Below, one piece after another: positions 1 to 64,000 of a stretch of DNA of 64,000 nt; the stretch's first letter is position 1, and the number at the start of each line of letters is the position of its first letter. Position numbers and translations under genes: made by a program. The stretch lies in NCBI GenBank assembly GCA_020161135.1, contig JAIUOB010000005.1, forward strand, positions 1-64,000, read 5' to 3'. Below the pieces are notes generated by a model, which made no database searches, was not told the origin of the DNA, and saw nothing but the letters and a program-made list of their open reading frames with translations. The DNA comes from Gemmatimonadota bacterium (GTDB lineage Bacteria; Gemmatimonadota; Gemmatimonadetes; Gemmatimonadales; Gemmatimonadaceae).

Positions 1-1
1 T

Positions 2-331
2 CGGCCTGATTTGCCTACTGGTGTATACATCTTAGAAGAAAACAAGCAGGCAGAACCTCATGATCGTCACATTTCTGATTCAGTCCGTGTTGAAGTGCTT
101 AATCGTGATCATTTTGCCTGCCGTCGCTGTAATTGGACCCAAGAGCAAGCTACTGAAAGTGATCCAAGACGGTTTCTCGAATTGCACCACTTAGAACACC
201 ATGCTGCCGGTGGTAGCAATGAAGAAGATAATCTTGTAACTCTGTGTAATGTGCATCATGATGAAGTACACAAAAGAAAGATGAGCGCAGATGCAGTACT
301 ACAGTGGATCTGTCCGCTACCGCTGGCATAG
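2..331 (+). CDS. HNH endonuclease domain protein, 3' part only
   Basis: The reading frame is open to the left edge, so the true start lies outside the window; an internal TTG at 11 is unlikely to be the start. The visible 109 residues carry an HNH (beta-beta-alpha metal) nuclease fold: a CRRC cysteine pair, then LELHHLEHH, a conserved Asn in EEDNLVTLC, and a final C-x2-H-H (CNVHH). Such domains cut DNA using a divalent metal and can be free-standing, part of restriction enzymes, or the tail of a larger protein. Nothing upstream is visible, so the biological role cannot be assigned. Base composition and codon use match the Bacteroidota-like part of the window. The domain call is secure; the function is open. 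Confidence 0.8.
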   Translation, partial: RPDLPTGVYILEENKQAEPHDRHISDSVRVEVLNRDHFACRRCNWTQEQATESDPRRFLELHHLEHHAAGGSNEEDNLVTLCNVHHDEVHKRKMSADAVLQWICPLPLA

Positions 332-335
332 CCCC

Positions 336-367
336 CCGCTCGGCGTAGCGCTCGTTTACCGTTCGGC
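336..367 (+). repeat. 32-bp imperfect direct repeat, copy 1
   Basis: It shares CCGCTCGGC, then six variable bases, then CTCRTTTACCRTTCGGC with 1430-1461, same length and spacing. Copy 1 starts just after the HNH stop codon; copy 2 overlaps the 3' end of the TonB-domain gene. The nature of the repeat is unknown. Confidence 0.5.
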
Positions 368-681
368 GAATGGCTCCCGCCTTCGTCGCCCGTTTGTATT
401 CCATTTGAGCTCCTAGATTTAGGTATAAATCTTAAGCTCAAAATGGCTCTATTTTCCGGAAAATAAAGCGCTGAATGAAAGGCCTTAAAGCGAAGAAAGC
501 ATGCGACGAAGGGGTCTCGCCGGGCTGCAAATAACATCCTCGGTTGCACAACTATGCAGCTCAGCCTTTGTAGCGCGGCGTACTTGCGTGGATATTCCAA
601 GGCACAAACACAATACCTCACATGCCTTAACTGCATACTTGCGCCAGCCAATGGAGAAGCTGTATTTCCGGAAATTCTGTT

Positions 682-709
682 GTAGAGACAAGGCATGCCT
701 TGTCTCTAC
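682..709. repeat. Perfect 28-bp palindrome (GTAGAGACA...TGTCTCTAC)
   Basis: The two 14-base halves are exact reverse complements, centred on GCATGC, with outer arms GTAGAGACA and TGTCTCTAC. From general knowledge, extragenic palindromes with GTAGAGAC/GTCTCTAC arms are dispersed in cyanobacterial and some Bacteroidota genomes. Only one copy is visible here. It could form a strong hairpin in either transcript but has no U tract. Confidence 0.8.
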
Positions 710-905
710 GGTGTGCGCCCTACCTGCGAGACCGACTGCTTAGGGCCTGATTGGTATTAGCTTTCTATAACCGAGACCAGAGGTTCATAGCGTGGGTCGT
801 GCGAAAGCAAACTTATAGACTTCGCCGGAAGCCGCTTACTTCGTATTTTTAGAAGGCTTGCAGCTGCGCCGGTGCACATTCAAGCAAGCCTAAATAACAA
901 GTGCG

Positions 906-1112
906 ATGAAGCTACTATTGGACATCCAGGAAGATAAAGCCGCTTTTATCCTGGAGTTGCTGGCCAACTTCAAGTTTGTAAAGGCACAACCGCTGGAGGA
1001 TTCTAAAGCGGGCTTTCCGGAAGGTTTGAAAAACGCCGTTGAAGAAGTGCAGCACATCAAATCAGGTCAAAAAAGCGCCAAAACGCTGGAGGCTTTTCTG
1101 GATGAGCTTTAA
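906..1112 (+). CDS. Small antitoxin-like protein (partner of a RelE-like toxin)
   Basis: A 68-residue acidic protein starting MKLLLDIQEDKAAFILELL and ending LEAFLDEL. It resembles the small helical antitoxins encoded directly upstream of RelE/ParE-type toxins in Bacteroidota: an N-terminal strand, then helices that would wrap the toxin. The assignment rests mainly on context. Its last 11 bases overlap the ATG of the next gene, which is recognisable as a decayed RelE-family toxin. The antitoxin frame itself is intact. I see no DNA-binding motif, so autoregulation cannot be judged. It now appears to be an orphan antitoxin. Confidence 0.65.
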   Translation: MKLLLDIQEDKAAFILELLANFKFVKAQPLEDSKAGFPEGLKNAVEEVQHIKSGQKSAKTLEAFLDEL

Positions 1113-1421
1113 GGTTGTGGCTACGGAAAACTTTCAGAAAGAAGGGAAAAGCCTCTTGAAGAAATAACCGTCTTTAAAAAACGACCTGGCCCATTTGGGA
1201 GCGCTGCTTGCTGCCGAACTCTGAACCGGAACGCCGCTCGGAAAGGCTTGTTTTACCGGCTGGCAATTGCTTCTAAACGTCGGTGCAAATCCGGCGGCGC
1301 ACGGGTCATTACCTACTGCTACGTAACAGCTGAAACCGTTTTCCTGCTTTCTATCTATGACAAAAGCGAGCGAAGTACGCCAACGGACAAAGAGATAAGC
1401 GCGTTGCTGGAGGGCATTTAA
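1102..1421 (+). pseudogene. RelE/ParE-family toxin, broken by two stops and a frameshift
   Basis: The toxin starts at ATG 1102, inside the antitoxin gene, and reads MSFKVVATENFQKEGKSLLKK before a TAA at 1165-1167, where the family usually has an aromatic residue. The same frame goes on with PSLKNDLAHLGALLAAEL to a TGA at 1222-1224, then TGTPLG. One base is missing near 1243. In the next frame the rest of the toxin continues: GLFYRLAIAS, a short basic stretch, SGGARVITYCYVTAETVFLL and SIYDKSER, ending EGI at 1421. The SGGARVITY and LLSIYDKSE segments are typical of cytotoxic RelE-like mRNA-cleaving toxins. Three separate lesions argue for true decay rather than one sequencing error, though an error at the frameshift cannot be excluded. 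Confidence 0.8.
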
Positions 1422-1429
1422 GCACGAAT

Positions 1430-1461
1430 CCGCTCGGCACAACCCTCATTTACCATTCGGC
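1430..1461 (+). repeat. 32-bp imperfect direct repeat, copy 2
   Basis: Partner of 336-367. It lies across the 3' end of the TonB-domain gene and just past the toxin pseudogene. The outer blocks match and the six central bases differ. Confidence 0.5.
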
Positions 1462-1850
1462 ATCAGAGAGCCAAACTTTACCGCAATAAAATAAGGAAAC
1501 GATACCGGCTTCCCGGCCTGTGTTGCCGGTTTCCAGCGAGGCATGACACTTACAACCCGCAATGCTTCGCTATCCAGGGCCGGGTGAACGCTTTGGGCGA
1601 TTTCGGGGCGGGTAACGCGGCCTGTTTCGTCCAAGATAATCTTCACGACCACCCGGCCTTCGATACCTTTCTCACGGGCCCCCTCCGGGTAGCGCAGGTT
1701 TTGCCGGATAAAGGAATCGATATCACCCGGGAATCGGGGAAAGAAATCTATCCGTGTAAACTTCGGCGCTGCCTGTAATTTATCACTTTGGGCTTGCAGA
1801 TTTAACCCAAAGAAGATTAGAAACAGGGTCAGGGAAAAAACTTTTCTCAT
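1446..1850 (-). CDS. TonB C-terminal domain protein
   Basis: A 134-residue secreted protein. Residues 1-20 form a signal peptide (MRKVFSLTLFLIFFGLNLQAQ). The rest is a TonB C-terminal fold: DIDSFIRQNLRYPEGAREK, then GIEGRVVVKIILDETGRV, then LDSEALRVVSVMPRWKPATQ and an FPYFIAVKF strand. In Bacteroidota these domains often stand alone and are thought to contact outer-membrane receptors or act as periplasmic modules. There is no N-terminal anchor beyond the signal peptide, so it is not a full energy transducer. It lies convergent to the toxin remnant. The start at 1850 is set by the signal peptide. The family is clear; the exact role is not. Confidence 0.85.
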   Translation of the reverse strand: MRKVFSLTLFLIFFGLNLQAQSDKLQAAPKFTRIDFFPRFPGDIDSFIRQNLRYPEGAREKGIEGRVVVKIILDETGRVTRPEIAQSVHPALDSEALRVVSVMPRWKPATQAGKPVSFPYFIAVKFGSLMPNGK

Positions 1851-2131
1851 GAAATGGCTTTTGGGTCAGCGATCCCAAAACGCCTTTCAGCACTGGATTT
1901 CACAAAAAACAACAGGCTTTTCGATGGGTCTTTTACTCAATAAGCTTTTTTAGGAAGCTCTCTGCGCTGCTCATTTTCCGGAAAACAGGCTCCATTTTCC
2001 GGAAATTTTTAGCTCCTCACGCCTACGAAGGATGCCGCGCTTCTTATAAGAGTATTCATTTTCCGGTTCCGAAAACCAGAAAGCCTCCAGTGCTTTAAGA
2101 GAAAAGCAGATCCTCCACAGTATTTAAAAGA
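1851..2131. other. Intergenic spacer with repeated TTCCGG motifs
   Basis: No gene is seen. The stretch between the TonB-domain gene and the L,D-transpeptidase terminator is AT-rich. It contains three TTTTCCGG/CCGGAAAA-type motifs (near 1975, 1993 and 2062). The promoter of the leftward TonB-domain gene must lie near 1855-1950, but no clear -10/-35 pair stands out. Confidence 0.4.
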
Positions 2132-2161
2132 AAAAGAGACGCCCTACATGGCCTCTCTTTT
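2132..2161 (-). terminator. Rho-independent terminator after the L,D-transpeptidase gene
   Basis: Read on the minus strand this is AAAAGAGAGGCC, a six-base loop, then GGCGTCTCTTTT with one mismatch, followed by further T residues. It starts 23 bp after the stop codon of the transpeptidase gene and fits an intrinsic terminator. Confidence 0.75.
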
Positions 2162-2184
2162 GTCTATTGTCTTTGGTCTCTACC

Positions 2185-3042
2185 TTAATCCCGCACCGCC
2201 ACTTTCCCACCGCCCGCAGGCACTTCCTCTGGCGTTACCGGCATCATAATTCCGGAAAATACGGACGTCCCGGAAACCTGCCAGTGCGATGCCAGGCCAA
2301 AGGGATTGTAATTAATCACCAGCACCGGCGTGCCTTTCTCGGCCCAGTCGTAGTTCCATTTCGCTTCCGATTCCGCCATCCGCACGCAGCCATGCGAAAC
2401 GGGCTGCGCAATCGGCAGGGAATATTGGTGAACGTGGATGCCCCGCTCCGGATAGAAGTTGAAGACCCAGCGCATCTCCCAGGTTTCGCCTGCCGGTGCT
2501 TCGGAGGAGTTGCGCAGCGCGTCCTTCCAGCCAAAGGCAAAGCGGCCGGCGGGCGTTTCGGTGGCGTCCTTTCCGGTCGAAACCAGTCCCCAACGCACCA
2601 GATTGCCATGCTCATAAGCAGCGAAGGTTTGGGAGTATTTGTCAATGATAAAAATCTTCGGCGAGGTCGCTGCCTCGCTCCAGTAGGATGGGTACGGACT
2701 GTAGGCCCGGAAATCGGCCACAAATTCATCCGGAACGATTACTTCGCTTTTTTGGCGCAGGTATTTTTGGGTTACCCGGTTGCTCAGCTCCACCACTTCC
2801 AGCCGGTTTTGGGTTAGATTTCCGGGAATACTGTCGATATGGTTTTGCAGTGCGGCCAGTTGGGCTTTCGCCGTTTTGGCGCTCTTGGGGAATTTATACA
2901 GGTGCCAGCCCACTGGCTTCGGCGCAGGGCCAGCATTTTGCGTTTGCAGCAGGGGGGCCACCGCCGTTTGGTCTACATAGCCTTGCGCGAAACCCACATT
3001 GGAAGCCAGCGCGAGGGACAGGATTAGCAGCATCTTTTTCAT
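2185..3042 (-). CDS. L,D-transpeptidase (YkuD family), secreted
   Basis: A 285-residue protein that probably cross-links or modifies peptidoglycan in the periplasm. The start at 3042 gives a good signal peptide (MKKMLLILSLALASNVGFAQ); an ATG at 3054 and longer starts would put charged residues before it. The C-terminal half is a YkuD catalytic domain: PKIFIIDKYSQTFAAYEHG, STGKDATETPAGRF, GIHVHQY and the catalytic SHGCVRM motif with its Cys and His. The family attacks D-amino-acid-containing stem peptides through this Cys. A long extension between signal and domain (about residues 20-130) has no motif I recognise. It is followed by a clear terminator, and the alpha-2-macroglobulin gene lies upstream behind its own terminator, so it is probably transcribed alone. 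Confidence 0.88.
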   Translation of the reverse strand: MKKMLLILSLALASNVGFAQGYVDQTAVAPLLQTQNAGPAPKPVGWHLYKFPKSAKTAKAQLAALQNHIDSIPGNLTQNRLEVVELSNRVTQKYLRQKSEVIVPDEFVADFRAYSPYPSYWSEAATSPKIFIIDKYSQTFAAYEHGNLVRWGLVSTGKDATETPAGRFAFGWKDALRNSSEAPAGETWEMRWVFNFYPERGIHVHQYSLPIAQPVSHGCVRMAESEAKWNYDWAEKGTPVLVINYNPFGLASHWQVSGTSVFSGIMMPVTPEEVPAGGGKVAVRD

Positions 3043-3219
3043 AACAACAGTCATTGTTCTGTTCTCAGAGAAGAAAAAAAGGTGCCAGAGGTGCCGCCTA
3101 TTTGTTAAACCCCTACCCGCCATAAGGCCGCCAACATCTTATGTGCATCGTACCTAAAGCATAAAGCTGGCGCGTTCAGCCACGTTTCTAAAGCCAACAG
3201 CGGCCACATAAAAACCAAA

Positions 3220-3253
3220 ACGCCCACCCGATTTTGAGAATCCGGGTGGGCGT
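3220..3253 (-). terminator. Rho-independent terminator after the alpha-2-macroglobulin gene
   Basis: An 11-bp perfect stem (ACGCCCACCCG with CGGGTGGGCGT) around a 12-base loop. Read leftward it is followed by TTTTGGTTTTT. It sits about 20 bp beyond the stop codon at 3275. Confidence 0.85.
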
Positions 3254-3274
3254 TCAACTTTTAAAAGAAGCGTT

Positions 3275-6200
3275 CTACCGCCCTTTCACTTCCACTCTTG
3301 TCCCTTCGGTATGCGCCGAAAATTCCGGCGCGTACATGCACTGAATCGTCGCCAGTCCGCCGGAGAAATTACCGGCCTGCGTGGCAAACATCGGGTACTC
3401 AAACACGTATTTGCCCTTCGGCAGGTAGCTGATAAAGAAGTTGCTGGAAAGGTCCAGGGTGCTTTCGTAGTAACCAAGGCCGTCCTGCCAGCGGTAACCG
3501 CTGAGCACGTTTATCGGCTCAAAGCAAGAAGCGCGCGCGTCTTTCAGGTGTACGTACTCCATGTCGCGGTCCACGGTGATTTCTACCCGTGCTTTCACAC
3601 GGTCGCCCACCTTCACGCCCTCGCCTTCGGCCAGCGGACGCAACACGGGGCCGCGCGGCGTGGCTTCTTCCACCCACAAGGCCTTGCGGATTTGCAGCGG
3701 CGTTCCGGCAGCTTCTATCTTGTCGTAGTCCTCAAAATACTGCCAGTACACCCCGCCCCAAGTGGGCATTCCGGCGGGCAGTTTGGCGCTCGCTTTCGGC
3801 CCGTCGGCAACCGCAAACCGGATGTTGCCCATCTGCGGCGTGACCTCGCTTCCCGGAATCCGCGCTTTCAGATACCCGCTGCCCGCTTCGGTCTTTTGGG
3901 TTTGGGAAGAAACGGTACGGTCGCCCAGCGAAATGGTTACCTGCGGCTCGGCATTCAGCCACTCGGTGCCGGTGCGCAACAAGGCATAACACGCGTCGGC
4001 GGTGGCTTTGGTGCTGCGCCAGTGTTGTGTTTGCTTTTGTTTGAGGAGCCAACGGCGTGCTTCATTCACGGCAGCCTCGTTGTTGGTTTCGGCGAAGAAT
4101 TCAATCAGCAAGGCCTGACTTTCAATCGGCGCTTCGTACCACCACCACGAGCGCCCCATCTCCGGCCAGTAGCGGCCCATTTCTTCTTTGTAGGTGCTCG
4201 TTTCCAACAAAGATTTAGAGACTGCCGTTACCGTTGCGCCGTCGCCTTCGCGGTGGGCAAACAGGCCGGTCATGCCTTTGGTGAAAGCGTTGAATTTAGG
4301 CCAGTATTTCTTCGCCTGTCCGGCGTAGTACTGCACTTCTTTGCCCTGCGGCAGCTTGCCGAAGAACGTCCGCATATAGAGGTAATGCACCTGAAACGGA
4401 CTGACCTGCTGGGCGTCCAGCTTCGCTTTGTATTTAATCAGATTCTGGTAATCTTCCACAATTTTCCGGTCCAGGTACGGCAGGCACTTGTCGGCGATGC
4501 GTTTGAGGCGACCGCCGTAATCTTCCACACCGAGCGCTTTCAGGTGCCCGATGCCCGCCACAATGTATTGGGTGATAAACCGGTCGGGGCGCGGATTTCC
4601 GGAAAACCACGGAAAACCGCCTTCGGGCAACAACATCGCTTCCAGCTTTTTCGCCGTCCCTTCCAGCTCGCGGGACAGTTTCGCGGTTTCAAACAGGCGG
4701 GCAATATTCTTCTTTTGTTGTGTCTCCGACTGCGCCTGCAACACCCATGGTGTTTCCGCCAGCAAGGCCGATTTCAGCTCCTGATTTTTCTCCAGATTGC
4801 TCAGCAAGGCAGCGGTGTCTTCGGTTTGCCAGCGGCTCAACACTTCTTTGACGCGCGGCGCTTTTTTAAGGATGTGCGCGGCCAGGGCAGTGGCGTAATA
4901 ACGGTTAAAATTCTGCTCGGCGCACTCGTATGGATATTCCATCAGGTAGGGCAACGCCTGCACCGCATACCACGCCGGGTTGGTGGTGTATTCCACCGTC
5001 AGCGCGTGTTGGGCCAGCGTAATGCTTTTGCCGGACTGCAACAACGCGTCCCACTGCACCGATTTTTCGCCCGTGCCGTTCATCCACAAAGGCAGCGTTT
5101 CGGTTACAAGCGTGCGGTTGGTGACTACCGGCAGCGCTGTTTCTTCACCGTCGGTGAAAGCCCCGGATTGGGCCGAGATGCGCACCAGCACCGGCTCGTA
5201 GCGGCTGCGCGGAACATTCAATTTCCACGTTGCGGTAGTGCTACCATTTGCTCCGGCGGTAAAGCTTGCTTCCGTGTTGGAAAGCCCGAACTGCGTGTTT
5301 AAGGATTGGCCGGTCAGCGCGTCCACAATCTGAATGCGGGCTGTTCCGGCCATCTGCGCCGCCGTCATGTTGGTGATTTTGGCGGATAAAATCAGATTGT
5401 CTGCCTGCCGGAAAAAGCGCGGTAAACCGGGAACGACCATCAAATCTTTCTGGGTTTTCACCGTTCCGGTGAGCGTCCCCATCTTCAGGTCTTTGGTGTG
5501 TGCAAAGGCCATGAATTTCCACTCGGTCAGGGCTTCCGGAAAAGAGAATTTTATTTTCACGGAACCATCTTCTGCCGTAGTGAGTTGTGGCATAAAAAAC
5601 GCCGTTTCCTGAAGGTTTTTGCGAATTGGAACGTCAGTGGAATTTGGGGACTTTTCGTCTCCCGCAGGCGGTGCAGGTGGCGGTGGCGGTGCTTCGGCGG
5701 ATGCATCGGCAGCCATTTTAGCATTGGCCATTGCGGCAGGTGCCGGAGCCATCTGGGCTTCCTCCATAACTTCCATACGGCTTCGGGAAGCAGAGCGCAA
5801 CACCCGGCCTCCACCATAATAGCCGCGTTGTTCTATTTGGAAGAATTTCAGCGCGTCGTATTGCTTTTCGTACCCTTCCAGAAATGCAACATCCGGGGAA
5901 GAAATGTGCCGGTCGCCGGCGATGCCAAAACCGGTGTTGGTGTTCCAGCGGCGCTCCGGATAATGACTTGCAAAAAGCGAAAGCCGGCTCCAGGAATGCG
6001 GCAGGAAGGCATCCAGTGAAGCGTCATACAGCACAGCGGCCAGCTCGGCGGCTACCTTGTCTTTTTTCGCGCCGCGAACGGTCAGCGTCCAGCTTTCCGC
6101 TGCGCCGGGCTGCACCTTGTCGCGGTGCGTTTCCCACGAAAGCGAAAGGTCTTTATTGGTCCACGGCACGGCTACAGTTGCGGCAGTTGTGTAAATGCGG

Positions 6201-7045
6201 TTGTCGCGCACCATCAGGTATTGCAGCGAGAGGCCGCCGCGGTCGGCCTCGGTAATCGCTTTGGTCCACACATACGGGCCGCCCGCCACCGACACCCACT
6301 TTGGCGCGGCGTCGGGGCCAATACCTTCCGCATTTTCCAGCACCGCATCGCCGCCCACACCGGAAACGGTTCTGACGGTTACTTTCTCGCCTGGCTCAGC
6401 GGTAACGCTTTGCGGCACAGTCATCAGCGGAATGCCCGGTTTTCCGGCACTTTCCCCCGCCCACACGTGGACGTATTGCTTTTGCTCCACCGCCTTTCCG
6501 GCTTTGTCTTTGGTGGAAAAATGGAACACGTACCAGCCGTTTTTAGAAAAAACATCCGGCAGTTTCACCGCGCCTTTTTCGGTGGTGGCAAAGCTGTTGT
6601 CGTACACCGTTTCCGCCACCTTCCAATTGCGGTAGTTCCACTCTTCTTTATAGGCATCCAACGGAAACGATTTCTGGAAATCACCTTCGCTCAGCACAAA
6701 AACATCGGGCGTTTCCCACAAGCGCTTGCGGTACAACACATCCGGCGTTTGCAGGCGCTCCACTTTCAGTTTTACGGTTGCGGGCAGGAAATTTCCGGCC
6801 AGATTTTGGGTGTGAACCATCATGGTATCCAGCGCTTCGCGGGTCGTTTGCTCCGGCAGTTCGGCTATCAATTCCAGCGCGCGGTAGCCCGCAGAAATGC
6901 TTTGACTGCCGCTGTGGGTTTCGCCATTTTGGTCGCTCACGTCGGCCAGTACGGTGTAGGTGAAAACGGGCAGCCCGCTTTCCGGAATCTTTTCATCCGG
7001 CAGCGTAAAAAACGACACGTCAAACGAGCCGTCGGCGCGCGTGGT
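3275..7045 (-). CDS. Bacterial alpha-2-macroglobulin, C-terminal two thirds (5' end lost at junction)
   Basis: About 1,257 residues of a large periplasmic protease trap. The fragment begins within a macroglobulin domain (TTRADGSFDVSFFTLPDE), has a Pro-rich linker (APPPPPAPPAG, around 5650-5690), then the A2M domain (PQLTTAEDGSVKIKFSFPEA). Next comes the thioester region YPYECAEQNFNRYY with the diagnostic CxEQ motif. The alpha-toroid thioester domain and a C-terminal receptor-like domain follow, ending VEVKGR. Known family members trap proteases by covalent capture through the Cys-Gln thioester. Typical Bacteroidota homologues are far longer, with a signal peptide and more MG domains. Those are missing because at about 7031-7055 the sequence switches to unrelated GC-rich DNA. 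The open frame continues to 7288, but that part is antisense to an M24 peptidase and is not part of this protein. Confidence 0.9.
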   Translation of the reverse strand, partial: TTRADGSFDVSFFTLPDEKIPESGLPVFTYTVLADVSDQNGETHSGSQSISAGYRALELIAELPEQTTREALDTMMVHTQNLAGNFLPATVKLKVERLQTPDVLYRKRLWETPDVFVLSEGDFQKSFPLDAYKEEWNYRNWKVAETVYDNSFATTEKGAVKLPDVFSKNGWYVFHFSTKDKAGKAVEQKQYVHVWAGESAGKPGIPLMTVPQSVTAEPGEKVTVRTVSGVGGDAVLENAEGIGPDAAPKWVSVAGGPYVWTKAITEADRGGLSLQYLMVRDNRIYTTAATVAVPWTNKDLSLSWETHRDKVQPGAAESWTLTVRGAKKDKVAAELAAVLYDASLDAFLPHSWSRLSLFASHYPERRWNTNTGFGIAGDRHISSPDVAFLEGYEKQYDALKFFQIEQRGYYGGGRVLRSASRSRMEVMEEAQMAPAPAAMANAKMAADASAEAPPPPPAPPAGDEKSPNSTDVPIRKNLQETAFFMPQLTTAEDGSVKIKFSFPEALTEWKFMAFAHTKDLKMGTLTGTVKTQKDLMVVPGLPRFFRQADNLILSAKITNMTAAQMAGTARIQIVDALTGQSLNTQFGLSNTEASFTAGANGSTTATWKLNVPRSRYEPVLVRISAQSGAFTDGEETALPVVTNRTLVTETLPLWMNGTGEKSVQWDALLQSGKSITLAQHALTVEYTTNPAWYAVQALPYLMEYPYECAEQNFNRYYATALAAHILKKAPRVKEVLSRWQTEDTAALLSNLEKNQELKSALLAETPWVLQAQSETQQKKNIARLFETAKLSRELEGTAKKLEAMLLPEGGFPWFSGNPRPDRFITQYIVAGIGHLKALGVEDYGGRLKRIADKCLPYLDRKIVEDYQNLIKYKAKLDAQQVSPFQVHYLYMRTFFGKLPQGKEVQYYAGQAKKYWPKFNAFTKGMTGLFAHREGDGATVTAVSKSLLETSTYKEEMGRYWPEMGRSWWWYEAPIESQALLIEFFAETNNEAAVNEARRWLLKQKQTQHWRSTKATADACYALLRTGTEWLNAEPQVTISLGDRTVSSQTQKTEAGSGYLKARIPGSEVTPQMGNIRFAVADGPKASAKLPAGMPTWGGVYWQYFEDYDKIEAAGTPLQIRKALWVEEATPRGPVLRPLAEGEGVKVGDRVKARVEITVDRDMEYVHLKDARASCFEPINVLSGYRWQDGLGYYESTLDLSSNFFISYLPKGKYVFEYPMFATQAGNFSGGLATIQCMYAPEFSAHTEGTRVEVKGR

Positions 7046-7055
7046 GTCGGTGTGG
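7031..7055. other. Chimeric junction between two genomes
   Basis: Left of here the minus strand encodes a Bacteroidota alpha-2-macroglobulin. Right of here the plus strand encodes the C-terminal half of an M24 peptidase in strongly GC-rich DNA. Both genes lack their 5' ends at the same point. The GC-rich bases shared by both sides (around GGCGCGCGTGGTGTCGGTG) make the exact crossover uncertain by about 20 bases. No target-site duplication, integrase or insertion sequence is seen. Confidence 0.85.
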
Positions 7056-7430
7056 ACGGCGGTGCGCGATGCGCGTGACGCGGCACTCGAGCTGCTGCAG
7101 GCGCGCATCGCGGCCGGCACACCAGTGCGCGGCGCCGAGGCCGACGACGCGGCGCGCGCGGTGATCGAGGCGCGCGGGTTCGGGCCACACTTCTGGCATC
7201 GCACCGGCCACAGCATCGATGCCCGGGAGCTCCACGGGTCGGGACCGCAGCTCGACAATCTCGAGTCGCGCGATGATCGCGTGCTCATTCCCGGCGTGGG
7301 CTTCTCCGTCGAGCCCGGCGTCTACCTGCCGGGCGAGCTCGGCGTGCGCAGCGAAGTGAACTGCTTCGTGGGTGACGACGCCCTGCTGGTGACGCCGCGC
7401 GTGCCGCAGCGCGACCTGTTCATCGTCTGA
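7047..7430 (+). CDS. M24 metallopeptidase (Xaa-Pro aminopeptidase type), C-terminal fragment
   Basis: The last 127 residues of a pita-bread-fold metallopeptidase that removes N-terminal residues, classically those before proline. Visible active-site parts are FWHRTGHSID (metal-binding His), LIPGVGFSVEPGVYLPG (metal-binding Glu) and GVRSEVNCFV (second metal-binding Glu). The protein ends at a TGA at 7428. The N-terminal half, including the first metal-binding Asp pair, is absent because of the junction. The frame stays open leftward into the Bacteroidota-like DNA, but that stretch is antisense to the macroglobulin gene and is not part of this enzyme. Subfamily (PepP or PepQ-like) cannot be decided from the fragment. 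Confidence 0.85.
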   Translation, partial: SVWTAVRDARDAALELLQARIAAGTPVRGAEADDAARAVIEARGFGPHFWHRTGHSIDARELHGSGPQLDNLESRDDRVLIPGVGFSVEPGVYLPGELGVRSEVNCFVGDDALLVTPRVPQRDLFIV

Positions 7431-7506
7431 CGCGAGGCGTCGCGTCCTGCACAGCACGGTTGACGGGTCGCGATGCGTCCTCGCGCGGCACGCCCGGTCG
7501 CGTCGG

Positions 7507-8361
7507 GTGCTGCCGCAGTGGCTGTGCGGGCTCGTGCTGCTTGCCGCCTGTGGCAAGTCGGGCGACGCCGATCCGCGTGAGGCGTCGGGGCGTATCGCCG
7601 AAGTGCAGGCGCCGATCACGCGCGATCGCGCGCAGGCCGCGACCGGCAGGGCCGGGGCGACGGACGGCGACGAGGGGCCGGCGGGTCTCGCGCGGGCGGC
7701 CGGTGGGGCCGACGGGACGCAGTATCGCGTGCGCGTCGCTGCGGCTGCCGCGTCCATCGAGGGACACATCACGGGCGGGGCGCCGCGCGATACCTCCATC
7801 GTGCCCACCCACGACCTCGGCGTCTGCGAGCCCTTCAGCGAGGCGCTGGTGCCCAGCCGAGAGGGCGGGGTGGGGCTCACGTTGGTGTGGCTCGAGGGCG
7901 TACGCGAGGGGCCGCGCGACACCACGGCGCGACGCGTCTCGCTGTCGCTCGACGGTTGCCGCCTCGCGCCGCGACTCATGCTGCTGGGCGTGGGCGGCAC
8001 GCTGCTCGTGCGCAGCGGCGATGCGATGCTGTCGCGGCTGCAGTTCACGCGTGCCGGGACGCGGGCGCACGTGGCGACGGTGTCCTTCTCCGACGCCGGC
8101 CAGATCGTCCCGGTATCGGAGCCGGGGGCGGCGCCAGGCGTATTGGCGGTGACCGACGACCTCCATCCGTGGGTGCGCGCCTGGGTTGTGGTGACGCCAC
8201 ACCCGTTCGTCGCCATCACCGGTCCCGACGGACGATTCCGTTTCGACGGCGTACCGGCAGGACGCTATCGCCTCGTGGCGTGGCACGAGCACCTCGGCAC
8301 GCGTGCGATGGCAGTGCGCGTGGACGCTGGCGTCATCGCCCGGGTCGACCTCCACTTCTGA
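7507..8361 (+). CDS. Lipoprotein with carboxypeptidase-regulatory-like domain
   Basis: A 284-residue protein starting at GTG 7507. It has a short signal with a lipobox (LVLLAACGKSG), so it should be lipid-anchored. Residues 15-70 are low complexity. The middle (VWLEGV, then LSLDGCRLAPRLMLLGVGG) resembles a cupredoxin-like or methylamine-utilisation-type fold. The C-terminal part (HPFVAITGPDGRFRFDGVPA, then GRYRLVAWHEHLGT) is a carboxypeptidase-regulatory-like beta-sandwich. In other bacteria this combination often sits near cytochrome c or c-type electron carrier genes, but none is adjacent here. There is no catalytic motif. It follows the peptidase fragment by 76 bp and may share its transcript. 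Confidence 0.6.
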   Translation: MLPQWLCGLVLLAACGKSGDADPREASGRIAEVQAPITRDRAQAATGRAGATDGDEGPAGLARAAGGADGTQYRVRVAAAAASIEGHITGGAPRDTSIVPTHDLGVCEPFSEALVPSREGGVGLTLVWLEGVREGPRDTTARRVSLSLDGCRLAPRLMLLGVGGTLLVRSGDAMLSRLQFTRAGTRAHVATVSFSDAGQIVPVSEPGAAPGVLAVTDDLHPWVRAWVVVTPHPFVAITGPDGRFRFDGVPAGRYRLVAWHEHLGTRAMAVRVDAGVIARVDLHF

Positions 8362-8471
8362 GCGGCCGACGTGCGGTGCGGCGCGGTGAACGCGCCGGAC
8401 GCCGCAAGCGATCGATGGGCGCCGCAACAGTTCGATGACACACGCGGCGCACGGCGCACCTACCGTGTGCC

Positions 8472-8987
8472 ATGCCGCACAACCCCAGTCGTCTCCGCGT
8501 GCTGGAGCAGGCCACGTCGCTGGCCGACGATCTGCACCGGCTCCTGGACCAGCAGTACGACCAGGTGGCGCACACGTCCCCGGGCGTGCGCGTGTCGTTG
8601 TTGCGGGCGGTGGACGCCATTCCGGCGGCCATCCTCGACGCGGCGTCGCAGCGCTCCACGACGCGCACGGTCACGCTGTTGCTCGCCGCGGCGTCCCACT
8701 GCAATGACGTCGAGCGTCAGTTGCACTTGGCGAGCGCGTTGGGCGCGCTCGATGCGGGTGCCGACCGGCTGCTCCTGCGCGTGCAGGCGGTGCGTCGCCA
8801 GCTCTACGGCTTCAAGCGCTACCTCGAGACGCGTGCCGACGAACGCGCCGCCGCGCGCGGGCGCCCGCGGGTCGACTTCGCTGCGGCCGACCGTGCTGCG
8901 GCTGAGCGTGCTACGGCTGACCGTGCTGCCGCGGACGCCGCCGTGGCGGCGCCCACCGATGGTGCCGCGGCGGAACCGAGCGGGTGA
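8472..8987 (+). CDS. Four-helix-bundle (23S rRNA IVP-like) protein
   Basis: A 171-residue helical protein. Residues 7-115 match the four-helix-bundle family first seen in intervening sequences of 23S rRNA genes (LRVLEQATSLADDLHRLL, then RAVDAIPAAILDAASQ, then LHLASALGALDAGADRLLLR, then VRRQLYGFKRYLETR). Family members form oligomeric barrels with a basic surface and have no defined enzymatic role. The tail (about residues 130-171) is an Ala/Asp/Arg-rich low-complexity stretch made of short repeated units. It converges on ctaB with a 3-bp gap. The next four-helix-bundle gene (16298) is shorter and lacks the tail. Confidence 0.6.
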   Translation: MPHNPSRLRVLEQATSLADDLHRLLDQQYDQVAHTSPGVRVSLLRAVDAIPAAILDAASQRSTTRTVTLLLAAASHCNDVERQLHLASALGALDAGADRLLLRVQAVRRQLYGFKRYLETRADERAAARGRPRVDFAAADRAAAERATADRAAADAAVAAPTDGAAAEPSG

Positions 8988-8990
8988 GCG

Positions 8991-9899
8991 TCAGAGATTC
9001 CGGTCGAGCGCCATCGCGAGGAACAGCAGCGCGAGATACAGCAGCGAGTACTTGTACACCCACCACGCAGGCGCCGTCCACGGCTGCTGCGCGCGCGCGG
9101 CGAACAGCACGCGCAGCACGCCCCAGAGCAGCACGCCCCCCAGCACCAGCGCCGACACGAGATAGAGCAGCCCGAACGCGCCGTACAGCGCCGGGAGCAG
9201 CGTCAGCGCCAGCAGGATGAGCGTGTACCAGACCATCTGGTGCATCGTCTCGCGCTCGCCCCACACGAGCGGCGCCATGGGCACGCGCGCTCGGCCGTAG
9301 TCGACCTGCTTGAGCAGGGCGAGCGCCCAGAAGTGCGGGGGCGTCCAGTAGAACACGATGAGGAAGAGCAGCAGCGCCGTGACGTCGAGCGTGCCGGTCA
9401 CGGCCGCCCACCCCACGAGTGGCGGAAAGGCCCCAGCAGCCCCGCCGATCACGATGTTGTGCGGCGAGCTGCGCTTGAGCCACCGCGTGTAGATGAACAC
9501 GTAGAAGTAGAACCCGGCCAACGCGAGCAACGCCGTGAGCACGTTGACGAAGTGCGCCAGCATCCACGTGGCGAACGTCGCGCAGGCCACCCCGAACGCG
9601 AGCACCTGGATGGGCCACATGCGTCCGCTCGGAATGGGGCGGAGGCGCGTGCGGGCCATGACATCGTCGATGTCGCGGTCGAGGTACATGTTGACCGCGT
9701 TGGCCCCGCCGGCCATCAGGTACCCGCCCAGCATCACCAGCAGCACCGTCACCCAACTCGGCGAGCCCGCGGCGTACATGGGCGCGGCAGTCGTGACCAG
9801 GAGCAGCGAGATGATGCGCGGCTTGGTGAGCGCGAGCAGGTCGCGCGAGAGCGTGGGGGCAGGGGCCGGAGCGCGGCCGGACACGGCGTCCTCAGCCAC
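8991..9899 (-). CDS. ctaB: Protoheme IX farnesyltransferase (heme O synthase)
   Basis: A 302-residue UbiA-family membrane enzyme that adds a farnesyl group to heme b, giving heme O for terminal oxidases. It has the first Asp-rich motif in GGANAVNMYLDRDIDDVMARTRxRPxPSG form and the second region DYGRARVPMAP, with YWTPPHFWALAL between them, plus about nine hydrophobic segments. Its start overlaps the end of ctaA by 8 bp on the same strand, which shows translational coupling. Heme O then goes to CtaA for conversion to heme A, so the pair supports an aa3-type cytochrome oxidase; the oxidase genes are not in the window. Confidence 0.95.
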   Translation of the reverse strand: MAEDAVSGRAPAPAPTLSRDLLALTKPRIISLLLVTTAAPMYAAGSPSWVTVLLVMLGGYLMAGGANAVNMYLDRDIDDVMARTRLRPIPSGRMWPIQVLAFGVACATFATWMLAHFVNVLTALLALAGFYFYVFIYTRWLKRSSPHNIVIGGAAGAFPPLVGWAAVTGTLDVTALLLFLIVFYWTPPHFWALALLKQVDYGRARVPMAPLVWGERETMHQMVWYTLILLALTLLPALYGAFGLLYLVSALVLGGVLLWGVLRVLFAARAQQPWTAPAWWVYKYSLLYLALLFLAMALDRNL

Positions 9900-10926
9900 G
9901 TGGCAACCGGGCGCGGGCGTCAGGGACCAGGTGGGCGGCCGTCTGCACCGCGTACACCTCGGTGTCGGCCGTGCCGATGGCCGACTGGCTCAGCGCGATC
10001 GCGCTCCGCCCCGCCGCGATGCGGGCGAGGTAGGCCGTGATGAACGCCGACACCCAGATGAGGATGCCCGTGGCCTGGTGCAGCGACCGCACCACGCCCG
10101 GAAAGCCACCCAGCACCATCCACGCCGCCCAGACCACCTGCAGCACGCCAAATCCCGCCGCGACCGTCACGGCGGTGCGCACCGGCGCCGGCTCGGCGCG
10201 CCGCCGGAACACGGCCACGAGCGCGACGAGGTGCAGCACGAGCAGGTAGGCCAGCACGCGGTGCGTGAGCTGGACATGCTGCGCCCCGCCACCCAGCGAC
10301 CCCTCGCCGCACAGCGGGAAGCCGACGCAGGCCACGGCGGCGCCGGCGATCTTGGCCGTCAGACCGCCCATCAGCACCACCAGGAGCGCCAGCCCGGCGG
10401 CCGCCGTGGCGCCACCGACCGCCTTCGTGCTGCCGCGCTGCGCGAGCGCCGCCGCCCCACCGAGGCTCCCCGAGCGCACCACCGCCATGGACAGCACGCC
10501 CAGCAGGGTGGCCGCCAGCAGCTTGTGCACGACCGTCGCCCAGGGCGGGTTGCCCGTGAACACGGTCACCGCGCCAAAGAGCGCCGGGGCGAACCAGAGC
10601 CCCAGCGCGAGTCGCGCGCTGCCCCAGACGCCACCGCGGGCTCCCACCGAGGGCTGGGCGCGATGCCGCCACGCCGCGGCGACCAGCGCCGCGATGCTCA
10701 CGAACAGGGCGACCGCCAGGTAGCGGTGCATGACCTCGATGATGAGGTCCATACGCTCGAACGGCGGGATCCAGTAGCCGTAGCACTTCGGCCAGTTGTC
10801 GCCGCACCCCATGCCGGAGCCGGAGATGCGGACGATGCCGCCGAAGATGGTGTGCACGAGCGCCACACCGAGCGCGACGAAGGCGGCGCGGCGGACGGGC
10901 GCCGGCGCGAGAGTCGGGGCAGTCAT
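9892..10926 (-). CDS. ctaA: Heme A synthase
   Basis: A 344-residue membrane protein of the COX15/CtaA family that oxidises the heme O methyl group to the formyl group of heme A. Two related four-helix halves are visible, each with conserved His: FGGIVRISGSGMGCGDNWPK, IEVMHRYLAV, ATVVHKLLAATLLG in the first; CVGFPLCGEGSLGGG, VQLTHRVLAYLLVL, VRSLHQATGILIW in the second. The start at 10926 gives a short N-terminus before the first helix, and its ATG overlaps the TGA of the upstream minigene. The chain is transcribed minigene, ctaA, ctaB. Confidence 0.93.
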   Translation of the reverse strand: MTAPTLAPAPVRRAAFVALGVALVHTIFGGIVRISGSGMGCGDNWPKCYGYWIPPFERMDLIIEVMHRYLAVALFVSIAALVAAAWRHRAQPSVGARGGVWGSARLALGLWFAPALFGAVTVFTGNPPWATVVHKLLAATLLGVLSMAVVRSGSLGGAAALAQRGSTKAVGGATAAAGLALLVVLMGGLTAKIAGAAVACVGFPLCGEGSLGGGAQHVQLTHRVLAYLLVLHLVALVAVFRRRAEPAPVRTAVTVAAGFGVLQVVWAAWMVLGGFPGVVRSLHQATGILIWVSAFITAYLARIAAGRSAIALSQSAIGTADTEVYAVQTAAHLVPDARARLPRG

Positions 10927-11162
10927 CAGGGCAGCAGGCGCCAGGCGCCGACAAAAGCGAGAAGGAGGCCGATGATCGGCAGAACGGCCCACGCGACCTC
11001 GGCCCAGCGGCGCGGGGTCGGCAGGGCCGGGGAGGTGCCCGGGAGCTGCGCGCGAAAGAGCCCGCGCACGATGAGCACCTGCGCCACGAGGCAGGTCAGG
11101 AGCAGCGCCGCAAAGAGCGCCGTGACGGCCCCCGAAGGGAGCCAAAGGGAAAGCGGTCGCAT
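10926..11162 (-). CDS. Small two-helix membrane protein resembling the CoxII transmembrane hairpin
   Basis: A 78-residue protein with two hydrophobic segments: AVTALFAALLLTCLVAQVLIV, and after a basic loop, EVAWAVLPIIGLLLAFVGAW. The WAEVAWAVLPI segment is like the second helix of cytochrome c oxidase subunit II (the E-x-x-W-x-x-x-P pattern), but the periplasmic copper-binding domain is absent. It is coupled to ctaA through a start/stop overlap (ATGA). It is therefore a candidate assembly or chaperone factor for heme A synthesis or oxidase insertion. The similarity is by eye and over a short hydrophobic span, so it may be coincidental. Confidence 0.6.
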   Translation of the reverse strand: MRPLSLWLPSGAVTALFAALLLTCLVAQVLIVRGLFRAQLPGTSPALPTPRRWAEVAWAVLPIIGLLLAFVGAWRLLP

Positions 11163-11227
11163 GGCATGAGAAAACTAGTGGGGGGCGGGTCGTGCGGGAC
11201 GCCGTACCCGGTACTAGCATTGCGGCC

Positions 11228-12628
11228 ATGCCCCCATCCCCCACCTCCGGCCGCGATTCGGCCCCCTCCGCCATCCGCCCTGACGGCGCGACGGCGACGA
11301 CCGAGCTCCCCCGGACCCTCGGCCTCTGGAGCGCGATCGCGGTGCTCGTGGGGACGACCATCGGCTCCGGGATCTTCCGCTCGCCGGCCGGCATCGCCGA
11401 CAAGCTCCCCGGTCCGCTCCCCATCCTGCTGGTTTGGACCGTGGGTGGGCTGTTCTCGCTCTGCGGGGCGCTGACGCTGGCCGAACTGGCCGGCGCCCTG
11501 CCGCGCACCGGGGGCTACTTCGTCTACATCCGCGAGGCGTGGGGGCGTCTCCCGGCCTTCCTCTATGGCTGGTCGGAGCTGACGCTCATCCGCGCCGCGG
11601 CGCTGGGCGGCATCGCGACCACGTTCGCGCAGTACGCGCTGCGCGGCCTGGGCTACGACCCCGTCGCCGCCCCCTACGACGCGTGGGCGCACTACCTCGC
11701 GGCGGCCACCATCGCGGTCATCGCCTGCGTGAACATCGTCGGCGTGCGCTACGGCGCGCTGGTGCAGAACGTCACCACCATCGCGAAGTATGGAGGCCTC
11801 GTCATCATCGTCCTGCTCGCGCTGGCCATCGGGTTGCCGCGCACGGGTGGCCACTTCACGCCATCGGTGCCGCCCGGAAGCATCAGCGTGAGTGCCTTCG
11901 GCCTGGCCCTGGTGAGCGTGCTCTGGGCCTACGACGGCTGGGGCGACCTGACGAAGGTGTCGGGCGAGGTGAAGGACCCCGAGCGCAACCTGCCGCGCGC
12001 GCTCGTGCTGGGGACGCTGGCGATCGTCGCGATCTACGTGCTGGCCAACATTGCCTACCTCGCGGTGCTCCCCGTCGAGGAGATCCGCCGCGCGCCGCTC
12101 GTCGCGGCGAATGTGGCCGAGGTGCTCATCGGACCGATCGGCGTGACGCTGGTGGCACTCACGGTGCTGCTGTCGACGTTCGGGAGTGTCAACGGCTCCA
12201 TGATGAGCGGCAGCCGCATCTTCTTCGCGATGGCCGACGACCAGCTCTTCTTTCGTGGGGTGGCCGCCGTGCATCCGCGCTGGAAGACGCCGTATGTCGC
12301 CATCGCGCTCAATGCGAGCGTCGGGATCGCGTTCGTGCTCCTGCGGACCTTCGAACAGCTCGCGGACATTTTCGTGACCACCTCGCTGGTGTTCTACGTG
12401 CTCAGCATCGGCGCGATCTTCCGCCTGCGTCGCCGTCCCGGGTGGAACCCACCGGTGCGGGTGCCCTTCTATCCGTTCGTCCCGGCGCTCTTCTGCCTCG
12501 CCGTGCTGTTCCTGTTGGTGAACGCCCTGATGGACCCCGCCCAGCGCGTGCCGACCTTGCAGGTATTCGGTGTCATCCTGGCCGGTGTGCCGCTGTACTT
12601 CCTCACCGTGGGGAAGCGGCGCGGCTGA
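11228..12628 (+). CDS. APC-superfamily amino acid permease
   Basis: A 466-residue transporter with about 12 hydrophobic segments. It carries the family signature at its first helix (IAVLVGTTIGSGIFRSPAGI), the TLAELAGALPRTGGYFVYIR segment of helix 2-3, and YDGWGDLTKVSGEVKDPERN at the helix 6-7 loop. This matches the LAT/APC group that exchanges or imports amino acids. I chose the ATG at 11228 over the GTG at 11192 because a possible -10-like element (TACTAG at about 11212) lies between them. It is divergent from the heme operon, with a spacer of only 65 bp. The substrate cannot be read from sequence. Confidence 0.85.
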   Translation: MPPSPTSGRDSAPSAIRPDGATATTELPRTLGLWSAIAVLVGTTIGSGIFRSPAGIADKLPGPLPILLVWTVGGLFSLCGALTLAELAGALPRTGGYFVYIREAWGRLPAFLYGWSELTLIRAAALGGIATTFAQYALRGLGYDPVAAPYDAWAHYLAAATIAVIACVNIVGVRYGALVQNVTTIAKYGGLVIIVLLALAIGLPRTGGHFTPSVPPGSISVSAFGLALVSVLWAYDGWGDLTKVSGEVKDPERNLPRALVLGTLAIVAIYVLANIAYLAVLPVEEIRRAPLVAANVAEVLIGPIGVTLVALTVLLSTFGSVNGSMMSGSRIFFAMADDQLFFRGVAAVHPRWKTPYVAIALNASVGIAFVLLRTFEQLADIFVTTSLVFYVLSIGAIFRLRRRPGWNPPVRVPFYPFVPALFCLAVLFLLVNALMDPAQRVPTLQVFGVILAGVPLYFLTVGKRRG

Positions 12629-12687
12629 GGGCCACGTCACGGTGCCGTCACACTCCCGGGCGGGGGTTGGGCACCGCCGCGCATTGC

Positions 12688-12716
12688 TTGAACGTTGGGT
12701 TCGGTAGGTCTAGCTT
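12688..12716 (+). promoter_or_regulatory. Sigma-70-like promoter of the TonB-dependent receptor gene
   Basis: TTGAAC (12688-12693), a 17-bp spacer, then TAGCTT (12711-12716). It lies 79 bp before the receptor start in a locally AT-richer patch. Confidence 0.55.
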
Positions 12717-12794
12717 TTGCGTGCTCGCGACGGCGTGGGCTTCCATCACGTTCCGTCGCGGGCGCTTTCCCCTCCACACACGGACGAACTCGCT

Positions 12795-15700
12795 ATGCGC
12801 ATGCAGCGTTGGCTCGGCGTCGCGACGGCGGTGGTGGCCCTGGTTCTCGGGTCCACCCGCACGCTTGCAGCCCAGGGCCTCACGACGGGCGCCATCTCCG
12901 GCCTCGTGTCGAAGACCGGTGGGACCCCGCTCGAAAACGTGCAGATCGAAATTGTGAACGTCGCGACCGGCTACCGCACGGGGTACCTGACCCGCGGCAA
13001 CGGTCGCTTCTTCGTGCAGTCCCTCGAGATCGGCACGTATCGGGTCACGGCCCGCCTGCTGGGCTACGCGCCGCAGACGCGCACCGACATCCGCGTGACG
13101 CTCAACGCGACCACGCGGGTCGACTTCGAGATGGCCGAAGCGGCGGCGCAACTGGCCGAGGTGACGACGACGGCGCAGGCGAACGGCGCCGACTTCTCGC
13201 CGACGCGCCAGGGTGTCGCGACGGTCGTCACCGACACGCTCATCCGCCGCGTGCCGTCGCTGCAGCGCGACTTCTCCGAAATGGTGAAGCTGACGCCGCA
13301 GGTCAACGCGCGTGACGGTGGCGCGTCGGCCGGTGGTGCCTACAACCGCCTCAACAACTTCACGGTCGACGGTGCGAACCAGAACGACCGCTTCAACCTC
13401 GGCTCGTCGGGCGGCCAGCCTGGCGGTGCGACCGGCGCGCGCATCATGTCGGTCGACGCGGTGAAGGAATTCCAGGTGCTCATGAGCCCGACCGACGTGC
13501 GCTACGGCAACTTCGGCGGCATGCTCGTGAACGCGGTGACGCGCAACGGCACGAACACGTGGACGGGCGGCGCGACGTACACGTATCGCAATCCGCGGAT
13601 GGCCGCCAACGTCGACCAGATCCGCCGGAGCGGCTTCCAGTACAAGAACTACGGCTTCACCCTCGGTGGCCCGATCATCAAGGACAAGCTGCACTTCTTC
13701 ATCGCCCCCGAGTTCCAGGACCGCACCGACCCGACCACGGGCCCGACAGCGAACCTCGTCTCGAACAGCATCGGCGGCGTGTCGCTCGACTCGATCGCCC
13801 GCATCCGCAGCATCCTGGGCCCCAAGTTCGACGTGGGCTCGGAAGGCGCGTTCTCGCGTGGCAATCCGCTGTCGAACATCTTCGCCCGTGTCGACTGGAG
13901 CATCAACGGCAACAACCGCCTCGCGGTGCGCCTCCTCGACAACTCGGCCGAGCAGGACGAGCTGACGCGCAACACGACGGCGCTCAACGCAAACGGCGCC
14001 GGCAACCAGAGCTCGGGCATCCGCCTGACCTCGAATTCCTTCACGCGCCGCAACGAGAACCGGTCGCTGGTGGGCCAGCTCTTCACGAGCTTCGGCAATG
14101 GCGCGTCGAACGAGTTCCTCGTCGGCTTCAACACGATCCGCGACAAGCGCATCGTGCCGGTGCAGGCGCCCGAGATCTCGCTGGCGGTGCAGGGCGTCGC
14201 GGTCACGCTGGGCGCCGAGCGCTTCTCGCCCGGCAACGACCTCAAGCAGCGCATCTTCGAGGTGTCGGAGAACTACTCGCTGCCGATCGGCAACCACCAG
14301 TTCACCATCGGCGGCCGGTACGAGCGCACGTACGTCTACAACTACTTCCTGTCCGGCGCGGCATACGGCGCGTACGCCTTCCCGAACATCGCGGCGCTGG
14401 CCAACAACGCGCCGACGAGCTACGCCTTCTCGTACGCGAACGGCGGTGACATCGCGGCTGAGTTCAACACGACGCAGCTGTCGGCCTACATCCAGGACCT
14501 ATGGGGTGTGACGCGCAACCTGTCCGTCACGTACGGCCTGCGTGTCGACCGTCCGGACTTCACCGAGGCGCCGAAGCAGAACGACCTGATCACGGCGCGC
14601 GCGGCGAACATCCGCACCGACTGGAAGCCCAAGGCGACGTTCCTGTTCTCGCCCCGCATCGGCTTCAACTGGGATGTGACCGGCGACCAGGTAACGCAGG
14701 TGCGTGGCAACATCGGCATCTTCACCGCGCAGGCGCCGTTCATCCTCATCGGCAATGCGTACTCGAACACCGGTCTCGGTGGCGTGACGGTGCAGTGCTC
14801 GGGCGCCGCGACGCCCGCGTTCACGACGGACGTGAACAACATGCCGCGGTCGTGCCAGGGGCAGCCGGCTCCGACGCCGGGCGCGGCGGGCACGGTCGGC
14901 GTCAACGTGACCGACCCGGACTTCAAGTACCCGCAGAACTTCACGACCTCGCTCGCGTTCGACCGCAAGCTCCCCGGCGGCTTCGTGGCGACGTTCGAGG
15001 GGCTGTACCGCCGCGACATCCACGGCCTGTACGTGCGTGACTTGAACTTCAAGGGTCCGCGCCTCGTGGGCGGCGTGCCGTACACGGACCGGAACGGTCG
15101 CGTGCTGTACGCCGACACCATCAGCAGCACGGGCGCGGTCACGAACAGCGGCCAGAAGTACATCACGTCCGTGGGGACGCCATCCGTGAACTTCACGGAA
15201 GGCGCCATCATGCTGACCAACTCGAAGGGCGGTTACAACTACACGCTCTCGGGTCAGCTCAAGAAGCGCTTCAACCGCGCCTTCGAGGCGACGGCGGCGT
15301 ACAACTACATGCAGGCGGAGGACGTGCAGTCGCTCACGTCCGATCGTGCGATCTCGAACTGGCGCAACGGGCGTCAGTACGCGGGGCTCGAGTTCGACCC
15401 CGAGGACATCTCGACGTCCAACTTCCAGCGCCCGCACCGCGTGATCGCCTTCGGCACCTACACGGCGCCGTGGAAGACGAACCAGACCGACGTCACGTTC
15501 TTCTTCGAGGGCATCTCGGGCCAGCCGTTCGTGTACGTCACGAACGCCGACATCAACGGTGATGGCTTCGCCGGCAACGACCCGATCTACGTGCCGAAGA
15601 GCGCGCTCGACCCGAACGAGGTCCGCATCGGCACCGGCACGGGCACGGCGTTCCAGCTCTCGAGCGCGGAAGCGCAGATCCTCGAGAACTTCATCAACGC

Positions 15701-16094
15701 GCAGCCCTGCCTGAACAGCCAGCGCGGCCAGATCATGAAGCGCAACAGCTGCCAGGCGCCGTGGCAGCAGCGCATGGATGTGAGCGTCCGCCAGACGATC
15801 CCCGAGATCGCCGGCCAGCGTCTCACGGTCCAGCTGGACATCTTCAACTTCGCGAACCTGGTCAACAAGAACTGGGGCCGCGTGAAGTTCCCCGTGCAGA
15901 GCACGTTCAACAACCAGCAGCTGTTCAACCAGTCCGGCCGCACGGCGGGCCCGCTGAACCAGAGCATGCCGAACTACACCCTCAACGCTGCGATCCGCAC
16001 GGCGATGGTGAACACCGGCAGCCCGTTCTCGGTGAACCCGAACTCGGCGGGCAACAACTACCAGCTGCAGCTCACGGTGCGGTACTCGTTCTGA
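12795..16094 (+). CDS. Oar-like TonB-dependent outer-membrane receptor with carboxypeptidase-like N-terminus
   Basis: A 1,099-residue outer-membrane protein. Signal peptide about residues 1-28 (ending TRTLAAQ). Then a carboxypeptidase-regulatory-like domain (ISGLVSKTGGTPLENVQIEI, then GYRTGYLTRGNGRFFVQSLE). Next is a plug (LQRDFSEMVKLTPQVN, NNFTVDGANQNDRFNLG, VDAVKEFQVLMSPTDVRYGN). The rest is a long beta-barrel ending in the aromatic strand LQLTVRYSF. Large Oar/SusC-like receptors are abundant in Gemmatimonadota and take up large substrates with TonB energy. No SusD partner gene is adjacent. ATG 12795 is chosen because the frame upstream adds 26 residues ahead of a normal signal. A sigma-70-like promoter and a strong terminator bracket the gene, so it is monocistronic. 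Confidence 0.88.
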   Translation: MRMQRWLGVATAVVALVLGSTRTLAAQGLTTGAISGLVSKTGGTPLENVQIEIVNVATGYRTGYLTRGNGRFFVQSLEIGTYRVTARLLGYAPQTRTDIRVTLNATTRVDFEMAEAAAQLAEVTTTAQANGADFSPTRQGVATVVTDTLIRRVPSLQRDFSEMVKLTPQVNARDGGASAGGAYNRLNNFTVDGANQNDRFNLGSSGGQPGGATGARIMSVDAVKEFQVLMSPTDVRYGNFGGMLVNAVTRNGTNTWTGGATYTYRNPRMAANVDQIRRSGFQYKNYGFTLGGPIIKDKLHFFIAPEFQDRTDPTTGPTANLVSNSIGGVSLDSIARIRSILGPKFDVGSEGAFSRGNPLSNIFARVDWSINGNNRLAVRLLDNSAEQDELTRNTTALNANGAGNQSSGIRLTSNSFTRRNENRSLVGQLFTSFGNGASNEFLVGFNTIRDKRIVPVQAPEISLAVQGVAVTLGAERFSPGNDLKQRIFEVSENYSLPIGNHQFTIGGRYERTYVYNYFLSGAAYGAYAFPNIAALANNAPTSYAFSYANGGDIAAEFNTTQLSAYIQDLWGVTRNLSVTYGLRVDRPDFTEAPKQNDLITARAANIRTDWKPKATFLFSPRIGFNWDVTGDQVTQVRGNIGIFTAQAPFILIGNAYSNTGLGGVTVQCSGAATPAFTTDVNNMPRSCQGQPAPTPGAAGTVGVNVTDPDFKYPQNFTTSLAFDRKLPGGFVATFEGLYRRDIHGLYVRDLNFKGPRLVGGVPYTDRNGRVLYADTISSTGAVTNSGQKYITSVGTPSVNFTEGAIMLTNSKGGYNYTLSGQLKKRFNRAFEATAAYNYMQAEDVQSLTSDRAISNWRNGRQYAGLEFDPEDISTSNFQRPHRVIAFGTYTAPWKTNQTDVTFFFEGISGQPFVYVTNADINGDGFAGNDPIYVPKSALDPNEVRIGTGTGTAFQLSSAEAQILENFINAQPCLNSQRGQIMKRNSCQAPWQQRMDVSVRQTIPEIAGQRLTVQLDIFNFANLVNKNWGRVKFPVQSTFNNQQLFNQSGRTAGPLNQSMPNYTLNAAIRTAMVNTGSPFSVNPNSAGNNYQLQLTVRYSF

Positions 16095-16117
16095 GTGCCG
16101 CGGGTGGGTGACAACGG

Positions 16118-16154
16118 AGCGGGGGCCGGCGATGCCGGCCCCCGCTTTGTGTTT
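16118..16154 (+). terminator. Rho-independent terminator after the receptor gene
   Basis: A 13-bp perfect GC-rich stem (16118-16130 with 16134-16146) around a GAT loop, followed by TTGTGTTT. It lies 24 bp after the stop codon. Confidence 0.85.
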
Positions 16155-16191
16155 AGGGGAGTGAAGGGGCGCGCCGCGTATCCGTGAGGGA

Positions 16192-16202
16192 GCAGGAAGC
16201 AG
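16192..16202 (+). repeat. GCAGGAAGCAG repeat upstream of a four-helix-bundle gene
   Basis: The same 11-mer recurs at 16764-16774 and in reverse orientation at 16707-16717, so the small gene at 16298-16678 is flanked on both sides. See the hairpin at 16706-16775. Confidence 0.6.
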
Positions 16203-16297
16203 ACACCAGGGAACGCGGAACGCGCCGGTGCGGTGGATCGACGCTGCGCGCGACGAAATGATGACGGTGGATCGGGCGCACGGGCGCATTGTGCACC

Positions 16298-16678
16298 ATG
16301 CAAGACCCGCAGAATCTCGAGGTCTATCGGCGCGCGTTCGAGCTTGCCGTTGCGGTGAGTCATGCCGCGCGACTCCTCCGGCCGCGAGAGTGTCCGGGAT
16401 TGGCCGCGCAGTTGCATCGCTCCGCGTGCTCCGTGCCCGCGAACATCAGCGAAGGTGTGGGAAGTCCCAGCGCGGCCGTCTGCGCGAGACACCTCGCCGT
16501 CGCACTCGGGAGCAGCTTCGAAACGGAAACGCATCTGCTGCTCGCAGCGCGGTTGGGGCCACACGTTGGCGACGTCGCACCACTCGTGAGGGAGTTGCGC
16601 CAGATCCGACGTATGCTGCATGCGCTGCGCCGCTACTACCTCGCGAAGGCCGATCGCGAGCGCCAGAACATCCGGTGA
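16298..16678 (+). CDS. Four-helix-bundle (23S rRNA IVP-like) protein, repeat-flanked
   Basis: A 126-residue protein of the four-helix-bundle family (NLEVYRRAFELAVAVSHAAR, then LAAQLHRSACSVPANISEGV, then ARHLAVALGSSFETETHLLL, then RELRQIRRMLHALRRYY). The SVPANISEG loop and the closing basic helix are the family hallmarks. ATG 16298 is preferred to an in-frame TTG nine bases upstream. Family members were first described inside spirochaete 23S rRNA intervening sequences and are related in fold to the Avd protein of diversity-generating retroelements. No reverse transcriptase or template repeat is near. The gene sits between copies of a GCAGGAAGCAG motif and may be carried as a small insertion cassette. 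Confidence 0.85.
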   Translation: MQDPQNLEVYRRAFELAVAVSHAARLLRPRECPGLAAQLHRSACSVPANISEGVGSPSAAVCARHLAVALGSSFETETHLLLAARLGPHVGDVAPLVRELRQIRRMLHALRRYYLAKADRERQNIR

Positions 16679-16705
16679 ATCCACCCTCCGCCCCAATTCC
16701 TTCTT

Positions 16706-16775
16706 CCTGCTTCCTGCTGCCTGCGGTCGAAGTATCGGCGCTGCGGCGCGACGACCGCAGTGCGCAGGAAGCAGG
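16706..16775. repeat. 24-nt inverted repeat (CCTGCTTCCTGC / GCAGGAAGCAGG arms)
   Basis: The arms 16706-16729 and 16752-16775 pair over 12 and 9 bases, interrupted by three unpaired positions, around a 22-base loop. The hairpin lies between the four-helix-bundle gene and the convergent mlaD gene and could stop transcription from either side, although there is no U tract. Confidence 0.65.
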
Positions 16776-16827
16776 CGAAAGGGGGCGGGAGGCAGGGGGG
16801 GATGTGGAGCGCGGCGCAGGGGGAATC

Positions 16828-17712
16828 CTAGAAGATCCGCAAATTCACATACTTCTTCGGATTCTTCTGGAAATCGATCACCAGCGAATCCACCCGCGCG
16901 AGCAGCGAGTCGAGTCGCGCGTACAACGCCGGATCGTTCATCAGCATGCCCGCGGTGCCGGGGCCGTTGGACACCTTGTCCACCACGCCCTGGACCTTCT
17001 CGTTGGTCGCGCGCAACTCACGCGTGAGCTGCTCCACGCTGGCCGACGTCGCGCGGAGGTTGGTGAGCGTCGAGTCGACCTTCGCGCTGTCGACACTCGC
17101 GAGGGTCTTGCGCAGCGTCGCCTGCGTGAGCGTGAGCTGCTCCGACTGCGTGGCGGCCACCGTGCTGAGCTGCGCCACGAGGCGTGTGAGCGCGGTGATG
17201 GTGCGGCGCACGTCGGCGAGGCCGGCGCTGTCCACCAACTGGCGACGGGCCTCGTCGCTCAGCGCCCGGACGTTGAACGCGATGGAGTCGCCCTTGCTGA
17301 GGAGCGCGCCGACGCCCGGGCTGCCGACGCCGGCCGGCACCGTGTCGCCGGGCGCGATCTTGCCGGTCACGCCCTTCACCGGCGTGAGCGCGACGAGCTG
17401 GTCGCCAAAGATGCCGTTCGGCTCGACCGAGGCGGTCGCACCCTCGGGGATGCCGTACTGTGACTGGATCTTGAGCGTCACGCCGATCGTGCCGTCGGGG
17501 ATGAGCTCGACCCGGTCGACGAAGCCGACCTGCACACCGGCGAGCAGCACGGGCTGCCCCTGCTTGAGGCCGGCGCCCCACGGGAAGCGCGTGTGCAGCG
17601 CGTACGTGCGCGCGAGTCCGCCTCGCGCGATCCAGATGGTGCCGCCGATGCCGAGGATCACGGCCACCAGCAGCAGCATCCCCACCAACACTTCGTCGCG
17701 TCGCTTGTTCAT
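16828..17712 (-). CDS. MlaD/MCE-family lipid-transport substrate-binding protein
   Basis: A 294-residue inner-membrane-anchored periplasmic protein. One N-terminal helix (VLVGMLLLVAVILGIGGTIW) is followed by a single MCE domain, residues about 38-115 (GAGLKQGQPVLLAGVQVGFV, then GVTLKIQSQYGIPEGATASV, then GIFGDQLVALTP). Residues about 150-290 are a long helical region with regularly spaced Thr/Ser/Leu. MCE proteins form hexameric rings that pass phospholipids between the inner and outer membranes together with an MlaE permease and an MlaF ATPase. The MlaE gene is directly upstream (42 bp). No mlaF ATPase gene is in this operon. Confidence 0.9.
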   Translation of the reverse strand: MNKRRDEVLVGMLLLVAVILGIGGTIWIARGGLARTYALHTRFPWGAGLKQGQPVLLAGVQVGFVDRVELIPDGTIGVTLKIQSQYGIPEGATASVEPNGIFGDQLVALTPVKGVTGKIAPGDTVPAGVGSPGVGALLSKGDSIAFNVRALSDEARRQLVDSAGLADVRRTITALTRLVAQLSTVAATQSEQLTLTQATLRKTLASVDSAKVDSTLTNLRATSASVEQLTRELRATNEKVQGVVDKVSNGPGTAGMLMNDPALYARLDSLLARVDSLVIDFQKNPKKYVNLRIF

Positions 17713-17754
17713 GGAAATCCGGGGAAAGCGCGGCGTCGCCGCGGCACGGGCACG

Positions 17755-18549
17755 TCAGGCCTGAATGAAGGGGGCCAGCACCGCCGCCACGAGGGCGTCG
17801 AGCACCAGGATGGACACGGACGCGATGACCACCGCCAGCGCCGTGGAGCGACCGACGCCCTCGGCGCCGGCCTCGGTGCGGTAGCCCTCGAACGAGCAGA
17901 CAAAGGCGATGGCGGCGCCGAACAGCGTGGCCTTGATGAGCGAGTAGACCACCTGGAACGCCGTGAAGGCGAGCCGGAGGCCGCTCAGGAAGTCGTCGGT
18001 GCGCACGTCGGTGGCCGTCACGAGGATCGCCCACGCAGAGAAGATCGCCGTGGCGTTCGCGAGGATCGTGAGCACCGGCAGCATCACGAGGCCGGCGAGG
18101 AAGCGCGGCAACGCCAGGTACGCGATGGGGTCGAAGCTGAGGGTCTCGAGCGCATCGATCTGCTCGGTGACACGCATGGTCCCGATCTCGGCCGTCATGC
18201 GCGCGCCCACCCGCCCGGTGAGCACGAGCGCGGTGAGCAGCGGCCCGAGTTCGAGCACGATGCTCTGCCGGGCGATGAGCCCGACCACCGAGAGCTGCAC
18301 GCCGGGGAAGAGCTGGTAACGCGTCTGGAAGGCGGTCACGCCCCCCAGGAACGCCGCGACGATGACGGTGAGGGGCACCGAGTCGACGCCGATCCGCCGC
18401 ATCTGACGGATCCACTCGGGCCACCAGGTGGCGGGCTCCCGCAGCCCGCGCACGACGTCCCGCGCGAAGTAGCCGCGGGTGCCGAGCGCGGTGAGGATGC
18501 CGCGCGCGCGGCGCGTCGCGAAGCCGAGGAGCGCCGGCGTCGTGGTCAT
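17755..18549 (-). CDS. mlaE: MlaE-family ABC transporter permease
   Basis: A 264-residue inner-membrane permease of the phospholipid-trafficking Mla/MCE system. It has five or six hydrophobic segments and the family regions VPLTVIVAAFLGGVTAFQTR, then ELGPLLTALVLTGRVGARMT followed by AEIGTMRVTEQIDALETLSF and DPIAYLALPRFLAGLVMLP. The EIGTMRVTEQIDAL helix is the conserved coupling helix contacting the ATPase. The ATG at 18549 lies 14 bp after the lptG stop, and the mlaD gene follows 42 bp on, so lptF, lptG, mlaE and mlaD form one transcription unit on the minus strand. Confidence 0.92.
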   Translation of the reverse strand: MTTTPALLGFATRRARGILTALGTRGYFARDVVRGLREPATWWPEWIRQMRRIGVDSVPLTVIVAAFLGGVTAFQTRYQLFPGVQLSVVGLIARQSIVLELGPLLTALVLTGRVGARMTAEIGTMRVTEQIDALETLSFDPIAYLALPRFLAGLVMLPVLTILANATAIFSAWAILVTATDVRTDDFLSGLRLAFTAFQVVYSLIKATLFGAAIAFVCSFEGYRTEAGAEGVGRSTALAVVIASVSILVLDALVAAVLAPFIQA

Positions 18550-18563
18550 GACGTGGCCACGCG

Positions 18564-19652
18564 TCAGGTCCGCACGCGTGCGAGGAGCACGATGGCGAAG
18601 GTGGCGACGAGCGCGTTGGGCATCCAGGCGACGTAGTCGGGGGGGAGGATGCCCTTGCCGCCGAGGGCCTTGGTGAGCTGCACGAGCACGAGGAAGAGCA
18701 CCGTGGTGGCGAGGCTCACCGCGATGCCGTACGCCGCGCCGCCGCGCTGCGAACTCGTCGCGAGCGGTGCACCGAACAGCGCGATGATGATGCAGGTGAC
18801 CGGGATGGCCAGCTTGAGCATGCGCTCGACCTTGAGGGTGTTCACGTCCGCGCCGCCGCGTTCGAGCGCCCGGATGAAGGCCGACAGCTCGGCGAAGCGC
18901 ATCTCGCCCGGCAGGCGCTGGCTCGCGCGCAGCTCCTGCGGGGTCTCGGTGAAGCGCCGGTCGCGCAGCGAGTCGAAGGCCATGGTATAGTCGGCGGTGC
19001 GATCCGGGATGACGTGCATGACTCCCTTGTGCAACATCCACCCCCGCTCCGGCTTCCAGGCGGCGGTCTTGGCCGCGATGAGGAGCCCCGGCTGCTTCGT
19101 GCTGCCGCGCGCCTCGATCTCGATGTTGTCGATCGTGCGCGGCTTGAGGTTGAGCGTGTAGATGCGGTAGACCCGCCCGCCCTCGCTGGCGAAGGCGAAG
19201 TTGTACCGGTCGCTGTCGCGCGTCCCCGTCTCGCCCTCGAGCAGACGCACCCGCTCGGCGTTGGCGGGCGGCGAGACCTCGGCGAAGACCAGGTCGAGCC
19301 CCATGGCCAACGTGGCCATGACGAGGATGGGCGCGATGAAGCGGTAGAACGAGATCCCCGAGGCCTTGGCGGCGGTGATCTCGGAGTAGCGGGTGAAGGT
19401 GCCGATGCTGAACACGGTGGCGAAGAGCACCGCGGCAGGCAGCACCATGAACAGCGTGTCGGGAATCCAGTACGCGTAGCTCAGCGCCAGCGTCTGCAGC
19501 GACAGCTTGCGTTCGGCGTACTTGCGCGAGTTGTCGACCAGGTCGATGACGAACACGAGCACCGGGAAGCCCAGGATCGTGACGCCGAAGATGCGCGCAA
19601 ACTCGCCGGCGATGTAGCGGTCGAGTGGGGTGATGAGCGAGCGACGACTCAC
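18564..19652 (-). CDS. lptG: LptG-type lipopolysaccharide export permease
   Basis: A 362-residue permease of the LptF/LptG (YjgP/YjgQ) family that extracts lipopolysaccharide from the inner membrane with the LptB ATPase. It has three N-terminal membrane helices (ITPLDRYIAGEFARIF, VLPAAVLFATVFSIGTFTRY with the coupling motif SEITAAKASGISFYRFIAPI), a periplasmic beta-jellyroll domain, and three C-terminal helices. The GTG start at 19652 overlaps the TGA of lptF (GTGA), so the pair is translationally coupled. F versus G is assigned from gene order and the lack of an insert here. No lptB is in the window. Confidence 0.85.
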   Translation of the reverse strand: MSRRSLITPLDRYIAGEFARIFGVTILGFPVLVFVIDLVDNSRKYAERKLSLQTLALSYAYWIPDTLFMVLPAAVLFATVFSIGTFTRYSEITAAKASGISFYRFIAPILVMATLAMGLDLVFAEVSPPANAERVRLLEGETGTRDSDRYNFAFASEGGRVYRIYTLNLKPRTIDNIEIEARGSTKQPGLLIAAKTAAWKPERGWMLHKGVMHVIPDRTADYTMAFDSLRDRRFTETPQELRASQRLPGEMRFAELSAFIRALERGGADVNTLKVERMLKLAIPVTCIIIALFGAPLATSSQRGGAAYGIAVSLATTVLFLVLVQLTKALGGKGILPPDYVAWMPNALVATFAIVLLARVRT

Positions 19653-21511
19653 GCGGCCCCGCCCGCGCGGGCGGCCAGCTCGGTGGCCAGCGCCTTGTTG
19701 GCCTTGCGGTTGGCCCACCAGTCACGGAGCCCCCCGCCGCGCGATCCGTCCGTGGTGCGTTCGATGCGCCAGAGGAACACGACGCCCGCCACCGTGAAGA
19801 TCACGTTCGCGATCCACATCGCGAGCCACGCCGGCAACCGCCCCTTCTCGGCCATCGACTCGCCGCCCATGAGGCAGATGTAGTAGAGGCCGAAGACGAC
19901 GATGGAGACGCCGATGGTGACACCGACCCCACCGCGCGGGAAGCGCAGGGCAATGGGCGGCCCGAAGAGGACGAACACAAAGCACGCGAACGAGAGCGCG
20001 AACTTCTTGTGGATCTCGACGGCGAGCGAGTCGAGCCCTTCGCGCGAGACGAGGAGCTGTGTGCGCGATCCTTCGACGGCGCTGCGCAGCACCTGCATGG
20101 TGTCCACCGGGGTGGCCGGCGGCGGCGGTGCGGCGGCGGGCCCGATCAGTCCCCGTGCGACGGAATCGGCCCGGAGACTGTCGGCGCGCTGGGCGCTGTC
20201 CGCCGGGGTCGTGACCATCGGCAGGCCGCCGGGCAGAGCTCCCGCCGCCTGCTGCGCCTGCATGGCGGCTGCCTGGGCGGCCTGCTGCGCCGCGGCCTGC
20301 GCCGCCTGCTGGGCAGCCGCGGCGGCGGGATCGACGGGCGGTGTTGCGGGCGCGGGTGTCGCGGGCGCCGGTGTGACGCCGCCCGCCGGACGCAGGGTAT
20401 CCCCCGGCCGGGGGGTTCCCGGTGGCGTGGGCGGAACGACCGGCGGTTGTTGCTGTACGGGGGGCTGCTGCACCGGTGGCTGCTGGACCGGTGGCTGCTG
20501 GACGGGCGGCCTCTGCACAGGAGGCTGGGCCTTGGCGGTCTTCGGGAGGAGGAGCCCGGCCACGCGGCCGAGGAACATCTCGCAGTAGAAGGTCGACAAC
20601 GGGTCCTTGGCGGGCCGGGTGCGCGGGGCGCGCACGGTGGCCGACCCCTCGAGGCGCGCGAGGTTGCTGATGTACTCCTCGCGGAACCGCATGAACTCCC
20701 GCGCGTCACCGGCGTAGCGTCGGTGCATCTCACACACCGTCAGCTCGCGCTCGCCCTTGTACGTATCACCCGTCGACCGCTCGAACCCCTGCGACACGCC
20801 GCCGATCTTGACCGTCTGCGTCTTGAAGAAGCTGCGCTGGAGCCGCCGCGCGTCGCCGCGCGAGAACTCCTGGGCGAAGCCGTCGAACAGTTGCAACTGC
20901 AGGTCCTGGCCGTTGCGCGCGACCGAGAACAACCCGCTGTCGGCGTAGATGGTCTTGCGTTCCGGCCCGCCGCGCAGGTCGTACACGATGACGTCGGTGA
21001 TGCGGTTGGTCCCCGCGTCGACGCGCGCAACGCGCATGAAGAACTGCTCGCTGAGCGGATTGAGCACCTGCTCACGCAGCGCGAGCGTGGGCTTGGTGCG
21101 CGCGATGTCGCTCTGCAGGACGCGCAGCCGATGATTGGCCGCGGGGAGCACCTGGTCGTTGAACCACACCATGAGCAGCGACAGCAGGAAAGCGCACAGC
21201 AGCACGGGCGCCATGAGGCTGCGCACCCGCACGCCGCTGGCCTTGAGCGCCGTGATCTCGCGCTCGGCGGCGAGGCGGCCGAACGCGTAGAGCGTGGCCA
21301 TGAGCACCGCCATGGGCATGGTCATGGCGATGGTGAACGGCAGCGACAGGACGAAGAACTGTCCGATCGCCGCCCACGGCAGCCCCTTGCCCGCGAGGTT
21401 CGCGAGCTGGCGTGCCACGTATTGCAGCATGAGGAGCGACGTCATGGCCGACAGCGAGAAGAGCAGCGGCCCGACGTGCTCCCGGATGACATAGCGGGTG
21501 AGGAGCTTCAC
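19649..21511 (-). CDS. lptF: LptF-type lipopolysaccharide export permease with large Pro/Gln/Ala-rich insert
   Basis: A 620-residue LptF/LptG-family permease. The N-terminal helices and coupling region (LAAEREITALKASGVRVRSL) and the C-terminal helices (FALSFACFVFVLFGPPIALR) are typical. The usual length is about 360-400 residues. The excess is a low-complexity periplasmic segment, about residues 327-470, with PPVQQ pentapeptides, then Pro/Ala/Thr, Ala/Gln and Asp/Ser/Arg-rich parts. GTG 21511 begins the first helix directly (VKLLTRYVIREHVGPLLFSL). The gene is the first of the lptF-lptG-mlaE-mlaD operon and is divergent from the sprA-like gene, with only 51 bp between starts. The insert may be a flexible linker or cell-wall-spanning tether; that is inference. 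Confidence 0.88.
   Translation of the reverse strand: MKLLTRYVIREHVGPLLFSLSAMTSLLMLQYVARQLANLAGKGLPWAAIGQFFVLSLPFTIAMTMPMAVLMATLYAFGRLAAEREITALKASGVRVRSLMAPVLLCAFLLSLLMVWFNDQVLPAANHRLRVLQSDIARTKPTLALREQVLNPLSEQFFMRVARVDAGTNRITDVIVYDLRGGPERKTIYADSGLFSVARNGQDLQLQLFDGFAQEFSRGDARRLQRSFFKTQTVKIGGVSQGFERSTGDTYKGERELTVCEMHRRYAGDAREFMRFREEYISNLARLEGSATVRAPRTRPAKDPLSTFYCEMFLGRVAGLLLPKTAKAQPPVQRPPVQQPPVQQPPVQQPPVQQQPPVVPPTPPGTPRPGDTLRPAGGVTPAPATPAPATPPVDPAAAAAQQAAQAAAQQAAQAAAMQAQQAAGALPGGLPMVTTPADSAQRADSLRADSVARGLIGPAAAPPPPATPVDTMQVLRSAVEGSRTQLLVSREGLDSLAVEIHKKFALSFACFVFVLFGPPIALRFPRGGVGVTIGVSIVVFGLYYICLMGGESMAEKGRLPAWLAMWIANVIFTVAGVVFLWRIERTTDGSRGGGLRDWWANRKANKALATELAARAGGAA
20448..20522 (-). repeat. 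15-bp tandem repeat, five copies, inside lptF
   Basis: Units close to GGCTGCTGGACCGGT repeat in register with the reading frame, each encoding PPVQQ or a near variant on the minus strand. Units differ by a few bases, so copy number could change by slippage without a frameshift. Confidence 0.85.
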
Positions 21512-21562
21512 GACGTAAATTCCCCGGTCACCACCCGCTTTATCAAGGGCGCGCCGTTGTGG

Positions 21563-24500
21563 ATGGACAGAATGGTGCGCCTGTCGCTGAGTCACGTACC
21601 GCGGCGCAGGCCGTCGCTGGTACCCCACGATCGGAGTTCGGTGCGCCGGCTGTTTCCCTGGGCCCTCGTGGCGATGGTGTGTGCCGCGTCGCTGCTGGGC
21701 ACGCCGGTCGCCGCGCAGGAGGGCGTTCCACCCGCCTCGGCCCGCCCGGTGCGCCCCGTCGACCCCGATTCGCTGCCGCTGCGCCGCCCCACGGTGCTGG
21801 GGGCCCTCGGCCGGTCGCTCATCGCCCGCCCGGATCCCGCCGCCATCGCCGAGCAGGCGGTGGCGCGCCTCACGCGCCGCCGCACCCAGCGCCTCGACGC
21901 CGCCTGGCGCCGCGTGGTCGTTCGGGACCTCACCGTCGCGCCGCTGGTGGCCGAGGCGGTGCCCGCCCCCGCTCCCGCGGAGCCGGCGGGTCCGCCGCCG
22001 GGCGCCCTCGTGCCGGTCGCACCCGCAGCCCGTGGCGACGTGAACAACCGCGCCACCGACCTCTTCTCCGACCTCGGTGACCTCGGCATCTCGCTCACGT
22101 CGCGCCTCGAGTCGAAGGTGCAGCGCAGCAAGAACGACCGCTGCACCGCGGCGCAGCTCACCGTGCTCGGGAACAACTGCAACGGCACCTACATCCCGTC
22201 GTTCGACTTCCAGTTCGACGTGCGCACGGGCGGCGTGGTGGCGCAGCGCGTGCACCTCAACGTCGACTACTCGTCCACGCGCGAGTTCGACGCCTCGAAC
22301 AACATCTCGATTCGCTACCAGGGCAAGACCGACGAGATCCTGCAGTCGCTGGAGGTGGGCAACGTCACCTTCCAGCCGCCGGTGTCGCGCTTCCTGACCA
22401 GCGGCATCCCCCAGGGCAACTACGGTGTGCAGGCGAGTGGCCAGTTCGGCCCCATGCGCTACACGGGCATCGTGGCGCAGCAGAAGGGCAACGTGTCCAA
22501 GGACAACGTGTTCACGGTGGGCGAGCGCACCGAGCAGCAGGTCGATCGCGTCATCGAGGACATCCAGTTCGAGCAGCGCCGCTTCTTCTTCTCCATCGAC
22601 CCTCGGCTGCTGGGGGGCTACCCCAACATCGACCTGCTCAACCGACAGCAGATGCAGCAGCTCGCCGCGTCGCTCCCCGATTCGGTGCGGCCGGCGCGTC
22701 TGTACTTGTACCGTCAGCTCATCGGCGCGACCAACCAGAACCCGCGCGGGCCGCAACTTTCGGTGCGGGGCGCGCGCAACCCGTCGCGGCAGATCTACGA
22801 GGTGTTGCGCGAGAACGTCGACTACTACGTCGATCCGTCGCGGCTGTGGATCGCGCTCGTGCGGCCGCTCGACGCCAGCCGGGAACGCCTCGCCATCGCG
22901 TACGAAGTGCAGGTGAACGGGGTGAACGGGCGCAACGTGAACACCGGCGGCACCCCCGACATCGAGTACACCGACGCGCCGCAGTTCGCGAACCTGCTGT
23001 GGGAGCCAGAGCTGCAGCCCAACAACCCGGCGTACTTCCTGCGCGAAATCAAGGCGGCGTACCGCCTGGGCGGCGACGACCTGCGGCGCGAGACGCTGTC
23101 GCTCAAGGTCGTCACTGGCACCTCAGGCGACCAGGAGAAGCCGATCGACGCCTCGCGAGGCGAGACGTACCTGCGCGTGTTCGGGCTCTCGCAGGCCACC
23201 AACTCGGCGGCGTTCGATGTCGAGAACCGCGTGTGGCCGCGCCCCAACGACCCCAACTTCCGCGCCAACTTCTCCGGCGGTACGCAGCAGAAGCTCATCG
23301 ACGCCTACTTCGCGATCTTTCCGTCGCTGCAGCCGTTCGCGCGCGCCGGCCTCGCGCAGCCGGCCGGCAACCCGGCCAACGACACGCTCTACAGCTATCC
23401 CAACGAGTACCTCTACTCGGCGCAGCGGCCGCAGACCATCTACCGCCTCGTGGCGCGCTACCAGGCCGAGGGGGGCGGCGGCACCCAGTCGATCAACCTG
23501 GCGAGCATCCAGGTGCGGCAGAACTCCGAGCGCGTCGTGCTCGAGGGTGTCGCGCTGGAACGCGACAAGGACTACACCGTCGACTACGACCTGGGCGTCA
23601 TCACCTTCACCCGTCCGGACACGCTGTTCATGCGTCCGCGGCAGGTGTCGGTGCGCTACGAGGAGAATCCCATCTTCACGGCCGCGCCCACCACGGTGCT
23701 GGGCTTCTCCTCGCAGTTTCCGCTCGAGAACGGCCAGATCGCATTCACCGCCATCTCGCAGCAGCAGCGCACCGCCCTCAACCGGCCGCCGCTCGGCTTC
23801 GAGCCGGTCGGGTCGCTCGTGGCCGGCGTGACGGGGCAGATGCAGTGGGACGCCACGGTGCTGTCGCGCGCGCTCTCGCGCCTGCCCATGGTGCGCACCA
23901 ACACGCCGTCCCGCATCGGCCTGCAGGCGGAGTTCGCCATGAGCAAGCCGCAACCCAACGCGGCGGGGCAGGCGTACGTCGAGAGCTTCGAGGGCTCGGC
24001 CGAGCAGACCGTGCCGCTGTCGGAAGGCGCGTGGTACTACAGCTCGCTCCCCTCACTGGGCACGACCTTCGGCAGCTCGGGCACGAGCATCTTTGCCCTC
24101 AATCGCGCGGCCACCCTGGCGTTCCAGAACAACGGCGTCGACAACGCCGGCAACTACGCGCAGTTCACCATCCAGCAGATCGACCCGTCCGCGCGCATCA
24201 CCGGCAGCGGGGTGCAGCCCGTCGAGCAGTTGCTGTGGATGACGCTCTATCCGCTCAACCAGGGCGGAGTGTACGACTTCGTGCCCGGCACGGGGACGCG
24301 GCGCTTTGCCTGGACCATTGGCAACAGCACGATGCTGGGTGCCACGCCCAGCGGCCGGCGCTGGCGGTCGGTGCGCACGGTGCTCAACCCCAGCGGGCTC
24401 GACCTGTCACGCACTGAGAGCATCGAGTTCTTCGCGCTCGTGCAGGCCGACCCGGCCAAGGTGCGCACCAACCCGACGCTGGTGTTCGACTTCGGCGACA

Positions 24501-27500
24501 TCGGCGAGAACAGCGTGTCGTTCGCGCCAGAGACGCTCACGGTGAACGCCCCGCTGCGCGCGGGCTTCCCCACCGACACGACGTATCGCGGCAAGCGCCT
24601 GGTGGGGTACGATCGCTTCGACAGCGAGCGCGACCGCATCTCGCGTGCCTTCAACGCCGTCGAGAACGACCGCGGCATCGCCGGCGATCGCGCCGACACC
24701 ATCGTCGTCGTCGACCGCACCGGGGCGTCGCCGGTCACGACCACGCAGTTCGACGTGCCGCTGTGCACGCAGAGCGCGCGGGTGGTGCAGGTGCTGGGCG
24801 ACAGCCGCGCGGTGTGCACGGCCCGCAACAACAAGCTGGACGAGGAGGACATCGACCTCGATGGCCAGCTCAACTTCACGTCGGCGTCGCCGGGGCTCGA
24901 GTCGTACAAGCGGTTCGTCGTCGACCTGAGCGACACCCGCAACTGGACGCGCGTGGGGCGCTGCTACAGCTCGCGCGACTCGACCACCGCTGCGGTCAGC
25001 GCCGACTCGCTCTGCTGGGTGCAGGTGCGCCTCAACTGGCGCGCGCCCACCGAGGAGCAGAACAATCCCAACGACCGGCGCACGCGCGCGCTGCGCATGA
25101 CGATGGTCTCGTCGGCGCAGGCGGCCGACACGGCCTTCGCCCGCATCGCGCTGGCGCGCTTCCGTCTCGCCTGGGCGCCGTGGCTCAAGCGCAGCACCGA
25201 GCCGCTCTCCGGCATGGCCGGCGATTCCGCCGGTGTGGTGGGCGGCTATGTCGTGGCCAGCGTCGTGGGGACGCTCGACTCGAGCGCGGTGCTGCCGTAC
25301 ACCTCGCCGCCGGGCGTGGCCGAGACGCCGGAGAACAAGCGCAGCGGCTACGAGAGCACGCGCATCCAGGTGAACGAGCGTGCCCTGCGGCTGCAGGCGG
25401 GGCTCCCGGGGCGGTCGTTCCGCGTGTTCGATCGCGCGGAAGCCTTCTATCGCTTCCCGAACGGCACGCAGACGTTCATGGGGTATCGCACCATGCGCGT
25501 CTGGATGCGCGGCCGCGGCAACGGCTGGGGCACGGGCGGAGAGCTCAACGGCTACGTCAAGATCGGCCGCGACGAGAACAACTTCTACATGTACCGCACG
25601 CCGGTGAACACCGGCGAGTCGCAGAGCGCATGGCTCCCCGAGGTCCGGGTGGACCTCACGCGCTTCCAGGTGCTTCGCGCGCGTCTCGAGAACGCATTCC
25701 TGCAGGGGAGCCAGGACTCGATCCAGTGCACCGGCGCCGATGCGGAGCTCATTCGTCGCAGCGGGCAGCCGCGGGGTGTGGCGGTGCGGCGCTTCGCCGT
25801 GTGCGAGGACGGCTACATCGTCTACAGCGCCGACCCGGCGGTCACGCCGCCCAATCTCGCGGGCGTGCAGGAGGTGGCGGTGGGCTTCGTGCGCGTCGAC
25901 AGTCTCCCGCGCGGCGGCTCGGCCATCCTTCCGAACGACACGCTCGAACTGTGGGTGAACGACATCCGCCTGTTCGATGTCGTGGACGACATCGGCTTTG
26001 CCGGTGAGGTGGGCGTGTCGATGAACGCGGGCGACCTGGCCGACGTGCGGCTCGGCCTCAGTCGACGTGACCCCAACTTCCGGCAGCTCAACGAGACGCC
26101 GAGCTTCCTCACGCAGAGTGGCGTGTCGGTGGGCACCACGCTCCACGTGGAGCGGTTCCTGCCGCAACGGCTGGGGCTCGTCATGCCCCTCAACATCGAC
26201 TATGCCGGCAGCGGCATCGAGCAACTCTTCATCAACCGCACCGACGTGCGGGCGAGCGGCATCGAGGGGCTGCGCAATCCACGCGATCGACGCACGACGT
26301 ATTCCATGTCGGTGCGACGCGCGATGCCGCTCGAGGCCGGGTGGTACGCGCCGCTCGTGAACGGCCTGTCGCTCAACGGCAGTTGGAGCACCGCCGAGTC
26401 GCAGTCGGCCTTCCAGGAGCTGTCGGCCAGCAGCTACCTGCTGGGTGGTGGCCTCGCGCTGGGTGGGGAGACCCGCGAGAGTCGGCTGCCGGGGGTGGTG
26501 GGGTGGGTGCTCGATCGCCTGCCGTCGCGGCTGCGTCGATCGGCGGCCGTGGAGCAGTTCCGTCAGCAGCGCATTCGGTGGAGCCCGTCGGCGTTCCGCC
26601 TGTCGAGTACCGTCGCCCGCAACGCCAACTCCACCACGAGCTTCACCAAGGCGGCCGCCAACCCCACCGACACCGGTCAGGTGGTGACCAACCTGTCGCA
26701 TGCGTGGCAGAACCAGGCGACCCTCGAGTTCCGCCCCACGGCATCGCTCGCGGCGTCGCTCAATGCGCGTCAGCTCATCGACCTGCGCGACTACCGCACC
26801 GGCGAGATCCTCCCCGACAGCACCGACCGCGGGCAGGCCGCGGCCGCCGAGCGACTGCGCCTGCTGGGCACGACCCTGGGCCTCGAACGCGACCGGTCGC
26901 TCACCTCGAACCTCACGTTCGCGCCCACCATCTCGTTGTGGCTGCGACCGCGTTACGACTTCACCTCGACGTTCACGCTCAACAAGGACCCCAACGCGCG
27001 GCAGCTCCTGCGTGCCGAGGACACCACCGGCACCTTCCGCCTGCCGCGTCGCCTCGGTGCGTCGCAGGTGAGCAACTTCGCAACGTCGATCGACCTCAAC
27101 CGGCTCATCACGTTGCGCACGCCCGACGCGAGCCGGTGGCGCAAGCTGGGTGGCCTGTTCGCGCCCATCGACGTGAGCTGGCAGCAGAGCCTCACGAGCA
27201 ACTACGACAACACCGCCTACATCCCCGGCTGGGGCTACCAGTTCGGGCTCGGCGACATCGATGCCTTCCGCGGGCTCGACACGCGACTGGCCACCACCGC
27301 CGGGCGGCTCCGCAGGGCCACGCTGGGCGGCGCGCTCAACCTGCCGTTCTCGCTCATCCTGCAGGCGCGCACCGAAGAGGGCACCACCGAGACGTGGACT
27401 CGGCGCACGCTCGAGGGGTTCCAGGCGGTCATCACCAGCACGCAACGCACCCGCCCCGACTTCAGCGTGCGCTGGAGCTGGCGTCCGGCACGTCTGCGAC

Positions 27501-28084
27501 GCGTCATCACGCTGCTCAACGTGAATGGGCGCTACGTGGTGAACGAGCAGGAGACCACCATCCCCAACGAGACCGGCGGCCTGGCCGACCGCAGCCGCAC
27601 GATCACGCGCGGGCGCCCGCTCTCGATGTCGATCACCTGGAAGTTCCTGGGCGACCTCACCACCAACGCCCAGGCCGATCGCCAGCGGCGTGAGGATCTC
27701 CGCCCCGGCGCCCGCACCGACGGTGACACGAAGCGCCTCAGCATGGACATGTCGCGCAACTTCCGCCTGCCGAAGAGCTGGAACACGCGCAATGGCCTGA
27801 TGCGCACCACGCTGTCGTACCAGAGCGAGGAGACCTCGTCGATCGTGACCGGATCGACCGTCACCGGCGCGGAAGGGAACCAGTCGACGACCTCGTCGGT
27901 GCTCACCAACAACGGGCGTCGCGCCATCAACCTGAACGCCAGCACCGACCTGAGCGACCTGCTGCGCTTCAACCTGACGGCCAGCCACGTGGTCAACTTC
28001 GACCGCAACTACAACCGCCAGAACTCGAACCTCATCCTGAGCGCGGTGCTGTCGCTGCAGTTCTTCGCGGGCGACCTCAAGTAG
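21563..28084 (+). CDS. sprA: SprA/Sov-like giant outer-membrane protein
   Basis: A protein of about 2,173 residues. After a signal peptide (PWALVAMVCAASLLGTPVAAQ) and a Pro/Ala-rich stretch it has the hallmark SprA block near residues 230-320 (VHLNVDYSSTREFDASNNIS, IRYQGKTDEILQSLEVGNVT, YGVQASGQFGPMRYTGIVAQ, QKG). Long repeats of beta strands follow, ending with NSNLILSAVLSLQFF. In Bacteroidota, SprA (Sov) is the type IX secretion translocon, a 36-strand barrel of about 2,300-2,500 residues. The start is uncertain: ATG 21563, ATG 21572 or GTG 21641 (preceded by GGAG) all precede the signal peptide. It lies between lptF (divergent) and the comEA-pil genes. I saw no other T9SS genes (porK, porL, porM, porN, porV) in the window, so secretion function is inferred from homology only. 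Confidence 0.85.
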   Translation: MDRMVRLSLSHVPRRRPSLVPHDRSSVRRLFPWALVAMVCAASLLGTPVAAQEGVPPASARPVRPVDPDSLPLRRPTVLGALGRSLIARPDPAAIAEQAVARLTRRRTQRLDAAWRRVVVRDLTVAPLVAEAVPAPAPAEPAGPPPGALVPVAPAARGDVNNRATDLFSDLGDLGISLTSRLESKVQRSKNDRCTAAQLTVLGNNCNGTYIPSFDFQFDVRTGGVVAQRVHLNVDYSSTREFDASNNISIRYQGKTDEILQSLEVGNVTFQPPVSRFLTSGIPQGNYGVQASGQFGPMRYTGIVAQQKGNVSKDNVFTVGERTEQQVDRVIEDIQFEQRRFFFSIDPRLLGGYPNIDLLNRQQMQQLAASLPDSVRPARLYLYRQLIGATNQNPRGPQLSVRGARNPSRQIYEVLRENVDYYVDPSRLWIALVRPLDASRERLAIAYEVQVNGVNGRNVNTGGTPDIEYTDAPQFANLLWEPELQPNNPAYFLREIKAAYRLGGDDLRRETLSLKVVTGTSGDQEKPIDASRGETYLRVFGLSQATNSAAFDVENRVWPRPNDPNFRANFSGGTQQKLIDAYFAIFPSLQPFARAGLAQPAGNPANDTLYSYPNEYLYSAQRPQTIYRLVARYQAEGGGGTQSINLASIQVRQNSERVVLEGVALERDKDYTVDYDLGVITFTRPDTLFMRPRQVSVRYEENPIFTAAPTTVLGFSSQFPLENGQIAFTAISQQQRTALNRPPLGFEPVGSLVAGVTGQMQWDATVLSRALSRLPMVRTNTPSRIGLQAEFAMSKPQPNAAGQAYVESFEGSAEQTVPLSEGAWYYSSLPSLGTTFGSSGTSIFALNRAATLAFQNNGVDNAGNYAQFTIQQIDPSARITGSGVQPVEQLLWMTLYPLNQGGVYDFVPGTGTRRFAWTIGNSTMLGATPSGRRWRSVRTVLNPSGLDLSRTESIEFFALVQADPAKVRTNPTLVFDFGDIGENSVSFAPETLTVNAPLRAGFPTDTTYRGKRLVGYDRFDSERDRISRAFNAVENDRGIAGDRADTIVVVDRTGASPVTTTQFDVPLCTQSARVVQVLGDSRAVCTARNNKLDEEDIDLDGQLNFTSASPGLESYKRFVVDLSDTRNWTRVGRCYSSRDSTTAAVSADSLCWVQVRLNWRAPTEEQNNPNDRRTRALRMTMVSSAQAADTAFARIALARFRLAWAPWLKRSTEPLSGMAGDSAGVVGGYVVASVVGTLDSSAVLPYTSPPGVAETPENKRSGYESTRIQVNERALRLQAGLPGRSFRVFDRAEAFYRFPNGTQTFMGYRTMRVWMRGRGNGWGTGGELNGYVKIGRDENNFYMYRTPVNTGESQSAWLPEVRVDLTRFQVLRARLENAFLQGSQDSIQCTGADAELIRRSGQPRGVAVRRFAVCEDGYIVYSADPAVTPPNLAGVQEVAVGFVRVDSLPRGGSAILPNDTLELWVNDIRLFDVVDDIGFAGEVGVSMNAGDLADVRLGLSRRDPNFRQLNETPSFLTQSGVSVGTTLHVERFLPQRLGLVMPLNIDYAGSGIEQLFINRTDVRASGIEGLRNPRDRRTTYSMSVRRAMPLEAGWYAPLVNGLSLNGSWSTAESQSAFQELSASSYLLGGGLALGGETRESRLPGVVGWVLDRLPSRLRRSAAVEQFRQQRIRWSPSAFRLSSTVARNANSTTSFTKAAANPTDTGQVVTNLSHAWQNQATLEFRPTASLAASLNARQLIDLRDYRTGEILPDSTDRGQAAAAERLRLLGTTLGLERDRSLTSNLTFAPTISLWLRPRYDFTSTFTLNKDPNARQLLRAEDTTGTFRLPRRLGASQVSNFATSIDLNRLITLRTPDASRWRKLGGLFAPIDVSWQQSLTSNYDNTAYIPGWGYQFGLGDIDAFRGLDTRLATTAGRLRRATLGGALNLPFSLILQARTEEGTTETWTRRTLEGFQAVITSTQRTRPDFSVRWSWRPARLRRVITLLNVNGRYVVNEQETTIPNETGGLADRSRTITRGRPLSMSITWKFLGDLTTNAQADRQRREDLRPGARTDGDTKRLSMDMSRNFRLPKSWNTRNGLMRTTLSYQSEETSSIVTGSTVTGAEGNQSTTSSVLTNNGRRAINLNASTDLSDLLRFNLTASHVVNFDRNYNRQNSNLILSAVLSLQFFAGDLK

Positions 28085-28178
28085 CACCCCGCGGTGGGCC
28101 ATGCGCGTCGCGTGCTATTGGGCAGGCGCGCAACGGTTCGATGACGGGTCGCCGCGTCGGGCGCGCCACCTTGCGGCC

Positions 28179-28757
28179 ATGGCAACGGCGGCAGAGCGCA
28201 AGGCGCTGGGTTTCCTGGCGGCGGTGGCCCTGGCGGGGGGCGCGGTACGCGTGGTGGGGGTCGAGCGCTTCGCGCCGGCGTCCGCCTCGGGCGCGCGGGT
28301 GCCCACCGGCGACCTGGGCGAGCGGGCACTCGCCGCCCAGCGTGCCGCCGTCGACTCCGCCCGGGCGGCCGGGCCCCGCACGCGGTCGTCCCGCGGCCGG
28401 ACGCGAGGCAGGGCGGGGGGCGGCGGGGCAACCGAGGCCGCCGCCAGTCGTCCAAGGACGGACGGCGCAGCCGCTCGCTCCCGGGCCGGCGACCCCCCGG
28501 CGCCGTTCGACATCAACGCGGCCGACGCCGTCCAAATCGAGCGCCTCCCACGGGTCGGCCCGGCCTTGGCACGGCGCATCGTCGACTGGCGGGAGAAGCA
28601 CGGCCCCTTCGGCGGTCCGGACGACCTCCGTCACGTCCGTGGCATCGGCCCGGCCACCGTGCGCCTCATCACGCCCCTCGTGACGTTTTCCGGGAGGCAC
28701 AGTCCCATGCTGAGTGAGGGTCCACCCGGACCCTCGTCTCATCCAGACGGCGACTGA
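28179..28757 (+). CDS. ComEA-like helix-hairpin-helix DNA-binding protein
   Basis: A 192-residue protein. A hydrophobic N-terminal segment (ALGFLAAVALAGGAVRVVGV) suggests membrane anchoring or export. Residues about 45-115 are a low-complexity Ala/Arg/Gly linker. The C-terminal part is a paired helix-hairpin-helix: FDINAADAVQIERLPRVGPA, LARRIVDWREKHGPFGGPDD, LRHVRGIGPATVRLITPLV. ComEA proteins bind double-stranded DNA in the periplasm during natural transformation together with type IV pili. The pilB, pilT and pilC genes directly downstream fit this. ATG 28179 is chosen because an upstream start would add 26 charged residues before the hydrophobic segment. Confidence 0.85.
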   Translation: MATAAERKALGFLAAVALAGGAVRVVGVERFAPASASGARVPTGDLGERALAAQRAAVDSARAAGPRTRSSRGRTRGRAGGGGATEAAASRPRTDGAAARSRAGDPPAPFDINAADAVQIERLPRVGPALARRIVDWREKHGPFGGPDDLRHVRGIGPATVRLITPLVTFSGRHSPMLSEGPPGPSSHPDGD

Positions 28758-28772
28758 CGGGATCCCCGCACG

Positions 28773-30614
<1,842 letters not shown>

Positions 30615-30700
30615 GTTTCTGTGACACCCGCGTTTCGCCGGGCCCGCCGGGTCGTCCAGCGCGCGGGGGCCTTCGCTCCCGACCTTCCTCTGTCCCGTCG

Positions 30701-31870
30701 ATGACGTCTCCTGCTCCGTCCCCCGTCTCCCTGCGCACGCTGCTGGATGAAATGATCCAGCGCGAGGCTTCCGACCTGCACATCACGGCCGGGGAACGGC
30801 CGAAGCTGCGCGTCGACGGGGACGTCGTGAACAGCAGTGTCGACCATGTGCTCACGCCGCGCGACACGCTGCAGCTGGCCTACTCGGTGCTCACCGAGAA
30901 CCAGAAGAAGCGCTTCGAGATGGAGGACGAGCTCGACTTCTCGTTCGGCATCGCGAACCTCTCGCGCTTCCGCGGCAACGTGTTCAAGCAGCGCGGCTGC
31001 GTGAGCATGGTCATCCGCTGCATCCCCTTCCAGATTCGCACCTTCGCCGACCTGCAGCTGCCCCCCGTGGTGGCGTCGTTCGCGGAGCGGCCGCGCGGCC
31101 TCGTGCTGGTGACGGGCCCGACCGGCAGCGGCAAGAGCACCACGCTCGCGGCGATGATCGACAAGATCAACACCGAGCGGAAGGCGCACATCATCACGGT
31201 GGAAGATCCGATCGAGTTCATCCACCGGCACCGCAACTGCATCGTCAACCAGCGCGAGGTGGGGTCGGACACGAAGTCGTTCGCCGCCGCGCTCAAGTAC
31301 GCGCTGCGTGAAGACCCCGACGTGATCCTCGTTGGCGAAATGCGCGACCTGGAGACCATCCAGGCTGCGCTCACCATCGCCGAGACCGGTCACCTCGTGC
31401 TGGCCACGCTGCACACCAACAGCGCGGCCGAGGCGATCAACCGCATCATCGACGTGTTCCCGAGCCACCAGCAGAGCCAGGTGCGGGCGCAGCTCGCCTT
31501 CGTGCTGGAGGGGATCGTGACCCAGACGCTGCTGCCGCGCCTCACCGGGCGCGGGCGCGTGATGGCGGCCGAGATCCTCGCGGTGACGCCGGCCATCCGG
31601 GCGCTCATCCGCGACGACAAGGTGCACCAGATCTACTCGCTCATGCAGTCCGGCAAGAAGTTCGGCATGCAGACGCTCAACGATGCGCTGTACCAGCTCT
31701 ACGTGTCGCGGCAGGTGAGCGCCGACGAGTGCGTGCGCGTGTCGGGCGACCCCAACGAGTTCCTGCGCATGATCGGCAAGGCGCCGGCCGATGAGCCGCC
31801 GCCGCCGGCGGCCACGCCGGGGAACCGCCCCGGCGACCGCGTGCTCACCGGCGGCCTCGCGCGCCGCTGA
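30701..31870 (+). CDS. pilT: Type IV pilus retraction ATPase PilT
   Basis: A 389-residue hexameric ATPase that drives pilus retraction and twitching. It has the N-terminal PAS-like domain (LLDEMIQREASDLHITAGER), Walker A GPTGSGKSTT near residue 138, Asp box VEDPIEF, Walker B PDVILVGEMRDLET near 205, and His box ATLHTNSAAEAI. The family AIRNLIR-like element reads AIRALIRDDKVHQIYS. The C-terminus has a short Pro-rich extension. It starts 86 bp after pilB and pilC follows 68 bp on, so the pil genes are probably one operon. Confidence 0.96.
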   Translation: MTSPAPSPVSLRTLLDEMIQREASDLHITAGERPKLRVDGDVVNSSVDHVLTPRDTLQLAYSVLTENQKKRFEMEDELDFSFGIANLSRFRGNVFKQRGCVSMVIRCIPFQIRTFADLQLPPVVASFAERPRGLVLVTGPTGSGKSTTLAAMIDKINTERKAHIITVEDPIEFIHRHRNCIVNQREVGSDTKSFAAALKYALREDPDVILVGEMRDLETIQAALTIAETGHLVLATLHTNSAAEAINRIIDVFPSHQQSQVRAQLAFVLEGIVTQTLLPRLTGRGRVMAAEILAVTPAIRALIRDDKVHQIYSLMQSGKKFGMQTLNDALYQLYVSRQVSADECVRVSGDPNEFLRMIGKAPADEPPPPAATPGNRPGDRVLTGGLARR

Positions 31871-31938
31871 GCGTCCCATCGTGCGTCCTGCTGCGCGTCC
31901 TGCCGACCCGCTGTCCTTTCTGAATCACCGAGGTTCCG

Positions 31939-33135
31939 ATGCCCACGTTCGCCTACACCGCCCGCACATCCAACGGAGAGCTGAAGCAGGCCACCATCGA
32001 CGCGAACAATCGCGACGAGGCGGTCAACCAGCTCCGCCGGCAGCGTCTCACCATCGTCAAGGTGGATGAAGCCAAGGCGACGCCGAAGAAGATCGGCGGC
32101 TCGGTGAGCATGCGCGACATCGTCATCTTCACGCGACAGTTCTCGACGATGATCAACGCGGGCCTGCCGCTCGTGCAGGCGCTCGACATCCTGGCCAAGC
32201 AGACCGAGAACAAGGCGCTGGCCGGCGTGGTGCGTGAGGTGGTGTTCGACGTGGAGAGCGGTCACACCGTGGCCGACGCGATGCGCCGGCACCCCAAGGC
32301 GTTCTCCGAGCTGTACACCAACATGGTGGCGGCCGGCGAGGCGGGTGGTATCCTCGACACCATCCTGAACCGCCTCGCGGTGTTCATGGAGAAGAACGAC
32401 GCCCTCGTCCGCAAGGTGAAGGGCGCGATGATCTACCCGACGGTCATCCTCTGCGTGGCCGGCTTGTGCGTGGTCATCCTGCTGTGGAAGGTCATTCCCG
32501 TGTTCGCCAGCATGTTCGGCAGCGTGGGCATGGAGCTGCCGCTCCCGACGCAGATCGTGATCGGGCTGTCCGGATTCGTGAACGGCTACTGGTGGCTCAT
32601 CCTGCTGGCGCTGGGCGGCACGGGCTTCGCCATCAAGCAGACGTACGCCACACCCGGGGGACAGCTCGCCATCGACCGGTTCCTGCTCAAGGTGCCCGTG
32701 CTGGGTGATGTGCTCCGCAAGAGTGCCGTGAGCCGCTTCACGCGCACGCTCGGCACGCTCATCTCGAGCGGCGTGAGCATCCTCGACGGCCTCGAGATCA
32801 CCGCCAAGACGTCCGGCAACCGCGTCGTGCAGGATGCCGTGCTGCGCAGCCGCGCCAGCATCGCCGGTGGTGACACCATTGCCCAGCCGCTGCAGAAGAG
32901 CGAGGTGTTCCCGCCCATGGTGATCAGCATGATCGCCGTCGGTGAGCAGACCGGCGGCCTGGACGAGATGCTGACCAAGATCGCCGACTTCTACGACGAC
33001 GAGGTGGACGCCGCGGTGAGCGCGCTCCTCTCGCTGCTCGAGCCCGTCATGATCGTGTTCCTCGGCGTGGTCGTGGGCGGCATGATCGTGGCGATGTACC
33101 TGCCGATCTTCGACATGGTGAACGCGGTGAAGTAG
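31939..33135 (+). CDS. pilC: Type IV pilus inner-membrane platform protein PilC
   Basis: A 398-residue inner-membrane protein on which PilB and PilT act. It has the short N-terminal strand region (FAYTARTSNGELKQATIDAN) and two GspF/T2SSF domains, each with the family pattern: FTRQFSTMINAGLPLVQALD then TVADAMRRHPKAFSELYTNM, VAAGEAGG; and FTRTLGTLISSGVSILDGLE then FPPMVISMIAVGEQTGGLDE. Three membrane helices are visible. The gene ends with TAG and is followed by a strong terminator. Pilin genes (pilA), pilM-Q and the pre-pilin peptidase are not in the window. Confidence 0.95.
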   Translation: MPTFAYTARTSNGELKQATIDANNRDEAVNQLRRQRLTIVKVDEAKATPKKIGGSVSMRDIVIFTRQFSTMINAGLPLVQALDILAKQTENKALAGVVREVVFDVESGHTVADAMRRHPKAFSELYTNMVAAGEAGGILDTILNRLAVFMEKNDALVRKVKGAMIYPTVILCVAGLCVVILLWKVIPVFASMFGSVGMELPLPTQIVIGLSGFVNGYWWLILLALGGTGFAIKQTYATPGGQLAIDRFLLKVPVLGDVLRKSAVSRFTRTLGTLISSGVSILDGLEITAKTSGNRVVQDAVLRSRASIAGGDTIAQPLQKSEVFPPMVISMIAVGEQTGGLDEMLTKIADFYDDEVDAAVSALLSLLEPVMIVFLGVVVGGMIVAMYLPIFDMVNAVK

Positions 33136-33158
33136 GGGGGCAGAGGTGAGGAAATGTG

Positions 33159-33194
33159 GCGGGGCCGGTCGGGAGACCGGCCCCGCTGTTGTTT
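33159..33194 (+). terminator. Rho-independent terminator after pilC
   Basis: A 12-bp stem (33159-33170 with 33175-33186) closed by a GGGA loop, followed by TGTTGTTT. It marks the end of the pilus gene block and the left border of the defence region. Confidence 0.85.
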
Positions 33195-33248
33195 GCACGG
33201 AGGACGATCGCTCTACTCCTGCCAGTCAGCAGAAGGCCACCCCTCGGA

Positions 33249-35123
33249 TCACTTGTTCGGTGCGTAGCTACTGAATACGTCGAACCTTTCCAGTCCAAGG
33301 TCCGTCAGTACCGAATTGAGCAGGGACGCGTCGGCAGGGCTTCGCCACACTCCCGGGCTCTCACGCCAGACTTCCGGAAGTAACCTGTACAGATTGGTAT
33401 GCGCGCCCTGCAGCATCTGCACCAAGAAGCCACGCATGGGCTTCGCGCGGGACGCTGTTCCAATAACCTGCATTCCGAAGTGACGAACGTCGGACGGTCG
33501 ATTGGCAACAACGTGGCGCGCCACCACCCGTGCGCACGCGTACTTGAACTTCCCAATGGGCAGCTTGTCCAGCGCGTCCTTCGAGGTGGCGCTGGCGCTC
33601 CTGAGGTCTGAGAGTGCCGTAGGCATCCAGCGGAGCACGTTTCGCAGGAAGACCAACAGTTCGAGGTGTTCGAGGCGGCGAGCCCCAAAAAGCTGCCGGT
33701 ACTGTGCATCGTCGAACAGTTGAGAGATCTTTGACGCCACTGACAGGGCTGGGCGCTCAGCCGCAACCGCGATCGACTGCGCTAGCTCCTCAATTGTTAT
33801 CGGAGCGTCAAGAGAGTTCGAGTAGCGATCGAAGAATTCGTTCCCTTGGCTTTGGCGGCGATTCTTGAACGCGCCTTGCTGTCGTTCATAGAAGATCGCG
33901 AGATCCTCGAAACGCTGCGCAAGCGCGATCTGCGTCGGGTCATTGGCGAAGAAGGCGGATGGCCGAATCTCTGTCTGACGATTGTTGCTTGCCGAGACAC
34001 GGCGGACGAGGTCGTCCTTGTTCGTCACCAGAATACGTAACGGAACCGCGACGGCCAGCCATCTGTCCCTGTCGAGGTGAGGGGCAAAAGCGGCGTCGTT
34101 CACGAAGAAGTAGGAGTTCTTCACCGTCTGGCATCCGTTCAGGACACTCGGGTCCTTCAGGAGCAATCGATCGCCTTCGACGCGAGCCTGTCGGGCGTGG
34201 ATGGTCACACCGTTGTGATACATCGCGAAGCACTCGGGAGGCAGCGGGTCCGCCCTTCGACGGTCGCAGATCTCGCGAAGCGTTTGTCGCATATGACTGC
34301 CTGGCCCCTTCTGCCCTTCGCTATGAAGGTAGAGTCGCACGTTGCGCTCGAAGAGCGCATCGTGATACTCTTCGTACAGGGCGACAAGATCTGCCAGTTT
34401 CGTAAGCCCCGCGTAGTAGTGAGTTCCTTCGAGACTCGCTTTGAGTTCGGCGCCGTCGAAGAAGATTGACCGCTCGGCGCGCCGGCCACCGACGATATCC
34501 GGAACATTGTGAATGTCGGCTGGACCGACAAATCGAAGTGTCTCGACGATGAAGTCCGATAGCACGTCGTCCGCTGCACGAGCCAAGGCATCTCTTGGAA
34601 TGCGTGTGGCCTCGGCGATCAGCTCGGCGTCGTCTGTGCAGAGGTGAAGCACGGCGAATCGTAGACGCAGGTGGGGAACAAGCGCACGATGTCGGTCGAG
34701 CGCTGCGCGCAGCCTGTCCAATAGGGGGTTCGGGGTCGCGGCATCGAGCTCCTGACCCTTCAGCAGCGCTGCCAACGAAGGAATCAAGCGGACGAGGTCA
34801 ACAGCGCCTTGCCTCACCTTGTCTCTTGAAGAGCTGTACTTGGCCTGATAGAGCCACAGCACCGGAGGCTCATTCGGAACGTGATCCAGGTGGAATGCGT
34901 CAAGTCCCCTGTCTCCGCTCCCTGACGAACTGTGAGCGGCTGCTTCGAGCGGACCGACGCCGTGATGGGTCGCAATCCAGAACGCTGGAAAGACATCCGG
35001 CTCACTCTCGGCTGTGCCGGGATTTCGCGTCTGGTAGTCCCGGACTCGACGCTTGATCAAGGCCACGATCTCGCTATCGGATTCCTTGGGGGGTACCGCC
35101 TTAACTGATTCGCGCGTTGCCAT
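33249..35123 (-). CDS. AIPR-family (abortive infection phage resistance) protein
   Basis: A 624-residue predicted defence protein. The N-terminal part has a restriction-endonuclease-like pattern (SGSGDRGLDAFHLDHVP then VLWLYQAKYSSSRD; the D and QAK residues fit a PD-(D/E)xK core). The middle is the AIPR domain: NVRLYLHSEGQKGPGSHM, then FAMYHNGVTIHARQ (family NNG), then DPSVLNGCQTVKNSYFF. AIPR proteins were named from the lactococcal abortive-infection protein AbiK/AIPR group, and related proteins accompany restriction systems. The ATG at 35123 is chosen because longer starts would overlap the upstream nucleotidyltransferase gene. Base composition is clearly lower in GC than the flanking pil genes, consistent with transfer. 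Confidence 0.82.
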   Translation of the reverse strand: MATRESVKAVPPKESDSEIVALIKRRVRDYQTRNPGTAESEPDVFPAFWIATHHGVGPLEAAAHSSSGSGDRGLDAFHLDHVPNEPPVLWLYQAKYSSSRDKVRQGAVDLVRLIPSLAALLKGQELDAATPNPLLDRLRAALDRHRALVPHLRLRFAVLHLCTDDAELIAEATRIPRDALARAADDVLSDFIVETLRFVGPADIHNVPDIVGGRRAERSIFFDGAELKASLEGTHYYAGLTKLADLVALYEEYHDALFERNVRLYLHSEGQKGPGSHMRQTLREICDRRRADPLPPECFAMYHNGVTIHARQARVEGDRLLLKDPSVLNGCQTVKNSYFFVNDAAFAPHLDRDRWLAVAVPLRILVTNKDDLVRRVSASNNRQTEIRPSAFFANDPTQIALAQRFEDLAIFYERQQGAFKNRRQSQGNEFFDRYSNSLDAPITIEELAQSIAVAAERPALSVASKISQLFDDAQYRQLFGARRLEHLELLVFLRNVLRWMPTALSDLRSASATSKDALDKLPIGKFKYACARVVARHVVANRPSDVRHFGMQVIGTASRAKPMRGFLVQMLQGAHTNLYRLLPEVWRESPGVWRSPADASLLNSVLTDLGLERFDVFSSYAPNK

Positions 35124-35205
35124 AGCCGTGTTGGATTCAGTGGAGCCAGTCGGTGACGATGGAGGTGCGAGGCCGGACTTGCTGTCGCTTGCGGCTTCGC
35201 AACCA

Positions 35206-35694
35206 TCAAACTGCAGACAATCGCTCGAGGTCGTCGAGGTCCTTCTTGCGCCCGCTCGCCCGCTTGTTCGCACGGAGCGCGGCGAGTCCGATCACGGGAA
35301 GGGTCTCACCGGCGACGGCGAGCTGCACGGCGTCTGCCTGAGCCTCGTCGAAACTGACGCCGGAGATACCGGCCAGCAGGTCGATGCGCATCGGCGGTTC
35401 ACCGAACTGCGTGACCGCGTCCGGGCGTACGAGCTGCTCGCGATCTACGACCTCGTGGGGGGCGCCGAACGCGACCAGAGCGTGCAGCAGGCGGTCGACG
35501 TTGTCCGACGTGGCTCGGTAGAAGAAGTCGATGTCGGATGTTGCGCGCACGTGCCCGTACAAGCCGACGGCGTAGCCGCCCACGAGGAGATAGTCCACGG
35601 CATGCGCATTCAGCTCGTGGATCAAGTCGAGGAAGTCCGCAGGAAACCCGGCGCCACTGACGCGATTGGTGCGACCGTCGCCCACGGGGGTCAT
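35206..35694 (-). CDS. Nucleotidyltransferase-like protein of a HTH/NTase pair
   Basis: A 162-residue protein with a pol-beta-type nucleotidyltransferase core: LLVGGYAVGLYGHVRATSDI DFFY carries the G-G motif and the D-x-D metal-binding pair, and RIDLLAGISG supplies a third Asp. The C-terminal LRANKRASGRKKDLDDLERL helix is typical of this group (AbiEii-like or DUF6036-like). Such enzymes act as toxins or as antitoxins that modify a partner. The ATG overlaps the TGA of the HTH gene upstream (ATGA), so they are made as a pair. Whether the pair is toxin-antitoxin, and which member is the toxin, is inferred from family patterns only. Confidence 0.8.
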   Translation of the reverse strand: MTPVGDGRTNRVSGAGFPADFLDLIHELNAHAVDYLLVGGYAVGLYGHVRATSDIDFFYRATSDNVDRLLHALVAFGAPHEVVDREQLVRPDAVTQFGEPPMRIDLLAGISGVSFDEAQADAVQLAVAGETLPVIGLAALRANKRASGRKKDLDDLERLSAV

Positions 35695-36140
35695 CGGACT
35701 GGTCGTTTTCTGTCCGTCGTCGCCGCACCTGACTGCTCGCGGAAGGCCGCGCGCAGACCGACAGCCATCTGCGAGGCCGTGGCCACGGCAAGCAGTCGCT
35801 CGGCGGGCGACGACGGCGCATCAGGGAGCGCCTGGGCCGCCAACGTCGAGACTGTGCCGCGCCACGTCTGCCGGCGTCGCGCGGCCCGCTCGGCGCGCGC
35901 CTGATCCTCGTCGGCGACTGCGGAGCCGATCGGAACGGTCAGCGGCGCGCCCACATGCTGCAGGAGACGCATGGCCGTCTCCAGCGAGACATGCGGCCGC
36001 AGGCCGCGCTCGAACTCGCTGACCAGGCGTGGGCTCACGCCCACCTCGGCCGCCAGAGCCGCCACGGTCAGTCCCTTGGCTCGCCGATGGGTCCGGAGGT
36101 GCTCAGCCAGTCTATGCACGGCGTCGCGCGGAGTGAACAT
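35691..36140 (-). CDS. XRE-family helix-turn-helix protein (likely antitoxin/repressor)
   Basis: A 149-residue protein with an N-terminal XRE-type HTH (RRAKGLTVAALAAEVGVSPR then LVSEFERGLRPHVSLETAMR), close to HipB-like repressors. The C-terminal half is Ala/Arg-rich with no recognised domain. It is coupled through ATGA to the nucleotidyltransferase gene. It is divergent from hsdM, with about 200 bp between the two starts. An inverted repeat directly upstream (36140-36183) is a candidate operator. Confidence 0.82.
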   Translation of the reverse strand: MFTPRDAVHRLAEHLRTHRRAKGLTVAALAAEVGVSPRLVSEFERGLRPHVSLETAMRLLQHVGAPLTVPIGSAVADEDQARAERAARRRQTWRGTVSTLAAQALPDAPSSPAERLLAVATASQMAVGLRAAFREQSGAATTDRKRPVR

Positions 36141-36183
36141 AAAGGGAATCTAGCGCTCCTTACGCTGAACATCCATCCCTTTA
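36140..36183. promoter_or_regulatory. Inverted repeat TAAAGGGA / TCCCTTTA upstream of the HTH gene
   Basis: Arms at 36140-36147 and 36176-36183 are exact complements separated by 28 bases; the first touches the start codon of the HTH gene. Spaced half-sites next to a repressor start are common autoregulatory operators. Binding has not been shown. Confidence 0.4.
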
Positions 36184-36341
36184 CGTACGTTGGCCGCCGG
36201 CAAGAGTAGAGCCTCCGCGGCTTTCGCTTGAGGCCTCTCACCGAGGTGCCGCTCGGTTGTCGAGGGACGGCTGGCAGCGCATCTTCGCTCAGCAGTTGCC
36301 CTTATGACTGAATTCTGAACACGGCTTCAGGAGACGTTTCG

Positions 36342-37577
36342 TTGCTTTGGATCGCGCCCGCCGAGAAGGACGCTGTCGCCGCATCGCTGGAGAAGCGGCT
36401 GTGGGACGCCGCCGACCAGTTCCGCGCCAACTCGGGGCTCAAGGCCCAGGAGTACTCGGGGCCCATCCTGGGGCTCATCTTTCTGCGCTTCGCCGACGTC
36501 CGGTTCGCGGCCCGTCGTGCCGCCCTCGAGAAGGCCGGTGCCACCTCGCGGCGCGGCAGCCGCGTGGACGACCCGGCGGCGTACCACGCCGAGGGGGTGC
36601 TGTATCTCGCGGCCGAAGCCCGGTTCGACTACCTGCTCGGGCTGCCGGAAGCGGCGGACATTGGGGCCAAGGTCAACGCCTCCATGCGGGCGGTGGAGAA
36701 GCACAACCCGCAGCTCAACGGGGTGCTGCCCAAGACCTTCAACCTGTTCACGAGCGCCCTGCTGAAGGGGCTGCTCAAGAAGATGTCGGAGATTCCGGCC
36801 ACGCTCGACTTCGACGCGTTCGGCCGCATCTACGAGTACTTCCTGGGCGCCTTCGCGATGACCGAGGGGCAGGGCGGCGGCGAGTTCTACACGCCTGCCA
36901 GCATCGTGCGGCTGTTGGCCGAGGTCATCGAGCCGTACCACGGGCGCATCTTCGACCCGGCGTGCGGGTCGGGGGGCATGTTCGTGCAGTCGGCGCGGTT
37001 CGTGGCCGAGCACCAGGCGAATCCGGCGGCCGAGCTGTCCATCTGTGGGGTGGAGAAGACCGACGAGACCGGGCGCCTCTGTCGCCTCAACCTCGCGGTG
37101 CACGGCCTCGAGGGGGACATCCGGCACGGCGGCAACGTCAACAGCTACTACGACGACCCGCACGCGGCCACGGGGCAGTTCGACTTCGTGCTGGCCAATC
37201 CGCCGTTCAACGTGAACGCGGTGGACAAGGAGCGGCTCAAGGACATGGTGGGCGCCGGGCGGCGCTACCCCTTTGGCCTGCCGCGGACGGACAACGGCAA
37301 CTACCTGTGGATCCAGCTCTTCTACTCGGCGCTCAACGCCAAGGGGCGCGCCGGGTTCGTGATGGCCAACTCGGCCTCCGACGCGCGGAGCAGTGAGCAG
37401 GAGCTGCGCCAGCAGCTCATCCAGGCCAAGGCGGTGGATGTGATGGTGGCCGTGGGTCCCAACATGTTCTACACCGTCACGCTGCCGTGCACGTTGTGGT
37501 TCTTCGACAGGGGCAAGGCAAAGACCAAGCGCGCCGACACCGTGCTGTTCATCGATGCGCGGCACATCTACCGGTAG
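36342..37577 (+). CDS. hsdM: Type I restriction-modification methyltransferase HsdM, N-terminal part, cut by in-frame TAG
   Basis: A 411-residue N6-adenine methyltransferase fragment. The TTG start at 36342 is supported by AGGAG eight bases upstream. The N-terminal HsdM bundle ([20 protein letters not shown]) is followed by the SAM-binding motif I ([15 protein letters not shown]) and the catalytic motif IV NPPF ([10 protein letters not shown]), with [15 protein letters not shown] before them. All catalytic parts are present. The frame stops at a TAG (37575-37577) after DARHIYR, but the same frame continues immediately with VSRAHRDWTPAQIGFIANVV, so this is one gene interrupted by an amber codon. 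The usual family length (about 520-540) matches the sum of the two parts. The missing C-terminal region contacts HsdS. Confidence 0.9.
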
Positions 37578-37961
37578 GTGAGCCGTGCGCACCGCGACTG
37601 GACGCCGGCGCAGATCGGCTTCATTGCCAACGTGGTGCGCCTGTACCGTGGCGAGGCAATCGACCTGACCGTGGGGGGCGATGAGACGCTGTTGAAGTTG
37701 AAGGAGATTTTCGGCAAGAAGCCCAAGTACACCGACGTGCTGGGACTGTGCAAGGCGGCGACCATCGCCGAGATCGAGGCGCAGGGGTGGTCACTCAACC
37801 CCGGGCGCTATGTGGGTGTGGCGCCGGGTGAAGAGGTGAGCGACGAGGACTTCAAGGCGCAGTTCGCCGCGCTCAACGAGGAGCTGGAGACGCTCAACGC
37901 GCAGGCGCGGGAGCTGGAGAAGGTGATCGCTGCGAATGCGGCGGGGATTCTGGGGGCGTGA
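37578..37961 (+). CDS. hsdM: HsdM C-terminal part after the in-frame TAG
   Basis: A 127-residue continuation of hsdM in the same frame, directly after the TAG. It begins with a GTG that could allow re-initiation. It has the HsdM C-terminal region: RAHRDWTPAQIGFIANVVRL then a helical tail (NEELETLNAQARELEKVIAA) ending GILGA, which in this family packs against the specificity subunit. Its stop overlaps the start of hsdS. As a separate peptide it may or may not join the N-terminal part; as one gene the protein would be about 539 residues. The amber could also be a sequencing or assembly error. Confidence 0.8.
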   Translation: MSRAHRDWTPAQIGFIANVVRLYRGEAIDLTVGGDETLLKLKEIFGKKPKYTDVLGLCKAATIAEIEAQGWSLNPGRYVGVAPGEEVSDEDFKAQFAALNEELETLNAQARELEKVIAANAAGILGA

Positions 37962-38719
37962 AATCTACTCATCACCAGACAATCTCGCTGGCTGAGTGCG
38001 TCGATCTGCTAGCAGGCTTTGCCTTCAAGAGCGAGCAGTTCTCCGTCAATCTCGCGGATGTTCCGCTCGTCAAAGGCGAGAACGTCGGTCAAGGGCGAAT
38101 TCTCTGGGATATCGCGAGGCGTTGGCCGTCCACCGATTGGGAGAAGTACGAGAAGTACCAGCTTCGCACTGGAGATGTCATCGTCGCGATGGATCGTCCA
38201 TGGGTTCCAGCAGGATTGAAGTGGGCGTACATCCGCGCCGGCGACCCGCGCGCACTCCTCGTTCAGCGCTGCTGTCGTCTCCGGAGCGATTCGCCCGCGT
38301 TGGATCAGAGCTATCTCCGCTTTGTGATCGGAAGTCGCGGATTCGAATCCTACGTCGTTCCAATAACGACGGGGGTGAATGTCCCACACATCAGTGGGAA
38401 GCAGATCCTCGACTACAGGTTTCCGCTACCTTCACTCCCGGATCAGCGCCGCATCGCGGGCATCCTCACTGCCTACGACGACCTGATCGAGAACTGCCAG
38501 CGGCGCATCAAGGTTCTGGAGGCGATGGCCCGCGCGCTCTATCGCGAGTGGTTCGTGCACTTCCGCTATCCAGGGCATGAGACGGTGCCGCTGGTATCGT
38601 CGCCGTTGGGGGAGGTTCCGCAGGGCTGGGAGATCAGGCGCATGACTGAGTGCGTCGAAGTCAATCCGCGCGTGGTGGTTCCCCGTGACGGGGACAAGCC
38701 GTTCGTGCCGATGGGCTAG
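37958..38719 (+). CDS. hsdS: Type I specificity subunit HsdS, first half, cut by in-frame TAG
   Basis: A 253-residue N-terminal part of the DNA-recognition subunit. It contains the first target-recognition domain (SLAECVDLLAGFAFKSEQF, GDVIVAMDRPWVPAGLK, then TGVNVPHISGKQILDYRFPL) and the central conserved helix (DQRRIAGILTAYDDLIENCQ, RRIKVLEAMARALYREWFVH). The second recognition domain starts at GEVPQGWEIRRMTECVEVNP and is interrupted by a TAG at 38717-38719 after KPFVPMG. The frame continues without shift into the next feature. Half-size HsdS proteins can dimerise in some systems, so this piece might still assemble; that is inference. GC content is lower than hsdM and hsdR, as expected for variable specificity genes. 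Confidence 0.85.
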   Translation: MKSTHHQTISLAECVDLLAGFAFKSEQFSVNLADVPLVKGENVGQGRILWDIARRWPSTDWEKYEKYQLRTGDVIVAMDRPWVPAGLKWAYIRAGDPRALLVQRCCRLRSDSPALDQSYLRFVIGSRGFESYVVPITTGVNVPHISGKQILDYRFPLPSLPDQRRIAGILTAYDDLIENCQRRIKVLEAMARALYREWFVHFRYPGHETVPLVSSPLGEVPQGWEIRRMTECVEVNPRVVVPRDGDKPFVPMG

Positions 38720-38734
38720 CTGTCCAATGACTCG

Positions 38735-39217
38735 ATGCTTATCAGCAACATTGAGTCGCGAGCGGGCAGCTCCGGCGCAAAGTTTCAGAACGGCGACACG
38801 CTCCTTGCTAGGATCACTCCTTGCCTGGAGAACGGAAAGACCGGCTTCGTGCAGTTCTTGCCAGAGCCGGAATCGGTCGGATTCGGCTCGACGGAGTTCA
38901 TCGTCCTCCGCCCGCGCACGGTCACACCCGAGTTCGTCTACTGCCTCGCGCGCAGCGACGAACTCCGCGGCGTCGCAATCAAAAGCATGTCCGGCGCTAC
39001 CGGACGTCAGCGCGTGCAGGAGAGGTGCTTCAAGGACCTCAATATGGCACAGCCGCCACGACTGCTGCTCGAAAAGTTCTCCGCCGTCGCTGCGCCGAGT
39101 TTTCGGCTCGTCCACCAGCTGCATATGCAAGTTCAAACGCTCCGCCAGACGCGCGATCTGTTGCTGCCGCGTCTGCTGTCGGGAGGAGTAAAATCTCACG
39201 AGGAGACTGAATCATGA
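38735..39217 (+). CDS. hsdS: HsdS second half after the in-frame TAG
   Basis: The 160 residues from the ATG at 38735 continue hsdS in the same frame; only LSNDS lies between the TAG and this ATG. It holds the second recognition domain (MLISNIESRAGSSGAKFQNG then DTLLARITPCLENGKTGFVQ, FGSTEFIVLRPRTVTPEFVY) and the distal conserved helix (FRLVHQLHMQVQTLRQTRDL). The combined gene (37958-39217) encodes about 419 residues, a normal HsdS length. Its stop overlaps the start of the SIR2 gene (ATGA). Confidence 0.82.
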   Translation: MLISNIESRAGSSGAKFQNGDTLLARITPCLENGKTGFVQFLPEPESVGFGSTEFIVLRPRTVTPEFVYCLARSDELRGVAIKSMSGATGRQRVQERCFKDLNMAQPPRLLLEKFSAVAAPSFRLVHQLHMQVQTLRQTRDLLLPRLLSGGVKSHEETES

Positions 39218-40503
39218 GTCAGCCGCACGAGCCAGCTTCGCCCTTACTAGGCGCGCCGCCGACTCATTCCACGTTCGGTAGGCCGATGTTCTTCGGCTCC
39301 GGGTCCGGAGCGTGGAAGGCGCTCAGGGCGGAGATCGGGGTAGACAGTGAACCTAGCGAGAAAGAGCGAGTCGAATCAGCCGCCAAGACCGCGAGGGACG
39401 AGCTCAGGAGCTTCTTGCTTTCGTCGCTCCAAATGCAGCACGTCGTCGTGCTAGCTGGAAGTGGAACATCGCTCGGGCAAGTCACAAAGGGTCCCTCAAT
39501 GTGGGAGTTGTGGGACCACTGCGTGAACTCCAATCCTGGAACGAAAGCGCGCGCGAGAGACGCTAGGGCGGAAAGTGTCATCTCCGAAACCGGCTACGAC
39601 GTCGCGGTGGACGGAGAGAACATTGAAGCACTGATGTCCCGCTGCGAAGCTTTCCTTCAGGTAAAGAGTAGTGCTGAGGTAGAGGCATTCATGCGAGCAT
39701 CAAGGGGTGTCATCCTTAGAATGTGCTCCGAGTTCCTGGACGTGACAGACTCAGGACAGCTCACAGCGCATCGCACCTTTCTGCATCGTCTCTCACGGCG
39801 CCGTGTGCGTGATTCCAGACTGAAGCTCTTCACGACGAACTACGATCTTTGCTTCGAGACTGCAGCGGGAAGACAAGGACTAGTTGTACTGGATGGCTTT
39901 TCGTTCACGCAGCCACGTCAGTTCGACCCGCGTTTCTTCCTTTATGACATCGTACGCCGGCCGACAACTGGAGACGACGTTGGCACGCCACTTGAAGGTG
40001 TATTCCACCTCTACAAGCTTCATGGCTCGGTCAACTGGGCCCGAAGAAGCGAAACCGACGTCGAGGTCGAGGAGGTTCCGTCCCCGGATGCAGCCTGCCT
40101 GATCTACCCGGCAAAGGGCAAGTATCAGCAGTCCTACGTTCAGCCCCACCTCGAGCTGGTGTCTCAGTACTTCTCTGCTCTGCGTGAGCCGAATACCTGC
40201 CTCATCGTTGCAGGATTCGGATTCAACGACGATCACTTGTCCGAGCCAATTCTCGCCGCCGTAAGGACAAATCCGCATCTTCGCTTGATCGTCGTCAACC
40301 CATCAGCGGACGACCTCACTGCTCGACCAAAGGTGAGGAACAAGTACTGGGAGACACTGTTCAGTCTTGCCGTGCAAGGCGAAGATGTGTGGTTTATCAA
40401 CGCTGACTTCAGGTCTTTCGCCGAGCTGATTCCTGACCTTAAGTCGCTCACTCCCGCTCAGCGCCTCACTCGCGACATCAAGCTTGTAGCGGGGGGGCAA
40501 TGA
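39214..40503 (+). CDS. SIR2-family NAD-binding defence protein (partner of HerA)
   Basis: A 429-residue SIR2-like protein. It has a Rossmann NAD-binding motif (HVVVLAGSGTSLGQ), the SIR2 motif FTTNYDLCFE, HLYKLHGSVNW with the catalytic-type His, and GFGFNDDHLSEPI. In antiphage systems such proteins (for example SIR2-HerA, also called Nezha, and the related DSR and Thoeris SIR2 proteins) destroy NAD on infection. It is coupled to hsdS upstream and to herA downstream by ATGA overlaps, so it is translated with the restriction operon. GC content is lower than in hsdR, pointing to later insertion. The first 60 residues have no recognised fold. Confidence 0.85.
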   Translation: MSQPHEPASPLLGAPPTHSTFGRPMFFGSGSGAWKALRAEIGVDSEPSEKERVESAAKTARDELRSFLLSSLQMQHVVVLAGSGTSLGQVTKGPSMWELWDHCVNSNPGTKARARDARAESVISETGYDVAVDGENIEALMSRCEAFLQVKSSAEVEAFMRASRGVILRMCSEFLDVTDSGQLTAHRTFLHRLSRRRVRDSRLKLFTTNYDLCFETAAGRQGLVVLDGFSFTQPRQFDPRFFLYDIVRRPTTGDDVGTPLEGVFHLYKLHGSVNWARRSETDVEVEEVPSPDAACLIYPAKGKYQQSYVQPHLELVSQYFSALREPNTCLIVAGFGFNDDHLSEPILAAVRTNPHLRLIVVNPSADDLTARPKVRNKYWETLFSLAVQGEDVWFINADFRSFAELIPDLKSLTPAQRLTRDIKLVAGGQ

Positions 40504-42245
40504 GCAGTTCAAAGAGGATTGAGGCGGCCTTCCCAAGAGGACTGCTGCGGCCGGAACTATTCATCGGCGTCTTGTCGTCGGTGTCGGCGCAGGTTGTACG
40601 ATTCAATGTGAGCAATGCTGGTTCGCCAAGCGGCGCGCACTTCTTGGGCGGTCGCTACGGCAAAGGTGAGGTGGGAGAGTTCGTTCTTGTGGAAGGGCAG
40701 GTCAACCTGCTACTGGGACGCGTAATCGAGATTCACCTCCCTGAGTCGGAGAGACGATCGCTCGACGCTTCCCGGTCGAAGCTCGTGGGTCTCGATGCGA
40801 TCGGAACGATTCAGCTCCTTGGCTCTGTCGCGATGGACTCCCTTCGCGTGACGGCCGGCGTTGAGTCATACCCTCGATTGGGTGACAGAGTCTACGCCGC
40901 GCCGCACAACTTTGTCGCCGACTTGCCGAGCCTGATGGAGTCCGAGGGGAGCGTTGAGAGTGATGTCCTGTTGCGCTTGGGTTCAATCGATGTGGCGCTC
41001 GAGAGTACTGTCGCCATTCGACCAGAGAAGCTGTTCGGACGCCACTGTGCAATTCTAGGCGCGACAGGTGGTGGTAAGAGCTGGACGACCGCCCGCATCA
41101 TCGAAGAATGCCTGAGGCACAAGGCAAGAATCATTCTCCTCGACGCCACTGGTGAGTACAGAGCGTTTGCGGGTCCTTTTGTGAGAAATCTCCACCTTGG
41201 GGAGCCGGTGGCTCAGGCGGCGTCTTCAACGGCCTGCTCGCTTCCGCCAACGAGCTTCGTGGAGTCTGACTTTCTCGCGCTCTTTGAGCCCGCGGGAAAG
41301 GTCCAAGGGCCAAAGTTGCGAGCCGCCATACGTAGCCTACGTCTCGCCACGCTCGACCCAAGTGTATCTGCCAATGGGATTATCAGGAAGATCGACCAGG
41401 CCAAGGGGCCGATACTTGCCGCAGAGCAGAAGCCGGGTGTGGCGGAGAAGCTTGATGACCCACGTCAGGAGTTCGACGTGCGGAAGCTCGTCGCCCAGAT
41501 CGAGCAAGAGTGCGTATATCCAGACGGCTTCGGGACGGCGAAAGGTTCAAAGGACACCAGCAAGTGGGGTGGGGATTCAGGGGAAGTGTCCTACTGCCTG
41601 TCTTTGATGTCCAGGATCAGTGCTGTGCTGACGTCACCGTCGTTCGCATGCGTCTTTGCGTCTTCGGCTGGTTCACTCACGGACGCAATTGAAGGATTCG
41701 TTGGTGGAAGCCACGGGTTGTTGAGGATCTGTCTTAGCGGGGTCGCATACGAGTTCAAGGCACGCGAGATAGTCGCCAATGCTGTAGGCAGGCACCTGCT
41801 CAACATGGCGAGATCTGGAATGTTCGAGCACAAGCCCGTGGTCGTAATCGTGGACGAGGCCCACAACTTCCTCGGCCGGCAGATCGGCAGCGAGGACACG
41901 GTGGCTCGACTCGATGCCTTCGAGTTGATCGCAAAGGAAGGTCGGAAGTTCGGCCTAAACCTCTGCCTTACGACTCAGCGGCCACGTGATATTACAGAGG
42001 GAGTGCTGAGTCAGATTGGTACTCTTATTGTGCATAGGCTGACCAACGACCGCGACCGAGAGGTCGTTGAGCGAGCGTGCGGTGAGATCGATCGATCAGC
42101 GTCATCTTTCCTGCCAAACTTGAAGCCGGGCGAGGCAGCAGTTATTGGGGCGGACTTCCCGATTCCGCTTACGATTCAGGTGTTTCCGCCCGGAACACGA
42201 CCGAAGTCGGATGGTCCAAACTTCCAGGAATCTTGGGCCATTTGA
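40500..42245 (+). CDS. HerA-like ATPase/translocase (partner of SIR2)
   Basis: A 581-residue FtsK/HerA-type ATPase. A beta-barrel (HAS-barrel-like) N-terminus covers about residues 1-150. Walker A is GATGGGKSWTT, Walker B is VVVIVDEAHNFLG, and the sensor/Arg-finger region TTQRPRDITEGVLSQIGTLI follows. HerA rings normally pump DNA for resection. In the SIR2-HerA defence pair, HerA hexamers scaffold SIR2 dodecamers and control NAD hydrolysis. The gene overlaps sir2 by 4 bp and ends 5 bp before the hsdR start, so the pair sits inside the type I operon. Similar nested SIR2-HerA pairs within restriction operons are plausible but I cannot search for them. Confidence 0.87.
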   Translation: MSSSKRIEAAFPRGLLRPELFIGVLSSVSAQVVRFNVSNAGSPSGAHFLGGRYGKGEVGEFVLVEGQVNLLLGRVIEIHLPESERRSLDASRSKLVGLDAIGTIQLLGSVAMDSLRVTAGVESYPRLGDRVYAAPHNFVADLPSLMESEGSVESDVLLRLGSIDVALESTVAIRPEKLFGRHCAILGATGGGKSWTTARIIEECLRHKARIILLDATGEYRAFAGPFVRNLHLGEPVAQAASSTACSLPPTSFVESDFLALFEPAGKVQGPKLRAAIRSLRLATLDPSVSANGIIRKIDQAKGPILAAEQKPGVAEKLDDPRQEFDVRKLVAQIEQECVYPDGFGTAKGSKDTSKWGGDSGEVSYCLSLMSRISAVLTSPSFACVFASSAGSLTDAIEGFVGGSHGLLRICLSGVAYEFKAREIVANAVGRHLLNMARSGMFEHKPVVVIVDEAHNFLGRQIGSEDTVARLDAFELIAKEGRKFGLNLCLTTQRPRDITEGVLSQIGTLIVHRLTNDRDREVVERACGEIDRSASSFLPNLKPGEAAVIGADFPIPLTIQVFPPGTRPKSDGPNFQESWAI

Positions 42246-42250
42246 GCGGC

Positions 42251-45200
42251 ATGATGCCCCACGCCTACACCGAAGACCAACTCGTCGAGCAGCCCGCCAT
42301 TGGGCTGTTCGGGGCGTTGGGCTGGCATCCGGTGTCGGCGCTGGACGAGTCCTTTGGCGCAACGGGAACGCTCGGCCGCGAGACCAAGGGCGAAGTGGTG
42401 CTGGTCGAGCGCCTGCGCGCGGCGCTCATCCGGCTCAACCCGAGCCTGCCGGCCGAGGCGATCCAAACCGTCATCGACGAGCTGGGTCGCGACCGGTCCG
42501 CCATGAGCCTCGAAGCCGCCAACCGGGAGGTCTACGCGCTGCTCAAGGACGGCATCGCGGTGTCGGTGCCCGACGCGGCCCACGGCGGACAGACGGCTGA
42601 GCGGGTGAGAGTGGTGCACTGGGAGTTCCCGGAACAGAACGACTTCCTGCTGGTGAGCCAGCTCAGCGTGGTGGGGAGCCTCTACACCTGCCGCCCGGAC
42701 CTCGTGGGCTTCGTGAATGGCCTGCCGTGGGTGGTGGTCGAGCTCAAGGCGCCGGGTGTGCCGGCCCGCGCTGCCTTCGATGAGAACCTCACGCACTACA
42801 AGCGCGAGGTGCCGCAGCTCTTCTGGTACAACGCGCTGCTCATTGCCAGCAACGGCACCGACAGCCGCGTGGGCTCCCTCACGGCAAACTGGGAACGCTG
42901 GGCCGAGTGGAAGCGCGTCGAGCGCGAGGACGAGCCCCGGCGCGTGTCGCTCGAGGTGATGCTGCGCGGCACCTGCGACCGCACGCGCCTCTTCGACCTG
43001 GTCGAGAACTTCACGCTCTTCTCCGAGCACAAGGACGGGCTGGTCAAGATACTCGGACAGAACCACCAGGTGCTCGGCGTGAACAACGCCATCGCGTCGA
43101 TGCTCGAGGCGCGCACGCGCGGCCATGGTCGCGGCGGTGTGTTCTGGCAGACGCAAGGAAGCGGCAAGAGCTTCTCCATGGTGTTCTTCGCGCAGAAGGT
43201 GCTGCGCAAGCACGCCGGCAACTGGACCTTCGTGGTCGTCACCGACCGCGTGGAGCTTGACGACCAGATTGCCGGGACGTTCAAGGCGGTCGGCGCCGTG
43301 AGCGAGGCGGAGAGCAAGTCCTGCCACGCCGCCAGCGGGGCCGAGCTGCGGGCGCTGTTGCGGGGCAACAGCCGGTACGTGTTCACGCTGGTGCACAAGT
43401 TCCAGCGCCCCGAGATGCTCACCGACCGGGCGGATGTCATTGTCCTCACCGACGAGGCGCACCGGAGCCAGTACGACACCCTCGCGCTCAACATGCGCGC
43501 GGCGCTCCCCAAGGCGCTGTTCCTGGCGTTCACCGGCACCCCGCTCATTGCCGGTGAAGAGCGCACGCGTGAGGTGTTCGGCGACTACGTGTCCATCTAC
43601 GACTTCCAGCAGTCGGTGGCGGACGGGGCAACGGTGCCGCTGTTCTACGAGAACCGCACGCCCGAGCTGGAGCTGGTCAACCCCAACCTCAACGACGACA
43701 TCTACCGGCTTATCGAAGACGCCGAGCTGGATGACGATCAGGAAGCGAAGCTGGAGCAGGTGCTGGGGCGGCAGTACCACCTCATCACCCGTGACGATCG
43801 CCTGGAGACGGTGGCGCAGGACATCGTGCAGCACTTTCTCGGGCGTGGCTTCCTGGGCAAGGCGATGGTGGTGTCCATCGACAAGGCCACCGCGCTCCGC
43901 ATGCACGACAAGGTGCGGGCGCACTGGACGACGGAACGCGAACGGGTGCAGGCGGAGCTGTCCCGCTATGACCTGCCCGCGGCCGACCGGGTGGCGCTCA
44001 CGCAGCGGCTGGAGGTGCTCACGTCCACCGACATGGCGGTCATCGTGTCGCCGGGGCAGAACGAGATCGCGCAGATGCGGGAGGTGGGGCTCGACATCGA
44101 GCCGCATCGCCGCCGCATGAACGAGTCGCAGCCGGGGCTGGACGAGAAGTTCAAGGACACCGACGACCCGCTGCGGCTGGTATTCGTGTGTGCCATGTGG
44201 CTCACCGGCTTCGACGCACCGAGTTGCTCGACGGTGTACCTCGACAAGCCGATGCGCAATCACACGCTCATGCAGACCATTGCGCGCGCCAACCGGGTGT
44301 TCCCGGGGAAGCACAGCGGCGTGATCGTGGACTACGCCAACGTGTTCGCCTCCCTCGAGCGGGCGCTGGCCATTTACGGAGCGGGGCAGGGCGGCGCGAA
44401 TCCGGTGCGCGACAAGGCCGAGCTGGCCGCGGCGCTGCGCGACGCGACGCAGGCAGCGACCGCGTACTGTGCGGCGCACGGCGTCGACCTGTCGGCCATG
44501 GAGCAGCAGCGCGCCGAGGGGATGGCACGCCTGACCGCGCTGCAGGATGCCACCAACGCGCTCATCGCGCCCGACGCGGTGCGCCGCGAGTTCCTCGACC
44601 ACGATCGACTCGTGGGCACGCTCTACCGCGCCGTGAAGCCCGACCTTGCGGCGCTGGAGTGCGCGCCGCGGGCGGCAGGGCTGGCCGCGATCGCAGCCTC
44701 GATTCGCGCAACGATGAGCCCCAACCCGGCCGACATCCGGTCGATCCTGCGACAGATCGACGGGCTGCTGGATGCGTCGATCACGGGGCACACGGTGCGC
44801 GAGGCCGGTCCGCCGCCGATCGACCTGTCGGCCATCAACTTCGAGGCACTCGCGGAGCGGTTCCGCACGTCGCCGCACAAGAACACCGATCTCGAGGCGC
44901 TCAAGGCGGCCATCAAGGCACGCATGGAGCGGCTCATTCGCCTCAACCGGACGCGCGCGGACTTCGCCGAGAAGTTCGAGGCGCTGATCGCGAGCTACAA
45001 CGCCGGCAGTCGCAGCATCGAGCAACTGTTCGAGGAGTTGCTGTCGCTGTCAGCGAGCCTCGACGACGAGCAGGCGCGCCACGTGCGCGAGCATCTCTCG
45101 GAAGAGGAGCTGGTGATTTTCGACATCCTCACACGCCCGGCCCCCGAGCTGAGCACCGAGGAGCGCGCGGCGGTGAAGACCGTGGCCAAGGAGCTCCTGG

Positions 45201-45409
45201 CGCGTCTCAAGGAGCTGCTGGTGCTCAACTGGCGTCAGAAGGCCGCCGCGCGCTCACGCCTCAAGATGGCCATCGAGGACACGCTCGACACCGGCTTGCC
45301 GCGGGCGTACTCGATCGACCTGTACCGCGAGAAGTGCGCAGCGCTGTTCGAGCATGTGTACGAGAGCTACCCGGAGCGGGACGGCGGGGTGTACTCGCAG
45401 GTGGCGTAG
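42251..45409 (+). CDS. hsdR: Type I restriction endonuclease subunit HsdR
   Basis: A 1,052-residue motor and nuclease subunit, close to full family length. N-terminal PD-(D/E)xK nuclease: DLVGFVNGLPWVVVELKAP carries the E-x-K pair. The SF2 translocase has Walker A (FWQTQGSGKSFSMVFF), DEAH-type motif (VLTDEAHRSQYD), FTGTPLIAGEER and MQTIARANRVFPGK (motif VI). A C-terminal helical region contacts HsdM. ATG 42251 (or 42254) is used; the frame upstream lies inside herA. The gene is intact and GC-rich. HsdR needs HsdM and HsdS to act on DNA, so the amber codons in those genes decide whether it restricts anything. Confidence 0.93.
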   Translation: MMPHAYTEDQLVEQPAIGLFGALGWHPVSALDESFGATGTLGRETKGEVVLVERLRAALIRLNPSLPAEAIQTVIDELGRDRSAMSLEAANREVYALLKDGIAVSVPDAAHGGQTAERVRVVHWEFPEQNDFLLVSQLSVVGSLYTCRPDLVGFVNGLPWVVVELKAPGVPARAAFDENLTHYKREVPQLFWYNALLIASNGTDSRVGSLTANWERWAEWKRVEREDEPRRVSLEVMLRGTCDRTRLFDLVENFTLFSEHKDGLVKILGQNHQVLGVNNAIASMLEARTRGHGRGGVFWQTQGSGKSFSMVFFAQKVLRKHAGNWTFVVVTDRVELDDQIAGTFKAVGAVSEAESKSCHAASGAELRALLRGNSRYVFTLVHKFQRPEMLTDRADVIVLTDEAHRSQYDTLALNMRAALPKALFLAFTGTPLIAGEERTREVFGDYVSIYDFQQSVADGATVPLFYENRTPELELVNPNLNDDIYRLIEDAELDDDQEAKLEQVLGRQYHLITRDDRLETVAQDIVQHFLGRGFLGKAMVVSIDKATALRMHDKVRAHWTTERERVQAELSRYDLPAADRVALTQRLEVLTSTDMAVIVSPGQNEIAQMREVGLDIEPHRRRMNESQPGLDEKFKDTDDPLRLVFVCAMWLTGFDAPSCSTVYLDKPMRNHTLMQTIARANRVFPGKHSGVIVDYANVFASLERALAIYGAGQGGANPVRDKAELAAALRDATQAATAYCAAHGVDLSAMEQQRAEGMARLTALQDATNALIAPDAVRREFLDHDRLVGTLYRAVKPDLAALECAPRAAGLAAIAASIRATMSPNPADIRSILRQIDGLLDASITGHTVREAGPPPIDLSAINFEALAERFRTSPHKNTDLEALKAAIKARMERLIRLNRTRADFAEKFEALIASYNAGSRSIEQLFEELLSLSASLDDEQARHVREHLSEEELVIFDILTRPAPELSTEERAAVKTVAKELLARLKELLVLNWRQKAAARSRLKMAIEDTLDTGLPRAYSIDLYREKCAALFEHVYESYPERDGGVYSQVA

Positions 45410-45489
45410 GGGCTTCGAGGCTGCCGGGCGCTGTTGATCGCCTCTGGGCGACGGCGCGAAGCACCGTCAGTGCAGCGCACTCCCGTGCG

Positions 45490-46284
45490 TCAATACCACA
45501 CCCTGAGCCCCGCCACCACCGCCGCACCCCCCGCGCTTGCTCCCCCCAGCCGCGCCAGCTCCCGCGTGCGGCCGTACTGCCCCTCCCACACCACGCCGGC
45601 GTACGGCGCGAACTCGCGCCGGAACTCGTAGCGTGTGCGGAGACCGAACGACGCGGCCGAGAGGCCGCGCCCGATGCCGAAGCGCGCCTCGTCGCGCACC
45701 GCGGCCGATGCCTCGAGGCGCGGCTGCAGCACGAGGCGCTGCGTCAGGTACAGGTCGAAGGACGCGGTGACGTCGGCCGAGACGTGCCCGTCGCTGGTGA
45801 CGAAGAGCGAGGGCTCCACCTCGAACCACCCCGGCGCGAGCCCCTGAAGGCCGACGACCACGCCCGTGCGCGACACACTGGCGCTGCCCTCGCGGCGCCG
45901 GTCGTGACGCACACCCACCTGCGCGTCCCACCACGGTGAGATCATCCGGCCCAGCAGCAGTTGGTATTCGCCGTGCATCGCGCTCCCCACCGTGGCCACG
46001 CCACCATCGGCCTTGAACCACAGCCGCCGACTCGGGCCGCCACTCCACCCGACGACGTCGAAGGTGACCGGGCGCGCATCGGCATTTGGGTCGAACTCCA
46101 GCACCTCGGTGAGCACGAACGTGGTGCGGCCCCATCCCATGCGGTGCGCGCTCGTGTGCGTCACTGTGTCGCGCGCCTGCGCCTGGACATGTGCGGTCGT
46201 CGCGGTCGCCGCCGCCAGCACGAGCGCCACACGCAGCCCGAACCGCAGCCAACGACGTGGCTGGCTGTCAGCGCGCATCGCCAT
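45490..46284 (-). CDS. copB: CopB/PcoB-type outer-membrane copper resistance protein
   Basis: A 264-residue outer-membrane beta-barrel protein. After a signal peptide (LRFGLRVALVLAAATATTAHVQA) it has the CopB pattern: LTEVLEFDPN, SRRLWFKADGGVATVGSAMH, EYQLLLGRMISPWWDAQVGV, GLAPGWFEVEPSLFVTSDGH, then a barrel ending GLRVWY. CopB proteins help copper leave or bind at the outer membrane and usually follow copA. The ATG at 46284 overlaps the copA stop by 17 bp; 46278 is an alternative. It lacks the long Met/His-rich N-terminal domain of some CopB proteins; the copper-binding residues sit in CopA here. Confidence 0.88.
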   Translation of the reverse strand: MAMRADSQPRRWLRFGLRVALVLAAATATTAHVQAQARDTVTHTSAHRMGWGRTTFVLTEVLEFDPNADARPVTFDVVGWSGGPSRRLWFKADGGVATVGSAMHGEYQLLLGRMISPWWDAQVGVRHDRRREGSASVSRTGVVVGLQGLAPGWFEVEPSLFVTSDGHVSADVTASFDLYLTQRLVLQPRLEASAAVRDEARFGIGRGLSAASFGLRTRYEFRREFAPYAGVVWEGQYGRTRELARLGGASAGGAAVVAGLRVWY

Positions 46285-48175
46285 GCCCCCGGTGCGCGTC
46301 CGCTGCCACGACGCGCACCTCGCGGAACATCCCCACCTCCATGTGATACAGCAGGTGGCAGTGGAACGCCCAGCGACCCACCGCATCCGCCGTGATGAGC
46401 AGCGACACACGCTCGGCCGGCTTCACGTTGATGGTGTGGATGCGCGGGCTGCGATCGCCCTGCCCGTTCTCCAGCTCCATCCACATGCCGTGCAGGTGCA
46501 TCGGATGGTTCATCATGGTGTCGTTCACCATGGTGAGCCGGACGCGCTCGCCGTGCATGAGCTCGATGGGCGCGGCGTGATCGTGCGGCTGGTCGCCGAT
46601 GGCCCAGGTGAAGCGCTCCATGTTCCCCGTGAGGTGCACCTCGATCTCGCGCGTCGGCGCGCGGAAGTCGGGCCACGGCGCCGGCGCGCGGAGCGCCGCG
46701 TAGGTGAGCACGCGACGCCCGTCGTTGCCCAGGCCCACGCCTGGCTCAGCGAGACGGCTCTTCGTGCTCATCGGAATCATGGCGTTCCCCACGCCGTGCG
46801 AGCCGGCGGCGTGCGGCGTCTCCGGCGGGATGGTGCCGGGCTCGCGCAGCGTGCTCGCGGGAGCCATGGCCGACATGTCATGCCCGGCGTGCGCGTCAGC
46901 GGTCGTCGCCGCCGCTGGCTTGGGCGCCGGCGCCGGCATGACGTGCCCCATCGCCGCGTGATCCATCGCACTGTGATCTATCCCCGCCATGGCGCCATGG
47001 TCCATGCCCATGTCGGCCATCGCCAGCACCGCGCGACGCCGCCGTGGCGGCAGCGCGGCCGTCATCCCGGCGCGCGGGGCAAGCATGCCGGCCGTGAACC
47101 CGCTCCGATCGATCGTCTCGGCGTAGATCGGATACGCGCGGTCGTCGGGGAGCTGCACCAGCACATCGTACGTCTCGGCCGGCGCGATGCGGAGCTCGTC
47201 GGTCTCGACGGGCTCGACCGGCTGTCCGCTCACCTGCAGCACGGTCATCGGCACGCCGGGGAGGCGCAGGTCGAACAGCGTGCTCGCCGCGGCGTTGATG
47301 AAGCGCACCAGCACGCGCTCACCCGGCGCGAACTGCCCGGTCCACGGCGTCTCGGCCACGCAGCCGTTGATCAGGTAGCTGTACGTCGCACCGGTGACGT
47401 CGGCCAGGTCGGTCGGATTCATCCGCATCCCGGCCCACATCAGGCGATCGCGCACCGTCGCACGCAGTCCGTCCCGCGACGCGTCGCGGAAGAAGTCGGA
47501 CACGGTGCGCCGCTGGAAGTTGTACGCATCCGGCTGCTTCTTGAGGCGCGACAGCACGCGATGCGGGTTCTCGAACGTCCAGTCGGAGAGCACGACCACA
47601 TGCTCACGGTCGTGACGACGGGGCGCCGCGTCGGCGGGCTCGATGACGAGCGAGCCGTAGTGGCCGAGCTGCTCCTGCAGACCGGAGTGGCTGTGATACC
47701 AGTAGGTGCCGGCCTGTCGCACGTCGAAGCGGTACTCGAACGTCTCCCCCGGACCGATGCCGGGGAAGCTGAGGCCCGGGACGCCGTCCATCTCCGGCGG
47801 CAGCAGGATGCCGTGCCAGTGGATGGAGGTGTCCTCGCGCAGCGTGTTGCGCACGCGGATGACCGCGCGGTCGCCCTCGCGGAAGCGCAGCACCGGACCG
47901 GGCACCGTGCCGTTGATCGTGGTCGCGCGCGCTCGGCGTCCGTCGATGCGCAGCTCGGTCTCGCCGATCGTGAGGTCGTACGCGCGCACACCCGATGGCG
48001 CCGGCTGCAGCGGCGTCAATCCTGCGGCGAATGGCGCCGGGGGTTGCGCGGCCGCCTCCAGCGAGCGCGGCAGCACCACCCCTGCGCCAAGCGCAGCGGC
48101 GGTGCCGACGAAGCGACGACGAGAGAGCGGAGGGAGCGGATGCGGATCGGACACGGCACAGCAGGCTGAAGGCAT
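46268..48175 (-). CDS. copA: CopA-type multicopper oxidase, Tat-exported
   Basis: A 635-residue periplasmic multicopper oxidase that probably oxidises Cu(I) to less toxic Cu(II). The twin-arginine signal is SRRRFVGTAAALGAGVVL. All copper-centre motifs are present: TSIHWHG, TYWYHSHSG, NHPMHLHGMW and the C-terminal HCHLLYHMEVGM. A Met/His-rich loop (MADMGMDHGAMAGIDHSAMD, then AAMGHVMPAP and HAGHDMSAM) lies at about residues 380-450 and fits copper binding. ATG 48175 is used because the upstream in-frame extension covers the operator DNA. Transcription runs leftward into copB. The operator pair at 48222-48292 lies between copA and the divergent blaI-type gene. Confidence 0.93.
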   Translation of the reverse strand: MPSACCAVSDPHPLPPLSRRRFVGTAAALGAGVVLPRSLEAAAQPPAPFAAGLTPLQPAPSGVRAYDLTIGETELRIDGRRARATTINGTVPGPVLRFREGDRAVIRVRNTLREDTSIHWHGILLPPEMDGVPGLSFPGIGPGETFEYRFDVRQAGTYWYHSHSGLQEQLGHYGSLVIEPADAAPRRHDREHVVVLSDWTFENPHRVLSRLKKQPDAYNFQRRTVSDFFRDASRDGLRATVRDRLMWAGMRMNPTDLADVTGATYSYLINGCVAETPWTGQFAPGERVLVRFINAAASTLFDLRLPGVPMTVLQVSGQPVEPVETDELRIAPAETYDVLVQLPDDRAYPIYAETIDRSGFTAGMLAPRAGMTAALPPRRRRAVLAMADMGMDHGAMAGIDHSAMDHAAMGHVMPAPAPKPAAATTADAHAGHDMSAMAPASTLREPGTIPPETPHAAGSHGVGNAMIPMSTKSRLAEPGVGLGNDGRRVLTYAALRAPAPWPDFRAPTREIEVHLTGNMERFTWAIGDQPHDHAAPIELMHGERVRLTMVNDTMMNHPMHLHGMWMELENGQGDRSPRIHTINVKPAERVSLLITADAVGRWAFHCHLLYHMEVGMFREVRVVAADAHRGHGDAR

Positions 48176-48221
48176 GGCGCGATCACCGACGCGGGTGCGC
48201 ACTCCCGAAGTCTGGCCCACG

Positions 48222-48238
48222 CTTTACGCGCTGTAAAG
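48222..48238. promoter_or_regulatory. BlaI/CopY-type operator, copy 1 (copA side)
   Basis: CTTTACGCGCTGTAAAG is an imperfect palindrome with CTTTAC and GTAAAG half-sites. It lies 47 bp upstream of copA. BlaI/CopY-family proteins bind short palindromes with a TAC/GTA core. Confidence 0.75.
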
Positions 48239-48275
48239 GCATGCGCCGGCGAGGTCTTCCTGCTTGCTCAAGTGG

Positions 48276-48292
48276 CTTTACGCGCAGTAAAG
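48276..48292. promoter_or_regulatory. BlaI/CopY-type operator, copy 2 (blaI side)
   Basis: CTTTACGCGCAGTAAAG differs from copy 1 by one base. It lies 54 bp from copy 1 (centre to centre), 83 bp before the repressor gene. The two together can control both divergent transcripts. Confidence 0.75.
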
Positions 48293-48374
48293 TTTCCAGC
48301 GCCGTCTCGCGAACCTGCCATCGACGCAAGCTCGCCGCCACCGCCGAAGCACCTGCACGTCCCCCGCGTCCGTC

Positions 48375-48839
48375 ATGACGTCCAGAAAGCCCGCTGCCCG
48401 CGCACCGAAAGCGCCCCGCCTCCCCGAGACCATGCGGCTCACCGCGAGCGGCGTGGGCACCGTGCTGGGCGAACTGGAGTCGCGACTGATGCGTCTCTGC
48501 TGGGACGTGGGGCGCCCGCTCACCGCGCGCGAAGTGCACGACCGCCTGCACGTCGAGCACCCCGTGTCGCCGCTCACGAGCACCACGGTGCTCAACCGGC
48601 TGGTGGCCAAGGGCCTCCTCACGCGTACCCGCCGAGACGGACGTCTGCATTTCGCGCCGCGGGTCGATGAGTCGGCCTTTGTCGCGCAGGCGTCGCGGCG
48701 GGCCGTCGAGGGGATCCTCTCCCTTGGCACTGAGGCCGTGACCGCGTCCATTGTCGACGTGCTCGCGGAGCGCGACCCGGAGCAACTGGCGGAGCTCGCA
48801 CGTCTCATCCGGCGCAAGCTGCGCGAGCGCGACGGCTGA
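48375..48839 (+). CDS. BlaI/MecI/CopY-family winged-helix repressor
   Basis: A 154-residue dimeric repressor. The winged-helix domain spans about residues 35-100 (ELESRLMRLCWDVGRPLTAR, EVHDRLHVEHPVSPLTSTTV, LNRLVAKGLLTRTRRDGRL). The C-terminal helices form the dimer part. Family members repress beta-lactamase or copper genes and are inactivated by a membrane protease or by metal. It is divergent from copA and its stop codon overlaps the ATG of the M56 peptidase gene (TGATG). The two palindromes upstream fit its recognition site. The copper context suggests control of copAB. It lacks the CxCxxxxCxC copper-binding tail of true CopY, so signalling through the peptidase is more likely. Confidence 0.88.
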   Translation: MTSRKPAARAPKAPRLPETMRLTASGVGTVLGELESRLMRLCWDVGRPLTAREVHDRLHVEHPVSPLTSTTVLNRLVAKGLLTRTRRDGRLHFAPRVDESAFVAQASRRAVEGILSLGTEAVTASIVDVLAERDPEQLAELARLIRRKLRERDG

Positions 48840-49882
48840 TGGTCATGACCGGTCATCGCGTCGGAGTCCGGCCGCCGGTGATTCGCCGCGAGGAGCGTCG
48901 CCGGCGCCTGTTGCTCCTCGCCATCGTCGCCGCGCTGCTGCTCGGCATCGCCCCCGTCGTCGGCCATCACGTGCTGGGCGCCGTGCCGTGGCTGTCGGCG
49001 CAGCAGCATCATCTCGCGATGCTGTGCCTCGTGGCGCTGCACCTGCTGCTCCGACCGGTGCACGAGATCGCGCACTGGCTGCTGTACACCGGGTTGGCGT
49101 ATGTCGTGCTCGAACGAGGGCGTGCGTTCTGGCAGCACTGGCGCGTCATGCGCGCCCTCCCGCAGGCGCGCGTCAGCCCCGCATCGGCGTTGGGGCAGGC
49201 GGCGGTGCGCGCCGGCTTGCCCGTCACACGCACGCGCGTGGTGCGGGGGTTGCCCATGCCGGCGTTCACGTCGGGGTGGTTCGCACCGCGCGTGATCGTC
49301 GCGGCCGACCTGCCCGATCGCCTCGCTTCCGACGAGTTGACCGCCGTGCTCGCGCACGAGGCCGTGCACCTGCGGCGACGGGATCCGCTGCGCCTGTTCG
49401 CCCTGCGGGCGCTCGCCTCGCTGCTCTTCTGGCTGCCGGTGTTGCGCCGCCTCGCCGCCGACCTCGAGGACGAGGTGGAGATCACGGCCGACGACGAGGT
49501 GCCGGCGCCGCTGGCGTTGGCGCTGGCGTCTGCGGTGCTCACGCTCGGCGCCGGGACCGAGCGCGCGGTGCCCGGCACCGTCGGCTTCCAGCGCGCCGAC
49601 CTCCTGCCGCGGCGGATTCGGCGTCTTGCCGGAGAGGACGCCGAGCCCGTGTCGCACACGTCGACCGGGTCGCTCCTGGCGGCCACGGCGGCGCTGGTGC
49701 TGGTCTGGAGCGCCGGCGTGATCGTGCTGCATCCGCTGCGCGATGCGACGACCGAGGCCACGCAGCACGCCTCGCACTGTGATCACCCCGGCGAGACGCC
49801 GCTCACGCACGTGTTCTGCCGGGGGTGGTCACTCGGGTTGTCGGGCGAGCGTCGCTGCCCGCACGAGGCGGCCCGGGTCTAG
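48839..49882 (+). CDS. M56-family (BlaR1-like) membrane metallopeptidase
   Basis: A 347-residue membrane protease of the BlaR1/MecR1 family. It has N-terminal membrane helices (LLLLAIVAALLLGIAPVVG, LVALHLLLRPVHEIAHWLLY), the zinc motif HEAVH (His173, Glu174, His177) in LTAVLAHEAVHLRRRDPLRL, a conserved downstream acidic region (DEVEITADDEV), and a last helix near 285-305. BlaR1 cleaves the repressor after sensing a ligand. This protein has no penicillin-binding sensor domain (BlaR1 is near 580-600 residues). The short tail is Cys/His-rich (HASHCDHPG, then THVFCRGW and RCPHE). It might bind metal and act as the sensor; that is inference. Confidence 0.85.
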   Translation: MVMTGHRVGVRPPVIRREERRRRLLLLAIVAALLLGIAPVVGHHVLGAVPWLSAQQHHLAMLCLVALHLLLRPVHEIAHWLLYTGLAYVVLERGRAFWQHWRVMRALPQARVSPASALGQAAVRAGLPVTRTRVVRGLPMPAFTSGWFAPRVIVAADLPDRLASDELTAVLAHEAVHLRRRDPLRLFALRALASLLFWLPVLRRLAADLEDEVEITADDEVPAPLALALASAVLTLGAGTERAVPGTVGFQRADLLPRRIRRLAGEDAEPVSHTSTGSLLAATAALVLVWSAGVIVLHPLRDATTEATQHASHCDHPGETPLTHVFCRGWSLGLSGERRCPHEAARV

Positions 49883-50254
49883 GGGCGTCCGGAGCGGGCG
49901 ACCCCAATGGGCGCCAGCTTACCGTTGAGGTCGGGTCAGGGGGCGCCTCGTCCGGTGCGTCCCCGCGGGGGCCACCGCTCGAGCCTCCGGCGCCGTAGTT
50001 GCGCGCACGGCGCCTGCGGGTGTACTGTTTATCCAGCGATGCACGCGTCCTTCGGGGCGTTGAGGACAAGTTCCGACTGAACGGGCCTGCCAAGCGAGCG
50101 GGCCCGTTTCGTGTTTGCACCGTAGCCGTCGCGTGACGGCGACCCATCGTGAGGGCAGATCACGAGCAGGTGGAGTCGGTTTCGTTTGGCAGGTGCCCCA
50201 TCCCGGGTCGCATGCTCCGACTGATACCAGGACTTCAGCAACAGGAGCATGACC
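49883..50254. other. Intergenic stretch and leader of the cold-shock gene
   Basis: No protein gene is seen. It holds a weak promoter-like pair (TTGCGC at 49999, TACTGT at 50023), an intrinsic-terminator-like hairpin (50080-50117) and a small hairpin (GCCGTC-GCGT-GACGGC, 50125-50140). From about 50145 it is presumably the promoter and 5' leader of the cold-shock gene, whose Shine-Dalgarno AGGAG is at 50243-50247. Confidence 0.45.
50080..50117 (+). terminator. Terminator-like hairpin upstream of the cold-shock gene
   Basis: AACGGGCC (50080-50087) pairs with GGCCCGTT (50101-50108), followed by TCGTGTTT. It lies about 200 bp beyond the M56 gene, so it may end that transcript or a short RNA started near 50030. 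Confidence 0.5.
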
Positions 50255-50467
50255 ATGCGTACGACCGGCACTGTGAAGTGGTTCAACGACGCCAAGGGCT
50301 TTGGGTTCATCACCCCGGCCGACGGCCAGAAGGACTGCTTCGTCCACCACTCGGCCATCCAGGGCAGCGGCTTCAAGTCGCTCACCGAAGGCGAGCAGGT
50401 TGAGTTCGACATCGTGCAGGGCCAGAAGGGCCCCGCCGCTGAGAACGTGGTGCGTTCGGGCCGCTGA
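50255..50467 (+). CDS. csp: Cold-shock protein (CspA family)
   Basis: A 70-residue nucleic-acid chaperone. It has both RNA-binding motifs: KGFGFITP (RNP1) and DCFVHHSAI (RNP2), in the standard order after GTVKWFNDA. The second ATG (50255) is chosen because AGGAG (50243-50247) is seven bases upstream, whereas it is one base from the first ATG (50249). Csps bind single-stranded RNA and keep it unstructured in the cold or at start-up of growth. It is followed by a stable hairpin and then infA on the same strand. Confidence 0.95.
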
Positions 50468-50476
50468 GCCTGAACC

Positions 50477-50505
50477 GAGCCGGGCGGGTACCCCCCGCCC
50501 GGCTC
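50477..50505 (+). terminator. Hairpin between csp and infA
   Basis: A 12-bp perfect GC-rich stem (GAGCCGGGCGGG with CCCGCCCGGCTC) and a five-base loop, without a U tract. It could be a weak terminator, an mRNA-protecting end for csp, or an attenuator ahead of infA. Confidence 0.55.
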
Positions 50506-50540
50506 CACCCCACGTTGTCCTTCACTCCATCCGGAGCGGC

Positions 50541-50756
50541 ATGAAGTCCGACATGATCGAATTCGAGGGCGTCGTCGACGATGTCCTCCCCAGCGCCATG
50601 TTCCGCGTCACCCTCGAGAACGGACACGGCGTGCTGGCCACCATGGCCGGCAAGATGCGCAAGTACCGCATCCGTATTCTGACTGGCGACCGCGTGACGG
50701 TCGAAGTGTCCCCGTACGACCTGACCCGCGGACGCATCACCTTCCGCCACAAGTAG
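50541..50756 (+). CDS. infA: Translation initiation factor IF-1
   Basis: A 71-residue S1-type OB-fold protein that binds the 30S A-site with IF-2 and IF-3. It has the family sequence [59 protein letters not shown] lies four bases before the ATG 50541; an internal ATG at 50553 would remove the start of the first strand. In most bacteria infA lies among ribosomal protein genes. Here it follows a cold-shock gene, so it may be an extra copy; the rest of the genome would have to be checked. Confidence 0.93.
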
Positions 50757-50786
50757 CACCACCCTCGACGACCTCCCGCCCGGCAC

Positions 50787-52664
50787 CTACGCGTGCCTGA
50801 TGGCGGTCGAGATGGCGTCGAGGTCCGTGCCGTAGTCGCGCAGCAGCTGCGCGACCCCCGCGTCGCCGAGCAGTCCGCGCAGCACTGCGTGCAGATGCAC
50901 CTCCGTGCGCGCATCCGCGCGCCCCGCCGCCTGCACGGCCGCCAGCACCGCCTCGGTGCGCGCATGCAGCGGCAGCTCGCCGCCCAGCAACGTCTCCGGC
51001 GTGGCGAGTCGCGCGCCGAACGCCGCCAGGAAGCGTTCGCGATCGAGCCCGCCGCGGTGCAGCACGACATTGGCGAGTGAGCCGCTCAGGAGCGCCATGA
51101 GCAGATGCTCGGGCTCCACCGCGGCAGCGCCCACCGTTGCGGCATCGTGCCGCGCGCGGTCGAGCGCGGCGAGGACCCGTTGATCGAGCGCCGGCACGGG
51201 ATGCGCCGCCGCCCGTTCGGCGAGCAGCGCCTCCGGATCCCAGCCCAGTAGCACCGCCACCTCGCGCGTCGCGCCTGATCGTGGCGACGAGTCGAGCCAC
51301 ACCCATCGCGCGATCTCGCGCGCCGTCTGCGCTTGCATCGCGACCGCGTCGGGACTGGCACCGTGGGCGAGGAGCGCCCGCACGGTGCGCGGTCGCGGAT
51401 TGCCGACCGCGAACCCGAGCGGGGACATGCCCCAGTACGACACGTTCATGGGTACGCCGCGCGACGCCAGCCACTCGACGCTTTCGTGGCGGTCGTTCAT
51501 GGTGGCGATCATGACCGCCTCGGCCAGGAGTTCCTCGTCGGTGGGGTCGGGGTGCGGTGCCAGCGCGCCACCGGGAAAGACGGCGTCGATGTGCGGCCGG
51601 ATGACCCGCGCCGCCGGCAGCGGGCGGCCGCGCGCGTCGAGCAGGCGCGCCATGCCGGTGAGGTCGCCGAGTCCTGCGCTGATCCAGAGCGCCGTACGTG
51701 GCGTGACGTGCGCCGCGAGCCGGTCGATGGCCTCGCGCGACCACATGCCGAGGAGCGCGTGCTCGAGCACCGGGATGCCGTTGGAGAGCACCGCGTTCGG
51801 GTTCGCGCCCTGTGCGAGGTGTGCCTCGAGGTCGTGCTGGCCGAACATGGTGGCCAGTTGCAGGTCGAGGGTGCGCTGCCGGTCGAAGCCGCGCGCTTCG
51901 AGCCACTGCATGACGGGACGCATGGCGTCGCGTCCACGTGTGCGCTCGACGAAGAGCGCGCTGCGCATGAGATGCTCCCCGCGTTGCGCGGCGCGGCGGT
52001 CGTCGCGCAGCAGGTCGGGATGCTGTCCCGTGAGTGCTTCGAGCCGCGCCAGGTCGCCCGCCTCCATCGCCTCCCAAGCCAGTTGGAAGGGCGTGCGCGT
52101 CCACTGGTCGACTTCTCGGCGTCGCGCGTCCGGGGCCTCCGCCATGAGCATCGCCCAGCTTTCGAAGCCGTTCATGCGGGCGATGACCAGTTCGGCTTCC
52201 GCGCGTGTGGGTGTCACCGCGAACGCGGCTTCCGCGCGCGCACCGTAGAACCTGGGGGCATAGCCGGTGAGCGCCTGCGCGGTCCACGCGCTTTGCTCCG
52301 CATGGGCGCGCAGGAAGTCGTCGACGAGCTCGAGGTAGCGGCTGCGCGGCGCGACGTCGTGCCGCGCTCCGCGGGCGCCCTGGCGCACGAGCGCCTCGAA
52401 CCACCGCACCAACTTCGGCCAGCTCGCGAAGCCATACTCGCGGGCGACGATGCGCTGGGCATCACTCAGCGCCCACGTCGCGCCCGTCGCGGCCTCACCA
52501 ACGGCCCGGGCGCGATCGAGGGCCGCCGTATCCGCGTCGCGCAGCGCGCGGAGCAGCGCCTTGGCCTGCTTGCGCTCGATGTCGAGGCGGGGTTGGGCAG
52601 GCAGCGCACGCAACGGGGGGTGCGCACTGACGCGCGTGGTGCCGCGCGCGGGTGTGTCGGACAT
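50787..52664 (-). CDS. Ankyrin-repeat-like protein with C-terminal Clp N-domain
   Basis: A 625-residue cytoplasmic protein. The start at 52664 has a strong Shine-Dalgarno (AAAGGAGGA). The first part has DIERKQAKALLRALRDAD and YGFASWPKLVRWFEAL, a form seen in ankyrin-type proteins of this phylum. Residues about 190-430 hold degenerate ankyrin repeats (DLARLEALTGQHPDLLRDDR, HDLEAHLAQGANPNAVLSNG, SPLGFAVGNPRPRTVRALLA). Residues about 480-620 form a Clp repeat (Clp R/N) domain (AAAVEPEHLLMALLSGSLAN, RTEVHLHAVLRGLLGDAGVA). No ATPase follows. Ankyrin and Clp-N parts both bind proteins, so an adaptor role is possible. It is divergent from dsbD. Confidence 0.7.
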   Translation of the reverse strand: MSDTPARGTTRVSAHPPLRALPAQPRLDIERKQAKALLRALRDADTAALDRARAVGEAATGATWALSDAQRIVAREYGFASWPKLVRWFEALVRQGARGARHDVAPRSRYLELVDDFLRAHAEQSAWTAQALTGYAPRFYGARAEAAFAVTPTRAEAELVIARMNGFESWAMLMAEAPDARRREVDQWTRTPFQLAWEAMEAGDLARLEALTGQHPDLLRDDRRAAQRGEHLMRSALFVERTRGRDAMRPVMQWLEARGFDRQRTLDLQLATMFGQHDLEAHLAQGANPNAVLSNGIPVLEHALLGMWSREAIDRLAAHVTPRTALWISAGLGDLTGMARLLDARGRPLPAARVIRPHIDAVFPGGALAPHPDPTDEELLAEAVMIATMNDRHESVEWLASRGVPMNVSYWGMSPLGFAVGNPRPRTVRALLAHGASPDAVAMQAQTAREIARWVWLDSSPRSGATREVAVLLGWDPEALLAERAAAHPVPALDQRVLAALDRARHDAATVGAAAVEPEHLLMALLSGSLANVVLHRGGLDRERFLAAFGARLATPETLLGGELPLHARTEAVLAAVQAAGRADARTEVHLHAVLRGLLGDAGVAQLLRDYGTDLDAISTAIRHA

Positions 52665-52814
52665 GACTCCTCCTTTCGTGATGGCCCCTGTCCGCGTGGT
52701 GGGCCCGAAAGAAGGCGAGGGGGAATGCCGTCGCGCACACACATCGGATGGGACACTCCCTGCCCGCGGACCGGAGGCGCTCCGACGGCGCCGCAGCCAA
52801 CATATCTTGCCGGC

Positions 52815-54779
52815 ATGAGTCGCGCACGCGTGGAGCAGGGCACCGCCGGAGAGCGTCGCCAGATGGGGCGCCCGTGGTGGGGGGCACTCCTCGTGGCGGT
52901 GGCCGTCGTGGGTGTCGCGGCGCCGCGCCTCAGCACGGCGCAGGGCGCGCTCGGCAGCGCGCTGCAGGAAGCCCGCCCGGTGGCCGCACTGGCGGCGCCG
53001 GTGCGCTGGACGGTAGAGGGGCCGCGCGGCGCCTCCGGCGTCGCCAACATTGTCGCGCAGCTCGACAGCGGGTGGCGCCTGTACGCCACCACGCAGCCGG
53101 CCGGCGGCCCCGTGCCGACGCAGTTCACCGTGCTGGCGCCATGGCGCGCTACCGGCAACGTGGAGGCGCCGCCGCCACAGGCGTATCGTGACCTCACGTT
53201 CGCCATGACCACGGCGGTGTACGCCGACAGCGTGCGCTTCACGGTGCCGGTGACACGCGCCGCAGACGACACCGGCGCACTGCGTCTCACGGTGACGTAT
53301 CAGGGATGTACGGCGCGGGTCTGCATTCCGCCGCGCACGGACACCATCGGTGTCGGCATCGACGCGGTGCGCGCGGCACCTGGCCCCGCCGCTTCGGCGA
53401 CACGCATCGACTCGATCAGCGGGGCGTCGCAAGCGTCCGCTGCACCCGCCGTGCAGGGACGAACCACCATGGGGCTGGGCGCGCTGCTGGGCACGGCAGT
53501 ATCCACGGCGCTCCTCGCGCTGCTCACGCCGTGCGTGTTTCCGATGATCCCCATCACGGTGGGGTACTTCGGGAGTCGCACGGGGCAGTCGCGCCGCGTT
53601 GCGCGTCGCGACGTGCTCACCTTTGCCGCCGGTATCGTGGCGGCCTTCGTGGCGCTCGGGGGCGGCGTGTCACTGCTGCTGGGCGCGACGGGCGTGCAGC
53701 GGCTTGCGTCGGACCCGTGGCTCAACCTCGTCATCGCGGCGCTGTTCCTGCTCTTCGCATTGCAACTGCTGGGGCGTGTGCAGGTGGCGCTGCCCAGCGC
53801 GCTCCTCACGCGCCTCACGCGCGCGTCGCAGGATGGCGATGGCGTCGGACCCGTGCTGCTTATGGGCGGCACGTTCGCGCTCACGTCGTTCACCTGCACG
53901 GCGCCCTTCGTCGGGTCGCTGCTGGTGCTCGCGGCCACGGGGAGCGTCTCGCAACCGCTGGTGGGACTCGTGGCGTTCGCGACGGTGTTCGCCGCGCCGT
54001 TCGTGGTGCTGGCGCTCGCGCCCCGCGCCGTGGCGCGCCTCCCGCGCAGCGGGCCGTGGCTCGACACGGTGAAGGGGGTGGCGGCGTTCGCCGAAGTGGC
54101 CGCCGTCGTGAAGTTCGTCGCCAACGCCGGCATGGTGTGGGGATGGCGCTGGATGACGCGCGAAGCGGTCATCGTGGCGTGGATCGGTGTGCTGATGGCG
54201 CTCGCGGTGTGGTTGTGGCGACGCCCACGGCGTGCGACGACGGGGGTGCCGGCGCATGCGTGGCCTCGTCTGGCAGCAACCGCCACGGTGGCCGCCGCAG
54301 CGCTGTGGCTGGCGCGGGGCGCCCGGGGGCGTGGACTGGGCGAGCTCGAGGCGTATCTGCCGCCTCATGCCGTGAGCGGTGCGCTGGCCTTCGATGGCGC
54401 GCGTGAACTGCCGTGGCGGCTCAACGACTGGCAGGCGTCGCTGGCGGAGGCACGCGCCACCGGTCGTCCGCTGCTCGTCGACTTCACCGGCTACACCTGC
54501 ACCAACTGCCGGTGGATGGAGGCCAACATGTTTCCGCGGCCGGCGGTGCGCGCGGCGCTCGCGCGGTTCGAGCGCGCGCGTCTCTACACCGACGGGCGCG
54601 GGGAGCCGTACACGGCGCAGCAGGCGCTGCAGGCCGCGCGCTTCGGGACCGTGGCGTTGCCGCTCTACGTCATTCTCCGCCCTGACGGCACGACGGCCGT
54701 GGCGCATTTTCTTGGCATGACGCGCGATGAGGGGGAGTTCCTGGCGTTTCTCGCGGCTGGCGTGGGAGCGGGCTCGTGA
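52815..54779 (+). CDS. dsbD: DsbD-type thiol:disulfide interchange protein
   Basis: A 654-residue protein that carries reducing power across the inner membrane. Signal/anchor about residues 15-45, then the DsbD alpha-like domain with its Cys pair (YQGCTARVCIPP). The membrane domain has TPCVFPMIPITVGYFGSR and FTCTAPFVGSLLVL, with the redox Cys pair in helices 1 and 4. The C-terminal thioredoxin domain has YTCTNCRWME (CxxC). It supplies electrons for cytochrome c maturation, periplasmic thiol repair and metal chaperones. The stop overlaps the hupE start by 4 bp (GTGA), the first of a chain of coupled genes. Confidence 0.93.
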   Translation: MSRARVEQGTAGERRQMGRPWWGALLVAVAVVGVAAPRLSTAQGALGSALQEARPVAALAAPVRWTVEGPRGASGVANIVAQLDSGWRLYATTQPAGGPVPTQFTVLAPWRATGNVEAPPPQAYRDLTFAMTTAVYADSVRFTVPVTRAADDTGALRLTVTYQGCTARVCIPPRTDTIGVGIDAVRAAPGPAASATRIDSISGASQASAAPAVQGRTTMGLGALLGTAVSTALLALLTPCVFPMIPITVGYFGSRTGQSRRVARRDVLTFAAGIVAAFVALGGGVSLLLGATGVQRLASDPWLNLVIAALFLLFALQLLGRVQVALPSALLTRLTRASQDGDGVGPVLLMGGTFALTSFTCTAPFVGSLLVLAATGSVSQPLVGLVAFATVFAAPFVVLALAPRAVARLPRSGPWLDTVKGVAAFAEVAAVVKFVANAGMVWGWRWMTREAVIVAWIGVLMALAVWLWRRPRRATTGVPAHAWPRLAATATVAAAALWLARGARGRGLGELEAYLPPHAVSGALAFDGARELPWRLNDWQASLAEARATGRPLLVDFTGYTCTNCRWMEANMFPRPAVRAALARFERARLYTDGRGEPYTAQQALQAARFGTVALPLYVILRPDGTTAVAHFLGMTRDEGEFLAFLAAGVGAGS

Positions 54780-55516
54780 GCGACGGCCACGCCGCGCAGC
54801 GTGCGCGTGTGCGTCTGCGTGCGCAGGCTCGCGTGCTCGTGCGGGTGTTCGCGGCGCTCGCGCTGCTCCCCGCGGTCGCGCTGGCGCACGGCGTGAGCAC
54901 GGGGGACAAGGGGTACATCATGGAGACGATCGGCACACGCATCGTGCCGTTCATGTACCTGGGGGCGAAGCACATGGTCACCGGCTACGACCATCTGCTG
55001 TTCCTTGTCGGCGTCATCTTCTACCTGTACCGCCTGCGCGACGTTGGCGTGTACGTCACGCTTTTCGCGGTGGGCCATTCCATCACGCTCCTCGCCGGCG
55101 TGCTGACGGGCGTGCACATCGACGCGCACCTCATTGACGCCGTGATCGGTGCGTCGGTGGCGTACAAGGCGCTCGACAATCTCGGCCTGCTCGCGCGCTG
55201 GTTCGGTCGCGCGCCCGACGCCCGCGCCGCAACCATGCTCTTCGGGTTGTGCCACGGACTCGGGCTCGCCACCAAGATGCTCGACTTCGAGCTCGCCTCC
55301 GACGGGCTCGTCGCGAATCTCGTGGCATTCAACGTGGGCGTGGAGCTGGGGCAACTGCTCGCGCTGTCGGCGATTCTCGTGGCCATGGCGTGGTGGCGTC
55401 GGAGTGCGAGCTTCGCGCGGTGGTCCACTGGCGCGAACGTGGCGTTGCTGGTGAGCGGCATGCTGCTGGTGGCGTACCAGCTGCAGGGGTGGTTCACCGG
55501 CACACCGGCGGCCTGA
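54776..55516 (+). CDS. HupE/UreJ-family membrane protein
   Basis: A 246-residue membrane protein. Signal-like segment about residues 20-38, then about six helices with family motifs GYDHLLFLVGVIFYLY, FAVGHSITLLAGVLTG and LFGLCHGLGLATKMLDFELA. HupE/UreJ proteins are thought to import nickel or cobalt; their conserved His and Asp residues are present here (H-x-x-x-D-H-like). No hydrogenase or urease genes are near. Neighbours (DsbD, the membrane-anchor family and a SodC-like protein) fit a metal-handling or periplasmic redox role. The GTG start overlaps the dsbD stop. Confidence 0.85.
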   Translation: MSDGHAAQRARVRLRAQARVLVRVFAALALLPAVALAHGVSTGDKGYIMETIGTRIVPFMYLGAKHMVTGYDHLLFLVGVIFYLYRLRDVGVYVTLFAVGHSITLLAGVLTGVHIDAHLIDAVIGASVAYKALDNLGLLARWFGRAPDARAATMLFGLCHGLGLATKMLDFELASDGLVANLVAFNVGVELGQLLALSAILVAMAWWRRSASFARWSTGANVALLVSGMLLVAYQLQGWFTGTPAA

Positions 55517-56104
55517 GTGGACTTGCGCTCGCCCTTGCCACCCTCGCCGATGGACGCGGCACCGTCCGTGCGCACGTTGCGGCGCGCGGCCGTCGCGGTG
55601 GTGTCGCTCGCGGCACTGCTCGGCGTGGGCGTGGTGCTGCCTGCCGAGTCGGTGCATGACCCGCTCGGCACCGGTCGCCTCCTGGGACTTGCGGAGATGG
55701 GGCGCATCAAGGCCGCGTTGGCTGCCGAGGCCGCGCGCGACGCGGCACCGACCACCGTGCAATCGGTCACGACGGGCGTCTGGCGCGACTCGATGACCGT
55801 GACGCTGCCGCCACTGGCCGGCATCGAACTCAAGTTGCGCATGCGCGCCGGCGCCAAGGCCGAGTACACATGGCGCGCGGCCGAGGCGCCGGTGTTCTTT
55901 CATATGCATGGCGAGCCGCCGAATGCGCCCCGCGATGCCGCGCCCCACCGCTACGTCCGCGGTACGGCACTAGGCGACAGCGGTACCTTCACCGCCGCAT
56001 TCGATGGCGTCCACGGCTGGTTCTGGCGCAATCGCAACGACGTCCCCGTGTCCATCACCCTGCGGACTCGCGGGGACTACATCGAACTCAAGGAGATGCC
56101 GTGA
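55517..56104 (+). CDS. Transmembrane-anchor family protein (HupE neighbour)
   Basis: A 195-residue protein with one N-terminal membrane helix (AVAVVSLAALLGVGVVLP) and a periplasmic domain. The C-terminal part (VFFHMHGEPP, then FDGVHGWFWRNRNDVPVSIT followed by LRTRGDYIELKEMP) matches the small 'transmembrane anchor protein' family found next to HupE genes in other phyla. The GTG start is immediately after the hupE stop. The conserved HMHGE and HGWFWRN motifs might bind a metal. The function is unknown. Its stop overlaps the next start (GTGA). Confidence 0.7.
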   Translation: MDLRSPLPPSPMDAAPSVRTLRRAAVAVVSLAALLGVGVVLPAESVHDPLGTGRLLGLAEMGRIKAALAAEAARDAAPTTVQSVTTGVWRDSMTVTLPPLAGIELKLRMRAGAKAEYTWRAAEAPVFFHMHGEPPNAPRDAAPHRYVRGTALGDSGTFTAAFDGVHGWFWRNRNDVPVSITLRTRGDYIELKEMP

Positions 56105-56538
56105 CCTGGTCCCGTCGTGCGGCGCTGTGCGCCGTACTGCTCTCGTGTGGTGCGCTCATGGCCGCGCGGTCGGTTCCGCACCTGGCGTGGGATGGCATGG
56201 TGCTCGGCAAGGGGAAGTCGAAGATTCGCGGCGACGTGAGCATGGAGGGGGGCAAGACCCCGCGGACCACCATCGTGTCGGTCGCGATCACGGGCGACAC
56301 GCCCGCGTCGGTGCGTGGGTGGCATGTGCACCGGGGGAGTTGTGCGAAGCCCGGGCGCATCTTTGGCGCCGCGCAGAACTATGTCGCGCTGCGTGTGGGG
56401 CGTTCCGGTGAGGCGCAGGCGATGGCCTCGCTGCGTGTCGCGGTTCCCGACACCGGCGAGTTCTATGCCGATGTGCACGAGGGCGCGTTGCGGCCAGGGG
56501 CGGTCATCGCCTGCGGCGACTTGCTGATGGAGGAGTGA
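56101..56538 (+). CDS. Small SodC-like periplasmic protein
   Basis: A 145-residue protein with a signal peptide (AALCAVLLSCGALMAA). The rest resembles a shortened Cu/Zn superoxide-dismutase or CHRD fold: SVRGWHVHRGSCAKPGRIFG then YVALRVGRSGEAQAMASLRV and YADVHEGALRPGAVIACGDL. The H-x-H in GWHVH and the final His of VHEG are present, but the rest of the SodC metal ligands are not obvious, so dismutase activity is uncertain. It starts with GTG overlapping the previous stop. The next gene starts directly after its TGA. Confidence 0.6.
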   Translation: MTWSRRAALCAVLLSCGALMAARSVPHLAWDGMVLGKGKSKIRGDVSMEGGKTPRTTIVSVAITGDTPASVRGWHVHRGSCAKPGRIFGAAQNYVALRVGRSGEAQAMASLRVAVPDTGEFYADVHEGALRPGAVIACGDLLMEE

Positions 56539-57903
56539 GTGGCTGCCGACGCCCGCCGTCCGCTGCTCACCGTCCTCTTCCTCGGGGTCTTCATGGCCGC
56601 GCTCGACGCGGCGGTGGTGGCACCGGCCATTCCGGCGCTGCGTGAGGCTTTCGGTGTCGACAACCGGCAGGTCGGGCTCGTCACGATCGTCTTCAGCCTG
56701 TGCTCGCTGGTGAGCACGGCGCTCATGGCCGCGCTCAGCGATCGGTTCGGGCGCCGCACCATCTACCTGCTCGACGTGGCGGGCTTCGCGCTCGGCTCGC
56801 TGCTCATCGCGCGCGCGACCAGCTTCAGCGCGCTGCTCGTGGGGCGCGCGGTGCAGGGATTGTCGGCCGGGGGCATCACGCCCACGGCGAGCGCGGTGGT
56901 GGGAGACGTCTTCCCCTCCGAGCAACGCGCGAAGGTGCTGGGGCTCGTCGGTGCAACGTTCGGCATGGCGTTCCTCGTCGGGCCGGTGCTCGCATCGGCG
57001 CTGCTGGCCACGCTGAGCTGGCCCTGGATCTTCTATGTGAACCTGCCGCTCGCGCTGGTGGTGTTCATCCTCGGTGCGCGCGTGTTGCCGCGTGCCGTCG
57101 CCGATCGCGATCATCCGCCGTTCGACACGATGGGCGTGCTGGTGCTGGCGGTGTCCCTTGCTGCGCTCACGCTGGGCATCAATCGGGCGGCGGACATGGC
57201 CCTGGGGCGCACGTTGTGGCCGGCGCTGCTCGTGACGGCCGTGGCGGGGCTCATGCTGCTCGTGGGCATCGAGCGGCGCGCGCCGCAGCCGGTCGTGCCG
57301 CCGTCGTTCTTCGGCACGCGCCAGCTGCGCACGACGTGGGTGCTGTGTGTCGGCGCCGGGTTCGGCATGGGGAGCGTGATCTTCATCAGCTCGGTGGCGG
57401 CGACGGCCTTCGACCTGCCGCCGTCGCGCGCAGGGCTCGCGCTGTTGCCCCTCGTGCTCGTGTCGTCGCTGGCGTCGGTGATGAGTGGTCGTCGTCAGGC
57501 GACGGTCGGTGCGCGGGTGGTGCTGCGCACCGGTTTCGATGCGCTCGCGCTGGGCTCGCTGCTGGTCGCGCTCGTGGGCGATCGGTGGTGGGGATTCTTT
57601 CCCGCGACGCTGGCGATCGGCGTGGGTGTCGGCGTGGTCGTCGGTGGCGCGCTGCGGACGCTGGTGCTCGACGAGGTGGGGGCGCAGGAGCGGGGCGCTG
57701 CGTCGGCGCTCGTGAACATCGGCATCGCCATCGGCAACCTGCTGGTCGTGGCCACGCTGAGCGCGCTGGCCGATGCGGCGGGCGGTGGCATTCAGGGGCT
57801 GCGGCTCGCGTACGTGGCGGCGGCCGTGGTGCCGCTCTTCATGCGGGTGTGGAGCGGGCGCCTGCGGCAGGGGGTCGAACGACCCGCGAGCGCGACCGCC
57901 TAG
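56539..57903 (+). CDS. MFS drug/solute exporter
   Basis: A 454-residue major-facilitator protein with about 12-14 helices. MFS motif A is in SDRFGRRTIYLLDVAGFALG; motif C-like GATFGMAFLVGPVLASALL; helix 1 has FLGVFMAALDAAVVAPAIPA, the D1 region of the drug exporter (DHA) group. It probably expels a small hydrophobic compound by proton antiport. GTG 56539 follows the previous TGA directly, so it is part of the dsbD operon. The substrate is unknown. Confidence 0.85.
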   Translation: MAADARRPLLTVLFLGVFMAALDAAVVAPAIPALREAFGVDNRQVGLVTIVFSLCSLVSTALMAALSDRFGRRTIYLLDVAGFALGSLLIARATSFSALLVGRAVQGLSAGGITPTASAVVGDVFPSEQRAKVLGLVGATFGMAFLVGPVLASALLATLSWPWIFYVNLPLALVVFILGARVLPRAVADRDHPPFDTMGVLVLAVSLAALTLGINRAADMALGRTLWPALLVTAVAGLMLLVGIERRAPQPVVPPSFFGTRQLRTTWVLCVGAGFGMGSVIFISSVAATAFDLPPSRAGLALLPLVLVSSLASVMSGRRQATVGARVVLRTGFDALALGSLLVALVGDRWWGFFPATLAIGVGVGVVVGGALRTLVLDEVGAQERGAASALVNIGIAIGNLLVVATLSALADAAGGGIQGLRLAYVAAAVVPLFMRVWSGRLRQGVERPASATA

Positions 57904-57977
57904 AGGCGTAGGGTGAGGCACACGGACGCGCAGCCCCGCTGCCGGTCGTCCGCCTGCACCCTTTCACGCCTCGATCG

Positions 57978-58919
57978 ATGTCTGCCTCCCATACCACTGC
58001 TGAACATCGCGCCCGCGGCCGCTGGCCGCGTCGGCGCGGACTCCTGCGTCTCACCATGCGTCTGGCCGGCGGCGCCGGCGCGCTCGTGCTGGCCGTCGCC
58101 GCCGGGGCCACCGCCACCGCGTGGTGGCGGGCGCGTACCCACTACACGGTGCCGCCGCACACGCTCGTGGTGCCGAGCGACTCGGCGAGCATCGCGCGCG
58201 GCGCGCATGTAGCGCAGGTCCGCTTCTGCACGGACTGCCACGCCGAGGGGCTGCGCGGCAGCGTGATGGTGGACGAGCCGATGATCGGCCGCCTCGCGCC
58301 GCCCAACCTCACGGCCGGGCGGCCGACGCCGCTCACCACCGAAGCGTGGGAGCTGGCAGTCCGTCACGGCGTGCGCCCCGACGGGACGCCGCTGCAACTC
58401 ATGCCGTCGCACGAGTTCACCACGCTCACCGACGAGGACCTGGGCGCGCTCGTAGCGTGGGCGCGTCAGCTCCCCGCCGTGGACAGCATGGCGGCGCCGA
58501 CCAAGGCCGGCCCGCTCTTCCGCGCCCTCGACGTCGCGGGGGTGGTGGACCTCTATCCCGCCGCGCTCATCGATCACGCCGCGCCGCACGCCGCCCGCAT
58601 CACGGCTGCGCCGACGGTCGAGTACGGTCGCTACCTCGCGACGAGCTGCAGCGGCTGTCACGGTCCGCGCTTCTCGGGCGGCCCGATTCCGGGGGCCCCT
58701 CCCGAACTTCCGCCCGCCGCGAACCTCACGCCGAGCGGGATCGGTCACTACACCCGCGCCGACTTCGCGAGGCTGCTGCGCACCGGAAAGCGCCCGGACG
58801 GCTCGCAGGTGAACGATTTCATGCCCTGGCGCTTCACCGCAGCGCTCGACGAGACGGAGATCGATGCGTTGTACGCGTTCCTGCGACAGGTCGAGGCGAG
58901 AAGCTACGGGCAGCGCTAG
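57978..58919 (+). CDS. Membrane-anchored diheme cytochrome c
   Basis: A 313-residue periplasmic electron carrier. N-terminal anchor (AGGAGALVLAVAAGATATAW), then two cytochrome c domains, each with CxxCH: RFCTDCHAEGL and SCSGCHGPRFSGGP, with distal Met ligands in PMIGRLAPPN or LMPSHEF for the first and DFMPWRF for the second. It follows the MFS gene by about 75 bp and is ended by a hairpin. The paired domains resemble alcohol-dehydrogenase-type or cytochrome-oxidase-donor cytochromes. The partner is not visible. Confidence 0.9.
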   Translation: MSASHTTAEHRARGRWPRRRGLLRLTMRLAGGAGALVLAVAAGATATAWWRARTHYTVPPHTLVVPSDSASIARGAHVAQVRFCTDCHAEGLRGSVMVDEPMIGRLAPPNLTAGRPTPLTTEAWELAVRHGVRPDGTPLQLMPSHEFTTLTDEDLGALVAWARQLPAVDSMAAPTKAGPLFRALDVAGVVDLYPAALIDHAAPHAARITAAPTVEYGRYLATSCSGCHGPRFSGGPIPGAPPELPPAANLTPSGIGHYTRADFARLLRTGKRPDGSQVNDFMPWRFTAALDETEIDALYAFLRQVEARSYGQR

Positions 58920-58924
58920 CGGAC

Positions 58925-58955
58925 GGCGGGTACCGCGCATGGCGCGGTGCCCGCC
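58925..58955 (+). terminator. GC-rich hairpin after the cytochrome c gene
   Basis: GGCGGGTACCGCGC pairs with GCGCGGTGCCCGCC around ATG; 14 bp with one G-U pair. It begins 6 bp after the stop codon. There is no U tract. Confidence 0.6.
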
Positions 58956-58960
58956 GAACA

Positions 58961-59244
58961 CCGAACTGCGTGAGCCGTGACGGCGGGAGCGGAGAGGGGC
59001 GACAGGCGTCACCGCGTAGGCTCGATGGGCGACAGGCGTAGGGCGCGGGCGGCGATGGAACGGGTACGACGGGGCGGATCGCCTTCGGCTCCCGCGGCTG
59101 GGGCTTGCGCCATCACGCTCTCGCCGTAACGCTGCCGCGGTTGGTGGGGAAGCCGCACCCGCCCTGTGCCTGTCGCTTCTCTCGCTCACGCGGTGACGCC
59201 TGTCGCTCCTCTCCGCTCCCGCCGTCACGGCTCACGCAGTTCGG
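58961..59244. repeat. 58-bp inverted repeat with a 168-bp centre
   Basis: The arms 58961-59018 and 59187-59244 are reverse complements with two mismatches. Each contains CGACAGGCGT or its complement, and the centre carries further partial copies (59031-59040, 59169-59186). The 349-bp spacer between the cytochrome and the response regulator is filled by this structure. No gene, transposase or clear target duplication is seen. It could be a MITE-like element or a large cruciform-forming repeat. Confidence 0.8.
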
Positions 59245-59268
59245 AGTCCCCGGCTCACGGATGTCCGG

Positions 59269-59967
59269 TCAACTCCCAACCTCTTCCAGCAGCATCGCCC
59301 CCACTCCCGCTCTATTCGCGACGCCCAGCTTCAGCATCACCTGTTCCGCGTGATTGCGGGCGGTGAAGAAGCTGAGCCCCAATCGCTGCGCCAGCTCGGC
59401 GTTGGTACATCCTTCCGCCATCAGCCGCGCCACTTCGACCTGACGCGCGGTGAGGGCGAACTTACCGCGCAGCTCGCCGTCGTCGAGCACGCGACGGACG
59501 GCGCCGGTCGGCATCGCCGGAGTGCTCGCGGTGGCCGCCGTGGTCGCACGCTGCACACGCCGCAGCAACGCCGAGATGCGGGCGAGCAGCTCGAGCGCGC
59601 TGAAGGGCTTGGTGACGTAGTCATCGGCGCCCAGCCGAAAGCCCTCGAGCTTGTCCTGCTCGAGCGAGCGTCCCGACAGGATGAGCACCGGGCACTCGAT
59701 GCCGCGCGCGCGCAGCTCGCTCAGCACGTGGTAGCCATCCTTGTCGGGAAGCCCGAGGTCGAGCAGCACCAGGTCCGGCACCTCGACGCGCGTGCGGGCG
59801 AGCGCCTCCTGCGCCCGCGTCGCATGCTGCACGGTGTGTCCCTCCAGCAACAACGTCTGCTGGAGCGCCTCGGCATACGCCGGCGCGTCCTCCACGATCA
59901 GGATGCGCGCGCTGCGCGCGGTCGTGGCTGTGTTGGTGGTCGGGCGGGTGTTGAAAGCGCTGGCCAT
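59269..59967 (-). CDS. Response regulator (REC + LuxR-type HTH)
   Basis: A 232-residue transcription regulator. REC domain about residues 20-140: acidic pocket ILIVEDAP, phospho-acceptor Asp in LVLLDLGLPDKDGYHV, and conserved Lys in DDYVTKPFSALE. The LuxR-type HTH is LTARQVEVARLMAEGCTNAE then LAQRLGLSFFTARNHAEQVM. ATG 59967 starts 4 bp after the end of the upstream kinase gene, so it is the last gene of the operon. The target genes cannot be seen. Confidence 0.92.
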   Translation of the reverse strand: MASAFNTRPTTNTATTARSARILIVEDAPAYAEALQQTLLLEGHTVQHATRAQEALARTRVEVPDLVLLDLGLPDKDGYHVLSELRARGIECPVLILSGRSLEQDKLEGFRLGADDYVTKPFSALELLARISALLRRVQRATTAATASTPAMPTGAVRRVLDDGELRGKFALTARQVEVARLMAEGCTNAELAQRLGLSFFTARNHAEQVMLKLGVANRAGVGAMLLEEVGS

Positions 59968-59971
59968 GGGC

Positions 59972-61660
59972 TCAGTCCTCCCGCCGACGCGCGTGAGGCG
60001 CCAACGGCAGGGTGAAGCGGAAGCTGCTCCCCGCGTTCGGTGCCGTCGCGACATCGAGCTCGCCGCCGTGTCCTTCCACGATCGCCCGCGCAATCCAGAG
60101 GCCGAGTCCGACCCCTTGCCGTGCGCGACGATCGCCGCGCCAGAAGGCGGTGAAGAGGTGCGGCAACTGCTCGGCGGGAATGCCGGCGCCCGTGTCGCTC
60201 ACCGCGCCTTCGAGTGCACGGCCGTCGGTGGACAGTCCCCAGCGCACGGTCACCTGCCCATCGGCGGGGGTGGCCTGCACGGCGTTGGCGACGAGGTTGC
60301 ACAGCAACTGCGAGGTGCGTGCGGCGTCGACGGTCACCACCTGTGCCGGATCGTCCTTCACGTCGGCGATGAGCCGTACGCCGGCGGCCTCGGCCGCCGG
60401 GCGCATGATGGCCAGGGCATCGTCGAGCGGCGCACCCAGCGCCACGGGAGTCCGTGCGATGCGCAGCGCGCCGCCACGCAGCGTCGACGCGTCGAGCAGG
60501 TCCTCCACCAGGTGCTGCATGGCGCGCGTGCTGGTGTGGATCGTCGCCAGCGCCTTCTGTGCATAGGCGGCCACCGGCGTGTCGTCCACCGCGTCGGGCT
60601 GCAGGCTGCGCAGCATCTCGGCGTACATCGCCACGGCCCCCAGCGGATTGCGCAGGTCATGGGCGACCACCGCGAGCAGTCGCTCGCGCTCGCTCGTCGC
60701 CAGCTCGGCCTCGGCCAAGAGGCGCGCATGCTCGAGCGCCATGCCGGTCCGCGTCGCGAGCTCCTCGACGAGACGCTGGTCGACGGCTGACGGCGCGCGA
60801 CTCTCGCGCACGGCCACCACCAGCGCGCCGCACACCCCTGCCACCGTCGCGATGGGTGCGCTGAACACGGTCAGGTCGCCCATCGACGGCGCGACCGCGG
60901 CGATCGGCACATGTCCGTCGGTGCGCGGTGTGGCCAAGGCCTCGGCCCAGATGCGGAGGGCGTCGGCCGCGCGGGCACCGCGCTCATCGAAGTGCGCCTC
61001 GTACCAGGTGATCGGGCCACCGGACGACGCGCCGACCACGCACGCCACCACATCGCGCTGCGCGAGCAGGCGCGGGAGCTGCGCGAGCGTCCCCGCCGGA
61101 TCGAGCGTGGCGGCCAGCAGGCGGCTCCAGGTGGCAAGCATCGCGGCCCGCACCTCGGCCAGCTCGGCGCGTGCCCGTGCGAGCTGCGCATCGCGATGCA
61201 GCATGCGGGTGTCGAGCAGGTTCTCGACGCGCAGCAGCACTTCGATGGCGTCGAACGGCTTCGTGAGGAAGTCGCGCGCCCCCAGCTCCAACGCGCGATC
61301 GCGTGTCTCGATCGTCGCATCGGCCGTGAGCACCAGCACCGGGCGATACTCGCCGACGGGCGTATCGGCCACGAGATCGGCCAGGACGTCGAGGCCATGC
61401 CGGTGCGGCATGTGCAGGTCGAGCAGCACCAGGTCGGGCGCATGCTGCGTCATGAGCGCCGGTACCGTGCGCGGGTCGGTGGTGCCGATGACGCGTCGGT
61501 AGCCGTCGCTCTCGAGCAGTGCCTCGAGCAGCTCGACGTTGGCGCGCTCGTCGTCGACCACCAGCAGCGTGCAGTCGCGGAGGCGTGCGCGTCGGCCACT
61601 GGTGTCGAGTGGCGGCGCGGCGACCGTGCTCGTCGGGGGGGTGGTGAAGGGCAGGGTCAT
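59972..61660 (-). CDS. Hybrid sensor kinase: REC, GAF-like, histidine kinase
   Basis: A 562-residue cytoplasmic kinase. An N-terminal receiver domain (LLVVDDERANVELLEALLES, then PDLVLLDLHMPHRHGLDVLA, LTKPF) is followed by a GAF-like region about residues 190-330. The kinase has the DHp H-box VAHDLRNPLGAVAMYAEML and the ATPase G boxes (DTGAGIPAEQLPHLF, GVGLGLWIARAIVEGHGG). REC placed before the kinase suggests it receives phosphate from another kinase, most likely the PAS kinase directly upstream, and may relay to the LuxR-type regulator downstream. ATG 61660 follows the upstream stop by 1 bp. Confidence 0.9.
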   Translation of the reverse strand: MTLPFTTPPTSTVAAPPLDTSGRRARLRDCTLLVVDDERANVELLEALLESDGYRRVIGTTDPRTVPALMTQHAPDLVLLDLHMPHRHGLDVLADLVADTPVGEYRPVLVLTADATIETRDRALELGARDFLTKPFDAIEVLLRVENLLDTRMLHRDAQLARARAELAEVRAAMLATWSRLLAATLDPAGTLAQLPRLLAQRDVVACVVGASSGGPITWYEAHFDERGARAADALRIWAEALATPRTDGHVPIAAVAPSMGDLTVFSAPIATVAGVCGALVVAVRESRAPSAVDQRLVEELATRTGMALEHARLLAEAELATSERERLLAVVAHDLRNPLGAVAMYAEMLRSLQPDAVDDTPVAAYAQKALATIHTSTRAMQHLVEDLLDASTLRGGALRIARTPVALGAPLDDALAIMRPAAEAAGVRLIADVKDDPAQVVTVDAARTSQLLCNLVANAVQATPADGQVTVRWGLSTDGRALEGAVSDTGAGIPAEQLPHLFTAFWRGDRRARQGVGLGLWIARAIVEGHGGELDVATAPNAGSSFRFTLPLAPHARRRED

Positions 61661-61661
61661 G

Positions 61662-64000
61662 TCACGCGGGCGTGGCGGGACGCGCACGACGCGCGTCGAC
61701 GACGTGATCGACGACGCGCAGGAACTCGTCGACGTCGAGCGGCTTGGTGAGGTACGCATCGGCGCCGGCGGTGCGGAGCCGCTCCACGGAGGTCGCGGTG
61801 GCATCGGCGCTCACGATCACGACGGGCAGGTCGGCGGTGCGCGGGTCAGCGCGCAGGCGCCGCAGCACGGCCTCGCCGGACATGTCGGGCAGGTGCAGGT
61901 CGAGCAGCACGACATCGGGGCGATGTTCGCGGGCGAGCTCGACGCCCAACTGCCCCTGCAGCGCAGGCAGCGTGCGCCAGCCGGGGCGTGAGAGCAGGAT
62001 CGTCTCGACCAGGCTGAGGTTCGCGAGATTGTCCTCGATGTAGAGCAGCGTGGCGGGGCGGAACGCCGTCGGAATCGCCACGTGCCCCACACCGCTGGCC
62101 AGCACGCTCATCGGGCTCTCGGCTGCGTCGAGGTCGACGCGGAACACGCTGCCCATCTCGTCGCTGTGCTCGAGGGCCAGCGTACCGCCCATCGCCTCGC
62201 ACAGGCGCCGCGAGAGGGCGAGCCCGAGTCCCGTGCCCTCGACGTCGGTCTGCTCGGCACCGAGGCGCGCGAAGGGCGTGAACAGGTCGCCGACGCGCGC
62301 CTCCGGGATGCCGCGCCCGGTGTCTTCGACGCGCACGCAGAGTCGTCCGAGCTCGTTCCGCTCGGCCCGCAACCGCACCATGCCGCCAGGGCGATTGTAC
62401 TTGATGGCGTTGCTGAGGAGGTTGAGCAGCACCTGCACCAGCCGCTGCCGATCGGCGTGCACGAAGGCATCGAGGGGCCACGCATCGCCGTGCAGGGTGA
62501 CCGAACACTGCTGGGCCAGCGGTCGCACCAGGCCAAGGGCCTCGTCGAGCGCGGGCGCCAGCGCGACCGGCTCGAGGGAGAAGCGCTCGCGGCCGGCCTC
62601 GATGCGCGCGATCTCCAGCACTTCGTTGATGAGGTGCAGCAGGTGCCGGCCGGCCTTGGTGATGTGCTGCACCGACTTGGCCTGCTGCGGCGAGAGTTCG
62701 CCGCGGGCCAGCAGTTGCGCGAAGCCGAGGATGCTGTTCATCGGCGTGCGCAGCTCGTGGCTCATGCGGCTCAGGAATTCGCTCTTGGCGCGATTCGCGC
62801 GCTCGGCCTCTTCCTTGGCGCGGGCGAGTGCCTGCTCGGCCTGCCGCCGCCCGGTGATGTCACGGCCGAAGGCAATCACGCCCTCCGCGGGGGAGTCGGG
62901 GGAGAGCGTGCGGCCGACAGTCTCCATGTGCAGGTAGCGGCCGTCCTTGGTGCGGATGCGGAAGATGCTGGTGTGCGGCTGCCCGGGGTGCTCGGCGATC
63001 CAGTGCAGGTCGCGCATGGTGTGGGCGACGTCGTCCGGGTGCAGCATGTCGATGGGGCGCGTGCCGAGGATCTCCTCCGGCGCGTAGCCCAGCATGCGCA
63101 TGGACGAGGGGCCCACATAGGTGAGCGCGCCGGTGACGTCGCAGGTCATCACGAAGTCGGAGGCGTTCTCGATGATCTGCCGCAGCCGCTCGTCGCGCTC
63201 GCGCAGCGCGACTTCGACTTCCACGCGGTCGGACACGTCGCGGCAGTTGGCGACGATGCCGTCATCGGCCGTGTCGTCGGCGATCGTGCGACCCACGTTG
63301 TCGAGCGTGCGCCAACTGCCGTCCTTGTGCCGGATGCGATAGCGCACGCTCAGTGTGCGTCCCGGATTCGCGACGATCTGGCCGAACACGTCCATGACGT
63401 GCGGCAGGTCGTCCGGGTGCACGAGGTCGGGGGGGCGCGTGCCCATCATCTCGCGCGTCGTGTACCCCAGCATGCGCTCGACCGACGAACTCACCGACGT
63501 GATGGCAGCGGTCGGATCGACGATCATGATGAAGTCCGACGAGTTCTCGATGAGGCGGCGGAAGTACGCCTCGCGCTCGCTCAGGGCGGCGCGGGCGCGG
63601 GCATGCTCGGCCACCTCCTGCTCGAGCGCGGCGTTGGTGGCGGCCAGTTCGGCGGTGCGCTCCTGCACGCGATGCTCGAGCGCCTCGTTGGCCTGCCGCA
63701 GCGCGCGCTCGGCGGCGACGCGATCGTTGATGTCGCGCGAGGTGGCGAGGAGGCGCTCGACCCCATTCACCTGCACGCGGCGGAGCCGGACCTCACCCCA
63801 GACGTCGTGCCCGTCGCGGTGGCGTCCGCGCCAGACGAAGCGCTGTGGCTCGCCGGCGGCGGCGCGCCGCACGAAGGCGAGCGCATCCTCGGGGCGGAAC
63901 GGGGCCTCGTCCAGGCAGAGGCCGGTGAGTCCCATCGCCTTCTGTTCCTCCACCGAGTAGCCGTACATCTCGCACGCCGCCTGGTTGATCTCGAGGAAGG
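61662..64000 (-). CDS. Multi-PAS hybrid histidine kinase, 5' end beyond the window
   Basis: At least 778 residues; the frame is open to the right edge (FLEINQAACEMYGYSVEEQ), so the N-terminus is missing. Visible order: PAS (partial), PAC-type segment (VWGEVRLRRVQVNGVERLLA), coiled coil (HRVQERTAELAATNAALEQE), PAS (LIENSSDFIMIVDPTAAITS), PAS (IIENASDFVMTCDVTGALTY), HisKA with MSHELRTPMNSILGFAQLL, HATPase (DTGRGIPEAR, GTGLGLALSRRL), then a REC domain (DVVLLDLHLPDMSGEAVLRR, DAYLTKPLDVDEFL). No membrane helix is seen in the visible part, so it could be cytoplasmic. It heads the kinase operon and its own REC suggests a phosphorelay. Confidence 0.92.
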   Translation of the reverse strand, partial: FLEINQAACEMYGYSVEEQKAMGLTGLCLDEAPFRPEDALAFVRRAAAGEPQRFVWRGRHRDGHDVWGEVRLRRVQVNGVERLLATSRDINDRVAAERALRQANEALEHRVQERTAELAATNAALEQEVAEHARARAALSEREAYFRRLIENSSDFIMIVDPTAAITSVSSSVERMLGYTTREMMGTRPPDLVHPDDLPHVMDVFGQIVANPGRTLSVRYRIRHKDGSWRTLDNVGRTIADDTADDGIVANCRDVSDRVEVEVALRERDERLRQIIENASDFVMTCDVTGALTYVGPSSMRMLGYAPEEILGTRPIDMLHPDDVAHTMRDLHWIAEHPGQPHTSIFRIRTKDGRYLHMETVGRTLSPDSPAEGVIAFGRDITGRRQAEQALARAKEEAERANRAKSEFLSRMSHELRTPMNSILGFAQLLARGELSPQQAKSVQHITKAGRHLLHLINEVLEIARIEAGRERFSLEPVALAPALDEALGLVRPLAQQCSVTLHGDAWPLDAFVHADRQRLVQVLLNLLSNAIKYNRPGGMVRLRAERNELGRLCVRVEDTGRGIPEARVGDLFTPFARLGAEQTDVEGTGLGLALSRRLCEAMGGTLALEHSDEMGSVFRVDLDAAESPMSVLASGVGHVAIPTAFRPATLLYIEDNLANLSLVETILLSRPGWRTLPALQGQLGVELAREHRPDVVLLDLHLPDMSGEAVLRRLRADPRTADLPVVIVSADATATSVERLRTAGADAYLTKPLDVDEFLRVVDHVVDARRARPATPA

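Follow-up and report, generated by a model that had tools for sequence, protein, structure and literature searches.

An abrupt change of lineage at the head of a Gemmatimonas-type metagenomic contig is very probably an assembly chimera

The junction between Bacteroidota-type and Gemmatimonas-type DNA at the head of contig C3 is, with very high confidence, an assembly chimera (a misjoined metagenomic contig) and not the product of gene transfer. The window that we analyzed, 64,000 bases in all, is the beginning of C3 (653,445 bp), one of the 8 contigs of a Gemmatimonas-type assembly of 4,545,183 bp that serves as species representative and whose estimated completeness and contamination are 93.6 and 3.5%, respectively. 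A preliminary description of this DNA had proposed a misjoined contig as the simplest reading, and it is by far the best one in view of a split M24 peptidase gene, the two foreign extensions of its halves, the native gene order around them and their rejoining without gaps. According to this reading, an unbroken M24 peptidase gene on a Gemmatimonas-type host chromosome would have been split during assembly; its right half, on C3, would have acquired 7 kb of Bacteroidota DNA as a head, and its left half, on contig C5, 25 kb of apparently actinobacterial DNA as a tail.

Change of lineage at the head of contig C3

The change of sequence at the C3 junction is real. The GC content in 1-kb bins lies between 0.48 and 0.58 for bases 1–7000, reaches 0.737 in the next bin and then stays between 0.64 and 0.74 up to 33 kb. 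The shift of base composition reported in the preliminary description was also borne out by the comparison of tetranucleotide frequencies on the two flanks that it had proposed as a check, since the coefficient of correlation to the host is 0.43 in bases 1–7030 vs. 0.99 in bases 7060–16000. Together with the matches to relatives, these values define an abrupt change of lineage within the contig. To place them in the context of the whole assembly we compared all 16 contig ends (C6, of 11.9 kb, was taken whole), and only two of them deviated strongly from the host composition: the C3 head (r = 0.43) and the C5 tail (r = 0.90–0.93). All the others gave values of 0.976–0.993; no further chimera stands out by composition at these ends, the mildest outlier being the start of C7 (r = 0.976).

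On the left side of the junction, the DNA is 83–85% identical to the Bacteroidota metagenome-assembled genome (MAG) UBA1952 over bases 3275–7045 and 67–74% identical to the MAG PMG_148 over bases 2270–7039. The minus-strand alpha-2-macroglobulin frame follows UBA1952 up to base 7045/7046, and the YkuD transpeptidase gene adjoins the alpha-2-macroglobulin gene at the same place in PMG_148. Matches of bases 1–2200 to Bacteroidota are weak or short, and their origin is less certain on this evidence. A search among 119 genomes around PMG_148 revealed no source closer than PMG_148 itself. The homologue in UBA1952 has 2078 codons vs. 1258 in the window frame, so that about 820 codons are missing from the alpha-2-macroglobulin gene, which had rightly been described as cut at its 5′ end. 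The missing part was not found anywhere in the assembly, while the same query detected homologues in PMG_148 and in a Niabella MAG, which served as positive controls. Two minor features lie within this head: an HNH endonuclease frame truncated by the start of the contig (bases 2–331), and a short repeat-like stretch at bases 550–710, which several Bacteroidota genomes match almost identically, on both strands at bases 678–710, and which is probably an intergenic palindromic repeat.

On the right side, the similarity of a plus-strand M24 frame to Gemmatimonas-type relatives begins at base ~7041 (at base 7028 in the case of L054). The piece present in the window spans less than half of the 208-position Pfam M24 profile, in agreement with the earlier observation that this gene, too, is cut at its 5′ end. 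Most of the 24 genomes of the same genus that we searched have a close M24 homologue, with about 78–88% identity, and the open frame that contains it is usually about 370–510 codons long; a close match was absent from two of the 24 (G003 and G014), and the frame is broken in a few genomes, often fragmented assemblies. Downstream of the M24 piece the contig is colinear with G021, a relative assembled in one contig of 4,636,964 bp (Table 1). The matches to UBA1952 and to the Gemmatimonas-type relatives agree with the two phyla that had been named for the two sides of the junction.

Table 1. Coordinates of the features at the two joins (positions in the window unless C5 is given)
Feature	Position	Strand	Evidence
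Foreign (Bacteroidota-type) contig head	1..7046		GC content, tetranucleotide r, DNA identity to UBA1952 and PMG_148
Bacterial alpha-2-macroglobulin, 3′ 1258 codons; 5′ ~820 codons lost at the join	3275..7051	-	Pfam A2M and bMG10; homologue in UBA1952 (L015)
Join segment CGAGCCGTCGGCGCGCGTGGT	7026..7046		Present natively in both the Bacteroidota relative and the reconstructed host gene
Host M24 peptidase gene, 3′ part	7041..7430	+	Pfam M24 profile positions 109–206; Gemmatimonas-type relatives
Host chromosome colinear with G021 positions 3037336 down to 3010219	7059..33134		Alignment to G021
Foreign tail (L057, L058)	C5:1146725-1171919		25 kb; composition, gene content

The other half of the M24 gene and the tail of contig C5

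A search with both gene halves, a further check proposed in the preliminary description, yielded not only the longer alpha-2-macroglobulin homologue in UBA1952 but also the 5′ part of the M24 gene, which is located at C5:1145938-1146714 (to 1146725 at its widest), 25 kb from the contig end. The two pieces divide the Pfam M24 profile at position 109/110, with the C5 piece matching positions 4–110, and the split falls at a single codon of the gene, between EPS and ARVVSV. The 10 kb of C5 that precede the M24 half match, in order, the region directly upstream of M24 in relatives, and in five relatives C5 before the M24 half and C3 after base 7041 are adjacent. Thus, the native continuation of the broken gene is found elsewhere in the same assembly with its native gene order kept. 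When C5 and C3 were rejoined at a single copy of the 11-bp sequence CGAGCCGTCGG, an open M24 frame was obtained (DQTWMASLGEPSARVVSVWTAVRDARDAALELL) that aligns without gaps to the five relatives at 71–76% DNA identity. A rejoined frame that is open and free of gaps indicates that the M24 gene is almost certainly intact in the organism.

Beyond the M24 half, C5 runs into DNA of another kind. The half continues in frame into a headless aconitase X gene (AcnX, PF04412) that lacks the first 92 profile positions, and after it come, in order, smc, fpg, rsmD, recG, a DAK-type gene, thiL, gpsA, plsC, an HU-like gene and leuC; these names come from reading the translations, and a family search confirmed those of RecG, LeuC, SMC and HU. 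The HU-like gene carries an Ala/Lys-rich tail, and the best matches among solved structures are 4pt4/4dky for HU and 3p9n for RsmD, which are mycobacterial structures. Gene content and order such as these are typical of Actinomycetota, and the C5 tail is likely to be of actinobacterial origin. An accessory region of the host was also considered and ruled out by the composition of the tail, by the presence of a second, separate recG of host type on C1 and by the distribution of AcnX, for which only one of the 24 relatives searched has a clear homologue (52% identity). No AcnX relative was found among plasmids in a search aimed at an overlap at the second join.

The preliminary description had seen no example of a gene broken on both sides. 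M24 provides one, and this part of the description does not hold; however, since its other half on C5 runs into DNA resembling that of a third phylum, the finding strengthens the misassembly reading. A single host gene interrupted, with both halves present, is also what would be expected if a natural mosaic of chromosomal DNA from Actinomycetota and Bacteroidota, 32 kb or more in size and with its middle part unassembled, had been inserted in M24, C5 and C3 being truly linked. We consider this very improbable, as the foreign genes A2M and AcnX are both cut at the joins, the foreign DNA apparently comes from two phyla, with one part made of chromosomal housekeeping genes, a search of the window revealed no tRNA gene, the frames examined beside the joins included no recognizable integrase or transposase, and the M24 site is uninterrupted in the five relatives examined. 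Two joins at one codon, leading into two other phyla, by themselves make a natural transfer very unlikely. The join was seen in none of the five relatives that were read in detail.

The shared sequence at the join

The junction had been placed at bases 7031–7055; the best estimate is an ambiguous segment slightly to the left (Table 1). Its 21 bp are common to the Bacteroidota relative and to the host gene, the host side being that of the C5–C3 rejoin. To estimate how frequent such words are, we compared 327 kb of host DNA with 253 kb of Bacteroidota-relative DNA and found 22 shared 17-mers and no shared 21-mer. Against this background, it would be a remarkable coincidence if a breakpoint placed at random fell precisely on such a 21-bp word. 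The word therefore suggests a k-mer or short-overlap collision, by which the bridge at the C3 join would most likely have been made, although we infer both the exact software step and the role of the shared word as the cause of the join. One shared word is an incomplete explanation for two halves that are broken at one codon and continue into two different genomes.

The 11-mer CGAGCCGTCGG is present at both joins, C3 and C5, as expected of the target-site duplication that a natural insertion would leave. The Bacteroidota relative, however, has this 11-mer natively within the 21-bp match, which rules out a duplication. Template switching would fit a short sequence in common at the join as well as a graph collision does, and chimeric molecules could have been made in the library, by ligation or during amplification, and then assembled faithfully, with no error of the assembler graph. 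This would need two independent molecules that are broken at one and the same codon of M24, for which a tangled node or a gap in the assembly graph is a simpler account, and genuine reads would normally outvote such molecules; we thus regard it as very improbable and favor a misjoin made during assembly.

Comparison with known cases and consequences for the assembly

Inter-genome chimeric contigs in metagenome-assembled genomes are the class of error that GUNC was built to detect (PMC8201837), and chimeric contigs can result from assembly graphs that shared k-mers have linked (PMC7299287). As in these, the change of lineage in C3 is abrupt and falls on a short sequence common to the two sources, with genes cut on both sides, and the completeness and contamination estimates of the assembly are still acceptable. 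Unlike the usual case, both broken ends of one host gene were found here, each extended into a different genome. The region resembles a horizontally acquired genomic island in having foreign composition beside native DNA, but it differs from one in that the cuts fall within genes of both partners, no mobility gene was recognized among the translated frames of the window and of the C5 tail, there is no true target duplication, the foreign genes include housekeeping genes and two donor lineages meet the host at the joins.

The joins would have no biological import and are a matter of quality control. A species-representative assembly would hold two cross-phylum joins and about 32 kb of foreign DNA, and with them a false in-frame M24–AcnX fusion protein and the false look of an inter-phylum gene transfer. 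The genes of C3:1-7046, and those beyond ~1146725 on C5, should not be attributed to this organism.

The same window also contains an ordinary island. It is a defence island located at bases 33252–45406, with lower GC content and a different tetranucleotide profile, that starts after an intact pilC-like gene ending at base 33132, where synteny with the relatives stops. It carries an AIPR/AbiU-like gene, the Type I genes HsdM and HsdS, HsdR, and a SIR2–HerA pair located between HsdS and HsdR.
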